Positions 1 to 48,547 of a DNA stretch of 48,547 nt are shown piece after piece. The notes beneath the pieces are model-generated. The model searched no databases. It was given only the letters and a program-made list of their open reading frames with translations, and was not told the DNA's origin. The DNA lies in assembly GCA_030145195.1 (NCBI GenBank), contig JAQYVY010000029.1, positions 1-48,547 on the forward strand, in the 5' to 3' direction. The DNA is from Desulfuromonadales bacterium (GTDB lineage Bacteria > Desulfobacterota > Desulfuromonadia > Desulfuromonadales > BM103). Position 1 is the stretch's first letter; each line of letters opens with the position of its first letter. A program made the translations under genes and the position numbers.

Positions 1-52
1 TAAGCATACCGCCAGCGTTCGTTCTGAGCCAGGATCAAACTCTCCAGTTGTA
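1..52 (-). rRNA. rrs: 16S rRNA gene, 5' end only
   Basis: The reverse complement of the first bases contains the universal 16S 5' motif AGTTTGATCCTGGCTCAG followed by AACGAACGCTGGCGG. The rest of the gene lies beyond the left edge of the window. The mature 5' end is placed about 8 to 10 bases upstream of the motif by analogy with other 16S genes, so the boundary near 52 is approximate. Confidence 0.95.
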
Positions 53-205
53 TAACTGTATAAGTTGATTCTGTTTATTACTTTTTGATTTGTTACCCAC
101 AAATCTTTTTTCTTCTGCTATTTAGTTTTCAAAGACCTGGTTTTAAGCTCAAGGCTCAAGTGCCTCTCACTTTTTTCGTTGCCGGTTTGCTTGCAACGAG
201 GGGGG

Positions 206-234
206 AATCTAATGGAGTTAGCGGAAAGAGTCAA
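206..234 (-). promoter_or_regulatory. rRNA operon promoter
   Basis: On the minus strand a TTGACT -35 box (229-234) and a TAGATT -10 box (206-211) are separated by exactly 17 bases. They are followed by a C-rich discriminator (CCCCCCTCG), the type usually tied to stringent control of rRNA promoters. About 150 bases of leader separate it from the 16S start. The leader has a hairpin near 178-200 (GTTGC/GCAAC) and a boxA-like TCTTTGAAAACT around 124-136, as expected for rRNA antitermination. Box matches are seen directly; the regulatory reading is inference. Confidence 0.7.
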
Positions 235-289
235 GGGGTTTTTTCAGGTTTTTTTTAAAATAACTCCCATACCCGCCAACTGCCTGTTT

Positions 290-1507
290 TCACGTAAAAA
301 TAATGCGTGCAAAACGGCGCTTGCCAGCCTGAATAATAACTTCACCAACCGGGTCGACCTCCATATCCGCATTATCAATTTTTTTGCCATTCAATTTAAC
401 CCCACCCTGTTTGACTAAACGCCTTGCTTCACCATTAGACGCGACCAACCCGGCATCATTCATCAACCGACAAAGCCATAGCGGTTCATCGGAATCAATA
501 TGCACTTCAGGAATATCAGCTGGGACTTCTTTCTGTTTAAACTGTTGTACAAAATCCAGGGCGGCTTGATCAGCGACTGCCGCTGAATGAAAACGCATCA
601 CCAACTCTCGCGCCAGTGACTTCTTGGCCTCCATGGGGTGCTGCCCCCCAGGCTTGCCGGCAACACCATCCTTGACCTGTTGCAGGCTGTCCAGATCAAC
701 ATCCGAGAGAAGTTCATAATAACGAACCATCAGTTCATCGGAGATGCTCATCACCTTGCCGAAGATTTCCTTGGCTGGCTCGGTGATACCGATATAGTTG
801 TTCAACGACTTACTCATCTTCTGGACGCCATCGAGACCCTCCAGCAACGGCATAGTCAAAACGCATTGCGGTTTCTGCCCATACTGTTTCTGCAGCTCAC
901 GACCGACCAGCAAATTGAATTTCTGATCAGTCCCCCCCAACTCAACATCAGACTCCAAAGCCACAGAATCATAACCTTGCACCAGAGGATAAAGGAACTC
1001 ATGAATAGCGATCGGCTGTTGCCCGGTGTAGCGTTTGTGAAAATCGTCGCGCTCCAGCATTCTTGCCACAGTATGCCGGGAGGCCAGTCCAATCAGATCG
1101 GCTGCCGACATCGGTCCCATCCACTCACTGTTAAAGACCACGCGGGTCTTCTCCGGGTCGAGAATTTTAAACACCTGTTCTTTATAAGTCTGGGCGTTCT
1201 CCAGAACCTGCTCCCGGGTCAACGCCTTGCGGGTTTCGTTCTTGCCAGTGGGATCGCCAATCATTCCGGTAAAGTCGCCAATCAAGAAACTGATCTCATG
1301 GCCGAGATCCTGAAATTGCTTGAGCTTCTGGATCAAGACCGTATGCCCGACATGGAGATCTGGTGCAGTTGGATCGAAACCGGCTTTAATTCTCAAGGGT
1401 TTTCCAGTCTTGTACGATTCAGCCAACTTCTCCTCGAGTTCCTTCTCAACCAGAATTTCCACGGCACCGCGACGAATGACCTCAAGTTGTTCGGCAACAG
1501 GTTTCAT
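290..1507 (-). CDS. tyrS: Tyrosyl-tRNA synthetase
   Basis: Class I aminoacyl-tRNA synthetase that charges tRNA(Tyr) in the cytoplasm. The Rossmann domain carries the HIGH-type motif as HVGH (in [10 protein letters not shown]), and the KMSKS loop is seen as QKMSKS. The C-terminus is an S4-like RNA-binding domain ([22 protein letters not shown]). About 405 residues is normal for the TyrZ/long TyrRS type. The ATG at 1507 is preferred because GGAG sits six bases upstream; a GTG at 1519 would add four residues. It is the first gene of a long minus-strand housekeeping block and lies just upstream of the rRNA promoter. Confidence 0.96.
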
Positions 1508-1622
1508 CTTTTTCTCCACATTAGGACTCTTATTTCTCTCAAGACTGTCAGCGCTCTGCTGTTAAAAACGACAAACCTCTTACTTGAAACCAAAGGAACC
1601 GCTCCCTCTGCGGGGACAGCCC

Positions 1623-2405
1623 TTAGTCTCCTGAGACTTGCACCCGTTCAATGGCCGTTGCCCGCCCAGTCTCTTCATTGATAGTCACAACCACCGCACA
1701 AAGCACGGGATCTTTTTTCGCAATCTCATACCTGACCGGCCGCTGGGTCAAGAACCGCTGAATCGACAACTCCTTGCGAATTCCGATGACTGAATCACGC
1801 GCACCGCTCATGCCAACATCGGAGATGAAAGCGGTTCCTCCAGGAAGGATTCTTTCATCAGCTGTCTGGACATGAGTATGAGTTCCGACAACCGCGCTGA
1901 CGCGACCGTCCAGATAGGCGGCCAGGGCCCCCTTCTCACTGGTGGCTTCAGCATGGAAATCAACCAACACGATCCGCGGGCTACAACCGAGTTCGTTGAG
2001 AATGGCATCAGACTTACGGAAGGGACACTCCAGCCCGCCCATAAAGACCCGCCCCTCAAGGTTGATCACGGCCACCTCCAGACCGGCAGCGGTCTGATAA
2101 ACTCCGAACCCGCGACCAGGGGTCTCGGGTGGATAATTCGCCGGGCGCAACAACGCAGGCTCCTGCTCAAGACAGACCAGACCTTCACGCTTGTCCCAGA
2201 TATGATTTCCGGAGGTCAGGACATCGATCCCCATATCAAGAAGTTCAGCTGTCACATCGGGGGTCAAACCAAAACCAGCGGCCGCGTTCTCACCGTTGGC
2301 CACCACAAGGTCGATCATATGTTGATCAACCAAACGGGGCAAGCTGGTGCTGACCAGCTGCCGACCAGGCCGACCAATGATATCGCCGATAAAAAGAAGC
2401 TTCAA
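1623..2405 (-). CDS. ymdB: YmdB-type metallophosphoesterase
   Basis: Member of the YmdB/TIGR00282 family, calcineurin-like phosphoesterases with 2',3'-cAMP phosphodiesterase activity in Bacillus. Metal-ligand motifs are visible: GDIIGRPGR at the N-terminus, ANGENAAAG, TSGNHIWDKRE, DFHAEATSEK and GTHTHVQTAD. At 260 residues it is full length. The start is a TTG at 2405 with GGAG five bases upstream. It follows rny on the same strand, the same pairing of RNase Y and YmdB known in Firmicutes, which supports a shared role in RNA turnover or cyclic nucleotide signalling. Confidence 0.92.
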   Translation of the reverse strand: MKLLFIGDIIGRPGRQLVSTSLPRLVDQHMIDLVVANGENAAAGFGLTPDVTAELLDMGIDVLTSGNHIWDKREGLVCLEQEPALLRPANYPPETPGRGFGVYQTAAGLEVAVINLEGRVFMGGLECPFRKSDAILNELGCSPRIVLVDFHAEATSEKGALAAYLDGRVSAVVGTHTHVQTADERILPGGTAFISDVGMSGARDSVIGIRKELSIQRFLTQRPVRYEIAKKDPVLCAVVVTINEETGRATAIERVQVSGD

Positions 2406-2432
2406 AACGACTCCAATCTATTGAGGTGAAAC

Positions 2433-2476
2433 GGGCAGGACAACAACGGCGAAACTGCCGTATCGATATCCTGCCC
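2433..2476 (-). terminator. Possible terminator after rny
   Basis: The rny-ymdB gap holds a large imperfect hairpin with outer arms GGGCAGGA/TCCTGCCC and an inner ACGGC/GCCGT pair. On the minus strand it is followed only by GTTTC, so the U-tract is weak. It could be a transcription attenuator or an RNA-processing site between rny and ymdB rather than a full terminator. Confidence 0.4.
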
Positions 2477-2510
2477 CGCGTCCACTCTTATAGTTAATCA
2501 ACAGCTAAAT

Positions 2511-4073
2511 TTACTTGGCGTAATCTGTAGCCCGGGTTTCACGGATGACATTCACTTTGATCTGTCCGGGATAGGTCATCTCGGCTTCGATCTTACGGGC
2601 AATGTCCTTAGCCACCACATGCGACTGATCATCAGACACGATCTCGCTGGAAACCATAACACGTATTTCCCGACCAGCCTGAATGGCGTAGCAGGAGAGG
2701 ACGCCTTTAAAAGACGTACCAATACGCTCCAAGTCATCCAGACGCTTAACATAAGTTTCAAGCATCTCTCGCCGGGCGCCAGGGCGTGCACCAGAAAGGG
2801 CATCAGCAGCCTGAACGAGAACCGCCAGAATCGTCTCGGGCTTCTCTTCTTCATGATGTGCAGCAATGGCGTGAACAATCTCGGGTGTCTCACCATGTTT
2901 ACGAGCAAAGTCGCCGCCGATCATCGCATGGGAACCCTCGATCTCATGATCAAGGGCCTTGCCGATATCGTGCAGTAATCCGGCACGCTTGGCCTGCTTG
3001 ATATCAACCCCAAGCTCAGCCGCCATAATCCCACAGAGGAAAGAGACTTCCAGGGAATGTTGCAAAACGTTTTGGCCATAAGAGGTCCGATAGCGCAAAC
3101 GACCGATCAGCTTGACGATCTCAGGATGAATACCGTGTACGCCGACATCAAAAGTTGCCTGCTCACCAGCCTCTCGGATCGCGCCTTCAACTTCTTGCTC
3201 TGCCTTTTTGACCACTTCCTCGATCCGCGACGGATGGATACGGCCATCAGTGATCAGACGTTCCAGGGAGATGCGAGCCACTTCCCGTCGAACCGGGTTG
3301 AAGCCCGAGATGATCACTGCTTCGGGAGTATCATCGATAATCAGATCGATTCCGGTCGCAGCTTCAATCGCACGAATATTTCGTCCTTCGCGACCGATAA
3401 TCCGGCCCTTCATTTCATCGTTGGGCAAAGCCACCGAGTTGATGGTCTTTTCAGCAACATAATCGCCAGCATAACGCTGAATCGTCAACGACAGAATCTT
3501 TTTGGCCTTTTTATCCGCAACTTCCTTGGCCTCATCTTCAATTTGCTTGATACTCCGGGCTGCGTCATGGCGGGCTTCACTCTCCATGGCGGACATCAGC
3601 TGCTGCTTGGCTTCTTCTGAAGAGATTCCCGAGATTTGCTCCAACTTGGTCCGTTGCTCAGCAATCAGGCTATCAATCTCCTCAGCCTGCTTATGCAAGT
3701 TCCGGTCGCGGTCGGCAAGCGACTGCTCACTGCGTACCAGTTCCCGTTCGCGCTCATCAAGCTGTTCAGACTTGCGATCAATGTTCTCTTCTTTTTGTAC
3801 CAGTCGTTTCTCATGCGCCTGATGCTCACGCCGGGTGTCACGGACCTCTTCTTCCCAATCGGCCTTGGCCTTAAACACCACATCTTTTGACTGGATCACC
3901 GCTTCTTTGCGAAGGGTGTCCGCCTCTTTCTTGGCATTTTCAACTATTTGCGCCGCATCGCGCTCGGCGTTGACCAGTTTAGAGCCAGAAGACTTGGCAC
4001 GGAACACTGCACCTAAAACCCCGCCGACAATCAATCCGGCAAAAGCGAGCAGTAAAGACAATTCAATATTCAA
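2511..4073 (-). CDS. rny: Ribonuclease Y
   Basis: Membrane-anchored endoribonuclease that initiates mRNA decay. Order of domains: one N-terminal membrane helix ([18 protein letters not shown]), a long charged coiled coil (about residues 30-200), a KH domain ([15 protein letters not shown]), and an HD domain with HSLEVS and [18 protein letters not shown]. At 520 residues it has the family's usual length. The start is TTG at 4073, supported by AAGGAGG eight bases upstream. A long structured leader precedes it. Confidence 0.96.
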
Positions 4074-4094
4074 AGCAGTTACCTCCTTATATTA

Positions 4095-4195
4095 GTTCCC
4101 GTCGCCAGCACCCCCTTGCCTTTAACCAACGACAAAACGCTCTCAACCAAAACGGGAACTTGCATAGGTATCGTCCGAGCCTGCAGAACGATACG
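4095..4195 (-). other. Structured 5' leader upstream of rny
   Basis: Between the cyclo-ligase gene and rny, two pairings are visible on the minus strand: a long-range stem GTTCCCGT/ACGGGAAC (4095-4102 with 4153-4160), whose inner arm begins only about a dozen bases from the AAGGAGG, and a separate 7-bp hairpin GTATCGT/ACGATAC (4169-4195). The first would bring the ribosome site close to a stem. Regulatory function is inference. Confidence 0.35.
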
Positions 4196-4238
4196 GATTA
4201 TTTTTCTTAACAAACAACTGCGACTGACCCTACAAGCA

Positions 4239-4799
4239 TCAGATCGCAAACTGTAAAGTACGACTTTCAGTCATCAACATTGACAACGGCTGGTCGTGAC
4301 CAGCAATGGGCAAGGATGAGACCACCTGAAAGTCATAGGCGAAACCCACTTTGATGCCACGTTGCGGCGAAGTCGCCAACGCCCGGTCGTAAAAGCCGCG
4401 ACCATAACCGATGCGGTGACCGGCGAGGTCAAAGGCAACCCCAGGAACAACCATCACATCAATCTCCCTAGCGGGCACTAGCGCTGAGCCTTGCGGTTCG
4501 AGAACACCGAAATGTCCGGACCGGAGCTCAGCGATGTCAAGAACTTCGACAAATTCCAGCTCCGCTTGGTTCACCCGTGGATAAACCAGACATTTGCCAG
4601 ACTGAAGAGCCTGACGCGCCACCTCCATGGTCAGCACCTCATTATGAACCGGGCTGTACAGGGAGAGACTTCGCGCTTGAGCAAAGATTTCAGAATGTAA
4701 AAACCGTTGTTGAATCTGCAGACTTGCGCCAAGACAGGTTTCAATCGGGCAACTTTTGCGTTTTGCTAAAAGCTGGTCCCGTAATGATCGCTTTGGCAT
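4239..4799 (-). CDS. 5-formyltetrahydrofolate cyclo-ligase family protein
   Basis: Converts 5-formyl-THF to 5,10-methenyl-THF with ATP. The family signature GYGRGFYDR is present, as are the N-terminal basic helix (KRSLRDQLLAKRK) and the VVPGVAFDLAGHRIG stretch. The ATG at 4799 gives 186 residues, usual for the family; a GTG at 4814 would add five. The order zapB-zapA-(6S RNA)-cyclo-ligase on one strand matches the widespread proteobacterial zapA-ssrS-ygfA arrangement. Confidence 0.93.
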   Translation of the reverse strand: MPKRSLRDQLLAKRKSCPIETCLGASLQIQQRFLHSEIFAQARSLSLYSPVHNEVLTMEVARQALQSGKCLVYPRVNQAELEFVEVLDIAELRSGHFGVLEPQGSALVPAREIDVMVVPGVAFDLAGHRIGYGRGFYDRALATSPQRGIKVGFAYDFQVVSSLPIAGHDQPLSMLMTESRTLQFAI

Positions 4800-4802
4800 G
4801 AG

Positions 4803-4945
4803 TAGAGACCCCACAGCTGGAGGTCTCCGGACAGAAAGGTTTCAGATAGGTGGAGGGGTATATGGCGTTTTCGACTGCATCAAAATTATGCCTGCAGAGG
4901 ACTCCTTGCACAACACAGCTTCAGCCCCAGGTCGTCTCCGCAGGG
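4803..4945 (-). ncRNA. ssrS: Candidate 6S RNA
   Basis: The position between zapA and the cyclo-ligase gene is where 6S RNA lies in most proteobacteria. On the minus strand the segment can close with GAGAC/GTCTC (4934-4938 with 4805-4809). Its 3' half contains CCTCCACCTATCTGAAACC, reminiscent of the CCACCUUGAACC region of 6S RNAs. The length of about 140 nt is short for 6S (usually about 180), so the ends are uncertain. The call rests mainly on synteny; a covariance-model scan would decide it. Confidence 0.4.
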
Positions 4946-5020
4946 CCAGAATAAAAACATTGGAGTTCTCAAACACATAACTATTGATTCAACCTTTTGA
5001 CGTCGTCATTTCTAAACGCC

Positions 5021-5076
5021 CGTTTCGGGCGACAATACCATTATCCACTCTATCGTAAAATCTCCGTTCGGAGACA
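5021..5076 (-). terminator. Hairpins and likely terminator after zapA
   Basis: Downstream of zapA on the minus strand lie TCTCC-GAAC-GGAGA followed by TTTTAC (stem at 5061-5074) and a second hairpin GCCCG-AAA-CGGGC followed by GTTT (about 5018-5030). The first is a plausible short intrinsic terminator. The pair separates zapA from the candidate 6S RNA. Confidence 0.45.
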
Positions 5077-5130
5077 CTTGTCTTTAAGCGACAGCACTTA
5101 ACACTATAATGACGGAGTAACCGTTCTATG

Positions 5131-5409
5131 TCACCCCAGAGTTGCTTCTATTTTTTCGATCAACCGACCAAGCCGCGGTTCAAGCGCATCGAGACCGGAC
5201 GTGGCCGACTCACCTTCAAGATGAGCGGCGGAAACATTCAACAGAGCCAAAATTGTCGCCTGCAGTGAATCGACCGCACGACCGCTGGCCGTTACCCTGG
5301 CAATTTGATCTTCTGCATAACGGGCCACCCTATGGACCTGCTCAGGGGAAGCCTCACTTTTAAGGTTGAACTGCTGACCAAGGATGGAGACTTGAACACT
5401 CTGTTTCAT
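5131..5409 (-). CDS. zapA: Cell division protein ZapA
   Basis: Cytoplasmic FtsZ-bundling protein. It shows the family pattern of a short beta-rich N-terminus (VQVSILGQQFNLKSEASPEQVHRVARYAEDQI) followed by a coiled-coil dimerisation helix. At 92 residues it is typical. The ATG overlaps the upstream gene's stop (ATGA), showing translational coupling with the zapB-like gene. Confidence 0.88.
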   Translation of the reverse strand: MKQSVQVSILGQQFNLKSEASPEQVHRVARYAEDQIARVTASGRAVDSLQATILALLNVSAAHLEGESATSGLDALEPRLGRLIEKIEATLG

Positions 5410-5597
5410 GAGGTTTTGCTCTCCAGTCGCTCCAACTTTTCCAGAAGATTGTCAAGCTCATTACTGACTCTTGCGCGATCCTGAATCAGGACGTCACACT
5501 CGTCAGTTAGCTTCTGATTGCACACTCGTAACTCGGTGCGTTCAGTCAACAACTGACCAACCAGTTCTTCAAGACGATCAATCATCTCCAGACCCAC
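5406..5597 (-). CDS. zapB: ZapB-like coiled-coil protein
   Basis: Sixty-three residues, nearly all a predicted coiled coil with heptad-spaced leucines (DRLEELVGQLLTERTELR and LDNLLEKLERLE). This matches the small ZapB/ZapA-partner proteins found next to zapA. The GTG start at 5597 has GGGAG upstream; the internal ATG at 5585 sits directly against GGAG with no spacing, so GTG is preferred. Family assignment rests on size, coiled coil and the ATGA overlap with zapA. Confidence 0.7.
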   Translation of the reverse strand: MGLEMIDRLEELVGQLLTERTELRVCNQKLTDECDVLIQDRARVSNELDNLLEKLERLESKTS

Positions 5598-5660
5598 TTA
5601 CAACTCCCAAAAAGAATTAATTTTTAAGGTAGGTGAATGAGGTTAAAAAGTCAAGCGATC

Positions 5661-6917
5661 TCAGTTGTTAACAAAGAGAGCCTCAACAAATTCGTCAGCA
5701 TCAAAAGGGCGCAGGTCAGCAACGCCTTCACCGACGCCGATTAAACGCACCGGCAGGTCGAGCTGTGAACTGATCGCGACCACAATACCGCCCTTGGCCG
5801 TACCGTCCAGTTTGGTCAGGGCAATCCCGGAGACCGCAACCGCTTCTTGAAACATTTTAGCCTGAATCAAGGCATTCTGTCCGGTGGTCGCATCAAGCAC
5901 CAGCAGGGTTTCATGGGGAGCTCCCGGGATTTCCCGATCGACGACCCGGCGGATCTTCTTCAGTTCTTCCATCAAGTTGACCTTGGTGTGCAATCTTCCC
6001 GCAGTATCAAGAATCAGGACATCGGCTTTGCGTGCGACAGCAGCCTTGGCGGCATCAAAGGCCACCGCAGCGGGATCGGAACCTTCATTATGCCTGATGA
6101 CTTCCGCCCCGGAACGTGTCCCCCAGATCTCAAGTTGCTCCGCTGCCGCGGCGCGAAAGGTATCACCAGCGCCAAGCACCACCCTTTTCCCCTGATCGGC
6201 AAACTGTTTGGCCAGCTTGCCGATGGTCGTGGTTTTGCCAACACCGTTGACTCCGACCACCAGGATCACGAGCGGGCCACGCTCCGGCTGCGGCCACTCG
6301 CTTGTGCCCGTCTTGAGACGAAGACGAATCTCTTCACCCAGAATCGTCCGCAACTGGCCAGGATCGTCCGGTTCGATCTCCTTGAGCCGCAGAGTCAACG
6401 CCTGCACCAACTCCTGAGTCGCCTGCATACCGAAATCCGCAGTAATCAGAATCTCTTCCAACTCTTCAAGGAACGCATCGTCCAGCTTGGCGTGGCTGCC
6501 CAATAGAGCATCGACCCGACCAACCAGCGAACTGCGTGTCTTGGATAATCCCGAGCGCAATCGCTGGAGCATACTGACCGGTTCTGGCTCCTCGACAACG
6601 GTGGCCACCTCAAGAGGCTCCGGCTCAATCTCAGCCGCAGTGATCGGAGCTGCCACCTCAACATCAGGTTCTTCGGTCTCCAGTGCTTCAGCCTCGGCAG
6701 CAACAACAGGTTCTTCGGCCTCGGGTTCGGTCTCATCGGCAACCGGCGCAACACCTTTACGAAACTTACTTTTCAATAGCAGGATAACCACTGCCAGCGA
6801 AAACAGGGTCAGAGCAAGATAGACCACCGCCAGAGCAGCCATCGGGCCATCTTCGGCTGGAACACCGTAGGTGACGAGAGTATCAACAAGCGGACTTAAC
6901 CAGAGTTCAAAATCCAT
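5661..6917 (-). CDS. ftsY: Signal recognition particle receptor FtsY
   Basis: SRP receptor GTPase that docks ribosome-nascent chains at the membrane. An N-terminal membrane helix (VYLALTLFSLAVVILLL, about residues 32-48) is followed by an acidic, low-complexity A domain and the NG domain. Seen are G1 (GVNGVGKTTTIGKLA), the DTAGR G3 box and the TKLDGTAKGG G4 segment. It has 418 residues. Unlike E. coli FtsY it has a true N-terminal membrane anchor, as in several deltaproteobacteria. It follows smc and the roadblock gene on the same strand. Confidence 0.95.
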   Translation of the reverse strand: MDFELWLSPLVDTLVTYGVPAEDGPMAALAVVYLALTLFSLAVVILLLKSKFRKGVAPVADETEPEAEEPVVAAEAEALETEEPDVEVAAPITAAEIEPEPLEVATVVEEPEPVSMLQRLRSGLSKTRSSLVGRVDALLGSHAKLDDAFLEELEEILITADFGMQATQELVQALTLRLKEIEPDDPGQLRTILGEEIRLRLKTGTSEWPQPERGPLVILVVGVNGVGKTTTIGKLAKQFADQGKRVVLGAGDTFRAAAAEQLEIWGTRSGAEVIRHNEGSDPAAVAFDAAKAAVARKADVLILDTAGRLHTKVNLMEELKKIRRVVDREIPGAPHETLLVLDATTGQNALIQAKMFQEAVAVSGIALTKLDGTAKGGIVVAISSQLDLPVRLIGVGEGVADLRPFDADEFVEALFVNN

Positions 6918-6995
6918 GCATTCATCCCAAAATTTAAGGTTTTAATCGGAGCCAACCAGCCCGAAAAAGTCATTAAAAAAACATCGCCAGCAATC

Positions 6996-7358
6996 TTATT
7001 CGACGATTTCCTTGTACAGGGCCAGACTACAGCGCCGCGCTTCCAGCAACGCCCGGCCAAGCATGTCTGAGCGATCCAGGGTCAGGACCAGATAATAATC
7101 CTGGGTCACCGGCAGAATCAGTGATTGACCGCGGTCCGTGGTAATTACGATCTCTTTAAGTTGATCATCACCCAGGCGATCAACCACTTCGCGCATACTC
7201 TGCAAGATCACACCTTTGTGCGCGCCGATGACTTTCAGGTCGTAGTGATCCATCAAACCGGCCTGATCAACAGCCTCACCCTCCCAGTCAGCGACAATGG
7301 CCCCCTGGGCTCCGGGCACACGTTCAACCAGCGTGTTGAGCAAGGTTTTAAACGACAT
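6996..7358 (-). CDS. Roadblock/LC7 domain protein
   Basis: A 120-residue single-domain protein with the roadblock fold pattern: VPGAQGAIVADWEGEAVDQ at the start and a central ITTDRGQSLILPVTQDYYLVLTLDRS strand pair. Such proteins are usually partners or GAPs of small Ras-like GTPases such as MglA. The start codon lies three bases after the smc stop, so it is surely cotranscribed with smc and ftsY. No MglA-like GTPase is in this window. Function at this locus is unknown. Confidence 0.85.
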   Translation of the reverse strand: MSFKTLLNTLVERVPGAQGAIVADWEGEAVDQAGLMDHYDLKVIGAHKGVILQSMREVVDRLGDDQLKEIVITTDRGQSLILPVTQDYYLVLTLDRSDMLGRALLEARRCSLALYKEIVE

Positions 7359-7361
7359 GAC

Positions 7362-10300
7362 TCAGGCGACCTCTTTCAGGCAGACAGAAACCAGCTTGGA
7401 AACACCGGGCTCTTCCATGGTGATACCATATAAATTGTCGGCAATTTCCATGGTCCGTTTGTTGTGGGTGATAATGATAAATTGTGAGGTTTCTGACATG
7501 GTCGCAACGATATCGTTAAAACGGCCGATGTTAGCATCATCCAGCGGGGCATCAACTTCATCAAGAAGACAAAACGGTGACGGCTTGATCATGAAGATGG
7601 AGAAAATCATGGCAACAGCGGTCAGGGCCTTCTCGCCACCAGAGAGCAGGGTTACATTCTGCAACTTCTTGCCCGGTGGCTGAGCCACGACTTCAATCCC
7701 GGTTTCAAGCAGATCGTTCTCGTCGGTCAACTGCAACTCAGCTTGACCACCATTGAACAACCGGGGAAAAAGGTCACGGAATTTGGCATTGACCTGGTCA
7801 AAGGTTTCGCGAAAGCGCTTGCGGGTAGTGCGATTGATCTTGGTGATCGCTGCCTGCAGTCCTTCGAGCGACTGCAGCAGATCATCCTGCTGTACGGTCA
7901 GGAACTCATAACGTTCTTCCAGTTCCTCAAACTCTTCAATCGCCATCAGGTTGACTTCACCTATTTCATCAATACGCTTCTGCAGATAAATCCGGCGTTG
8001 CGTAGCCGACTCCTCGTCGAAGTCTTTATCGAATTTTGCTGCAACCTCAACATCGGCCAGATCAAGCCGATAGCGATCACTAAAGGTCTGGCGCACATGC
8101 TCAATCTCCAGTTGCAACTCACGGGTCTGCATCTGGCGTGTCGCCAGCTCCTCACGCAGCTGATTGGCGCGCGCCCTGAAGTTCTTGAGCTCGGCTTCAC
8201 GGTGATCAATATCCTGACGACTCGCTTCGAAGCGTTCGCGCAGACCGGCAAGGGTCTGTTCCTTCTCAACCCTTTTGTGGTAGAGCGCCTCCATCTCAAG
8301 CTTGAGCTTCGCGACTTCGCTACGCAGTTCGCCCTGTTTGACAACGGCCTCTCCCGCATCCTGGCCGAGCATAACCTGGCGCTGCTGCAACTCCTCACGC
8401 AACGCAACCAACCGCTCACGCGAGGTCCGGTTGCTCTCTTCCCGCTCACGCAGGCTCGCCAGACTCACTTTGAGCGTTGTCACCCCCTGGCGCACTTCTG
8501 CGGCACGCTCACGCACTGACAACAAATCCGCCTGCAATCGAGCCACCAAAGCTTCGAGCTCTCGTTTCTCTGCTTCGCCTGTCTGTCGGCTGCCCACCGA
8601 GACCTGCAAGGTTCGCTGTAAGGTTTCATGCTCTTCGTGAAGCTGACCTTCTTCAAGGCTTAGCACCTCAACCCGCTCTTGGAGTCGCGCATCTTCCTGT
8701 TTGAGGCCAGCGAGATCTTTTTGGCTATCAACCACGCTGATCTCTTTCTGATGGAGATCATTTTCGGTCTGACGCAAAGAGGTATCGGTCACAAACAATT
8801 TTTCACGCGAAGACTCACGCCGCTGGTTCAATTCAGCAACATCTCTGTCGAGATGCTTGACCTGTTTCTCCAGCTCCTTCATCTCGCGTTTTTTGTGCAG
8901 GAGCCCCTGATCCAGAGCCTGCCGTCCGCCACCGGTCACCTCACCGCGATGACTCAGCATGCTGCCGTCTTCAGTCACCAGGGTCACACCAAAAGGCAAC
9001 TGGCGACTGAAACAGTGGGTCAGGTCATCGACCAGATAGACGCCAGCCAGCAATCGGGCGACAGTCGCAGGAACACCTTTATGGTTTTTCAGCACATCGA
9101 CCAGCGGCACAGCATCTGGTAACGACGGCGCATCTCCGGTCTGATACTCCGGTAACAGGAAAGTACAGCGGCCTTCATGCTCACGCAGAAACTCGAGCGC
9201 GGCCGTAACATTGTCCAGACTTTCGGGTAAAAGCGCCTGAACCCGCTCGCCGAGTACAGCCTCCATCGCCGCTTCGTAACGGGCGGGCACATCGAGGACA
9301 TCTGCCACCAGACCCTGCATTCGCGACTTGTGCAACGCATCAGACAAGAGTGTCTTGACACCGCGAGCATAACCCTCAAGGTTCTGTTCCAATTGTTGCA
9401 AGGATTCAAGACGTGACCGCTGCCGACTCAATTCCTCGCGGCGCAGCAACAATTCATTCTCAACCCCTTCGACCTGCTCTTTCAAGTCAACCTGATACTG
9501 TTGCAGTTGTTGCCGTTTATCGACCAGAGCATTACGCTCTGTTTCAATCCTTTCCAGGGTTGTGGTCAAGCTACTGCGGTTCAACTGCAAATGATTCAGC
9601 TGTCCTTGAACGACTATTGCTTCCTGGCGATTACGCTCGGTCAGATCTGTCAGCACGACCAGACGCCGATCGGCCTCTTCCTGCTGGCTACTCATGCGCA
9701 TCAACTCGGAAAGCAACTGGTAAAGCTTCTGCCGCACCTGTTCCAACTGCCGCTCAAAACTGTCTTCCTGATCGGTCAGATCAAACAACACCCCTTCCAT
9801 CTCTACCAACCGATCCTGCTCAGAAAGCAGCACATCGGCCTGATCGGACTGGGTCTGTTGCAGTAACTGTTCTTCCTGAGCCGTCGCGGTCAGGCGGCGC
9901 TCAATTTCAGCCTGTTCGGCAACCATCTTTTGCTGCTGCCGATCCAGAGTTTCGATCTCACGGGCCCCATATTCAAGACGACTTTCGATACGCTGGACCT
10001 CAGAGGTCAGATGAAAGACCTGTTCCTGGCCACGGGTCGTTTCTTTATCACGTTCCCCGTGCTCCAAGCGAGCCGTTTCCAGATTGAGTTCCGCCTGTTC
10101 CAACTGCCGGGCAACGGCATCAACTTGCGAGGTCTGCTCGCCCGCCGACTGACCTGATTGCTCTGCCCGCTCAGTCAAGGCAACAAACTGGCGCAGGCCA
10201 AACTGCAACTCCACCCCACGAAGTTCCTCACGAAACTCAGTAAAACGCTTGGCCCGCTGGGCTTGGCGTTTAAGGCTGTTCATCTGGCGACGCACCTCAC

Positions 10301-10895
10301 TGACGATATCGCCGAGGCGCAAAAGGTTCTGGCGGGTGGCTTCGATCTTACGCAGAGCTGACTTCTTGCGGGCTTTGAACTTGGTGACGCCTGCGGCTTC
10401 TTCAATCAAAGAGCGGCGATCCTCAGGCTTGGAGTTGATGATCATGCCGATCTTGCCCTGCTCAATAATTGAATAGGCGCGAGAACCAACCCCGGTATCC
10501 ATGAATAATTCGGTGATGTCAAGCAAACGGCAGGGGAGTTTATTCAGCAGATAATCGCTATCGCCGTTACGATAAAGTCGACGGGTAATCTGAATCTCAC
10601 TGTACTCACGAAAAGCGGCCGGAGCCAACCCGGAAGAGTTATCCATAATCAGGTTAACTTCAGCCATACCCAGCGGCTTGCGGCTTTCACTGCCGCCAAA
10701 GATCACATCCTCCATCATCTTGCCGCGCAAATTGCGGGCACTCTGTTCGCCCATAACCCAACGAATGGCATCGACAACGTTACTCTTGCCGCAACCGTTC
10801 GGGCCGACGATGGAAGTCACGCCCTCCTCGAAATCGAGAATCGTTCGCTCGAAGAAAGACTTGAAGCCGGTAATTTCTATACGCTTTATTTTCAT
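7362..10895 (-). CDS. smc: Chromosome segregation protein SMC
   Basis: Structural maintenance of chromosomes ATPase, core of bacterial condensin. It has 1177 residues: Walker A GPNGCGKSN at about 31-39, two long coiled coils separated by a hinge (around residues 510-660, with GLVADVLDVPARYEAAMEA and GEVTGGGRQ), the ABC signature LLSGGEKALTAVA and Walker B FCLLDEVDAPLDDAN. All ATPase motifs are intact. The start MKIKRIEITGFKSF is the canonical SMC N-terminus. No clear Shine-Dalgarno is visible. Confidence 0.98.
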   Translation of the reverse strand: MKIKRIEITGFKSFFERTILDFEEGVTSIVGPNGCGKSNVVDAIRWVMGEQSARNLRGKMMEDVIFGGSESRKPLGMAEVNLIMDNSSGLAPAAFREYSEIQITRRLYRNGDSDYLLNKLPCRLLDITELFMDTGVGSRAYSIIEQGKIGMIINSKPEDRRSLIEEAAGVTKFKARKKSALRKIEATRQNLLRLGDIVSEVRRQMNSLKRQAQRAKRFTEFREELRGVELQFGLRQFVALTERAEQSGQSAGEQTSQVDAVARQLEQAELNLETARLEHGERDKETTRGQEQVFHLTSEVQRIESRLEYGAREIETLDRQQQKMVAEQAEIERRLTATAQEEQLLQQTQSDQADVLLSEQDRLVEMEGVLFDLTDQEDSFERQLEQVRQKLYQLLSELMRMSSQQEEADRRLVVLTDLTERNRQEAIVVQGQLNHLQLNRSSLTTTLERIETERNALVDKRQQLQQYQVDLKEQVEGVENELLLRREELSRQRSRLESLQQLEQNLEGYARGVKTLLSDALHKSRMQGLVADVLDVPARYEAAMEAVLGERVQALLPESLDNVTAALEFLREHEGRCTFLLPEYQTGDAPSLPDAVPLVDVLKNHKGVPATVARLLAGVYLVDDLTHCFSRQLPFGVTLVTEDGSMLSHRGEVTGGGRQALDQGLLHKKREMKELEKQVKHLDRDVAELNQRRESSREKLFVTDTSLRQTENDLHQKEISVVDSQKDLAGLKQEDARLQERVEVLSLEEGQLHEEHETLQRTLQVSVGSRQTGEAEKRELEALVARLQADLLSVRERAAEVRQGVTTLKVSLASLREREESNRTSRERLVALREELQQRQVMLGQDAGEAVVKQGELRSEVAKLKLEMEALYHKRVEKEQTLAGLRERFEASRQDIDHREAELKNFRARANQLREELATRQMQTRELQLEIEHVRQTFSDRYRLDLADVEVAAKFDKDFDEESATQRRIYLQKRIDEIGEVNLMAIEEFEELEERYEFLTVQQDDLLQSLEGLQAAITKINRTTRKRFRETFDQVNAKFRDLFPRLFNGGQAELQLTDENDLLETGIEVVAQPPGKKLQNVTLLSGGEKALTAVAMIFSIFMIKPSPFCLLDEVDAPLDDANIGRFNDIVATMSETSQFIIITHNKRTMEIADNLYGITMEEPGVSKLVSVCLKEVA

Positions 10896-11156
10896 GTTGA
10901 CGCTGTGAGCAGGACCTGGACATGTGCCTGTTGGGAGTTTCTGAAGCTGACTGTCTGGCCGGTGATTTTAGCAAGCAATGGTCAGACTGTAAAGGAGATT
11001 AAACCCAACATAATGACTTCGGCTCAGGCAAAAAGTCAGGTCGTTAAACACTCTGTTCCAGCGCCGCACTCGCACGAAGAGTTGTCCTGCAAATTTAATG
11101 CGGATCAGGCCGTTTGACGGTTGCCCTGAATCCCACAGGAGAGTATCTTTGCCATT

Positions 11157-12035
11157 ATGATGACCCATTGGACAGTCAATCCCTACGAAGAACACCGCCC
11201 CCTGCTCGAAGCCATCTCGCTGCGAATTCCGAGCGCGCCACGTGCTTTCCTGCGGCAACTCTGCAAAAAGCAGCGGGTCTTTATTGACGACCATCTTGCC
11301 ACCGCCGACACCCTGGTTTCGACCGGCCAAAAAATCTCCATAAAGAAATCTCTGCGCACAGAAGAATTCATAACAGCTTCACAACTCGTCCCCCGGCAGA
11401 TCCTCTACGAGGACGAACAGTGCATGGTCATCAACAAGCCAGCGGGGCTCGCCGTACATCATGCGCACGGCCACACCGACGACCTGCAATTACACGTTCA
11501 GGCCTTTTTGCATCGTCGGGGAAATGACTTCCGGACGGCACCGGTTCACCGGCTCGACATCGGCACCTCTGGCCCGGTCCTGTTTGGCAAAGGTCGCGCC
11601 GCAATCAGTCAGTTGGGCAAGATGCTCATGGACCATCAGGCAGAAAAATATTACCTGGCGCTGGTTCAGGGAGAAACACCTCAACAAGGCGAGCTTTGTT
11701 CGGCAGTCCCAGCAAAAGGCAAGATTAAAGAGGCCCGCACAGGCTATCAGCGTCTGGCCTGTTCCGGCGGCTATTCACTCCTTGAGTTAACGTTGGAGAC
11801 CGGGCGCAAGCACCAGATACGCTACCAGCTGGCGGAAGCGGGTTGGCCGATTGCTGGCGACCTCCGCTACAAAGGGCCAACGACAAACGACCTGAGCCGA
11901 CCCTTTCTGCACTGCCATCGGTTGCTTTTTCCACAACCAGAGACCGGGCAACCGTTACAAATCAACTGCGAGCTACCCGATGACTTGAAGCCCTTGCTCA
12001 CAACTTTGGGCATAACCCTCCCGCCCACCTATTGA
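11157..12035 (+). CDS. RluA-family pseudouridine synthase
   Basis: Isomerises uridine to pseudouridine in rRNA or tRNA. The catalytic motif is HRLDIGTSG (Asp is the nucleophile), with the usual upstream ILYEDEQCMVINKPAGLAVHH and the downstream EAEKYYLAL and LETGRKHQIRYQLAEAGWPIAGD blocks. An S4-like region precedes the catalytic domain. It has 292 residues. A second ATG follows immediately at 11160. Which RNA site it modifies cannot be told from sequence. Confidence 0.9.
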   Translation: MMTHWTVNPYEEHRPLLEAISLRIPSAPRAFLRQLCKKQRVFIDDHLATADTLVSTGQKISIKKSLRTEEFITASQLVPRQILYEDEQCMVINKPAGLAVHHAHGHTDDLQLHVQAFLHRRGNDFRTAPVHRLDIGTSGPVLFGKGRAAISQLGKMLMDHQAEKYYLALVQGETPQQGELCSAVPAKGKIKEARTGYQRLACSGGYSLLELTLETGRKHQIRYQLAEAGWPIAGDLRYKGPTTNDLSRPFLHCHRLLFPQPETGQPLQINCELPDDLKPLLTTLGITLPPTY

Positions 12036-12264
12036 GCAGGAATAATTTTCAAAAAACCCAAGCAAAGGCGATAAGGGTTAACGCTAAGGTCGCCAAGGCC
12101 AAGGAAAAGCGCAACAAGAGGGCCCACGCGGAGAGAATTCATACCAATTGTGTCTTTACTGGTTTCTCTATAGCGGCGACTGCGTCTGCTTTCATTCTTC
12201 AACGTTACTTGCCCTGGTAACAACATCATTGCCTTAAATGTTTATATTACAATTCTGAAATTTT
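12036..12264. other. Intergenic stretch with repeat-like sequence
   Basis: No convincing gene. Around 12075-12135 the sequence (TTAACGCTAAGGTCGCC, AAGCGCAAC, CACGCGGAGAGAA) resembles the short degenerate AACGC(T/A)AAGG-type intergenic repeats that also occur at the right end of the window. A 62-codon open frame starting here shows no start signal and is not called. Confidence 0.4.
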
Positions 12265-12293
12265 CTGCCAAAGGATCGCAAACTGAGTATAAT
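12265..12293 (+). promoter_or_regulatory. Promoter for histidine kinase/AsmA operon
   Basis: A perfect TATAAT -10 box (12288-12293) lies 17 bases after CTGCCA (12265-12270, four of six matches to TTGACA). The predicted start is about 60 bases before the kinase ATG. Confidence 0.55.
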
Positions 12294-12355
12294 AGCCACG
12301 TAATTATTGCGATTTTCACTCTACTTCAGATCTTTCTGCTCTGCCACGGCTTGGA

Positions 12356-13723
12356 ATGAACATTCAACAGAGAAAACGCCTGCACCGCCATACGCTCATC
12401 CGTACAGTGGTGTTTTATGCATTGGTAGCAAGCCTGTGGATCTTCCTGTCGGATGCCATCCTAGCCTGGCTGATCATTGACCCACAACTACTCACCCGAA
12501 TTCAAACTATCAAAGGCTGGCTGTTTGTCATTGTTACCGCCACCCTGCTTTTCTTCTACCTCAGCCATTGCCTCCAAGCACTTCTCGTTCGCGAGGAAGC
12601 GCTCGAAGCCGAACAAGCCAAAGCTCAGCAAGATATCCTGACTCGGTTCCAACAGCTCAGAACTTTATTCGACTCGATGAACGCGATTATCTACGTTGCG
12701 GATTTTTCGACCCATGAGCTGCTCTATGTTAACCGATTTACAAAGGAGTTGTTTGGCCAGAATTGGCAAGGACGCAAATGTTACCACTATCTTCAGGAAG
12801 GCATTGAACAGCCCTGCGATTTTTGCACGAACTCACAACTTGTCAAAGATGGCGAACCGGGGCCATCTGTAACCTGGGAGTTTCGGAACACCATAAACCA
12901 GCACTGGTACGAATGTTTCGACAAAGCAATCCCCTGGACAAACGGAGAGCTGGTTCGTCTGGAGATAGCGTTGGATGTCACCGAGCGCAAAGAGCTCGAA
13001 AAAATCAAGGACGACCTACTCTCCACCGTAAGTCACGAAATGCGCACCCCCCTGACAGCTATAAGTGGCTTCGCTGAGCTCCTTCTCGACAATAAGGGGA
13101 TGCCGCAAGAGTTTCAAAACCATCTCCAGATCATCTTCAATGAGACGGAGAAAATGGCCGATCTGGTCAACGACTTTCTTGAGATTCGGCGCCTTAAAAC
13201 AGATCGTACCCGTGTCGACTACACGTTGCTGAAAGTTGAAGACCTCTTCAACCTTTGCCTGAAGAACTGCCGTGACCGCAAAGAGGGGCATGAGATCCGT
13301 TTCGACGGCGACACCGAGGCCAAGGTTTTCGGCAACCATCGGGAGTTGACCCAGGTTATCAGCCACCTCATCTCGAATGCCTGCCGCTACTCACCAGCAG
13401 GTGGCACCATCGAACTTAAGGTCAAAACAAAGCCAAACGAAACCCAACTCTGCATAATGGACCATGGAGTCGGTATCCCGGCTCACGAACTGGACAACAT
13501 CTTCGAGCCGTTTCATCGCCTCGACACCGGCGACAACCGTAGCACAGGCGGAGTGGGCATGGGGTTATCGCTGGTCAAGGAGATCGTTGGCCTGCACGGC
13601 GGTCGCCTCCGGGTGGAAAGCACTCCTGGAGAGGGCAGTCGTTTTTATATTACGCTACCAAACTTGACCGGGCTGTCTCAACCGCAAGGTTCAGACACCA
13701 AAGCCCAGCACTGGCGATTATGA
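12356..13723 (+). CDS. Membrane PAS sensor histidine kinase
   Basis: Two N-terminal membrane helices (about residues 14-40 and 53-76) enclose only a very short periplasmic loop. Then come a coiled linker, a PAS domain (about 97-212), a HisKA domain with SHEMRTP (phospho-His near 227) and a HATPase domain with N-box SNACRYS and G-box GVGMGLS. The PAS holds three cysteines, C142 plus a CDFC pair (154/157), which may bind a metal or sense redox. No response regulator is adjacent. The stop overlaps the next start (ATGA), so kinase and AsmA-like protein are translationally coupled. Confidence 0.92.
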   Translation: MNIQQRKRLHRHTLIRTVVFYALVASLWIFLSDAILAWLIIDPQLLTRIQTIKGWLFVIVTATLLFFYLSHCLQALLVREEALEAEQAKAQQDILTRFQQLRTLFDSMNAIIYVADFSTHELLYVNRFTKELFGQNWQGRKCYHYLQEGIEQPCDFCTNSQLVKDGEPGPSVTWEFRNTINQHWYECFDKAIPWTNGELVRLEIALDVTERKELEKIKDDLLSTVSHEMRTPLTAISGFAELLLDNKGMPQEFQNHLQIIFNETEKMADLVNDFLEIRRLKTDRTRVDYTLLKVEDLFNLCLKNCRDRKEGHEIRFDGDTEAKVFGNHRELTQVISHLISNACRYSPAGGTIELKVKTKPNETQLCIMDHGVGIPAHELDNIFEPFHRLDTGDNRSTGGVGMGLSLVKEIVGLHGGRLRVESTPGEGSRFYITLPNLTGLSQPQGSDTKAQHWRL

Positions 13724-16700
13724 CAACCAAGAAAGCCTCAACCAATCCCCGCAAACGCATCCTGATCCTATCGGTGCTGGCCATTGTTTTGGCGGCATCA
13801 ACCTGGATCGGATTCTTCCTGGCATCGTTTGACCTTAACGACTACCGAAATCAGGTGCAGACACAACTGTCAAGTCACCTTTCATTACCCGTCGAACTCG
13901 GTGAACTCCGATACCAGTTTCACAACACCAACCTGGCCCTGAGTCTGACTGGACTCCATATCGGCAATGCCGAGTCAATCTTAGAGATTATGGTGCCGGA
14001 GATTTTGGTCAACCTGCGCTGGCAAGGCCTGTTAAACCGACGCTTTGAATTTAAAAAAATCAGCCTGATTCACCCCAAGCTGAACTTCAGGCTGCAACCG
14101 CACGAGCTCTCCTCAACAGCGATTCCTCGGGGAACAACGCCGCTTCTGATTGATCAGGCGCTGATTTACCAGACCAAGATTGAAGAACTTGAACTCATTG
14201 CCGGCGTCCTGACGCTTGCACTGCCTCAAAAAAACGGCGAAAAAAGATTCATTGAGTTTGCCGATCTCGACGGGTCTATGGAGGATGTTGGTCTTGAGCG
14301 CACCAGCCAGATTTTCCTGAAAGGCCATTTCAGGGCACCGGGGCAGAGTCAACACAGTCTATGGGATTTGCAGGGGAACATGACCCCGACTCTCGATCCA
14401 CAGGCAGGTTTCATTTCCGATTTAAACCTTAATCTAACCGCAAAAGAGCTCGAACTCACAGCACTCAAAGCCCTGCTTGCACCTCAACATGACGAGTTGA
14501 GTGTGGCAGGGCAAAGCTGGCTTCAACTCCATATCGAGGGCTCACCGGCCGCAGCCATTGAATTTCAGGCCGAGTTGAATTCAGACAACCTGGCCATAAC
14601 GCCCGGACACGGGTATACACAGCCGGTGCAAATGAATCAGCTCCTGGCCTCGGGGCGCTTACACCTCCGCGGCGCACCTCCGCGCATCAGCGATCTGCAA
14701 CTCAAGAGCGACCGGTCACTTTTGTCAGGAGAGCTGCATTGGAGTCCGGCCGGCCAAGCGACCGGAACCACGCTTTTTTTGACGGACAGCAGCCTACCCC
14801 TCCAGCAACTGAAAGCATGGCTCCCCGACCAACCGGAGATGTCAGCCACGATTCGCAACGGGCTACAGGATCAGGGACTGCTGCAGATTAAAACGGCACA
14901 ATTGGGATTTACAACCGCCGGCGCAACCGGGCAAACGGGCCGCTGGCATCTCGAACAAGTCCAGGCAGAGCTACAGGATGGAGCCTGGCGCCCGTCGCAG
15001 GGGCCACTGACCGAGATAAAGAGGCTGCAGCTCAAACTTGCCGACAATCAATGGCAAATCGACTGTAATGACGGACGACTCGGCTCGACGCCCTTCACTC
15101 TTGATGGTGGAATCCAGATCGACGCACAAGGGGAGCCGCACGTCTCACTCAACTTCCATGGCGAGATTTCTCCGCCAGAGCTATTTTCGGACTGGCAAGT
15201 GACGCCTCCGCCTTTTTCGCTCTCTGGAAAGGTGCCGTTTACCGGCCATATCGAGGGGCCGACCGAACAACTCAAGCTAGACCTTTTAATCAAGCTCTCC
15301 GAACTGAATCTCAGCAACAACTCGTCGCTAGAGATCAAACCCGACGTTGACGATAAACTGGTGCTGCAAGGGTCACTGTCCCCCAAAGAATTCGGCATTG
15401 ATCATGCCGCGCTGCAATGGTCTCTGATAAAGGGTCATTTCTCCGGCACACTGCCTTGGGGTGCTTTGGACCAAAGTCGGCTGGAAGCCCTTATTACCAT
15501 CGCCGACCTGGCAGCTCTCGGCAAAAGTTCACCACCACTCAGCAAGCTGGGGCTTCAGGGACAGGCTGAAGTGGATATCCGTCAAAGCGGAAATCCATTC
15601 GAGACTTTTCCACAGCTGACCATCACCCTGCGCGAGGCCGCGATACGAACCGGCAACAGCGTCGCCGACTTGTCCCGTATCAATGGTCGCATTCAAGTCT
15701 CATCATCCGGCTTGCAAGCCAACAATCTACTGGTCCACCTGGGGCAATCGCCGCTAACGGTTCAAGCCAAGCTCAAGAATTTCGCTGAGCCACGGCTGGA
15801 ACTGGACGTCAAGGCGCCATCAATCCGGGCGGATGATCTGATATTTCACTCGGACAAGGCAATTCTACGCGACATTTCCGGGCATTTAGAACTTGACCGC
15901 AACCAGCTCACCCTTGACCAGGTCGGGGTTCGCCTCGATGGCGGTACCCAAGCCACAGTCAGTGGTGCCATCGGCTTCAACTCTCCAGTTGCAGTCAATC
16001 TGGACATCACCTCCGAGTTTGCCAACATCAGCGAGGTCATCGGTCTGTGGACGGACACCTCTGGCAGTGACAACCAAGAGCGGCTCCAGCAAAGCGAAAA
16101 TCCCGGCAGCAAACCGCCACGAGCCAAGGTTGTAATCAAGGCAGAAGTAAGCCGGGGCGAGCTCTATGGCATGCAGTTTCAAAATGCCAAAGGCACGATT
16201 CTCCCGAGCCGAGAGCGGCTCGTTATTCATCCTCTGGACTTTTCGGTGGGAGCTGGTTTCTGCAATGCCCAGGTGCTGACCGAGTTCAACGGCAAGGGCA
16301 ACACCCTGCTACGAATATCGGGACACGCCGAGGATGTCGACGCCCTCGAGGTCTATCGGGAACTGCTGCACCAGAAGAATATCATCCGCGGCAAACTGCA
16401 CGGCGATTTCTATATACAAGGATTGGTCGGATCACAATATCTGCCTTCATCCTATGGCAACTTCAGCATTCAGGTTCACGACGGCGTACTCCATCAGTTC
16501 CCGGTCTTAAGCAAAGTTTTTTCACTGTTGAACGTCTCGCAACTCTTTGCGCTGCGTCTCCCGGATATGGCGACTGAGGGTATGCCTTTCGACAGGCTGC
16601 ATGCGAATTTCCAGTTGCAAAACGGCATTCTGAAATCGGAGGATCTGCTGATTCAGAGCGAAGCAATGAATCAGTCTTATAATGGACAAATCAACCTGAT

Positions 16701-16995
16701 CAACAAAGAGCTCGACATGACCATGGCCATTCACCCCTTGGGCACAGTCGATAAAATTGTCTCTCATATTCCGATCGCGGGCTGGTTATTGACCGGCGAG
16801 GACAAGGCTTTTCTGACCGCGCATTTTTCCGTCAAGGGGCTGGCAGGGAATCCTTCCGTAAGCTCTGTACCGATCGACACGCTCTCAGATACAACCCTCG
16901 GCCTGCTCAAGCGAACGCTGGGATTGCCGTTCAAGCTGATTGAAGACCCGCAGATTCTCTGGGGTGGCGATGCAAGCGATAATGCTGGCGAATAA
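13720..16995 (+). CDS. AsmA-like (YhdP/TAM-type) envelope protein
   Basis: A 1091-residue protein with one N-terminal membrane helix (about residues 14-36) followed by a long beta-rich periplasmic body. The N-terminal pattern (FDLNDYRNQVQTQLSSHLSLPVELGEL) is typical of AsmA proteins. The C-terminal 200 residues (FPVLSKVFSLLNVSQLF, GMPFDRLHANFQLQNGIL, LGTVDKIVSHIPIAGWLLTG) match the DUF3971/AsmA_2 region of YhdP-like proteins. Such proteins are thought to bridge the envelope and move phospholipids to the outer membrane. Coupling to a histidine kinase by ATGA overlap is unusual. Confidence 0.85.
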   Translation: MTTKKASTNPRKRILILSVLAIVLAASTWIGFFLASFDLNDYRNQVQTQLSSHLSLPVELGELRYQFHNTNLALSLTGLHIGNAESILEIMVPEILVNLRWQGLLNRRFEFKKISLIHPKLNFRLQPHELSSTAIPRGTTPLLIDQALIYQTKIEELELIAGVLTLALPQKNGEKRFIEFADLDGSMEDVGLERTSQIFLKGHFRAPGQSQHSLWDLQGNMTPTLDPQAGFISDLNLNLTAKELELTALKALLAPQHDELSVAGQSWLQLHIEGSPAAAIEFQAELNSDNLAITPGHGYTQPVQMNQLLASGRLHLRGAPPRISDLQLKSDRSLLSGELHWSPAGQATGTTLFLTDSSLPLQQLKAWLPDQPEMSATIRNGLQDQGLLQIKTAQLGFTTAGATGQTGRWHLEQVQAELQDGAWRPSQGPLTEIKRLQLKLADNQWQIDCNDGRLGSTPFTLDGGIQIDAQGEPHVSLNFHGEISPPELFSDWQVTPPPFSLSGKVPFTGHIEGPTEQLKLDLLIKLSELNLSNNSSLEIKPDVDDKLVLQGSLSPKEFGIDHAALQWSLIKGHFSGTLPWGALDQSRLEALITIADLAALGKSSPPLSKLGLQGQAEVDIRQSGNPFETFPQLTITLREAAIRTGNSVADLSRINGRIQVSSSGLQANNLLVHLGQSPLTVQAKLKNFAEPRLELDVKAPSIRADDLIFHSDKAILRDISGHLELDRNQLTLDQVGVRLDGGTQATVSGAIGFNSPVAVNLDITSEFANISEVIGLWTDTSGSDNQERLQQSENPGSKPPRAKVVIKAEVSRGELYGMQFQNAKGTILPSRERLVIHPLDFSVGAGFCNAQVLTEFNGKGNTLLRISGHAEDVDALEVYRELLHQKNIIRGKLHGDFYIQGLVGSQYLPSSYGNFSIQVHDGVLHQFPVLSKVFSLLNVSQLFALRLPDMATEGMPFDRLHANFQLQNGILKSEDLLIQSEAMNQSYNGQINLINKELDMTMAIHPLGTVDKIVSHIPIAGWLLTGEDKAFLTAHFSVKGLAGNPSVSSVPIDTLSDTTLGLLKRTLGLPFKLIEDPQILWGGDASDNAGE

Positions 16996-17047
16996 GATGG
17001 GGGAGTTGTGGTGGTTGGCAACAAGAGAGGGGGAGTTGGACTTAGTT

Positions 17048-17282
17048 AAGTGATAGGAATGTGCTTTTGTCGGGTTGACGTGATCTGGCCATAAAAAGCC
17101 CCTCCCATCGAATAAGCGCCCCCAAATTGACCGCTTCTCACTTCTACCTCAGGCCCAAATACATGTCAAACCCAAAACCCCGGGTAGGAAAACACTTCAA
17201 CCCACTAAAACCACTTGAATCTACCAGATTTTGCACAGACCGTCCCCAGCACATCCCCCCGAGTCAATGCAATATGACGTCC
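17048..17282 (-). repeat. Solo IS91-family terminal fragment (copy 1)
   Basis: A 235-bp segment matching 22452-22686 with no length difference. It covers the last five codons of the transposase (reading DVILH-stop on the minus strand) and the non-coding end of the element, which ends in TTCCTATCACTT on the minus strand. No further transposase is present: similarity stops abruptly at 17282, where quinone oxidoreductase codons begin. It is therefore a leftover of one-ended insertion or of a deletion that removed the rest of the element. Confidence 0.85.
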
Positions 17283-18178
17283 AGGTGGTCGCCACCTCGA
17301 TCAACCGCCCTGACCTGGTCCAACGGGCAGGCAACTATCCGGCCCCGAAGGGAGACTTTGAGATTCTCGGGCTCGAAGTTTCGGGGACCATTGCCGAGAC
17401 CGGCCCGGAAGTTACGGGCTGGAGTGTCGGCGATCGAGTAATCTCCCTGATTGGCGGCGGTGGTTACGCCAAATACGCGGTGGCCTATGCCAGTCACCTG
17501 ATGCATATCCCTGAGAGCGTGAGCTTTGAGGAAGCCGCTTGCATCTGCGAGTCCTACATCACGGCGTTCCTTAACGTCTTTATGATCGGCGACTTCCAGG
17601 ATGGCCAGACCGCTATCCTGCACGGCGGGGGTGGCGGCGTCAACACTGCGGCCATTCAACTCAGCAAGGCACTGACTCCAAACAGCAAGCTGATTGTCAC
17701 CGCCCACCCCTCCAAAATGGACCGGGTCCGCGACCTCGGCGCCGATCTGGTAATCAACTATCTTGAAAACCCCGACTTCACCGAGACCGTCAAGGAATTC
17801 ACCAACAAGAAAGGGGTCGATCTGGTTCTCGACCATGTTGGCGCCAAGTACCTCGGCCCTAACATGAAGTCCCTCGCCTACAAGGGCAAGCTGGTAAGTA
17901 TCGGAGTAATCAGCGGCATCAAGGCCGAGTTGAATCTGGCCCTGATGATGGTCAAGCGCCAGCAGATCATCGGCTCGGTGCTGCGCTCTCGCCCCGTTCC
18001 GGAGAAAGCCGAGATTGTCGCCGAATTCACCCGACGCGCCCTGCCAAAGTTTGCTGACCGTACCATCGTGCCAATTATCGAAAAGGCCTTCAGTATCGAT
18101 GAAGTGGTCGCCGCTCACGGCATGATGGAAGAGGACTCGCATTTTGGCAAGATTGTATTGAAGATTGCCGACGCCTAA
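17267..18178 (+). CDS. 5'-truncated NADPH:quinone oxidoreductase-like gene
   Basis: Zinc-independent MDR-family quinone oxidoreductase (PIG3/QOR type). Matches begin at VQVVATSINRPDLVQRAGNYPAP, which in intact relatives is about residue 28, and continue through the nucleotide-binding HGGGGGVNTAAIQL (AXXGXXG-like) to a normal C-terminus. The first 25-30 residues, the first beta strands of the catalytic domain, are missing because the IS fragment replaces them. An in-frame ATG (17267) and a TTG (17231) lie inside the IS end, so an N-terminally altered 303-residue protein could still be made. Probably impaired or non-functional; no promoter or ribosome site of its own is visible. Confidence 0.75.
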   Translation: MQYDVQVVATSINRPDLVQRAGNYPAPKGDFEILGLEVSGTIAETGPEVTGWSVGDRVISLIGGGGYAKYAVAYASHLMHIPESVSFEEAACICESYITAFLNVFMIGDFQDGQTAILHGGGGGVNTAAIQLSKALTPNSKLIVTAHPSKMDRVRDLGADLVINYLENPDFTETVKEFTNKKGVDLVLDHVGAKYLGPNMKSLAYKGKLVSIGVISGIKAELNLALMMVKRQQIIGSVLRSRPVPEKAEIVAEFTRRALPKFADRTIVPIIEKAFSIDEVVAAHGMMEEDSHFGKIVLKIADA

Positions 18179-18203
18179 GCTTTTCCCTACCTTAAACTCA
18201 TAA

Positions 18204-18245
18204 AACGCAAAAAGGCGGGAAGGAAATCTTCCGCCTTTTTGCGTC
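18204..18245 (+). terminator. Intrinsic terminator after quinone oxidoreductase
   Basis: Hairpin with arms AAAAAGGCGG.AAG and CTT.CCGCCTTTTT followed by the T-tract of its own arm and GCG. The A-rich upstream arm makes it potentially bidirectional. Confidence 0.85.
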
Positions 18246-18306
18246 CCTTTCTCAAGTCTAACCACTCATTTTTCAGACACACCGTTCTATTATCAAGATT
18301 AAACGC

Positions 18307-18335
18307 TTGACATTGAATTATAGTTATTAGAACAT
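18307..18335 (+). promoter_or_regulatory. Possible autotransporter promoter
   Basis: A consensus TTGACA (18307-18312) lies about 130 bases before the autotransporter ATG. Possible -10 sites are TAGAAC (spacer 15) or GAACAT (spacer 17), both poor. The surrounding sequence is AT-rich. Confidence 0.35.
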
Positions 18336-18442
18336 ACAAATCAATCGTGTTTTACCGAACACAATTCTCCGATAATTTACGTATAAAACATCACCTTACG
18401 TACTACACCGCTTATCAACCCTATCATTCTCAAGGAGTCAAA

Positions 18443-21214
18443 ATGAAAAGCCCAAAACTGTTCTGGCTGACATTGTTAGCAGCCACCCTGACAATCCAAC
18501 CTGCTTTTGCAATTATTGTTGGCGACCCACCGCTGACTGTCTCCGATGGTGGCACTCTCCCCGTTGACGAAAACTACAATGTTTTCGGTAACGATGGTAT
18601 CACGGCACTCGGAGATAACAACACAATCAACATCTCGACAAGCGGAAGCATCGCGTCAAACCAAGATGCCATCAGCTCAGACGGTGAGGGCCAGACCATT
18701 AACAACGCGGGGACTATCTCCGGCTCTACAGGCATTAACTTCTGCTACGATGAATTCTTCACTGTCGGCAACGACACCGTGATTAGTTCCGGTACAATCA
18801 CTGGAACCGACGGCGTCGCCATCAAACTCGGCTACGGTAATGACACCCTGACGCTGGAAGAAGGCTCCATCGTCAACGGCGACATCAAGATGAGCGAAGG
18901 AGACGATGTTGTCACCAATAATGGCACCGTTAACGGTTACATTTACCTTGGCCCCGGCAACGACGTTCTCACGTCCAGCGGCAACATCCATGATTACATT
19001 TACCTTGGAGACGGGGATGACACCTTTACCTTCAACGGTGAAACCCTCAGCGCTTATGTTTATGGTGGAGGCGGAGATGACACGTTTAATTTGACTGACA
19101 CCACTGTTGAGAACTGCATCAACACCAAGAGTGGGAACGACACCGTTAACATCTATGGCAACGTGTTGCTGGAAGCTTCATTCGTATTCAAGGACGGAGA
19201 TGACGAAGTAAACATCACAGAGGGAAGCACTCTGACTCTTGGAGACGACATGCGGCTGGGTCAAGGCAACGACACGCTTATCATAGGAAAAGACGCCACC
19301 TTGAAGCACGACCTCACCGAAGAGGTCTCCATGGCTTACGGCGAAGACAATGTTTATATTTACGGCACGCTTGATGGCTATCTTGGCCTTGGCCCTGATG
19401 TTGACACCATAACCCTATACGATGGCGCCGTGGTCAAGAACGGCTACCTCTGCGGTGGCTATGATGAAGGCGACCTCGTCATTCTCGATGGCGGCGGCGT
19501 GTATGAAAGCTACTTCGACGGGTTCAGCGAGCTCAAAAAAACCGGCGACGGGACCTGGGAACTCAACAATGAGGACGTCGGCACCTTTGACGACGTGACG
19601 ATCACCGCCGGCACCCTGGCGATTAACGGCGGCATCACGATTGGCTCGCCATCCACCTTCATTATTGAAGAGGCCGGCACGCTGACCGGCGACGCCAACA
19701 TCTACAATGGCCCGGTTCACAACTACGGCATCGTTGCACCCGGCAGCTCAATAGGCACCATCACTGTTACTGGCGACTACACCCAGGAAACCAGCGGCCA
19801 GCTTGTCACTGAAATTGGTGATGGAACCAGCGACCTGCTCGACGTCACCGGCGAAGCTAACATAAGCGGTGGTCTCGACGTACAAATCGCCGGTGAACTC
19901 TCTGACGGCGAAACCCACACCTTCCTGGCCACAGGTAGCGGCCTCTACGGCGAGTTCGCCACGATCACAGGAAGCGCTTTCTACGATTTCGACGTCATCT
20001 ATGATGACTTCAATGCGTCTCTTAATGTCACCGAGTTGACTTACGCTGAAGTTGGACTTAGTGGAGACCAAGTGGCCCTGATCGAGGCGCTGAAAGAACA
20101 GGCCGCAAACGGTAACCCTGACGCACAAGAGGCTCTTTTCGCCATCTTGAACCTTGGCACGACAGGAGAGGCCACAAGTACCATGGGCTCACTGACTCCC
20201 GAACAGTATGCCAGTTCGGTTGACATCGGAATGGTCGGCTACAACCTCTACCGCAACACGGTCACAGGCCGCATGGGCAACCTGCACCTGACCCGGAGTA
20301 CACACGAACTGCAATACGCAAGCAACACCATGACCGCGAACGGCCCTGCCGTTTCACGCCTACCTGCCTTTGACCGCCGCGGCGAAGGTTGGAACGGCTG
20401 GGTTCGCTTCCTCGGTATGACTGGCGAGCAGGACAACGATGGCGCTCTTCAGGGCTACGACTACGACACCCGCGGCTTCTCGCTCGGCTTTGACAACAAG
20501 CTCAACGACAACCTCGCCATCGGCGTGGGCGTGGGCGTCTCGGGCAGCGAAGTTGACTTTGACAACGCCGGCCAGGAGACCGACGTCGACACTCGCCACA
20601 TCGGCCTCTACAGCACTTACTCAACGGACACCTTCTATATCGACACTGCAGTTTTCTATGCCGACAATGATTATGATTCCACCCGTGCCATTCCAGTAGC
20701 GGGACTCACGGCGGAGGGCAATACCGATGGTTATGAAGTTGGTCTTTTCATTGGTGTCGGATACGACATAGTAGATAATGAGACCATGTACTTCATCCCC
20801 ACAGTCTCTCTGAACTGGGCGCAGGCTGATATCGATGGCTTCACCGAAACCGGTGCAGGTGGACTCAACCTTACCGTGAATGATTATGATGCAGATTCAC
20901 TGGTCACTTCACTCGGCTTCCGCTGGGGCGGCAAGATGACCGCTGGCGAAACCCGTTTCGAACCGGAATTACGCCTGGCTTGGGCTCACGAATTTGGGAA
21001 TACCGACCGTGACGTAAAAGCCAGTTTCAGCGGCACGCCCGGCACCACCTTCACCATGGATGGAGTTGAGCCTGAAGAAGACAGCGCCATGGTCGGGCTG
21101 GGCGCCAACTTCTACATGACTGACACATTTACTTTTTATGTCGATTATGACGGTGAATTCCGTAGTGACTACGAAGGGCATGCCCTCAGTGGTGGTATCC
21201 GCTACGGCTTCTAA
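18443..21214 (+). CDS. Autotransporter with RTX-like repeats in the passenger
   Basis: A 923-residue type Va secreted protein. A signal peptide (KLFWLTLLAATLTIQPAFA) is followed by about 300 residues of repeats containing G-G/N-D-T-L and GDGDDTF-type motifs, resembling calcium-binding RTX or haemolysin nonapeptides but arranged as longer IYLGPGNDVL and SGNIHDYIYLGDGDDTF units. Then a passenger-associated repeat (KKTGDGTWELNN) and a C-terminal autotransporter beta-barrel (about residues 640-923) ending in GIRYGF with terminal Phe. The start at 18443 has AAGGAG six bases upstream; upstream in-frame codons lack a ribosome site. Likely an adhesin or surface-layer-like protein; substrate unknown. 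Confidence 0.88.
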   Translation: MKSPKLFWLTLLAATLTIQPAFAIIVGDPPLTVSDGGTLPVDENYNVFGNDGITALGDNNTINISTSGSIASNQDAISSDGEGQTINNAGTISGSTGINFCYDEFFTVGNDTVISSGTITGTDGVAIKLGYGNDTLTLEEGSIVNGDIKMSEGDDVVTNNGTVNGYIYLGPGNDVLTSSGNIHDYIYLGDGDDTFTFNGETLSAYVYGGGGDDTFNLTDTTVENCINTKSGNDTVNIYGNVLLEASFVFKDGDDEVNITEGSTLTLGDDMRLGQGNDTLIIGKDATLKHDLTEEVSMAYGEDNVYIYGTLDGYLGLGPDVDTITLYDGAVVKNGYLCGGYDEGDLVILDGGGVYESYFDGFSELKKTGDGTWELNNEDVGTFDDVTITAGTLAINGGITIGSPSTFIIEEAGTLTGDANIYNGPVHNYGIVAPGSSIGTITVTGDYTQETSGQLVTEIGDGTSDLLDVTGEANISGGLDVQIAGELSDGETHTFLATGSGLYGEFATITGSAFYDFDVIYDDFNASLNVTELTYAEVGLSGDQVALIEALKEQAANGNPDAQEALFAILNLGTTGEATSTMGSLTPEQYASSVDIGMVGYNLYRNTVTGRMGNLHLTRSTHELQYASNTMTANGPAVSRLPAFDRRGEGWNGWVRFLGMTGEQDNDGALQGYDYDTRGFSLGFDNKLNDNLAIGVGVGVSGSEVDFDNAGQETDVDTRHIGLYSTYSTDTFYIDTAVFYADNDYDSTRAIPVAGLTAEGNTDGYEVGLFIGVGYDIVDNETMYFIPTVSLNWAQADIDGFTETGAGGLNLTVNDYDADSLVTSLGFRWGGKMTAGETRFEPELRLAWAHEFGNTDRDVKASFSGTPGTTFTMDGVEPEEDSAMVGLGANFYMTDTFTFYVDYDGEFRSDYEGHALSGGIRYGF

Positions 21215-21237
21215 GTCCTCCCCGCACCGCAACAAAC

Positions 21238-21274
21238 AAGCGCCGCAATCAATTCGATTGCGGCGCTGCTTTTT
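21238..21274 (+). terminator. Intrinsic terminator after autotransporter
   Basis: A near-perfect 12-bp stem (AGCGCCGCAATC/GATTGCGGCGCT) with AATTC loop, followed by GCTTTTT. Confidence 0.92.
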
Positions 21275-21341
21275 ACATAAACCGATTCCAAGACACTGAC
21301 AAATCAGCTAAGCTGCCAGCAGCCCACGGAACGGAATCCTC

Positions 21342-22334
21342 ATGCGCATAAAGATCTGCCTTGCCATCATACTCACAGTCACGCTACTGGCCGGTTGTAC
21401 TCGACCACAGCTTTCTGCCGACCTCCCCCCCCTACCGACTCATCCCGACCTCACTTGGCAGGAGGCTGTAAGCGTCAACACATCGCATTACGCCATCACG
21501 ACCAACACCGACCAGGCGGCGACCATAGGATCACTGATGGAGGCGGTCTACACTACGGCGGATACAATTCTGGGGCCGACACGAGAGCACGATAAAAAGC
21601 TGACCATCTATGCCTACGCGTCTCGCTCGGATTACGAACAACGGGTTAAAAAACATGGCTTGCCAGGCAGGATGACCACCGGCTTCTACACCCCTGCCGA
21701 CCCGGCAGGCATCCACCTGCCCATAGTGGCAACTCGCGGAGTCCACCCGTACTTCACCTTGGTCCACGAAGGGCTACACCAATATGTACACGAAATCCTG
21801 GGCTACCGTCTTGAACACAACGGAACAGAGTCCCCGGCAAAGCTCTCACCGGCACCGCTATGGCTCAACGAAGGTCTGGCGCTTTACTTTGAAGCTGCCT
21901 TGAGTGACGCGACCCATTTGCACCCTGGGCGCATCCACCCGGCCCGACTGGCACATCTGCAACAACTGCTACAGCGAGGCAAAGCTCCCTCGGTAGCAGA
22001 AGTCATCAACAAGAGCTACGGCGAGCCCTTCACCAACGCAAACTACTCGGTGGCTTGGGGGCTGGTGCATGCCATGCGCGAAAACCAGGCGGCAGGACCA
22101 GACTGGGAACAATTCTGGCGAATCTGGCAAAGGACTATACAGGAGCAAGCAGAGGTCACACGCCAAGAGCTTTACAAGCTGGAGCCTCTGCTCCTACAAC
22201 AGGAGTGGGCGAAGCTTCTGGCTCAACAATCCACCCGAATATTTCAAGATCAGGTCTTAATGAGCGGAAAACGTTGGGAGGAATGGGAAACAATGTGGCA
22301 AGCCTACATACTGAGCCTGCAACCGACACCGTAA
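21342..22334 (+). CDS. Putative zinc metallopeptidase lipoprotein
   Basis: Signal peptide with lipobox LLAGC (Cys19) predicts an outer-membrane or periplasmic lipoprotein of 330 residues. A HEGLH motif (142-146) fits HExxH, and a downstream WLNEGLALYFE (Glu177) supplies the third ligand at gluzincin spacing, as in peptidase MA-like/DUF1570 proteins. All predicted zinc ligands are intact. It directly follows the autotransporter but beyond a strong terminator, so it is probably transcribed separately. The substrate is unknown; proteolysis of surface proteins is only a guess. Confidence 0.75.
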   Translation: MRIKICLAIILTVTLLAGCTRPQLSADLPPLPTHPDLTWQEAVSVNTSHYAITTNTDQAATIGSLMEAVYTTADTILGPTREHDKKLTIYAYASRSDYEQRVKKHGLPGRMTTGFYTPADPAGIHLPIVATRGVHPYFTLVHEGLHQYVHEILGYRLEHNGTESPAKLSPAPLWLNEGLALYFEAALSDATHLHPGRIHPARLAHLQQLLQRGKAPSVAEVINKSYGEPFTNANYSVAWGLVHAMRENQAAGPDWEQFWRIWQRTIQEQAEVTRQELYKLEPLLLQQEWAKLLAQQSTRIFQDQVLMSGKRWEEWETMWQAYILSLQPTP

Positions 22335-22451
22335 CACGGGCTTTTTTCGCGCCGACAGAACGATACACTCCCGACAAATCATGGATTGCATTATTTTAAC
22401 CTTTCAGATAATTTGACAAGATGTATATGTTTTCAGGCTTTGGCCGTAAGA

Positions 22452-22686
22452 AAGTGATAGGAATTTGCTTTTGACGCCTTGACGTGATCTGGCCATAAAA
22501 AGCCCCTCCCATCGAACATGCGGCCCCAAATTGACCGCTTCTCACTTCTACCTCAGGCTCAAAAACATGTCAAACCCAAAACCCCGGGCAGGAAAATACT
22601 TCAACCTACTAAAACCACTTGAATCTACCAGATTTTGCACAGACCGTCCCCAGCACATCCCCCCGAGTCAATGCAATGTGACGTCC
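22452..22686 (-). repeat. IS91-family oriIS-side end (copy 2)
   Basis: The end belonging to the full element. It aligns without gaps to copy 1 (17048-17282) and closely to copy 3 (25157-25390 region). The outer boundary AAGTGATAGGAA is shared by all three, while flanks beyond it (CTTAGTT, GGCCGTA, GTGAATCG) are unrelated, which fixes the end of the element. Confidence 0.85.
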
Positions 22687-24035
22687 GGATCATGACTTCG
22701 ACCCCAGCCATCGTCAAATTCTTCACAGACAATTGTTTCAGGGACTTCTGTTGCTGGTGGAGGTAGACCCTTGGGGATTCTTTCCTGCCATAGACCAAGG
22801 TGATCAAGGATGCGGCGGATCAGCAGACGTTCATCAATGAAGCTGATGATTTTCATCTCTGCACCGCACTTTGGGCATTCCAGAGGATCGACTTCCCAGA
22901 CCTTCTTGATGCACTCACGCCAGCTCTTCGATGGGATCTTTCTGGTTTTCGGTTCGGTTATGTTGAGGGAATCTGCAGCTATGGGAATTGATTCTTCATC
23001 GTTTTCCTGCCTTTTCCTGCGGTCCCCTCTGGAACGGTTTGAATACCAACCGTAATAGCGCACAAGTTGAAACGATTTATCCGGGATATGCTGGGTGATC
23101 GTCGCGATGAACTCATCGGCCTCGAAGAGTTCGAAGTTCTTTCTGTTTCTGCCGTGACTCATCCCGGAACGGTAGACGACAGTGCCTGAGGCTTCTATGT
23201 ATTGAATTTTCTCCAACGAAAAGGGATTGCGAATAATGTACTGAGCTAAGGCTTCCCTGCCATGTTCATCTTTCCTGTCGATCTTGACGCCGTTGTGGAT
23301 ATTGAACCCGGAAACATACCGCCACTTCATCAACATGCGAATAAAGTCATCGTCAACCTTACCCTCTTTCTTGAGCATCTTCAAAACAGCGGCGCGAAAC
23401 AACTCTTGCAACGGCTTGAGCTTGATCTCCGGCATGACATAAAAGCTGCCGTTCTCCATAAACAGACCGTCAGCGACCAGCAGATGCAGGTGGGGATGCC
23501 AGCGGCCATAATCGCCAAAAGTCTGAATGGCGGTGACGGTGCCAAGTTTGCCTGCTCTTGTCTTGATGGCGGTTTTGAAGAAGGTCATCAGGCTACGGTT
23601 GGCACAATGGCAGAGTTTGGAAAGCAGCTTTCGGTCATACTTGAAATAGAGTCGAAGGATTTTGGGCAGGGTGAATACGTACTGGCGGTGCGGGATGGAA
23701 GAGAGAATATTGCTGCTCAGCAGATCGCCGAACTGGATAACCTTCTTGGCGTGGCAGCTCGGACAGAACCAGCGCCCCTTGCAGCTGAATGAGAGCAGGT
23801 ACTCGTGACAGCAATCCGGGCAGCGCACCCTAGCGAAACCTTCTCGCAAATCACCGCACTTTAGATAATCGCGAACCACATCATCGACAACCGCGCGCCT
23901 GAAACCGTACTTCTTTAAGAACTTATGCTCGTAATCCCGCTCGAATATCTCGTAATGCGTATCGAGCAGTTTCCACAACGGCGACTGCTTCGGCTGTCGC
24001 GGGTGGTAAACGGATGCACCCCTCCCCGACAGCAT
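22668..24035 (-). CDS. IS91-family rolling-circle transposase
   Basis: HUH-type (Y2-like) transposase. The N-terminal zinc-finger-like region (VRCPDCCHEYLLSFSCKGRWFCPSCHAKK) is followed by the HUH motif HPHLHLLV, the ALAQYIIRNPFS catalytic tyrosine segment, and a C-terminal CPKCGAEM zinc ribbon. The start at 24035 (MLSGRGASVY) has AAGGGG upstream and gives about 455 residues; the open frame runs to 24128, but the added residues look unlike the family. It appears intact. Confidence 0.88.
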   Translation of the reverse strand: MLSGRGASVYHPRQPKQSPLWKLLDTHYEIFERDYEHKFLKKYGFRRAVVDDVVRDYLKCGDLREGFARVRCPDCCHEYLLSFSCKGRWFCPSCHAKKVIQFGDLLSSNILSSIPHRQYVFTLPKILRLYFKYDRKLLSKLCHCANRSLMTFFKTAIKTRAGKLGTVTAIQTFGDYGRWHPHLHLLVADGLFMENGSFYVMPEIKLKPLQELFRAAVLKMLKKEGKVDDDFIRMLMKWRYVSGFNIHNGVKIDRKDEHGREALAQYIIRNPFSLEKIQYIEASGTVVYRSGMSHGRNRKNFELFEADEFIATITQHIPDKSFQLVRYYGWYSNRSRGDRRKRQENDEESIPIAADSLNITEPKTRKIPSKSWRECIKKVWEVDPLECPKCGAEMKIISFIDERLLIRRILDHLGLWQERIPKGLPPPATEVPETIVCEEFDDGWGRSHDPDVTLH

Positions 24036-24224
24036 TTCCCCTTCAAAACAAAACATTGACCGAGACCACAATTGGCCACGAGCCGGGGACAGGCCCAGAG
24101 AGAAACCGGGACAGCCATCCCACATCAAAAGAGCAAACAGGGAAAGTGTAGAAGAAGTTAGCGAAATTGACAGCTAAGCTTTTGCGGTCGGAGCAAGACA
24201 ACTATCTGTAACTGGGGGGAGTCG

Positions 24225-24321
24225 CTATCTGAACCATTGATGTGACAGGAGGGATAAACGTTAGGATGCTCGCACCCCAACATGGACCGCAGCAATGCCA
24301 CCGGTCAGGTCGTGGATTTTC
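24225..24321 (-). pseudogene. Foreign ubiE 3'-end fragment
   Basis: About 97 bp matching the 3' end and downstream flank of ubiE at 28582-28677 with roughly 11 differences. It encodes IHDLTGGIAAVHVGVRAS-stop. Within 18 codons, seven changes are synonymous and one alters the protein (T to V). It is not a decaying local duplicate but a piece of a selected ubiE from a related genome, probably carried in with the IS91 element whose transposase 5' side it abuts. Confidence 0.85.
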
Positions 24322-24382
24322 CACGGCTCATCCTGCGTGATTGGGACGCAGATCCAGCCCCTACCAATCTAGATAAAACGAA

Positions 24383-25051
24383 TCAAAAATTAAAGAGGAG
24401 AGATAGAGATTTTGCATCGATCCCGTCTTCATTCTCAACCCCATGATAACGAGTCCATTCCAACCGGGCCTGCAGATTCTCCAAAATTGTCACTTGAGCT
24501 CCAATACCATAGACAACGTCCACTCCATCGTCATCAAGGGTTGATGATTGTCCAATATACGCAGAATTGCTGGATGCGGTTATTTCTAGGTTAAATTCAT
24601 GTTCCCAATATAGAATGCCCGCGCGTGCGATCAGATCGAGCCGCGTGTATACCGGAAGAGCCCCGACCAGAGAAAGAGATGCCGCTCGGTAGCTTGAATC
24701 GATCGTTCCTGTCAATGAGTCTGCACCCGCGATCGAGCTAAAGCGTCCGGACACTTCGCCTAAATCGATGAACTGGAGCTCCGCGGAACCAAAGCGGTGA
24801 AAGCGGAATCCAGCCAATAGAGCGTACACGGCATCATCGTCAACCTGGGACCCGGAGGAGGAAGTGACCTGAATCCCTTTTTTTTGAAGCGCCTTAGAAA
24901 CCAATGCCGACCGGTCGTGGCCGACGACCTCTACCTCACTGATGCCTGCGCTGGCACCGAAATACCAACGGCTCCGTTCTTCATCAGGCTCGGCGGACAA
25001 ACAGACGCCGGGAATTAGCAGTAAAAACAGCAGGTTCACTATTCGAGTCAT
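24383..25051 (-). CDS. Outer-membrane beta-barrel protein
   Basis: 222 residues with a signal peptide (IVNLLFLLLIPGVCLSA) and an OmpA/OmpW-like barrel: alternating amphipathic strands (WYFGASAGISEV, YALLAGFRFHRFGSAELQFIDLG, YGIGAQVTILENLQARLEWTRY) and a C-terminal aromatic residue (SLLFNF). A GGGGGAGG ribosome site precedes the ATG. It sits between the IS91 element with its ubiE fragment and a second IS end, so it may be passenger DNA. The specific role is unknown. Confidence 0.8.
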   Translation of the reverse strand: MTRIVNLLFLLLIPGVCLSAEPDEERSRWYFGASAGISEVEVVGHDRSALVSKALQKKGIQVTSSSGSQVDDDAVYALLAGFRFHRFGSAELQFIDLGEVSGRFSSIAGADSLTGTIDSSYRAASLSLVGALPVYTRLDLIARAGILYWEHEFNLEITASSNSAYIGQSSTLDDDGVDVVYGIGAQVTILENLQARLEWTRYHGVENEDGIDAKSLSLLFNF

Positions 25052-25156
25052 TTCGGCCTCCCCCTTTGCCTTCAGCTTACACGGAAGACATCATCACGGC
25101 GACCCCGAGGCCCATTCAATGGAACCGCCACCCTCTGGCAGGTAGATAGTGAATCG

Positions 25157-25372
25157 AAGTGATAGGAATTTGCTTTTGACGCCTTGACGTGATCTGGCCA
25201 TAAAAAGCCCGTCCCATCGAATAAGCGGCCCCAAATTGACCGCTTCTCACTTCTACCTCAGGCTCAAAAACATGTCAAACCCAAAACCCCGGGTAGGAAA
25301 ACACTTCAACCCCTTAAAATCACAAAAATCTCACCAACTTTGCACAGAGCGACCCCTGCACGTTCCGCCGAG
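25157..25372 (-). repeat. IS91-family oriIS-side end (copy 3)
   Basis: Same orientation and outer boundary as the end of the full element; nearly identical over the outer 150 bp and more diverged toward the transposase stop. It continues into a transposase remnant, marking a second, decayed IS copy. Confidence 0.85.
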
Positions 25373-25505
25373 TCAAAGCAATGTGTCGTTCTGGTCACTG
25401 CTTCGGCCCCAGCCGTCGTCAAATTCTTCACAAACAATTGTTACAGGAACTTCTGTTGCAGGTGGAGGTAGACCTTTGGGGAAGATCTCCTGCCATAAGC
25501 CGAGA
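25373..25505 (-). pseudogene. IS91 transposase C-terminal remnant
   Basis: The minus strand reads LGLWQEIFPKGLPPPATEVP followed by VTIVCEEFDDGWGRSSDQND-TLL-stop, aligning with the last ~45 residues of the intact transposase (about 80% identical). Similarity ends near 25505, so over 90% of the gene is missing. Confidence 0.88.
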
Positions 25506-25536
25506 GAAGCGTTTTGTTCACCACTACCAAAAGTAG

Positions 25537-25746
25537 GCACCTTCAGGCGAGATCGACAGCCTGGTCCAAAGCGACGGTGAAGAGATCACGGTCCAGCTTA
25601 CAGCCGGCCAGGTGAGCCTGCTCCAGTTCGCCGCAGAAGACCTCAGCGATCAGCTTGATTACCTCCGCGTCGCTGGTAAAGTGTTAGAAAGTGTCAATTT
25701 TGCGAGCCGTGAGATTGTTCTGTCAGGGTTCAAAGGTTGGCGATAA
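25537..25746 (+). pseudogene. C-terminal remnant of an unknown gene
   Basis: After a stop at 25534 the frame stays open for about 69 codons to TAA at 25746, reading GEIDSLVQSDGEEITVQLTA and ending NFASREIVLSGFKGWR. No start codon with a ribosome site is visible. The coding-like composition and its position directly after the IS remnant suggest the 3' end of a gene cut by the insertion. The family was not recognised. Confidence 0.45.
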
Positions 25747-25826
25747 AAAGCCACGGTCCTTCGGCCTGAATGATGTTCTGCAGGACGGTGGTTTTCTACT
25801 ACGGCGCTGATGCTTGGGAGGCAACC

Positions 25827-26264
25827 ATGGGGAGTAAAACAGGTTTGGTCATGATCGTCGCACTGCTTCTGACCCTTTCAGGCTGTCTCGCCTCGCAGCA
25901 CGCTGCGGATGTGCAAAAGGGCCTTGAAGGCGACAGAATAACCGTCGGCACGGTCCAGCGTGAAATCCGTCAGGGGATGTCCAGTGCCGAAGTCGCTGAA
26001 GTGCTCGGTTCGCCGAATATTGTTTCGACGGATGAGCAGGGCCGTGAGGTCTGGATCTATGATCGTGTCTCCACCGATTCGGTCTATTCGAAGAGTGATG
26101 GCGGAATTCTGGCACTGATCCTTGGGTCCTCGGGGTTAGCTGGTGGCGCGACCTCGTATAGGACGGGAGCAGAGTCCACCAGCCAGCGGACCTTGACGAT
26201 CATCATCAAATACGACGAGGAGGGCAGGGTTGATGGCTTCTCCTACCACTCGTCCCGTTTCTAG
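25827..26264 (+). CDS. BamE/SmpA-OmlA-domain lipoprotein
   Basis: 145 residues with lipobox LTLSGC. The mature part has the SmpA/OmlA pattern: VGTVQREIRQGMSSAEVAEVLG then SPNIVSTDEQGREVWIYDR. Such domains occur in BamE and in small outer-membrane lipoproteins. The ATG at 25827 follows GGGAGG at 25816 with good spacing; an upstream in-frame start at 25770 would put extra residues before the signal peptide. It heads a tightly packed lipoprotein cluster of five genes. Confidence 0.8.
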   Translation: MGSKTGLVMIVALLLTLSGCLASQHAADVQKGLEGDRITVGTVQREIRQGMSSAEVAEVLGSPNIVSTDEQGREVWIYDRVSTDSVYSKSDGGILALILGSSGLAGGATSYRTGAESTSQRTLTIIIKYDEEGRVDGFSYHSSRF

Positions 26265-26742
26265 AGCGGTGAGAGTGCGGCTCCAAGTTCTCTTCTTCTG
26301 CGGGGTGTGCTGTTGGCTTTTTGGGGGGTGCCAACCGCCAGTCGACCCTGCTGCGTCGCTGGTGCCCGCAAGCTTAGCGACGCGGCAGATGCAGACGCGT
26401 CTGTTTACCGCTGAGGACGAAGTCAAGGTCATGAAGGCCTGCGCGGCTTTATTGCAAGACTATGGATATCATATCGACATCTCAGAAACCCGGTTGGGGC
26501 TTTTGGTCGGTTTCAAAGAACGTGGCGGAATCAAGAATCCACTACAGATTCTCCGGGCGAGCGTTGTCACCCGGCCGACGGCGAAAAGCGGGGCAATCGA
26601 GGTCCGATTGGCTTTTCAAAGGCTGGTGTTAACGCAGCAACTTGAGGTCATCTATCGGGAGGCGATATACGATCCCAAGGTGTTTCGGCAGTTCTTTGCG
26701 CGGCTTTCCAGGGCTCTTACCATGACGGCAGAGCAATTATGA
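26233..26742 (+). CDS. Small lipoprotein, type A (first copy)
   Basis: 169 residues, lipobox LFGGC. After the signal peptide comes the signature LATRQMQTRLFTAEDEVKVM, then LLQDYGYHIDISETRLGLLV and a C-terminal VFRQFFARLSRALTMTAEQL. It is clearly homologous to the gene at 27176. The ATG at 26233 has AGGAGG nine bases before it and overlaps the upstream gene by 32 bp; a GTG at 26269 would give a more compact signal peptide but has no ribosome site. Family name not recognised; predicted outer-membrane lipoprotein. ATGA overlap with the next gene. Confidence 0.75.
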   Translation: MASPTTRPVSRAVRVRLQVLFFCGVCCWLFGGCQPPVDPAASLVPASLATRQMQTRLFTAEDEVKVMKACAALLQDYGYHIDISETRLGLLVGFKERGGIKNPLQILRASVVTRPTAKSGAIEVRLAFQRLVLTQQLEVIYREAIYDPKVFRQFFARLSRALTMTAEQL

Positions 26743-27170
26743 GGGCTACTCTCCATATCCTAGCTGTTTTTCTTGTGTCTTCAGCCCTGCTGTTTACCGG
26801 AGCTTGTGCTCCGACGCAGCAGCGACTCCTCGATTCAGAAGTGGGTCAGTTAGAAGTTCGCAGTATCCAGACCAGAGTTTTCGCGATCAATGACAGGGAG
26901 AAAGTGTTGCGAACCGTCATGGTCACGCTTCAGGATTTAGGGTTTATGATTGACAGCGCTGATGTTGGCCTGGGAACGGTGACGGCAACGAAGTCCGATC
27001 AAAAGCCGCTCCGTTTCACGGTCTCGGTACGGCCACGAGGTCAAACCCAGAGTCTGGTGAGAGTCAACGCCCAATATGACCTGGAACCGATCTTGGATCC
27101 TGTTTTGTACCAGAGGTTTTTCGCCAGGTTCTCCAAAGCAATGTTTTTGGAGGCACAACAGGTGGAGTAG
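26739..27170 (+). CDS. Small lipoprotein, type B (first copy)
   Basis: 143 residues, lipobox LFTGAC. Core signature LEVRSIQTRVFAINDREKVL, LQDLGFMIDSADVGLGTVTATKSD, C-terminus LYQRFFARFSKAMFLEAQQ. It shares the QTR-x-F ... LQDLGF-x-ID ... G skeleton with type A but lacks type A's longer middle part. Start overlaps the previous stop (ATGA). Homologous to the gene at 27775. Confidence 0.78.
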   Translation: MRATLHILAVFLVSSALLFTGACAPTQQRLLDSEVGQLEVRSIQTRVFAINDREKVLRTVMVTLQDLGFMIDSADVGLGTVTATKSDQKPLRFTVSVRPRGQTQSLVRVNAQYDLEPILDPVLYQRFFARFSKAMFLEAQQVE

Positions 27171-27175
27171 GGAAA

Positions 27176-27778
27176 ATGTTGGGTTTGACGTCACGGCAAG
27201 AGGGTCCATCAAGGCGCGTCTTGCGGTTGAGCAGAGGTTGTCTGATTGCTGGCCTGGTCGCCTTGGTCGCTTGCAGTTATCCCCAGGTGCCGCAAGGCGC
27301 ATTACAGTTAACACCTGAATCCCTGGCAAAACGCCAGCGTCAGACAAGACTCTTCGCCACGAATGACGAAGCTCTTGTCCTTGATGCCAGCACGAGCGTT
27401 CTTCAAGACCTCGGTTTCCATATCGACGAAAGTGAAAAGCCGCTCGGATTGGTGGTCGGCTCCAAACAGCGGAGTGCCAAGGACCCTGCAGAGATCACCG
27501 TGGCAGTCGTCTTATTCATTCTGGCGGCGGCGGCCGGTTCCTCAGAGGCAGACAAGTTGCTGATCTGGGGTGAAGAGCAGAAGATGCGGACTTGTATCGT
27601 TGCCAGGCGATCCAACCAGGCCGGTGGTGGGATCGCCGTCCGGGTCACATTCCAGCGTGAGGTCTTCTCGAACAAAGGCGGGGTGTGGAGAAGGGAGGAA
27701 CTGGACGAGCCGGAAATCTTCCAAGAGTTTTTTGCCAAACTGGCAAAGGCCCTATTCTTAGAGGCTCAGCAAATATGA
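27176..27778 (+). CDS. Small lipoprotein, type A (second copy)
   Basis: 200 residues. Signature LAKRQRQTRLFATNDEALVL, then VLQDLGFHIDESEKPLGLVV, matching the gene at 26233. The lipobox is LVALVAC. It carries an insertion absent from the first A copy, with a hydrophobic stretch (ITVAVVLFILAAAAG) that could lie in or against a membrane. C-terminus [20 protein letters not shown]. It begins five bases after the type B stop with GGAG upstream. Confidence 0.75.
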   Translation: MLGLTSRQEGPSRRVLRLSRGCLIAGLVALVACSYPQVPQGALQLTPESLAKRQRQTRLFATNDEALVLDASTSVLQDLGFHIDESEKPLGLVVGSKQRSAKDPAEITVAVVLFILAAAAGSSEADKLLIWGEEQKMRTCIVARRSNQAGGGIAVRVTFQREVFSNKGGVWRREELDEPEIFQEFFAKLAKALFLEAQQI

Positions 27779-28227
27779 AGCGTGCATTCCGGGCCATATC
27801 CCTGGTTGTGACTGTGCTATTGGTGTTGTCTCTGTCTGCCTGTTGGCCGCCTCCGCTCGTGGGCGTTCTTGGTGAAACCGGAAATACGCTGACAATTCGC
27901 AGTATTCAAACCCGTGAATATGATTCGAAAAATCCCGTCGTAGTCATGCGCGCGGTGATCTCGACGCTGCAGGATCTGGATTTTGTCATCGACCAAGCAG
28001 ACTCCCGTTTGGGGCTTGTCACCGCAACGAAGGTTCACCAATATCGCTTGCGCATTACGGTTCTGGTCGAGGCGTTAACAAAAGGCCGAGTGCAGGTTCG
28101 GGCCAGCTGCCATATGGGTGCTTACCGATTATCGGACGCAGGGCCGGTCTCAGAACCAGAACCCTACCAGGAGTTCTTTGCCTCCTTAGGCAAAAACCTA
28201 TCTTTCGAGCAGAACTCGGGGAGCTGA
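27775..28227 (+). CDS. Small lipoprotein, type B (second copy)
   Basis: 150 residues, lipobox LSLSAC. Signature [42 protein letters not shown], as in the gene at 26739. The start overlaps the previous stop (ATGA), exactly as in the first A-B pair. The C-terminus after EFFASLGKN departs from its paralogue and its stop lies where radA-like sequence begins, so the last residues may have been altered at a recombination joint. Confidence 0.78.
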
Positions 28228-28470
28228 AGCGGTTAGCTAAGGTCACGGTTACTGCCGAGGACCAGCAACGGTATGGCCTTGCCGAGTTTGACCGGGTGCT
28301 GGGCGGCGGGGTTGTGACCGGTTCGTTCACTCTGATCGGTGGTGACCCGGGGATCGGCAAGTCAACGCTGCTGTTGCAGGCTGCGGAATGCTGGGCTGGG
28401 GCCGGTGCTCTATGTGACGGCAGTTGAATCACGAAAGTCTGCACAACTTCTTGACGCATCAAGACAATTC
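28224..28470 (+). pseudogene. radA fragment
   Basis: The frame from 28224 reads [20 protein letters not shown] followed by [20 protein letters not shown], the Walker A region of the DNA-repair ATPase RadA. It then shifts frame near 28395, after [10 protein letters not shown], and continues as [13 protein letters not shown] in a second frame before similarity ends. The N-terminal zinc finger and the entire Lon-like C-terminal part are absent. It is dead. Confidence 0.88.
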
Positions 28471-28616
28471 GAAAAGGCTCTCATCACCAATAAGATGACC
28501 ACGAGTTTTTCAAATTACCTATGCACATCAATTCGCTGCACATCTTTTTCGCGCTGAACTGCGGTTTCTAGGATAATTGACAGTCTGAACCATTGGTGTA
28601 ACAGGAGGGATAAACG

Positions 28617-29330
28617 TTAGGATGCTCGCGTTCCAACATGAACGGCAGCAATGCCGCCGGTCAAATCGTGAATTTTGACATCGGCAAAACCGGCCGCTTC
28701 CATCATCGCCTTGAAAGTCTGGCGATCAGGGAATTCCATTACGGAATCGGGCAGATATTGATAGGCGCTACGCTGCGAAAGTAAACCACCCAGCCAGGGC
28801 AGCATTTTCAGGAAGTAGAAGTAATAAACCGCTCGAAAGACCCGGTTGAGTGGAGTGGCAAACTCCAGAATGACCGCTCGACCGCCAGGTTTAAGCACCC
28901 GCGCCATCTCCTCCAGGCCTTTCTGCCGATCAACCACATTGCGAATGCCGAAAGCAATCGTTACCCCATCAAAGATGCCATCGGGATGCGGGATCGCCTC
29001 ACAGGGGTTATTCACCAACACGATTCGATCACGATACGGCGAAGCCTCAACCTTCTCGTGTCCGAGCACCAGCATCCCCTGAGTAAAGTCTGAACCGACA
29101 ATCCGCACCGAAGCTGGCGTCTGCTTGGCAACTTCTAGAGCCACATCACCAGTGCCAGTGGCGATGTCGAGCACCATGCCGCCCTCGGGAATCTGGAGTT
29201 GTTTAACGGCAAAACGCCGCCAACGGCGATCAATGCCCAGCGACAGCAGTCGGTTGAGCAGATCGTAACGTGGCGCGATCTTGTCGAACATGTCGCGAAT
29301 GCCGCGACCTTTTTCTGTAAGTTTGGTCAT
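28617..29330 (-). CDS. ubiE: Demethylmenaquinone/ubiquinone methyltransferase
   Basis: SAM-dependent C-methyltransferase of quinone biosynthesis (MenG/UbiE), 237 residues. SAM motif I is VLDIATGTGDVALEV; the family signatures YDLLNRLLSLGIDRRWRR and GIRNVVDRQKGLEEMARVLKPGG are present. In an anaerobic respirer it most likely methylates demethylmenaquinone. Its 3' end is echoed at 24225-24321 by a divergent fragment. Confidence 0.95.
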   Translation of the reverse strand: MTKLTEKGRGIRDMFDKIAPRYDLLNRLLSLGIDRRWRRFAVKQLQIPEGGMVLDIATGTGDVALEVAKQTPASVRIVGSDFTQGMLVLGHEKVEASPYRDRIVLVNNPCEAIPHPDGIFDGVTIAFGIRNVVDRQKGLEEMARVLKPGGRAVILEFATPLNRVFRAVYYFYFLKMLPWLGGLLSQRSAYQYLPDSVMEFPDRQTFKAMMEAAGFADVKIHDLTGGIAAVHVGTRAS

Positions 29331-29515
29331 GATAAGATTCCCGCAAGAAAGGTGCGCAAATTATGTAACACATCGGAATCAGAGCTGTCAGTAAAAATTC
29401 TTAATCAGGAGGGTAATTTTGTTCTATGAGCCAAACTCAAAGGCACCCCTCAGCATAATCTACCGGGGCTACAAGCCTGGGACAAAAGCCTCCAGGAAAA
29501 GACACTCTCTCTTGC

Positions 29516-30577
29516 TCAGTTGATCCCGGCATACTCAAGAAAGGTCACCGGCGGCTGGTAAACTTTCTGACTTGAAAGCAGCGCGTGGATATCAGCTGGG
29601 CCGAAGTAGCGCGCTTCCAGAGCACGGCCTTTTTCCATCCAGAAGCCAAACTGCGGGACAAAGGTATTGTGCCGAATCGTATGATCGATGGTCAGTCCGG
29701 CCAACACAAAGACGTTGCGACCGCTGCCATCAAAACCGTCGGTAAGATATGAAGCAATGCGATGAAATTGTCGCCAGGTGTTGACGTTGCATAATTTTCT
29801 GTGCGGTCGGGGCGAGGCGACGATTTCAGGTAAGAAATCAAAGTTTGACACTTCCAGCATGTTTTTCGGTTCATGGCTGTCCCGGTCGATTCGTTTGCTA
29901 AAGCCAAAGGTATCAGGCGTCAAGCCTCTGCCAATAGGTTGCGGGGTTTCAGCCAATTCCGCAAAAAAATCGGGATGGGCTTTAATCAGCCCCGGATTGA
30001 CAGGGTAAATCTTACCGAGCGCCCCTTCCCCGCAGGTATCGCCACCAATAAGTTGCTCAAGTTTTATCCTGATTCTAACCGTTTCTCCCTGCGGCTTGCT
30101 GAAGAGGTATTTGTAAGGAATTTCAATTTTCATGACATCGCCGTGGCGGAAAACTTTAATCAATTGCGTGGCACGTTGATAAACCAGCAGATACTCATTC
30201 AGCATGCGGCGTAGCATGCCACAACACGGTACCACCTGATCATGAACGCGACGGATATAGCCGACACCGTCTTTCTCCTTCGCCCCAATATGGCTGCCAC
30301 CCACAATAACAAGATCGTTACCGTGATGAGCAACCGTTGCCAAACGGGTTGGGTCAAGCAAAGCACCGACCCGGCCCAAATTGAAAGAAGGACAATTATA
30401 CACATAGCCAAACAACGCCTTCTTAATCGACTGGCTTTCATCAGAGCATTGCCAGATGGCTGGCAAGGTCCCCGAGAAACCGGCATTGTCCGTCAAACTA
30501 CGCATACGGCCAAAGAGGTTCATCAGATCCATCGGTGGGAGATCAAGAAGTTTTTCGTCAGGTGGGGCAATCGGCAT
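29516..30577 (-). CDS. LCIB/C-like (beta-type) carbonic anhydrase family protein
   Basis: 353 residues, soluble. The N-terminal half has the spacing of the limiting-CO2-inducible LCIB_C_CA family as I recall it: CSDE (Cys44, Asp46), a GGSHIG block (His96) and CCGM (Cys118/119), giving Cys-His-Cys zinc ligands with a possible Asp dyad. Between them VGALLDPTRLATVAHHGND aligns with the family's glycine-rich GLAG...H segment. The ATG at 30577 has GGAGG five bases upstream. The C-terminal half is not assigned. Function would be CO2/bicarbonate interconversion, but activity is unproven. Confidence 0.6.
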   Translation of the reverse strand: MPIAPPDEKLLDLPPMDLMNLFGRMRSLTDNAGFSGTLPAIWQCSDESQSIKKALFGYVYNCPSFNLGRVGALLDPTRLATVAHHGNDLVIVGGSHIGAKEKDGVGYIRRVHDQVVPCCGMLRRMLNEYLLVYQRATQLIKVFRHGDVMKIEIPYKYLFSKPQGETVRIRIKLEQLIGGDTCGEGALGKIYPVNPGLIKAHPDFFAELAETPQPIGRGLTPDTFGFSKRIDRDSHEPKNMLEVSNFDFLPEIVASPRPHRKLCNVNTWRQFHRIASYLTDGFDGSGRNVFVLAGLTIDHTIRHNTFVPQFGFWMEKGRALEARYFGPADIHALLSSQKVYQPPVTFLEYAGIN

Positions 30578-30904
30578 GTCGTCCTCCAAAACGTTGCGAA
30601 TCGGGGGGATTCATGAAATCATCCAGACAACATATAACGCTGTTATAACAATCATACAACAACTATTCTTGGGTCATGACTCGCTTAGCGATAGTTAAGC
30701 CATACCAAGCAACGGTTATAACCCAAACATAATTTATCTCTGTCCCACTTTTACATTCTACGGATCAAGCCACCCGAACCAATGCTATAGAAGGTTGGCA
30801 TAATCCGACCTCAATGGCTGCTGACTCCGGTTTAATCTAGACGTGAGCAAGCAAACAGGGTTATCTTTATAAAAATAAAAAAATCTAATAATTGCAAGGA
30901 TCTC
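30578..30904. other. Divergent intergenic region
   Basis: Holds the upstream regions of the LCIB-like gene (minus) and the diguanylate cyclase (plus). A perfect 10-bp palindrome TGTTATAACA (30641-30650) lies about 65 bases before the LCIB-like start and could be an operator. No confident promoter boxes and no gene. Confidence 0.4.
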
Positions 30905-31837
30905 ATGCCCATGGGCCACACCATTCTTATCATTGATGACACCAAGTCGGTCCGCCAGCAGATTCTCAGAACCCTGCGCAGCAGCAATCTGTTCAGCAAC
31001 TACTTTGAAGCAACCAATGGTATTGAAGGCTTCAAAACTCTACTCAATGAAAAGATCGACGTTGTGTTATGTGACGTTGAGATGCCGGGGATGGATGGCT
31101 TTAAGTTCTTGACCATGGTCAACTCTCGTAAAGAGTTGCACGACATCCCGGTTCTGCTGCTAACCAGCCATGAAGAGATGGCGACCAAGATTAAAGGTCT
31201 CGAACAGGGAGCCAGTGACTATGTGACCAAGCCGTTCAGTCCCGAGGAACTACTGGCCCGCGTCAAGGTTCAGCTCAAGATCAAAACTTTGCAGGACAAT
31301 CTCAAGCAGAGCAACCAGCTCCTGCAAAAGCTGTCACAAACCGACCCCCTGACCGAGTTGTACAACCGCCGGCACATGATGACGACCCTGGAATCGGAAT
31401 TTGACCGCAGTAACCGAATCAGCAGTCCGTTTGCCCTGATGATGATCGACCTCGACCATTTCAAACGGGTCAACGACACTTATGGCCACCAGCAAGGAGA
31501 TAAGGTACTGCAATCAATCTCATGGGAAATTCAAGAGCAGTTGCGCCCGTACGATTCGGCGGCTCGCTTCGGTGGCGAAGAGTTCGCCCTGCTTTTGCCC
31601 GAGACCACTCTTGGTGAAGCGGTCGTGGTTGCAGAACGATTGCGCCAGCGCATCAGCAACGTACAATTCACCGGTCCAATCTCTGGTCTAAAAATAACCG
31701 CCAGCTTTGGCCTTGCCGCAATTCCACACAAAAAGATCAACACGACCAAAGACCTGATCCGCCTCGCCGATGAAGCACTGTACGCGGCCAAGCACAACGG
31801 CCGAAATCGAGTCGAAAGCACCCCTACAGACCGCTAG
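30905..31837 (+). CDS. Response regulator diguanylate cyclase (PleD-like)
   Basis: 310 residues: receiver domain (acidic pocket D11-D12, phospho-acceptor Asp57 in LCDVEMPGMDG, TS motif and KPFSPEEL) joined by a coiled linker to a GGDEF domain. The active site is GGEEF (RFGGEEFALLLPE) and the inhibitory I-site RPYD sits five residues before it, so an active, product-inhibited c-di-GMP synthase is expected. AAGGA precedes the ATG. The stop codon TAG is the second to fourth base of the palindromic repeat that follows. No cognate kinase is adjacent. Confidence 0.95.
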   Translation: MPMGHTILIIDDTKSVRQQILRTLRSSNLFSNYFEATNGIEGFKTLLNEKIDVVLCDVEMPGMDGFKFLTMVNSRKELHDIPVLLLTSHEEMATKIKGLEQGASDYVTKPFSPEELLARVKVQLKIKTLQDNLKQSNQLLQKLSQTDPLTELYNRRHMMTTLESEFDRSNRISSPFALMMIDLDHFKRVNDTYGHQQGDKVLQSISWEIQEQLRPYDSAARFGGEEFALLLPETTLGEAVVVAERLRQRISNVQFTGPISGLKITASFGLAAIPHKKINTTKDLIRLADEALYAAKHNGRNRVESTPTDR

Positions 31838-32001
31838 CAGCCTGTCGGACTATCAGGGCTGAAGCGAAAATTTGAATGTTTGAGACCAGCTTTTAGCACA
31901 TTTGAGAGTCATAGCCGTAGCTATCGGTCGACAAGGAGCTGAGATATGTACCAAACAGGCGAATTTGCAGCCAGTTCATTGATAGTCCGACAGGTTGCTA
32001 G
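31834..32001. repeat. 168-bp palindromic element, copy 1
   Basis: Terminal inverted repeats of 22 bp (one mismatch) begin CTAGCAGCCTGTCGG and end CCGACAGGTTGCTAG. The inner halves are also roughly complementary, so the unit could fold into one long hairpin. A central ATAGC-CGTA-GCTAT hairpin is present. No reading frame inside. It begins at the last codons of the diguanylate cyclase gene and supplies its stop. Confidence 0.88.
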
Positions 32002-32052
32002 AGCAAGACCAATTGAGTTCGCACCGATTTAAAGCCTGACCCGCATGACAGC

Positions 32053-32466
32053 CTATGGGCCTTCTTCCGCCTTACAACGCTTAACCACATCTTTGAGCCA
32101 GGCGATCTCGTCCGGCGCAAACTGCTTGTTGTAATCTGTACCGATATTCATCGCCCAGTGAAGCTTCCCTGGAGTCATCTCCGCCAGCACATGGCCCGGC
32201 AACTGCAGACTAAAAAGTTCTTTCTCAGCCCAATCTTTGAGTCGCTGCTGCTGATCAAAAAAGACCAGATAATCGACACCATCAGCTTCGACAATCAATG
32301 GCAATTCGGCCTTCTCTTTATCACTGTTGTCATCAGGAAGAACCATCTCGTCGGTCGTGGGAACAAAGAAGATCGAATTGAGGAACAGGTCGTAAAAACC
32401 CGACTGTGCTTTTGGGTCGTCGGGTGCGGAGCGTAAGGCATCAAGCGCTTGATCAAGTTCTGTCAT
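32053..32466 (-). CDS. SseB N-terminal domain protein
   Basis: 137 residues resembling SseB-family proteins: an N-terminal helix (LDQALDALRSAPDDPKAQSGFYDLFLNSIFFVPT) followed by YLVFFDQQQRLKDWAE and a C-terminal ELAWLK-type helix. The family role is uncertain (enhanced serine sensitivity locus, general stress). No partner gene is adjacent. An AAAGG lies before the ATG. Confidence 0.75.
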   Translation of the reverse strand: MTELDQALDALRSAPDDPKAQSGFYDLFLNSIFFVPTTDEMVLPDDNSDKEKAELPLIVEADGVDYLVFFDQQQRLKDWAEKELFSLQLPGHVLAEMTPGKLHWAMNIGTDYNKQFAPDEIAWLKDVVKRCKAEEGP

Positions 32467-32865
32467 GTAAAGGCCTTTGTTGTGAGGGATAAGTAGGTCG
32501 GTTGAATGTGATGATCATTTAAGGCACTCATTCTAGTCTATTCCTATCCACTTGGAAACAATTTTACTTTGGTCTCAAATGATCCCAACTGGAAACTAGA
32601 TGATGTCGGACAAGGAAGGGGTTTTACAAGGAAGGTGATTAAAATGGAGTCGACGATAGTGAGAATAGCGGCGCGGTACTGCGTTCACGCCCGGCACAGC
32701 GTCTAGGAAACTGGAAAAGGAGCGACTGGTTTGCGTCGTCACCTGGATATTATCGCTCTCACTTTAACGGCAAAGCCACGAGTGAAAACTGCCGCCTGCT
32801 GCGCTACTTTATCAACAACATGCTTCTCAACGCCCTGAAGTTTTACCGGTCGGCAACACATAACC
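32467..32865. other. Gap without a supported gene
   Basis: Short open frames exist on both strands (for example the plus-strand LRYFINNMLLNALKFYRS stretch near 32800) but none has a ribosome site or a recognisable family. No clear repeats. Possibly decayed coding sequence. Confidence 0.35.
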
Positions 32866-33078
32866 TCAGTCTTGTTCAGACACCTTCGATTGTCGACGAT
32901 CTCGCCCCTGGTACGGAACCCGGTCCTGTCGCATTTCGTCGTGCCCAAGAACAGTCCATCCTTCAAAACGTCTAAAAAACATAATCTGCTCGGTATCAAT
33001 GAGAAGCTGCAATTCGTCTTTGCTGACTAACTCTTCCTGACCATCTTTCAGAACGACCGGAACAAACATACAAAACAC
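32866..33078 (-). CDS. Small conserved-looking hypothetical protein
   Basis: 70 residues: MFVPVVLKDGQEELVSKDEL, then LLIDTEQIMFFRRFEGWTVLG and a basic tail VPYQGRDRRQ. The pattern (beta-rich start, FRR-x-x-GW, YxGxxRR tail) resembles small proteins seen in Geobacter relatives. AGAGAGG is correctly spaced before the ATG. The frame on the opposite strand has no such signals. Function unknown; the double arginine near the end recalls, but does not prove, c-di-GMP-binding RxxxR motifs. Confidence 0.6.
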   Translation of the reverse strand: MFCMFVPVVLKDGQEELVSKDELQLLIDTEQIMFFRRFEGWTVLGHDEMRQDRVPYQGRDRRQSKVSEQD

Positions 33079-33436
33079 CTCTCTTCTGAATCTCCGAAGT
33101 TATTTCCAGACATCCCATCATAGAAATAGTGATTATGTTGATGTTGCCTTAGGAATAAGCCAGAGTGACAGGCTCAGAGCAGTTCGAACACACCCATACA
33201 ACCCATATCCTTAAAAGAATCAGCTCTATTAACAGATAACCTATCGTTTCTCGCCTACCTCACAGAGGGTTGACTCTCTCGGAAGAACCCTGTGATTGAA
33301 ACCTATTTAACTACTATCAGGATTCAATGCGAGGTCAAGTCTCTTGCCAAGATAAAAGGAGTCACCCTGTTTTTATTGATCACCATAAGTGCCCCGCATC
33401 GGCAGATGAAACGCCCCCCCCCTTATAAACCTGTCC
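33079..33436. other. Gap without a supported gene
   Basis: Upstream region of the small minus-strand gene. An imperfect hairpin TCACAG-a-GGGTT/AACCCTGTGA lies around 33260-33294. No gene, tRNA or promoter could be supported. Confidence 0.4.
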
Positions 33437-33604
33437 CTAGTAGCCTATCGGCCTATCCGGGCTGAAGCGAAAGGTTGAATGTTTGAGACCCGATTTTAGC
33501 TGAGTTGAGAGTCATAGCCGTAGCTATTGGTCGAAAAGGAGCTGAGATATGGGCCCAATAAGCGAATTTGTCGCCAGTTCATTGATAGTCCGACAGGTTG
33601 CTAG
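33437..33604. repeat. 168-bp palindromic element, copy 2
   Basis: Same length and CTAG...CTAG termini as copy 1, about 85% identical. The left terminal repeat has more substitutions (CTATCGGCCTATC) than the right. It lies 12 bases from the 3' end of the MYG1-like gene, again at a gene end. Confidence 0.88.
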
Positions 33605-33616
33605 CTTCATCCCCTT

Positions 33617-34453
33617 TTATTCTGGTTCTATAATCGCCAGACGTGCAAGCCTGACAACCTCATGTTCGGGCAAGAGAACTTGTGTTTTGGCCAAGAATCC
33701 ACTGCCGTGAACGAAACGAATTTCCGGGTTCTCCGCAATCGCACGGAAGTCCACGATGGTGTTGTCGCCAAGCCGAAGAAGCTCCCAACCTTCGCCACGG
33801 TTAGAGGGTGTAATGCTCATCACGATACGGTCGTCATCCAGAAGCCTCAAATACAGCTCCATAGCCAGCTTTGGAGACTTCTTGATGTCACTGATAACGG
33901 CTTTGAGATGTTTGACCGGAATCACTCTGGCCTCAGTTTTTAGACGCTCAAGTCGTTTCATCTTGCGATCGATCAAAACAATCAGGTTCTTGCCAAGCGC
34001 CGTCATGAGTGAGAACAGAGGATCCCGAATGCTTAAGGACTTGGCCTCGGCAAAAGTCGAGAGGATATAACCGTCAATCGGAGATGAAGTCACGAACAGC
34101 ACACTCGAGTCTACCCCGAGATGCTCGGCGGTGCGGTATGGACCGCGGACATCCATCATACTCATGTGCGGGTACCAGTCAAACATCAACATGGCGGCAG
34201 CATGGTGGCCAAGATGCTGCATGACCAGATGAAATGCACAGGGCAGTGTGCGATCATGATGGTGGTCAAAGTTGTGCCGTTCAGGGGCATACTCGAAACC
34301 GACATCCACCACGTAAGTGTTGGGATCATTCAAATCTGCGGCGGTCGGCTCGCGGCGAAAAACTTCCGCATGGTCCAAGGTTGCGAGCAAAACGCACGCA
34401 GACAAGAAGTCATCTTTGTGCGCGCTGCCCGGATGGGTAACAATCCGATACAT
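33617..34453 (-). CDS. MYG1/UPF0160-family protein
   Basis: 278 residues. The N-terminus IVTHPGSAHKDDFLSACVL and the downstream VVDVGFEYAPERHNFDHHHD are hallmarks of the MYG1 (UPF0160) family, DHH-related metal-dependent hydrolases; the eukaryotic member is an exonuclease. His7, His12, Asp14 and the DHHH cluster are the likely metal ligands. GAGGAG precedes the ATG. It is somewhat shorter than eukaryotic MYG1, typical for bacteria. Substrate unknown here. Confidence 0.85.
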   Translation of the reverse strand: MYRIVTHPGSAHKDDFLSACVLLATLDHAEVFRREPTAADLNDPNTYVVDVGFEYAPERHNFDHHHDRTLPCAFHLVMQHLGHHAAAMLMFDWYPHMSMMDVRGPYRTAEHLGVDSSVLFVTSSPIDGYILSTFAEAKSLSIRDPLFSLMTALGKNLIVLIDRKMKRLERLKTEARVIPVKHLKAVISDIKKSPKLAMELYLRLLDDDRIVMSITPSNRGEGWELLRLGDNTIVDFRAIAENPEIRFVHGSGFLAKTQVLLPEHEVVRLARLAIIEPE

Positions 34454-34643
34454 GACTAGCTCCTCTTATTGAGAGAATACTGATTGGTTGTTTATTATAA
34501 ATTCTATCAGGTATCGGCGCTTGTGTGAGAGGCGAGAAAAGTTTCTGACTTGGCAGAGTTCTAATCGGTATGGGGGGCACATTAATCAATGATCCTCATG
34601 CGCAAGGGTTTGTCACACCGAGCAAAAAATTCACATAGGCTGA

Positions 34644-34672
34644 TTGGTCATTTGAAAATCTTAACGTATACT
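34644..34672 (+). promoter_or_regulatory. Promoter for SAP-domain gene
   Basis: TTGGTC (34644-34649), 17-base spacer, TATACT (34667-34672), about 55 bases before the start of the SAP-domain gene. Confidence 0.6.
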
Positions 34673-34726
34673 GCTCTAAGTTACCCTCCCCGCAAGATAC
34701 GAACGAGAACAAAGGAGATGTCACCG

Positions 34727-34906
34727 ATGAATATGACCGAAATCAGAACCATTGCTAAAGACCGAGGTATTAAGTACGGGAAGATGAACAAAACCGAATT
34801 AATTCAGACCATGCAAAAACAAGAAGGCAACCCGGCATGTTTCAACACCGGACAGGAAGGCAACTGCGGTCAGGACCAGTGTCTCTGGATTACCGACTGC
34901 AAGTAG
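34727..34906 (+). CDS. SAP-domain mini-protein
   Basis: 59 residues. The N-terminal half (MTEIRTIAKDRGIKYGKMNK, TELIQTMQ) fits the SAP/Rho N-terminal helix-extended-helix fold. The C-terminal half has four cysteines (ACFNTGQEGNCGQDQCLWITDC), likely a small metal or disulfide-bound knuckle. AAAGGAG is well placed before ATG 34727, and the promoter is visible; upstream in-frame starts lack both. Probably nucleic-acid binding. Confidence 0.85.
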   Translation: MNMTEIRTIAKDRGIKYGKMNKTELIQTMQKQEGNPACFNTGQEGNCGQDQCLWITDCK

Positions 34907-35063
34907 GTTAGAGGTCGCGACGGAGGAGTTACCATCCAAAACCACATCGTGGAAGTATCCCATGAAGCCGCCACGATAAAGGAAGTGTCAGGTTAACGGT
35001 GGTGCGGACAGCTCGCTGGCATGGTATTTTTTCATAAGCCAATCAACCTATTTTTTAGCTGCA

Positions 35064-35345
35064 TTGACAGTCGCAGAAGATCCGATAACATTAAACTAAA
35101 CAGTGGCGAAATGAGCCAGCATGGAGCGCGTAAAAAGCCTGCGGGAACCAATGGCAAACCCTAGCGGAACAGCCAGGCAACCCAGACAGGGCCTGAATCG
35201 AGCAGCAGAACTACTTTAACAGGTAGCAGATGCGGCAACTGTTGATTAAAAACAGCCGATCCAGGGTAGCCCGGCGGTAGTTTCGTCACTGTTGTATTTA
35301 GTAGCGAAGATCTTGAGAGAGGTAGCCGAACGGCTGACTCTTATA
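35064..35345 (+). ncRNA. Candidate structured RNA or decayed intron-like element
   Basis: A perfect TTGACA (35064-35069) with TAACAT 16 bases on (35086-35091) precedes about 250 bases with no open frame but a run of local stems: CTAC/GTAG (35211-35226), CTGTT/AACAG extended by CGG/CCG (35234-35258), TTCG..ACT/AGT..CGAA (35282-35308) and AGCCG/CGGCT (35324-35335). The sequence GTGGCGAAATGAGCC at the predicted start and the GGAACC and GATGCGGCAAC stretches recall domain I of bacterial group II introns, from memory only; no reverse transcriptase or domain V is found. Confidence 0.4.
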
Positions 35346-35351
35346 ATAAAA

Positions 35352-35389
35352 AAGCACAAGGGGCACCCCAAAAAGGGTGTCCCTTGTGT
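35352..35389 (-). terminator. Intrinsic terminator of the lipoprotein gene
   Basis: A 14-bp stem (CACAAGGG.CACCC/GGGTG.CCCTTGTG) with an A5/T5 loop. On the minus strand it is followed by GCTTTTTTATT, a strong U-tract, 16 bases after the stop of the gene at 35405. Confidence 0.9.
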
Positions 35390-35404
35390 CAAAAGTGTCG
35401 TTAG

Positions 35405-35941
35405 TTAATCCACAGGTTTATCTTGCCATTCATAGCAGGTTTTGGTGCCAAGCCCCTTGTCTCGCGCATAATTCTCCAGTTTTCTACATTCAGACAAATT
35501 GAGAAAAAGACCTATTTCGTCCTTGGAAAAAGTGTCCCCTTCTCCTTCAGTAAAAACTGAAAAAGCATAGACTCTTGAAGGCATCTGTTTGGACTTTAAT
35601 ATTTCTTCAAAAACTGGCTCGCTAAAGGGGAGAGCTTCAACATAAATTGTGCATAAAGTCTCCGCGTTTCTGAAGGACAAATCCAAAATAGTTTTATTTT
35701 TTTTGTTCCCACTTGCAGCGGGAACCGGATTCAACTTATCGACCATTTGACAGTTAAGATCCCGATGTAAATGAATCTCCTCATGCAAAATAGCCGCGCC
35801 CGAAGAAATCGTAGCCAGCTGATCATCAAATATCTTTTCTGATTCAGACCTCTCACTCTTTTTACTGTCACAACCAGTCAAAATCACAAAAGTTAAAAGG
35901 ACAGCACAAATCTGAGTAAGAGCAGAATTTTCAACTAACAT
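35405..35941 (-). CDS. Hypothetical lipoprotein
   Basis: About 178 residues. Signal peptide and lipobox FVILTGC, then a charged linker (DSKKSERSESEKIF). The remainder has no recognised family; it holds three more cysteines (about residues 60-170), possibly forming disulfides. The ATG at 35941 is chosen because GGAG lies upstream and the lipobox then falls at residue 24; a start at 36001 would place it too far in. The lower GC and AT-rich codon use differ from neighbouring sucD, hinting at acquisition. Confidence 0.65.
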   Translation of the reverse strand: MLVENSALTQICAVLLTFVILTGCDSKKSERSESEKIFDDQLATISSGAAILHEEIHLHRDLNCQMVDKLNPVPAASGNKKNKTILDLSFRNAETLCTIYVEALPFSEPVFEEILKSKQMPSRVYAFSVFTEGEGDTFSKDEIGLFLNLSECRKLENYARDKGLGTKTCYEWQDKPVD

Positions 35942-36024
35942 CGCAAACTCCAAACCCCTCCGCAATCTCCCAACAAGCAGAAAAACAAAAAATATCGGCA
36001 CCTGTTCTGCTAACTGTTGGCCAC

Positions 36025-36903
36025 TTATTTGCCAAGCACCTCAGCAACCTTCTTACCAATATCCGCAGGAGATTGAACAACGTGCACTCCGCACGACTCC
36101 AAAGCCTTCATCTTGGCTGCTGCGGTATCATCTCCACCGGAGATAATCGCGCCAGCATGACCCATTCTTTTCCCCTTCGGAGCGGTCTGTCCGGCGATAA
36201 AGCTGACCACGGGCTTGTTGAAATGTTGCGCGATCCACTCTCCGGCCTTGACCTCGGCCTGACCACCGATCTCGCCGATCAGAACCACGCATTCGGTCTG
36301 AGCGTCATATTGAAACATCTCCAGGAGATCGATGTACTTCAGGCCGACGATAGGGTCGCCACCGATGCCAATACAAGTGGATTGACCAAAGCCAAAAGCG
36401 CTGACCTGCTTAACCGCTTCATAGGTCAGGGTCCCTGACTTGGAGATGATGCCGACCGTTCCGGGCGAGTGGATCTCTCCCGGCATGATGCCCAACTTGC
36501 ATTCGCCTGGGGTGATAACGCCCGGGCAGTTCGGACCGATAAGCATGGTTCTGGCAGAACCTGTGGCCATCAGGCGCTTAACCTTGATCATATCCTTAAC
36601 CGGAATCCCCTCGGTAATACAGACACAAAGATCAAGGTTTGCATCCACCGACTCGATAATAGCGTCCGCCGCATAAGCGGGGGGAACGTAGATGATCGAA
36701 GCGTTAGCACCGGTCTTGCGAATCGCTTCCTCGACGGTATCATAGACCGGCGTACCGTCAACCTCGCTACCACCTCTGCCGGGCACAACACCGCCGACGA
36801 TGTTGGTTCCATAATCCTTCATTTTCTGGGCGTGGAACTTACCCTGAGAACCGGAAATCCCCTGAACGACGACTTTCGTTCTGTTATTTACCAGGATGCT
36901 CAT
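36025..36903 (-). CDS. sucD: Succinyl-CoA synthetase alpha subunit
   Basis: Forms a TCA-cycle complex with SucC that interconverts succinyl-CoA and succinate with NTP formation. CoA-binding [14 protein letters not shown] at the N-terminus; the active-site histidine lies in [14 protein letters not shown]. At 292 residues it is the usual length. The start lies one base after the sucC stop, so the two are translationally coupled. Confidence 0.97.
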
Positions 36904-36904
36904 T

Positions 36905-38131
36905 TTACTCTCCCTCTTGCTCAGCCGTTACAGAAGCTTTCTTCTTTCCAACCTTGTCGCCGGAAGCGAGCTTCACTGCTTTCTCCGCGGCATCCGCCAT
37001 GGTGTCTCCGGTCACAATGTTCAACCCAGACTTGGCCGCACCGTCATGCAAAATCTTTCTGCCCTCTTTGACGTTGGTACCGTCCAGTCTGACCACGATG
37101 TGTTTGTCGCTGGGCACCTCTTCAGCGGCGGTCAAAACACCTTGCGCGATCAGATCGCAACGGACAATCCCGCCGAAGATATTCACAAAAATCACGTTGA
37201 CTTTCGGGTCAGTCAAAATGATCTTAAACGCTTCGCGAACCTTGTTGACGTCGGCACCGCCCCCGACATCAAGAAAGTTGGCCGGTTCGCCACCATTGAA
37301 CTTGATAATGTCCATCGTCGCCATAGCCAGACCGGCACCGTTGACCATACAGCCAATGTTCCCATCCATGCTCACATAGGAAAGGTCAAAAATCGAGGCT
37401 CTGACTTCTTGGGGTTCAAGCTCACCATAGTCTTTCATCTCTTCTATTTTTGGATGTCGAAACAGGGCATTGTCATCAATTGTCATCTTCGCATCAAGAC
37501 AGATGATTTCGCCCTCGCCGCTCACTACCATGGGGTTAATCTCGAGCATCATGGCATCGTGGTCAACAAAGCACTGATAGAGTTTATTGGCCACATCGGC
37601 AAATTGATTGAGCAGACTGGAATCCAAGCCTATTTTTTTGGCAATTTTTCTGCCGAGAAAATGCCCCATCCCAATCACCGGGTTGACGTAAGCTTTAATC
37701 ACCGCTGCTGGATTGTTTTTGGCAACTTCCTCGATCTCGACGCCGCCCTCGGCACTGGCAATAATCATGTATTGCTCAGAGTCCCGGTCAATCAGAAAGC
37801 TGAGATAAATTTCCTGTTTGATCTCCATCGCCTTCTCGATCAAGATCCGGTGAACAATCTTGCCTTCCGGCCCGGTCTGTTTGGTGACGATTTTCATCCC
37901 CAACATCTGCGTGGCTTCGTCGTAGGCTTCACTCACCGCTTTGACAACTTTGACGCCGCCTGCCTTGCCACGACCGCCAGCATGCACCTGCGCCTTGATC
38001 ACCCAGGCATCGCCTTTCAGTTCTTTCGCGACCCGCAACGCATCACTGGCTGTAGAGGCAACACCACCATCTGGAACGGGAACGCCATAATTTCTAAGCA
38101 GACCCTTAGCTTGAAATTCATGCAAATACAT
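36905..38131 (-). CDS. sucC: Succinyl-CoA synthetase beta subunit
   Basis: ATP-grasp subunit partner of SucD. N-terminus [22 protein letters not shown], the [17 protein letters not shown] nucleotide region and the [12 protein letters not shown] signature are all present. 408 residues, about 20 longer than E. coli SucC because of a Lys/Glu-rich C-terminal tail ([16 protein letters not shown]). GGAG lies before the ATG and a promoter is visible upstream. Confidence 0.97.
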
Positions 38132-38176
38132 GGTTCATCTCCATTAATCTTCTTTCTGGCCTAAACGATCGCTCGC

Positions 38177-38205
38177 CTTATATTGAGACACAATAAAACT
38201 AACAA
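38177..38205 (-). promoter_or_regulatory. sucCD promoter
   Basis: On the minus strand TTGTTA (38200-38205), 17-base spacer, TATAAG (38177-38182), about 45 bases before the sucC start. Confidence 0.55.
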
Positions 38206-38486
38206 AACTTAATGTTTCAATAGTACCGAATCATATCAAGGAGTGCAAATGATTCCATAGAGTTCATACGACGGCGGTCACTCGAACTTAAGACCCTCTA
38301 GCCCAAAGGCTCTTACGCTATGCGACAGATCTTACGACCAAGAGCGCTTACGCGAGACGATCTCTAAAATCACCACTCTGCATATACTCAACTCCACGAC
38401 TTTTCACTTTCGTTTCAGCTGTTATGCTTATTATCCCAACGGTGTAATCTGGTTCTCCAGATATCATCCTTATCAATGAGGAACCC
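38206..38486. other. Intergenic region between sucC and gapN
   Basis: Divergent upstream DNA. A stretch at 38272-38345, read on the minus strand, vaguely resembles the 3' half of a tRNA (AAGTTCGAGT), but the arms do not pair. No gene supported. Confidence 0.4.
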
Positions 38487-38603
38487 ATGACCCAACTTGT
38501 CCCCCGGCCTTTTGCCAAAACGCAGGACTTTGCTGTCGAGCCAAGCAGCCTTTTGCGAAACCACAGCTTCACGGCCCTGACTGACCTACATTGGAGAAGT
38601 TAA
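38487..38603 (+). CDS. Possible 38-residue upstream ORF of gapN
   Basis: ATG at 38487 with GAGG just upstream opens a 38-codon frame (MTQLVPRPFAKTQDFAVEPS...) that ends in TAA at 38603, one base before the gapN ATG. The gapN ribosome site GGAGAAG lies inside it. It could be a leader whose translation affects gapN, or chance. No homologue recognised. Confidence 0.3.
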   Translation: MTQLVPRPFAKTQDFAVEPSSLLRNHSFTALTDLHWRS

Positions 38604-38604
38604 T

Positions 38605-40233
38605 ATGTCTGCACTCGGCCAACAACTTTCGCGTATTTTCCCTCGTACTGAAGATGTCCCTGAGACCCACCGGTTGCCAGCCTTCACCGATCAGACTGAA
38701 TACCTGATTAACGGGGAGTTCCGCCACTGGCAGGGACCGATGGGCGAGGCCTTTTCTCCGGTGCGACTGCGAACCGCCAATGCCTTGATGCCAGTCCCTC
38801 TTGGCCGCTACCCCTTATTGACTGAAGCCGAAGCGTTGACCGCACTCGACGCCGCAGTGGCCGCTTATGACCATGGTCGGGGTCACTGGCCGACCATGTC
38901 GGTCGCCGCGCGCATTGGCCATATCAAAGAGTTTCTACGCCGCTTCAAGGACTGCCGTACCGAGGTGGTCAAACTGCTGATGTGGGAAGTGGGCAAGAGT
39001 CTGGCCGACTCGGAAAAAGAATTTGATCGTACCGCTGTTTACATTGAAGACACCATCGAAGCCCTCAAGGATCTCGACCGCACCTCTTCACGGCTCGACA
39101 TTCGCGAAGGAATCATCGGCCAGATCCGCCGCGGGCCTCTGGGAGTGGTGCTCTGCATGGGCCCATTCAACTACCCGCTGAATGAAACCTTCACGACCCT
39201 GATCCCGGCTCTGATCATGGGCAACACCGTGGTATTCAAACCGCCGCGCCTGGGTATTTTACTCTATCGTCCGCTACTGGCAGCCTTTCGCGACGCCTTC
39301 CCCGCTGGAGTAGTCAACACCGTATTCGGCGAGGGGCGCAAAGTCGTTGGCCCGCTGATGGCTACCGGCAAAATTGACGTGCTGGCCTTCATCGGCTCAA
39401 GCCAGGCAGCCGACGCCCTAAAAAAACAACACCCGGCTCCGCATCGGCTACGCTGCGTCCTCGGTATGGGTGCCAAGAACCCGGCCATAGTGCTGGCTGA
39501 CGCCGATCTCGAACTGGCCGTCAGAGAATGTATTCTCGGTTCACTCTCCTTCAATGGTCAACGCTGCACGGCCATCAAAATAATTTTCGTCCACAAAGAT
39601 CTTGTCGATCGTTTCCTCAAAAAAATGACCATCGCCATAAAGGAGCTACCGTGCGGCATGCCATGGGATCCAGGGGTGTTCATCACCCCCCTGCCAGAAC
39701 CAGGCAAGCCCGCACAGCTGGGCGAACTGCTAAAGGACGCTCTCAACCGGGGGGCGCAGATCATCAACCCGGAAGGGGGTACCTGTAACGACAGCTTCTT
39801 CTATCCGGCTTTGGTCTACCCGGTCGCTGCGGGTATGCGACTGTACGACGAGGAACAGTTCGGTCCGGTGGTCCCGGTCGTCCCCTTTGATGATGTTGAA
39901 ACGCCAATCAACTACGTCGTCGAATCTGACTTCGGCCAGCAGTTGAGCATTTTCAGCAGCAGTCCCGACGCCACCGCCGCCCTCATTGATCCGTTAGTTA
40001 ATCAGGTTTGCCGGGTTAATCTCAACAGCCAGTGCCAACGCGGACCAGACACCTTTCCCTTCACCGGGCGCAAGGGGTCGGCTGAAGGGACCTTGTCAGT
40101 TTCCGACGCCCTGCGGGTTTTCTCTATCCGCACCCTGGTGGCAACCAAGGACCTGGAGAAGAACAAGGAACTGATCCGGCAGATCATCCACGAGCGCAAA
40201 TCAAATTTTCTATCTACGGATTTCATTCTCTAA
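38605..40233 (+). CDS. gapN: GapN-like NADP-dependent aldehyde dehydrogenase
   Basis: 542-residue aldehyde dehydrogenase close to non-phosphorylating glyceraldehyde-3-phosphate dehydrogenases, which oxidise GAP to 3-phosphoglycerate with NADPH formation. Catalytic Cys321 is in SFNGQRCTA and the oxyanion Asn189 in GPFNYPLNE. The usual general-base Glu in LELGGK is replaced: this protein reads CVLGMGAKNP, with Gly at the aligned position. The C-terminus has the GapN-like QRGPDTFPFTGRKGSAEGTLSV. Substrate could be another aldehyde; GapN is the best guess. Confidence 0.8.
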   Translation: MSALGQQLSRIFPRTEDVPETHRLPAFTDQTEYLINGEFRHWQGPMGEAFSPVRLRTANALMPVPLGRYPLLTEAEALTALDAAVAAYDHGRGHWPTMSVAARIGHIKEFLRRFKDCRTEVVKLLMWEVGKSLADSEKEFDRTAVYIEDTIEALKDLDRTSSRLDIREGIIGQIRRGPLGVVLCMGPFNYPLNETFTTLIPALIMGNTVVFKPPRLGILLYRPLLAAFRDAFPAGVVNTVFGEGRKVVGPLMATGKIDVLAFIGSSQAADALKKQHPAPHRLRCVLGMGAKNPAIVLADADLELAVRECILGSLSFNGQRCTAIKIIFVHKDLVDRFLKKMTIAIKELPCGMPWDPGVFITPLPEPGKPAQLGELLKDALNRGAQIINPEGGTCNDSFFYPALVYPVAAGMRLYDEEQFGPVVPVVPFDDVETPINYVVESDFGQQLSIFSSSPDATAALIDPLVNQVCRVNLNSQCQRGPDTFPFTGRKGSAEGTLSVSDALRVFSIRTLVATKDLEKNKELIRQIIHERKSNFLSTDFIL

Positions 40234-40259
40234 CGAGGGGCAGGCCTACAGTTCCAACA

Positions 40260-42053
40260 TTAACTTTCACCGCTAACAGCGCACGGAAAGGTGCAGGTGA
40301 CAACCGAGCCCTGCCCTATGGCACTTTCGACCCGGATACTCCCGCCATGCGCTTCAACAATCTGCTTAACGATGCTCATGCCCAAACCGAAACCTTGCGT
40401 TGCCGAATCAGCAGTGTCGGCGCGATAAAACTTATCAAAAACATGCTCGATCTGTTCTGGGGTCATGCCGATCCCCTGATCCTCGACCCTGACCTCCCAG
40501 CACCCGACAAGCGAGCGACCGACCACTGTAATTTCAGCAGCTCCGGGTGAGTACTTCACAGCATTACTCAACAAGTTCTCGAGGACTTGCTTGATCTTAT
40601 GGCGGTCCAGAAAAACCTTGGGGTGCTCAGCTACTTCGACAAAATCGAGGTGGAAAGTGTGTCTCGAATCATGATCCCGGTAAAATTCGACGGTTTTTGT
40701 CAAAAGCTCTTTAAAATCGACTTCCTGCAAATCCAGAGTCACGGCATATCCATTTTCTATGCGACTCACATCCAAAAGGTCATCGACGATGCGAATGATG
40801 GATTCCCCTCTATCGTGGACCTCATGGAGAAAATCCTGTTTTTGTGCTTCGCTAAAGCCACCAAACTCGCCTGGAGTAAGCAGGAATTCGGTAAACCCCA
40901 TGATGGCACTCAGGGGAGTTCTTAGTTCGTGAGCCGCCATTGAAATAAACTCGTTCTTGGACTGATTCATTTCCACCAAAACCTGCTGAGCTGCTTTTTC
41001 GGTCGTAATATCTCGCAGGGCAATCAGCATACAAAGATCCTGATGAATCTCGAACAGGCGGGCCGAGAGCTGGACGATCCTGATCGTTCCGTTGCTGAGG
41101 CGAACTTCCGTCTCAAAATTATTGATCTGACCGTTTCGTTGCAAACCCTTCCGGAAATCCTTCCTCATGTTGCGGTCAATCCCGAGGTCAAGCTCTCCGA
41201 CGTTAGAACCGACGGCTTGACTCCGCACAATCCCGGTCCAAGTCTCAAACGATTTATTGACATCAATAACCAGCCCATCATTGAAATGGGCAATGACGAC
41301 CGGGTCAGGACTCAACTCAAAGACCAAACGGAAGCGAGCTTCCGTTTCTTGTAGCGCCATAACCGACAGCTTGTGCTCCCCGACTTCCTTTTCCAGCTCT
41401 CGCGAGTAGGTATCCAAGCGCTCGATAATGGGCCTGCCAACCCGAAAAAACAGGGTTGTGCCAGCAAAAACAACAAAGAGGGCAATAGAAGTCGCCAAAA
41501 GTCCGGACTTGATGAAAGGAGCACGAATTTCAGAGAGATCGATCTTCGCCACAATCCCTAAGTTCAGCACGGCGACTGGCTCATAGGCGGCCAATACCGT
41601 TTCGCCACGGTAATCAAGTCCAACAATGGTGCCGGACTGCCCCTTGAGCGCTAGCCGCATCGGTTCGGCAAGTTCAGAGTCAAAAGCAACCGGAGCGGGA
41701 CGTTCAACAGTGTCGAGTCTGTGTCGCAAAACAAAAGCGATGAAGTCCCCTTCCGCCCGCGCCAGCGTAAATTCACCCGTCTCGCCAAAGCCGACATACC
41801 GCTCATGAGCTTTGACTGTCAGATTTATTGCCTCCTGAAACGGTTCATAATCCGGCCTTGGGGCCCGACCTTTAATCTCGTGGCGGGCAACGGATTCAAT
41901 CAAGCGCGCCTGGCTCTGCGCGGTCACTTCGAGCATGGCCCGGTGCTGTTGAATCTGATGGTCGTAGAGCACGACGATGATGGTTACAATGATCGTCATG
42001 CTCACCGCAACCATGATGAGAGCCAAAAAAAGGAATCTGCTTCTCGCTTTCAT
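40260..42053 (-). CDS. Membrane PAS sensor histidine kinase
   Basis: About 597 residues. TM1 (FLFLALIMVAVSMTIIVTII), a periplasmic sensor of about 140 residues (VGFGETGEFTLARAEGDFIAFVL, similar to dCache-like sensors), TM2 (LLATSIALFVVFAGTTLFF), a PAS domain, HisKA (SMAAHELRTP, His near 375) and HATPase (NLLSNAVKYSP, GFGLGMSIVKQ). All phosphotransfer motifs are intact. Start at ATG 42053 with AAAGGTGAG upstream; a start at 42074 would add seven residues. Its gene is convergent with gapN. No response regulator lies nearby. Confidence 0.92.
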   Translation of the reverse strand: MKARSRFLFLALIMVAVSMTIIVTIIVVLYDHQIQQHRAMLEVTAQSQARLIESVARHEIKGRAPRPDYEPFQEAINLTVKAHERYVGFGETGEFTLARAEGDFIAFVLRHRLDTVERPAPVAFDSELAEPMRLALKGQSGTIVGLDYRGETVLAAYEPVAVLNLGIVAKIDLSEIRAPFIKSGLLATSIALFVVFAGTTLFFRVGRPIIERLDTYSRELEKEVGEHKLSVMALQETEARFRLVFELSPDPVVIAHFNDGLVIDVNKSFETWTGIVRSQAVGSNVGELDLGIDRNMRKDFRKGLQRNGQINNFETEVRLSNGTIRIVQLSARLFEIHQDLCMLIALRDITTEKAAQQVLVEMNQSKNEFISMAAHELRTPLSAIMGFTEFLLTPGEFGGFSEAQKQDFLHEVHDRGESIIRIVDDLLDVSRIENGYAVTLDLQEVDFKELLTKTVEFYRDHDSRHTFHLDFVEVAEHPKVFLDRHKIKQVLENLLSNAVKYSPGAAEITVVGRSLVGCWEVRVEDQGIGMTPEQIEHVFDKFYRADTADSATQGFGLGMSIVKQIVEAHGGSIRVESAIGQGSVVTCTFPCAVSGES

Positions 42054-42231
42054 GAACTCACCTTTGTCAGGCAATTTGATACATTTGGAACATGGGGACA
42101 GGAATCAAGTCGCAACTAACCGGACTCTAACTGTTTGATTGAAAATCAAACGGTATTTTAACACAACCATGCCGATCATTACCAGCTTGGTTATACAATA
42201 AAATTGGGCCGCGGCCAGCCTTGAAAAAGTC

Positions 42232-42265
42232 AAAAAAACTGCGGGGATGGAATCCATCCCCGCAG
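42232..42265 (-). terminator. Intrinsic terminator of the subtilase gene
   Basis: On the minus strand a perfect 12-bp stem (CTGCGGGGATGG/CCATCCCCGCAG) is followed by seven T residues, 32 bases after the subtilase stop. Confidence 0.95.
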
Positions 42266-42296
42266 CATTTACCAGCTATTTGGTCAAACTATTCGC

Positions 42297-44759
42297 TCAT
42301 GGCACAATTATCGTATCACTGGTCTCAACATTGTCAGTCGGGTTGTAGCTCCAACCCGCCAGACTGACCGAATCTATGGTCAAAACAAATGGCGTCTCGG
42401 AAGAGGGATCTTTGACGCGGTTCGAGATCAACGTCACCTTGCCGTCGCCACCTGTCACAGCGGTATCACTGCCACTGGTGGCACCGCTCCAGATGCCCGT
42501 CACAACCACTCCGGGCACTGGCAAATTGTCAGCATCAACGATAGCGATCGTCGCCTCGGCTAAGACTCGCGTAACTTTCCGGCGGGCATCCACATTCAGG
42601 GAGAGATCGATCGCAGCGACATGCATGCTCTGCACGGCAGACTCCGTCACGCTGACCGTGAGCTGGTCACTGCCCGTTGCGCCCTGATTGTCGGTCACCG
42701 TCAAGGTAACCGGGTACTCTCCGGCAGAGCCGTAAACGTGCGCCCCCTCGACCCCACTGGTTGTCGCACCATCACCGAAATCCCAGTCATAGGACACAAG
42801 CACCCCATCAGGATCATAGGAACCAGAAGCATTGAAGACGATGCTAGTTCCGGTTGTCGCCGCAAGATCAGATCCGGCAGCAGCGACTGGAGCAACATTA
42901 AGCGCTGCAATAGAGGCCTTTGTCACAGCCACAGTTGAATCGAGAGCACCGTCATTGACGATCAAGCTAACGGTATAGACGCCGCTCGAAGCATAAGTAT
43001 GATTGGGGCTGAGCGTGGTGCCAGTCGCGCCGTCGCCGAAATCCCAACGGTAAGACAGGGGAGCACCCTCCGGGTCATAGGAGCCGGTCGCATCGAAGGT
43101 AACCAGGCTGCCTTCAGTCCCACTGTAGGGGCCATGGATTATCGCCACCGGGGCACCATCGGGAACCTCGACGATGGTCGCCGTGGTTGTCGCCGGGCTG
43201 GAAGCCTCCAGCCCATCGTTGACCACCAGCGTGACGGTGTAGACACCACCGGCCAGATAACTATGGGTCGGGTTGCTGCCGCTGCCATTTGCGCCGTCAC
43301 CGAAATCCCAGATGTAGGTCAGAGTCCCATCTTCAGGGTCATATGAGGCGGTGCCGTCAAAGCTGACGAGTTGATTCTCCGTGCCCACATACGGACCACC
43401 GGCCACAGCAACCGGCGGACTGTTTGGAACCGCTGAATAGTTAAGAGCCGCCGCAGCATCAAGAAGCCCCCATCCATAGGCTGGGTCCCAGCCTGGAGCA
43501 CCATGGTCCTCGGCCGTTGCCTGCAGCGCTTCACGAACCTGGTCCGGGCTGGTGGCCACTCCGGATGCGATCAACAGGGCGGCGACCCCGCTGACATGTG
43601 GTGCCGCCATAGAGGTTCCTTGATAGAAGTAGTAACCAAAATCCGTGGGACTGCTGCCAAAGGTCTGTTGCAGAACACCATCGACATAACCGTCGCCGTT
43701 CTGATCAACATTAAGGTCACCACCAGGAGCTGTGATATCAAGAGAAGCTCCGCCATTAGAATAGTATGAGACGGTTTCATCATAACGGGTGGCACCGACC
43801 GCAATACAGTAGGCGTCATAAGCCGCCGGGTAACCGACCGTGTCCGGATCGCCGTCATTACCAGAAGAACAGACAATGGTTACCCCTTTACCGTGGGCAT
43901 AGGACAGCGCGTTTTCCAGAGTAATTGAACCACTGCCCCCACCCAGGCTCATATTGATGACCTTGGCACCGTTGTCTGCAGCGAAGTAAATCCCCTCTGC
44001 GATCGCTGCGTAGCTGCCACTGCCACTGCTATCGAGAACCTTGATCGGCATGATCGCCGTACCGTAGGCGATCCCGGCCACCCCGGTCCCATTATTAGTA
44101 CTCTGAGCGATGGTTCCGGTCACATGGGTTCCATGCCCGGCGTCATCGTTGGGGTGTGCATCATTATTAACAAAGTCGTAACCGGGCACGAAGTAGGTAT
44201 CAGCAAGGTCTGGGGCCTGAGTGTAAGTGACGACGGTTGTCCTGCGCCGGACGACACTCTCCTCCTGGTAATTCTCGTAAGCCACCCCCGTGTCGATCAC
44301 GGCAACAATAATGTTCGGGTCACCGCTGCTGATCCCCCAGGCCCCTTCCATGTGAATTCCGCCGTAAGCGGCATTGTCAAGATTCCACTGATACGAGTAG
44401 TAGGGGTCTGTCGGGATGGCATGGGCCTTGGCCAGATAATTCGGTTCGGCGTACGCGACCTCAGGCTGTTGCCGATAGGCTGCCACCAGCTCGGCAACCC
44501 GGCCCTTTGCTGGAATCTGCAGTCGCATAAACTGGCCGGGTTTGCTGTGAGCTTTTTTAGTTACCTTAAAGCGACTATTAACTTTTTCGATCACTGGGTC
44601 GCCGACTCCGGGCTTGAACTTCACCAAAAGCTCATCCGCAACCCACTCTGTTTGCGGCGCAAGATCTGGTCCGGTGGAGAATTCCGCTTGAGCATCTGAA
44701 ACCGGAGTGACGAGCAAAATCAGCAGGAATGTCAATATCCAACCGCATAATTTATTCAT
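42297..44759 (-). CDS. Secreted subtilisin-like protease with PKD domains
   Basis: About 820 residues. Signal peptide (MNKLCGWILTFLLILLVTPV), a fervidolysin-type propeptide (ADELLVKFKPG..., to about 110), and an S8 catalytic domain: Asp156 (AVIDTGVA), His209 (GHGTHVTG), oxyanion Asn301 (SSGNDG), Ser383 (GTSMAAPHVSG). Three PKD domains follow (about 450-710, each with SYDPE/D...WDFGDGA), then a 90-residue beta-sandwich-like C-terminal region. ATG 44759 has AGAAGG nine bases upstream. All catalytic residues are intact; extracellular protein or polysaccharide-associated degradation is likely. Confidence 0.95.
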   Translation of the reverse strand: MNKLCGWILTFLLILLVTPVSDAQAEFSTGPDLAPQTEWVADELLVKFKPGVGDPVIEKVNSRFKVTKKAHSKPGQFMRLQIPAKGRVAELVAAYRQQPEVAYAEPNYLAKAHAIPTDPYYSYQWNLDNAAYGGIHMEGAWGISSGDPNIIVAVIDTGVAYENYQEESVVRRRTTVVTYTQAPDLADTYFVPGYDFVNNDAHPNDDAGHGTHVTGTIAQSTNNGTGVAGIAYGTAIMPIKVLDSSGSGSYAAIAEGIYFAADNGAKVINMSLGGGSGSITLENALSYAHGKGVTIVCSSGNDGDPDTVGYPAAYDAYCIAVGATRYDETVSYYSNGGASLDITAPGGDLNVDQNGDGYVDGVLQQTFGSSPTDFGYYFYQGTSMAAPHVSGVAALLIASGVATSPDQVREALQATAEDHGAPGWDPAYGWGLLDAAAALNYSAVPNSPPVAVAGGPYVGTENQLVSFDGTASYDPEDGTLTYIWDFGDGANGSGSNPTHSYLAGGVYTVTLVVNDGLEASSPATTTATIVEVPDGAPVAIIHGPYSGTEGSLVTFDATGSYDPEGAPLSYRWDFGDGATGTTLSPNHTYASSGVYTVSLIVNDGALDSTVAVTKASIAALNVAPVAAAGSDLAATTGTSIVFNASGSYDPDGVLVSYDWDFGDGATTSGVEGAHVYGSAGEYPVTLTVTDNQGATGSDQLTVSVTESAVQSMHVAAIDLSLNVDARRKVTRVLAEATIAIVDADNLPVPGVVVTGIWSGATSGSDTAVTGGDGKVTLISNRVKDPSSETPFVLTIDSVSLAGWSYNPTDNVETSDTIIVP

Positions 44760-45289
44760 GACTATCATCCTTCTACTTTGAAAAACGGGTTAAAACAAAT
44801 TCTTGAGACGGGGTTGATTGAAAAGGACATCAGAAAGAAAATCAATTTCTTCAGGAGGTCCATTGCCAACAACCTGAGCCCATTTACTTAACACTATAAC
44901 ATCAGTTAGCAGATTGCATGCCAGCCCCCGGCCAGCGGGCCTTTGGCAGAAAACGACCGGATACCCGCTGCCACAGATTACAAGCAACTGAGATGACTGA
45001 ATTATTTCACTCTGAATTGTTAAGATGGGGGCAAACAGGGGGCGGGTGGATTAACGGCAAATAACGTTATCGAACGACAAAAATGTGTCACAAAGTTGCT
45101 TCGGGGGGATGACCAGGAGAAACAGCGCAACAGAGGATACTGCTGGCGGGACACGTCTTGCACCGATCACCTCTTCCGAGCGCAACCAGCACCAAGTTTG
45201 ACGATTATAGGGTTCAGCACAATCAAACGGGTATTGAGCAAAATAACGCTTGGTGATTTTTTGAACTGAGCTTGTGTGGCTTTTAAGCG
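44760..45289. other. Gap without a supported gene
   Basis: Upstream region of the subtilase gene. An 80-codon frame (45051-45293, minus) lacks a ribosome site and a family and is not called. No repeats or RNA genes recognised. Confidence 0.4.
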
Positions 45290-46324
45290 TCAAACATTGA
45301 AGAGAAAGTGGCAGATATCGCCATCCTCAATCACATAGTCCTTGCCGTGCAACTGCATCTTGCCCGCCTGCTTAACGCCCTGTTCGGAACCAGCTGCCAT
45401 AAGATCATCGTATTTCATCACCTCGGCCCGTATGAAGCCGCGCTCAATATCGCTGTGGATCTTGCCGCCAGCCACCGGCGCGCTGGAGCCTTTGCGGATA
45501 GTCCAGGCCCGACACTCATCCGCACCCGAGGTGTAGAAGCTCATGAGACCCAAAGCGTCATAGAGAGCTATATTGATTCGGTCAAGGCTGGGCTGAGTGA
45601 TACCCATTTCTGCCATGAACTCCGCGCGTTCCTCTTCATCTTCAATGGCGGCAATTTCACTTTCGATCTCACAGGAAATGGTGAGCAACTCGGGCCCTAA
45701 ATCTTTGCCGATGTCGTCCTCGGAAACGTTATAGGCAACAATCAGCGGTGTGCGCGTCACAAAGTCGAGACTTTTGATAGCCTGCTCCTCGTCAGCTTCA
45801 AGCGCCACGGTGGTCAGAAACTTCCCGTCCTCCAGTGCGGCGTTGAACCGGTGCAGAATCTCTTCCTCTATTGCCTGAGCCGAAGTCTGGCTGGTTTTCT
45901 TTTCTTTGGCGAGACGTTGCAAGCGCGTCTCTACCAACTGCATGTCGGCCAGCAGCAGTTCAGTCTCAATCAGCGACCGATCGCGCTCCGGATCTACTGA
46001 GCCGGAGGGATGGAAAATATCCGGGGAATCGAAGGCTCGGATGAGCAGGCAGAGGAGATCACAGCGACGGGCCGGATCCATCCAAAGGCGCGACGTGCTG
46101 CTGCTGGCAGTGATGTCGGGGCAGAGAACAAACTGGTTTTCGGCATAGGTGGTTTTTTTAGGTTGGTAGAGGTCGCTCAACGCATCCACCCGGCTATCAT
46201 GGATAAGGGCGACCCCCTCAAGGGCCTCTTCAGGTTTGCGGGTGGCGGGTACAGGTCGACCGGTGAGCAAGGTGAACAGGGTTTTCTTGCCGGTTTGAGC
46301 GAGTCCCAATATAGCGATTTTCAT
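45290..46324 (-). CDS. YchF-like GTPase/ATPase paralogue
   Basis: 344 residues with the YchF/OLA1 layout: N-terminal G domain, helical insert (about 120-190), and C-terminal TGS/DUF933 domain (DIERGFIRAEVMKYDDLMAA then MQLHGKDYVIEDGDICHFLFNV). The P-loop reads GLAQTGKKTL, with Lys for the usual Ser after GK, and the specificity box is YNVSE. Because Ser is normally the Mg ligand, nucleotide binding may be altered; the Thr after may substitute. GGAG lies six bases before ATG. Probably cotranscribed with etfBA upstream. Differs from housekeeping YchF. Confidence 0.8.
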   Translation of the reverse strand: MKIAILGLAQTGKKTLFTLLTGRPVPATRKPEEALEGVALIHDSRVDALSDLYQPKKTTYAENQFVLCPDITASSSTSRLWMDPARRCDLLCLLIRAFDSPDIFHPSGSVDPERDRSLIETELLLADMQLVETRLQRLAKEKKTSQTSAQAIEEEILHRFNAALEDGKFLTTVALEADEEQAIKSLDFVTRTPLIVAYNVSEDDIGKDLGPELLTISCEIESEIAAIEDEEERAEFMAEMGITQPSLDRINIALYDALGLMSFYTSGADECRAWTIRKGSSAPVAGGKIHSDIERGFIRAEVMKYDDLMAAGSEQGVKQAGKMQLHGKDYVIEDGDICHFLFNV

Positions 46325-46414
46325 AAGTTGCTCCTTCCGCGGTGTGGCGAAATGATCTGTTCAAAAGCTGGGGGGGCACTCGATTAAGGAGTGACCCCAG
46401 CTCCAGATCCAGAG

Positions 46415-47446
46415 CTACCCGTTAGCAAGCAGCTCATTCGCCTTAGCAATCACTTCGAAAGCGTCAGCCACATAAAGGACATCGGCTTTGCCCTGCGCCC
46501 AGCCGCAGTTGGGGTCAAGACTGATGGCCCGCCGTTCGTTGATAAAACGCCAGCCGACGGTGTGTGGTTCCTCGCCATGACAGCAGGTAGCCAACCCTTT
46601 GGGGTGTCGCGGCGTGGAGCCAGTCTGGCCGACCTGGTTAAGGTGGCTCATGAAACTGATCACTTCACCCTCGCTTGATTGATCGACCAACGACTTGCTG
46701 CTGCCGAGCGACGCCTTACTATCGGTGATGAAGCTTAAGATCAGTTCTTCGGCCTGCTTGATATGCAGCTGGCCATCTGTCTGTTTCTTGACCCAGCCAG
46801 CACCGGCGACGAACAACAACTTGGCCTCGGGGCGAATCGTCTGGGCGTCGCTGCCCGGGGTTTGCACCCCGATCACTTTGGTGCGCCGGCAGGTTTCGCC
46901 AATCACGACCTCAAGGGCTTGGGTAACGGCAGAACCAGCGGCACCCTGCCACGGCTCAAAAACACCTGAATCGATCAGTAGAAACCAGGGCCGCTGGACA
47001 CGCGAAAGCGTGGCAACCATACGTTGCCGGTAATACCAGCGTTGCACCTGCACCGCGCCAGCAACAACCTCGATAGCGGCAACGTGAGTCTCAATGCGTC
47101 CATCGCAACGATAGGCAGCACCCGGCAGACAACGGGAGAAACGCGAACTGGTCGGGGCCAGAATCAGAGTCGGAGCAGCTTCTTTGACCAACGCCTCCAC
47201 GGCGAGCGTGTCTGAGGAGTAGCGCGAGGTGGCGAAATCTTCGCCGCTCACGGTAAGGATGCTGGCGGCACCGCAGGTAGCGATGCTGTCGGCCGCGGCC
47301 TGAACATCGCCGCCGATCAAGCCAACGGTTAAGGCAGCACCACCGAGATCGGCAGCCAGAGTCAGGGCCGCATTCAGCGACTCATAAGCAGCTTTTGGCA
47401 ACGAACCGTCATCCTGGGTATGGGCGAGCAATAAAATTTTATCCAT
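46415..47446 (-). CDS. etfA: Electron transfer flavoprotein alpha subunit (divergent)
   Basis: 343 residues. N-terminal domain ILLLAHTQDDGSLPKAAYES and C-terminal FAD-binding domain with NQVGQTG. Canonical EtfA motifs nearby are replaced (CCHGEEPHTVGWRF where GAIQH-type sequence is usual), so it belongs to a divergent ETF branch. It transfers electrons between acyl-CoA or related dehydrogenases and the quinone pool; partner enzymes are outside the window. ATG 47446 has GGAG six bases upstream, preferred over 47458. Confidence 0.85.
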   Translation of the reverse strand: MDKILLLAHTQDDGSLPKAAYESLNAALTLAADLGGAALTVGLIGGDVQAAADSIATCGAASILTVSGEDFATSRYSSDTLAVEALVKEAAPTLILAPTSSRFSRCLPGAAYRCDGRIETHVAAIEVVAGAVQVQRWYYRQRMVATLSRVQRPWFLLIDSGVFEPWQGAAGSAVTQALEVVIGETCRRTKVIGVQTPGSDAQTIRPEAKLLFVAGAGWVKKQTDGQLHIKQAEELILSFITDSKASLGSSKSLVDQSSEGEVISFMSHLNQVGQTGSTPRHPKGLATCCHGEEPHTVGWRFINERRAISLDPNCGWAQGKADVLYVADAFEVIAKANELLANG

Positions 47447-47497
47447 GTCAGTCTCCATCTATCATATCAGCGGAACCGCCTGGCGGTCCGAAACGTT

Positions 47498-48307
47498 CTA
47501 GGCCTTGAGCCAGTCGACGATCTCCTGGGCGATTTCTTCGGCCGGGGTGTCTTTAACCACTCGAGTCTCTCGGCGTTGCTTGGGCAGTTCGACCGCAGCG
47601 TATTGCAGGCCACCAATGCCGACCTGTGCTGCCTGAGCCCTCTGCAGGGCTGGCATCACGGTGCGCATATTCATCATCCCCACCTGGGGATTATTGGGCG
47701 GTTCGGGAAGATTGCCGGTAGCCCAACCGAGCATTGCCGGTGCACCAGCACAGCTGGACACCTGATACTGTCCGGCTTCGATCCGTTCCAGAATCTCCAG
47801 GGCACCGTCACTGTCGACGGTGAGCTTGTCGACGGCCAGGAACTGGTCGACGACGTCGAGCCGTTCAGCAACCATCTGCATGGTCACGCTGGCATCACGC
47901 GACGCAGAAGCGCAACCACCGAACAGCAACAAGCGGGAGCGGTCCAGACCTGCAATCTTGCCGATGGCGTCGGCCAGGGTCGCGGCAACATCAAAGGGGT
48001 CGGTGAAGCCGCCAGCGGAGCCATCAATAGCGACCAGCTCGAAAGAGACCTTTTGGGCAACCGACATCATCAACTGCTGCAGCTTGGCTTTAGGACCAAG
48101 GCTGACCAGCCAGACCTTGCTGTCCGGAACGCTCTTGGCGAGTTCGGCCGCCTCGAACAGGGCGTGCCCCGCCCAAGGATCGAGCACGGCTGGCAGCATC
48201 ATCTCATTTTTCAAAGCTGGCCCGTTCGGGCCTTCAATCGGTTCCAGCGTCTGCAGCGGGTCAGGGACCAGGCTGCCACAGACAACGATATGAAATCCTC
48301 CACTCAT
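47498..48307 (-). CDS. etfB: Electron transfer flavoprotein beta subunit (divergent)
   Basis: 269 residues. The ETF-beta fold is recognisable (VVCGSLVPDPLQTLEPIEGP, LDPWAGHALFEAAELAK, VWLVSLGPKAKLQQLMM, SRDASVTMQMVAERLDV), but the usual D-x-D-T-G-Q AMP/FAD segment is RDASVTMQ. ATG 48307 follows AAGGAG at eight bases. First gene of an apparent etfB-etfA-ychF-like operon. Confidence 0.85.
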   Translation of the reverse strand: MSGGFHIVVCGSLVPDPLQTLEPIEGPNGPALKNEMMLPAVLDPWAGHALFEAAELAKSVPDSKVWLVSLGPKAKLQQLMMSVAQKVSFELVAIDGSAGGFTDPFDVAATLADAIGKIAGLDRSRLLLFGGCASASRDASVTMQMVAERLDVVDQFLAVDKLTVDSDGALEILERIEAGQYQVSSCAGAPAMLGWATGNLPEPPNNPQVGMMNMRTVMPALQRAQAAQVGIGGLQYAAVELPKQRRETRVVKDTPAEEIAQEIVDWLKA

Positions 48308-48345
48308 CAATTCTACTCCTTAAACTTTAACGTAAATCGAAATTA

Positions 48346-48547
48346 AAAGTTATTTTGTCGCCACTAAGGCACTAAGAAAACCATTAATACCAAGACTTTA
48401 AGATTCGGGCTTGGAACCAAAATAAAAACAATTCAAACCATTTATTAACGCGGAGGTGCAGAGACCAATAGAGTCATAACTAAGCTATTTTTCAAAAGGG
48501 TATAAGCTTTTTCTCCGCGTTCTTAGCGTCTCCGCGTTAAACCTTTT
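48346..48547. repeat. Intergenic inverted repeat of the CTCCGCGTTAA type
   Basis: TTAACGCGGAG (48437-48451) and CTCCGCGTTCTTAGCGTCTCCGCGTTAA (about 48513-48540) are inverted relative to each other. GCCACTAAGGCACTAAG at 48359-48378 belongs to the same degenerate class. Related sequence occurs near 12075-12135. Such strings are common between genes in Geobacter-like genomes. No gene in this stretch. Confidence 0.6.

Follow-up and report, generated by a model that had tools for sequence, protein, structure and literature searches.

In a Desulfuromonadales genome, the 11.6-kb gap between a YhdP-like gene and ubiE was a mosaic of IS91-like ends, cargo genes, and diverged second copies of at least three core genes: ubiE, a PIG3 quinone oxidoreductase, and radA. 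We interpret the ubiE piece (ubiE'), with moderate confidence, as a non-functional remnant of the gene's end from a related, unsampled sister lineage, brought in with imported DNA. The window, meaning the whole 48,547-nucleotide stretch that we analysed, belongs to a draft genome of 3.40 Mb (G000; 3,401,430 bases) in 100 contigs with 1.79% contamination. Its relevant features, from left to right, were:

13543 to 16995, forward: YhdP-like gene, the convergent neighbor of ubiE in relatives (PF13116, E 6e-43)
17048 to 17282, no strand assigned: copy 1 of the IS91-like ori end, truncated to 235 bp, 94% identical to copy 2
17285 to 18178, forward: second copy of a PIG3-type quinone oxidoreductase gene (oxidoreductase'; TIGR02824, 343 bits); native copy at C89:11591-12487, 82%
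18347 to 21214, forward: autotransporter gene of the insertion (PF03797, E 7e-66)
21342 to 22334, forward: DUF1570 protein gene of the insertion (PF07607, 26.5 bits, cut-off 22)
22452 to 24114, reverse: IS91-like element, copy 2, whose transposase appears intact (NF033538, 184.7 bits, cut-off 125; PF04986 and PF14319)
24115 to 24227, no strand assigned: 113 bp between the IS end and ubiE'; a search of 135 other genomes of the order gave no hit at E 1e-4
24228 to 24320, reverse: ubiE-like 3' fragment (ubiE'), 82/93 to 28584-28676, sister to native ubiE (UFBoot 99)
24383 to 25051, reverse: OmpA-like beta-barrel protein gene (PF01389 and PF13505)
25157 to 25497, no strand assigned: copy 3 of the IS91-like ori end, truncated to 341 bp, 88% identical to copy 2
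25574 to 25657, reverse: LarA-like gene fragment, 81% to the genome's own C92 copy over 59 nt (25593-25651) and 83% to G011 over 84 nt
28211 to 28430, forward: internal radA fragment (radA') with a short frameshifting deletion, 83% to the genome's own C92:13664-13892
28417 to 28576, no strand assigned: dispersed repeat of ~156 bp whose end lies next to the flank of native ubiE; G010, G015, and G017 have copies at 84-87%
28584 to 28616, reverse: downstream flank of native ubiE, homologous to the ubiE' flank and to G018
28617 to 29330, reverse: intact native ubiE, 237 aa (PF01209, E 1e-67; NF001244 above its cut-off), the sole strong match in the genome

The ubiE' fragment aligned with the native ubiE tail without gaps and in the same orientation, with 11 mismatches, and identity outside the match fell to background at once (11/30 on the left, 5/30 on the right). 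A search of the genome with the fragment at E 0.001 returned only the fragment itself and the ubiE tail (E 1e-27). The fragment comprised 19 sense codons from the end of ubiE, the stop codon, and 33 nt of downstream sequence. Eight of the 19 codons differed from the native gene: seven changes were synonymous, and the eighth, T to V, involved two bases. A sequence-only reading had already recognized a match to the native ubiE 3' end 4.3 kb away, and this was borne out at 82 of 93 positions; its extent of 24225-24321 narrows to 24228-24320, and its tally of eight changes, seven synonymous and one T to V, was correct for 19 codons rather than 18. Just past the point where ubiE' breaks (24227), native ubiE and G018 have a common flank, ATTGACAG. 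Fragment ubiE' was therefore cut on that side, and because the break removes this common flank, the adjoining 113 bp are not a natural ubiE flank.

We fetched the ubiE region for 15 of the 21 family relatives, and a YhdP-like gene lay convergent to ubiE on the same contig in 14 of these. The gap between the two genes measured 1-297 bp in 13 of the 15 and 2462 bp in G009, compared with 11.6 kb in the window; the G018 contig ended 4.4 kb past ubiE, with no YhdP-like gene in that interval. The G009 insertion (L118 12228-14689) carried a 409-aa ORF that appeared ATPase-like by eye. The DNA downstream of ubiE to the contig end in G018 (L103 3264-7701) held, again by eye, a gene resembling a TonB receptor and a remnant of an IS91 transposase, and the cargo at ubiE differed between these two genomes.

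The left half of the window gap ran from an IS91-like ori end through the truncated quinone oxidoreductase, the autotransporter, the DUF1570 gene, the full IS91-like element, and the 113 bp to ubiE'. After ubiE' came the OmpA-like gene, a third ori end, the LarA-like fragment, small lipoprotein-like genes, the radA fragment, the repeat, and the ubiE flank. The OmpA-like protein had no match at E 1e-8 in the 276 other genomes of the class. Several of the lipoprotein-like genes (25770-28227, identified by eye), which formed a run between the LarA-like and radA fragments, resembled one another, and the run had a partial DNA match in G002 C96. A short repeat of about 31-38 bp (CTACC-AAAA-GTAGG, 25515-25552) also occurred on seven other contigs of the genome, and part of the ~156-bp repeat was found again on contig C66. 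On the other side of ubiE, genes conserved upstream of it in many relatives were absent from 29400-48547, and the first of them, encoding a 652-aa protein, lay at the edge of contig C31. This rearranged upstream DNA had suggested that ubiE as a whole was an import, an idea we dropped, as we could not link the placement of the conserved upstream gene on C31 to ubiE'. The same region held an inverted repeat of 22 nt (31834-31855 and 31980-32001; 95% complementary, 124 nt apart).

Each of the three second copies grouped as sister to the genome's own gene, with UFBoot values of 99 for ubiE', 95 for radA', and 96 (DNA) and 77 (protein) for oxidoreductase'. The trees included 9 relatives for ubiE, 13 for radA, and 19 for oxidoreductase. 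For the ubiE tree and the polarisation below, the 9 were drawn from the 15 fetched, leaving out G003, G004, G005, G014, G019, and G020, whose gene is one codon shorter, and the 33-nt flank was included for native ubiE, the fragment, G018, and G009 only. Two of the 21 family relatives (G010 and G017) had no oxidoreductase match.

Oxidoreductase' lacked its first 33 residues, which an N-terminus comparison showed to be replaced by the IS tail. Its DNA was 82% and its protein 92% identical to the native copy, with dS 1.10, dN 0.056, and a ratio of 0.05, and the native and island DNA branches were nearly equal (0.126 and 0.137). Because 297 codons remained open and dN/dS was 0.05, oxidoreductase' was probably a working gene under selection until recently. 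The native gene on C89 had conserved neighbors, one in 19/19 relatives' loci and the other in 16/19, and the island copy is therefore the stranger. Native radA lay on C92 with the LarA-like gene (named by PF09861) 4.9 kb away, head to head; the two genes have this head-to-head arrangement in some relatives as well, and of 10 short radA loci from relatives, 4 included a LarA-like gene. The radA fragment had dS 0.47 and dN 0.076. Silent divergence agreed between ubiE' (7/16 sites) and oxidoreductase' (123/213.5; P 0.30) and was lower in radA' (16/46) than in oxidoreductase' (P 0.005), a difference that may hint at multiple donors or dates. Divergence fell mainly at silent sites, as expected of xenologous remnants from a sister lineage, with seven synonymous and two non-synonymous changes in ubiE' and dS above dN in oxidoreductase' and radA'. 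As judged from these comparisons, a sister lineage appears well supported as the source of the left part of the insertion.

The silent changes in ubiE' required polarisation before they could be interpreted. Compared with the 9 relatives, silent changes in codons 2, 5, 7, and 15 looked derived in the native copy, those in codons 4 and 12 had no clear polarity, and the fragment looked derived only at codon 11 (silent) and at codon 16, in both bases behind T to V. Two changes in the downstream flank also looked derived in the native copy, readable against G018, or G018 and G009, only. Had the fragment been decaying at its present position ever since the split, changes would be expected at all sites, and changes belonging to ubiE' itself numbered 0/33 at noncoding and at most 2/41 at non-synonymous sites. 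Decay in place was rejected at neutral rates of at least 0.15 per site (joint P 2e-4 or less) and was not rejected at 0.06, which is how far the downstream flanks differ (P 0.07). With four of the seven silent changes derived in the native copy, the 7:1 ratio alone is no proof of two selected genes. The proposal that two selected ubiE genes had diverged in separate lineages thus gains from the sister grouping and from the oxidoreductase and radA second copies, while the ratio on which it was built is insufficient by itself; the synonymous bias does persist on the full alignment, confined to the 19 codons. Being so short, ubiE' alone would give weak support to a foreign source, and the case leans on the other loci.

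The element at 22452-24114 encodes an IS91-type Y2 HUH transposase, with the motifs HPHLH at 211 and YYGWY at 358, and downstream of this gene it has an ori end that is distinct and conserved. The transposase ORF spanned 22668-24128, with Met candidates at 24125, 24056, and 24035. Ori tips like AAGTGATAGGAATTTGCTTTTG occurred at three window sites (17048, 22452, and 25157), where the left ends were constant and the right ends differed, and at 13 sites in other loci, 3 of them recognized by 21-22 bp matches only. These tips were scattered across the family, and 8 of the 13 outside sites matched over only about 86-147 bp, as if the ori end alone had been kept or moved. IS91 itself has a fixed target tetranucleotide, GAAC/CAAG, beside ori. 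We found no common tetranucleotide or target consensus before the 16 tips, which could be placed to within 1-2 bases, and not every relative of the element need follow this rule. Comparison of 25157-25497 with 22452-22792 and 17048-17282 revealed that the ori copies were mosaic: copies 2 and 3 agreed at 128/131 positions in the first part and copies 1 and 2 were nearly identical in the rest, a pattern that suggests exchange between copies. The overall identities had seemed to set copies 1 and 2 apart from copy 3 as two blocks of different origin, a division that the split by segment removed.

At the other end of the element, no match to IS relatives extended past 24114, which is the upper limit for the outer end of the IS. 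Many relatives' matches end there, and we considered 24114 as the exact tip; we rejected it because the stretch is partly REP-like and is also found without the IS. The REP-like sequence beside the IS end (GCCGGGGACAG...GAAACCGGGACAG, 24087-24118) has similar motifs, without an IS, in other family genomes.

We give about an even chance to DNA from a sister lineage having recombined in at the YhdP-ubiE spot, with ubiE' as the edge of the donor's ubiE and the IS91-like copies as breakpoints. What the data show is the anatomy of the gap, the grouping of the second copies with the native genes, and a low dN/dS in oxidoreductase'; the recombination route and the exact crossovers we infer. The donor would also have had cargo between YhdP and ubiE, and its DNA would have entered the cell and recombined at the same locus, with the donor's ubiE tail as the edge of the imported block. 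If the other crossover was not at ubiE, as we assume, the host ubiE would survive beside the remnant; the IS91-like copies could have served as homologous or illegitimate breakpoints. Fragment ubiE' sits in the place and orientation of a ubiE tail, in the one such gap in the genome, and import at the same locus explains both directly. Recombination at core genes flanking hotspots is, according to excerpts of PMC5635113, a proposed and supported route of import. Against the import stand the placement of ubiE' from just 93 nt and the support of 77 in the oxidoreductase' protein tree. Not all of the cargo is allelic, since radA' and oxidoreductase' derive from loci that are not near ubiE, and some of it must have reached the gap of the donor or the host by another way. 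The fuller account, a recurrent YhdP-ubiE spot with IS91 ori seams and core-gene pieces from one sister lineage, in which the ubiE tail marks an import that spared the host gene, is one we offer tentatively.

The route first suggested for ubiE' was capture by the IS: an IS91-like element beside a donor ubiE would have read through ter and carried at least 93 bp of the ubiE end along by one-ended rolling-circle transposition. Excerpts of PMC5714925 and PMC13393415 describe IS91-like rolling-circle elements that can miss ter and take neighboring DNA. The IS belongs to the IS91 family and its transposase looks intact, ubiE' lies on the ter side of the element, upstream of the transposase gene, the three window ori tips have the constant left and variable right ends described above, and downstream of ubiE in G018 lie two IS remnants from the ori side. 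Fragment ubiE' had also been said to abut the 5' side of the transposase; it is near, with the longest ORF starting at 24128, but 113 bp lie beyond the IS-shared limit at 24114, so the contiguity with the ter end expected of a captured piece is lacking. Moreover, the break at 24227 cuts a flank common to native ubiE and G018, no target consensus accompanies the ori tips, and a random landing in this gap and orientation would be expected in about 0.2% of cases (about 1/600; 11,621/3,401,430, halved). Searches of the family, the order, and the genome contigs turned up no donor carrying that IS beside ubiE, and downstream of its ubiE G018 offered ori-side remnants only. Capture is thus weakly supported, with the separation, the broken flank, and the recurrence of the same gap and orientation counting against it, and we regard it as doubtful.

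Other donor searches agreed in their outcome. Fragment ubiE' DNA found no donor in the 22 family genomes (own included), the closest match being the genome's own ubiE, and this says little about a donor because the genus is represented by this genome alone. No donor appeared for 24115-24400 in 136 order genomes (own included), for the OMP protein in 277 class genomes (own included), or for an exact 29-base pattern in viral contigs, and a ubiE protein scan of genome contigs yielded no donor among 21 loci, whose protein identity did not exceed 86%.

An old duplication of ubiE, oxidoreductase, and radA within the lineage, long kept by selection and recently cut down, would fit the grouping of each copy with the genome's own gene in a genus sampled by this genome alone. 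It asks, however, that three core genes were duplicated, kept, and then all truncated within one 11.6-kb stretch, and its simplest form, a ubiE copy decaying since the split, failed at neutral rates of at least 0.15, though not at 0.06; we consider it unlikely. An assembly chimera, in which reads of a co-occurring sister strain were joined at shared repeats, seems quite unlikely: the genome is a draft with the contig number and contamination given above, and exact common runs of 70, 69, and 43 bp in the IS ori copies could mislead short-read assembly, but both breaks of ubiE' fall in DNA without a second copy in the genome, and the full native ubiE is on the same contig. Site-specific integration at the ubiE 3' end, in which a 4.3-kb element with att sites at 24228 and 28584 would have rebuilt the end of the gene, is very improbable, for although direct 93-bp repeats flank 24321-28583 and share a 29-bp identical core over the stop codon, at 24245-24273 in the fragment, a Pfam scan of the six main ORFs in between found no integrase and the flank common with G018 stays on the native side, not the fragment side.

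Scars in core genes record DNA exchange between related bacteria, and the YhdP-ubiE gap offers a clean, small example. It also illustrates that silent-change ratios from a short fragment should be polarised and backed by independent loci before they are taken as a sign of foreign origin, and that a gene fragment beside an IS is not in itself evidence of carriage by the IS.

The event is of a known, ordinary kind, a trace of gene exchange between relatives. Some genomic islands duplicate a gene 3' end as their att site, and here too the inserted DNA is bounded by direct repeats of a gene 3' end; in the window, however, the six scanned ORFs hold no integrase and it is the intact gene that retains the flank found in G018. 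Transposition of IS91/ISCR elements past ter, as presented in excerpts of PMC5714925 and PMC13393415, shares with the window an IS91-family transposase, several truncated ori ends, and foreign DNA on the ter side, and the difference is that here ubiE' does not adjoin the IS end and is found at the native ubiE locus. As in the hotspot import outlined in excerpts of PMC5635113, variable cargo lies between two conserved genes with foreign core-gene alleles at the edge, whereas here the donor core-gene end forms a duplicate scar and the host allele was not replaced.
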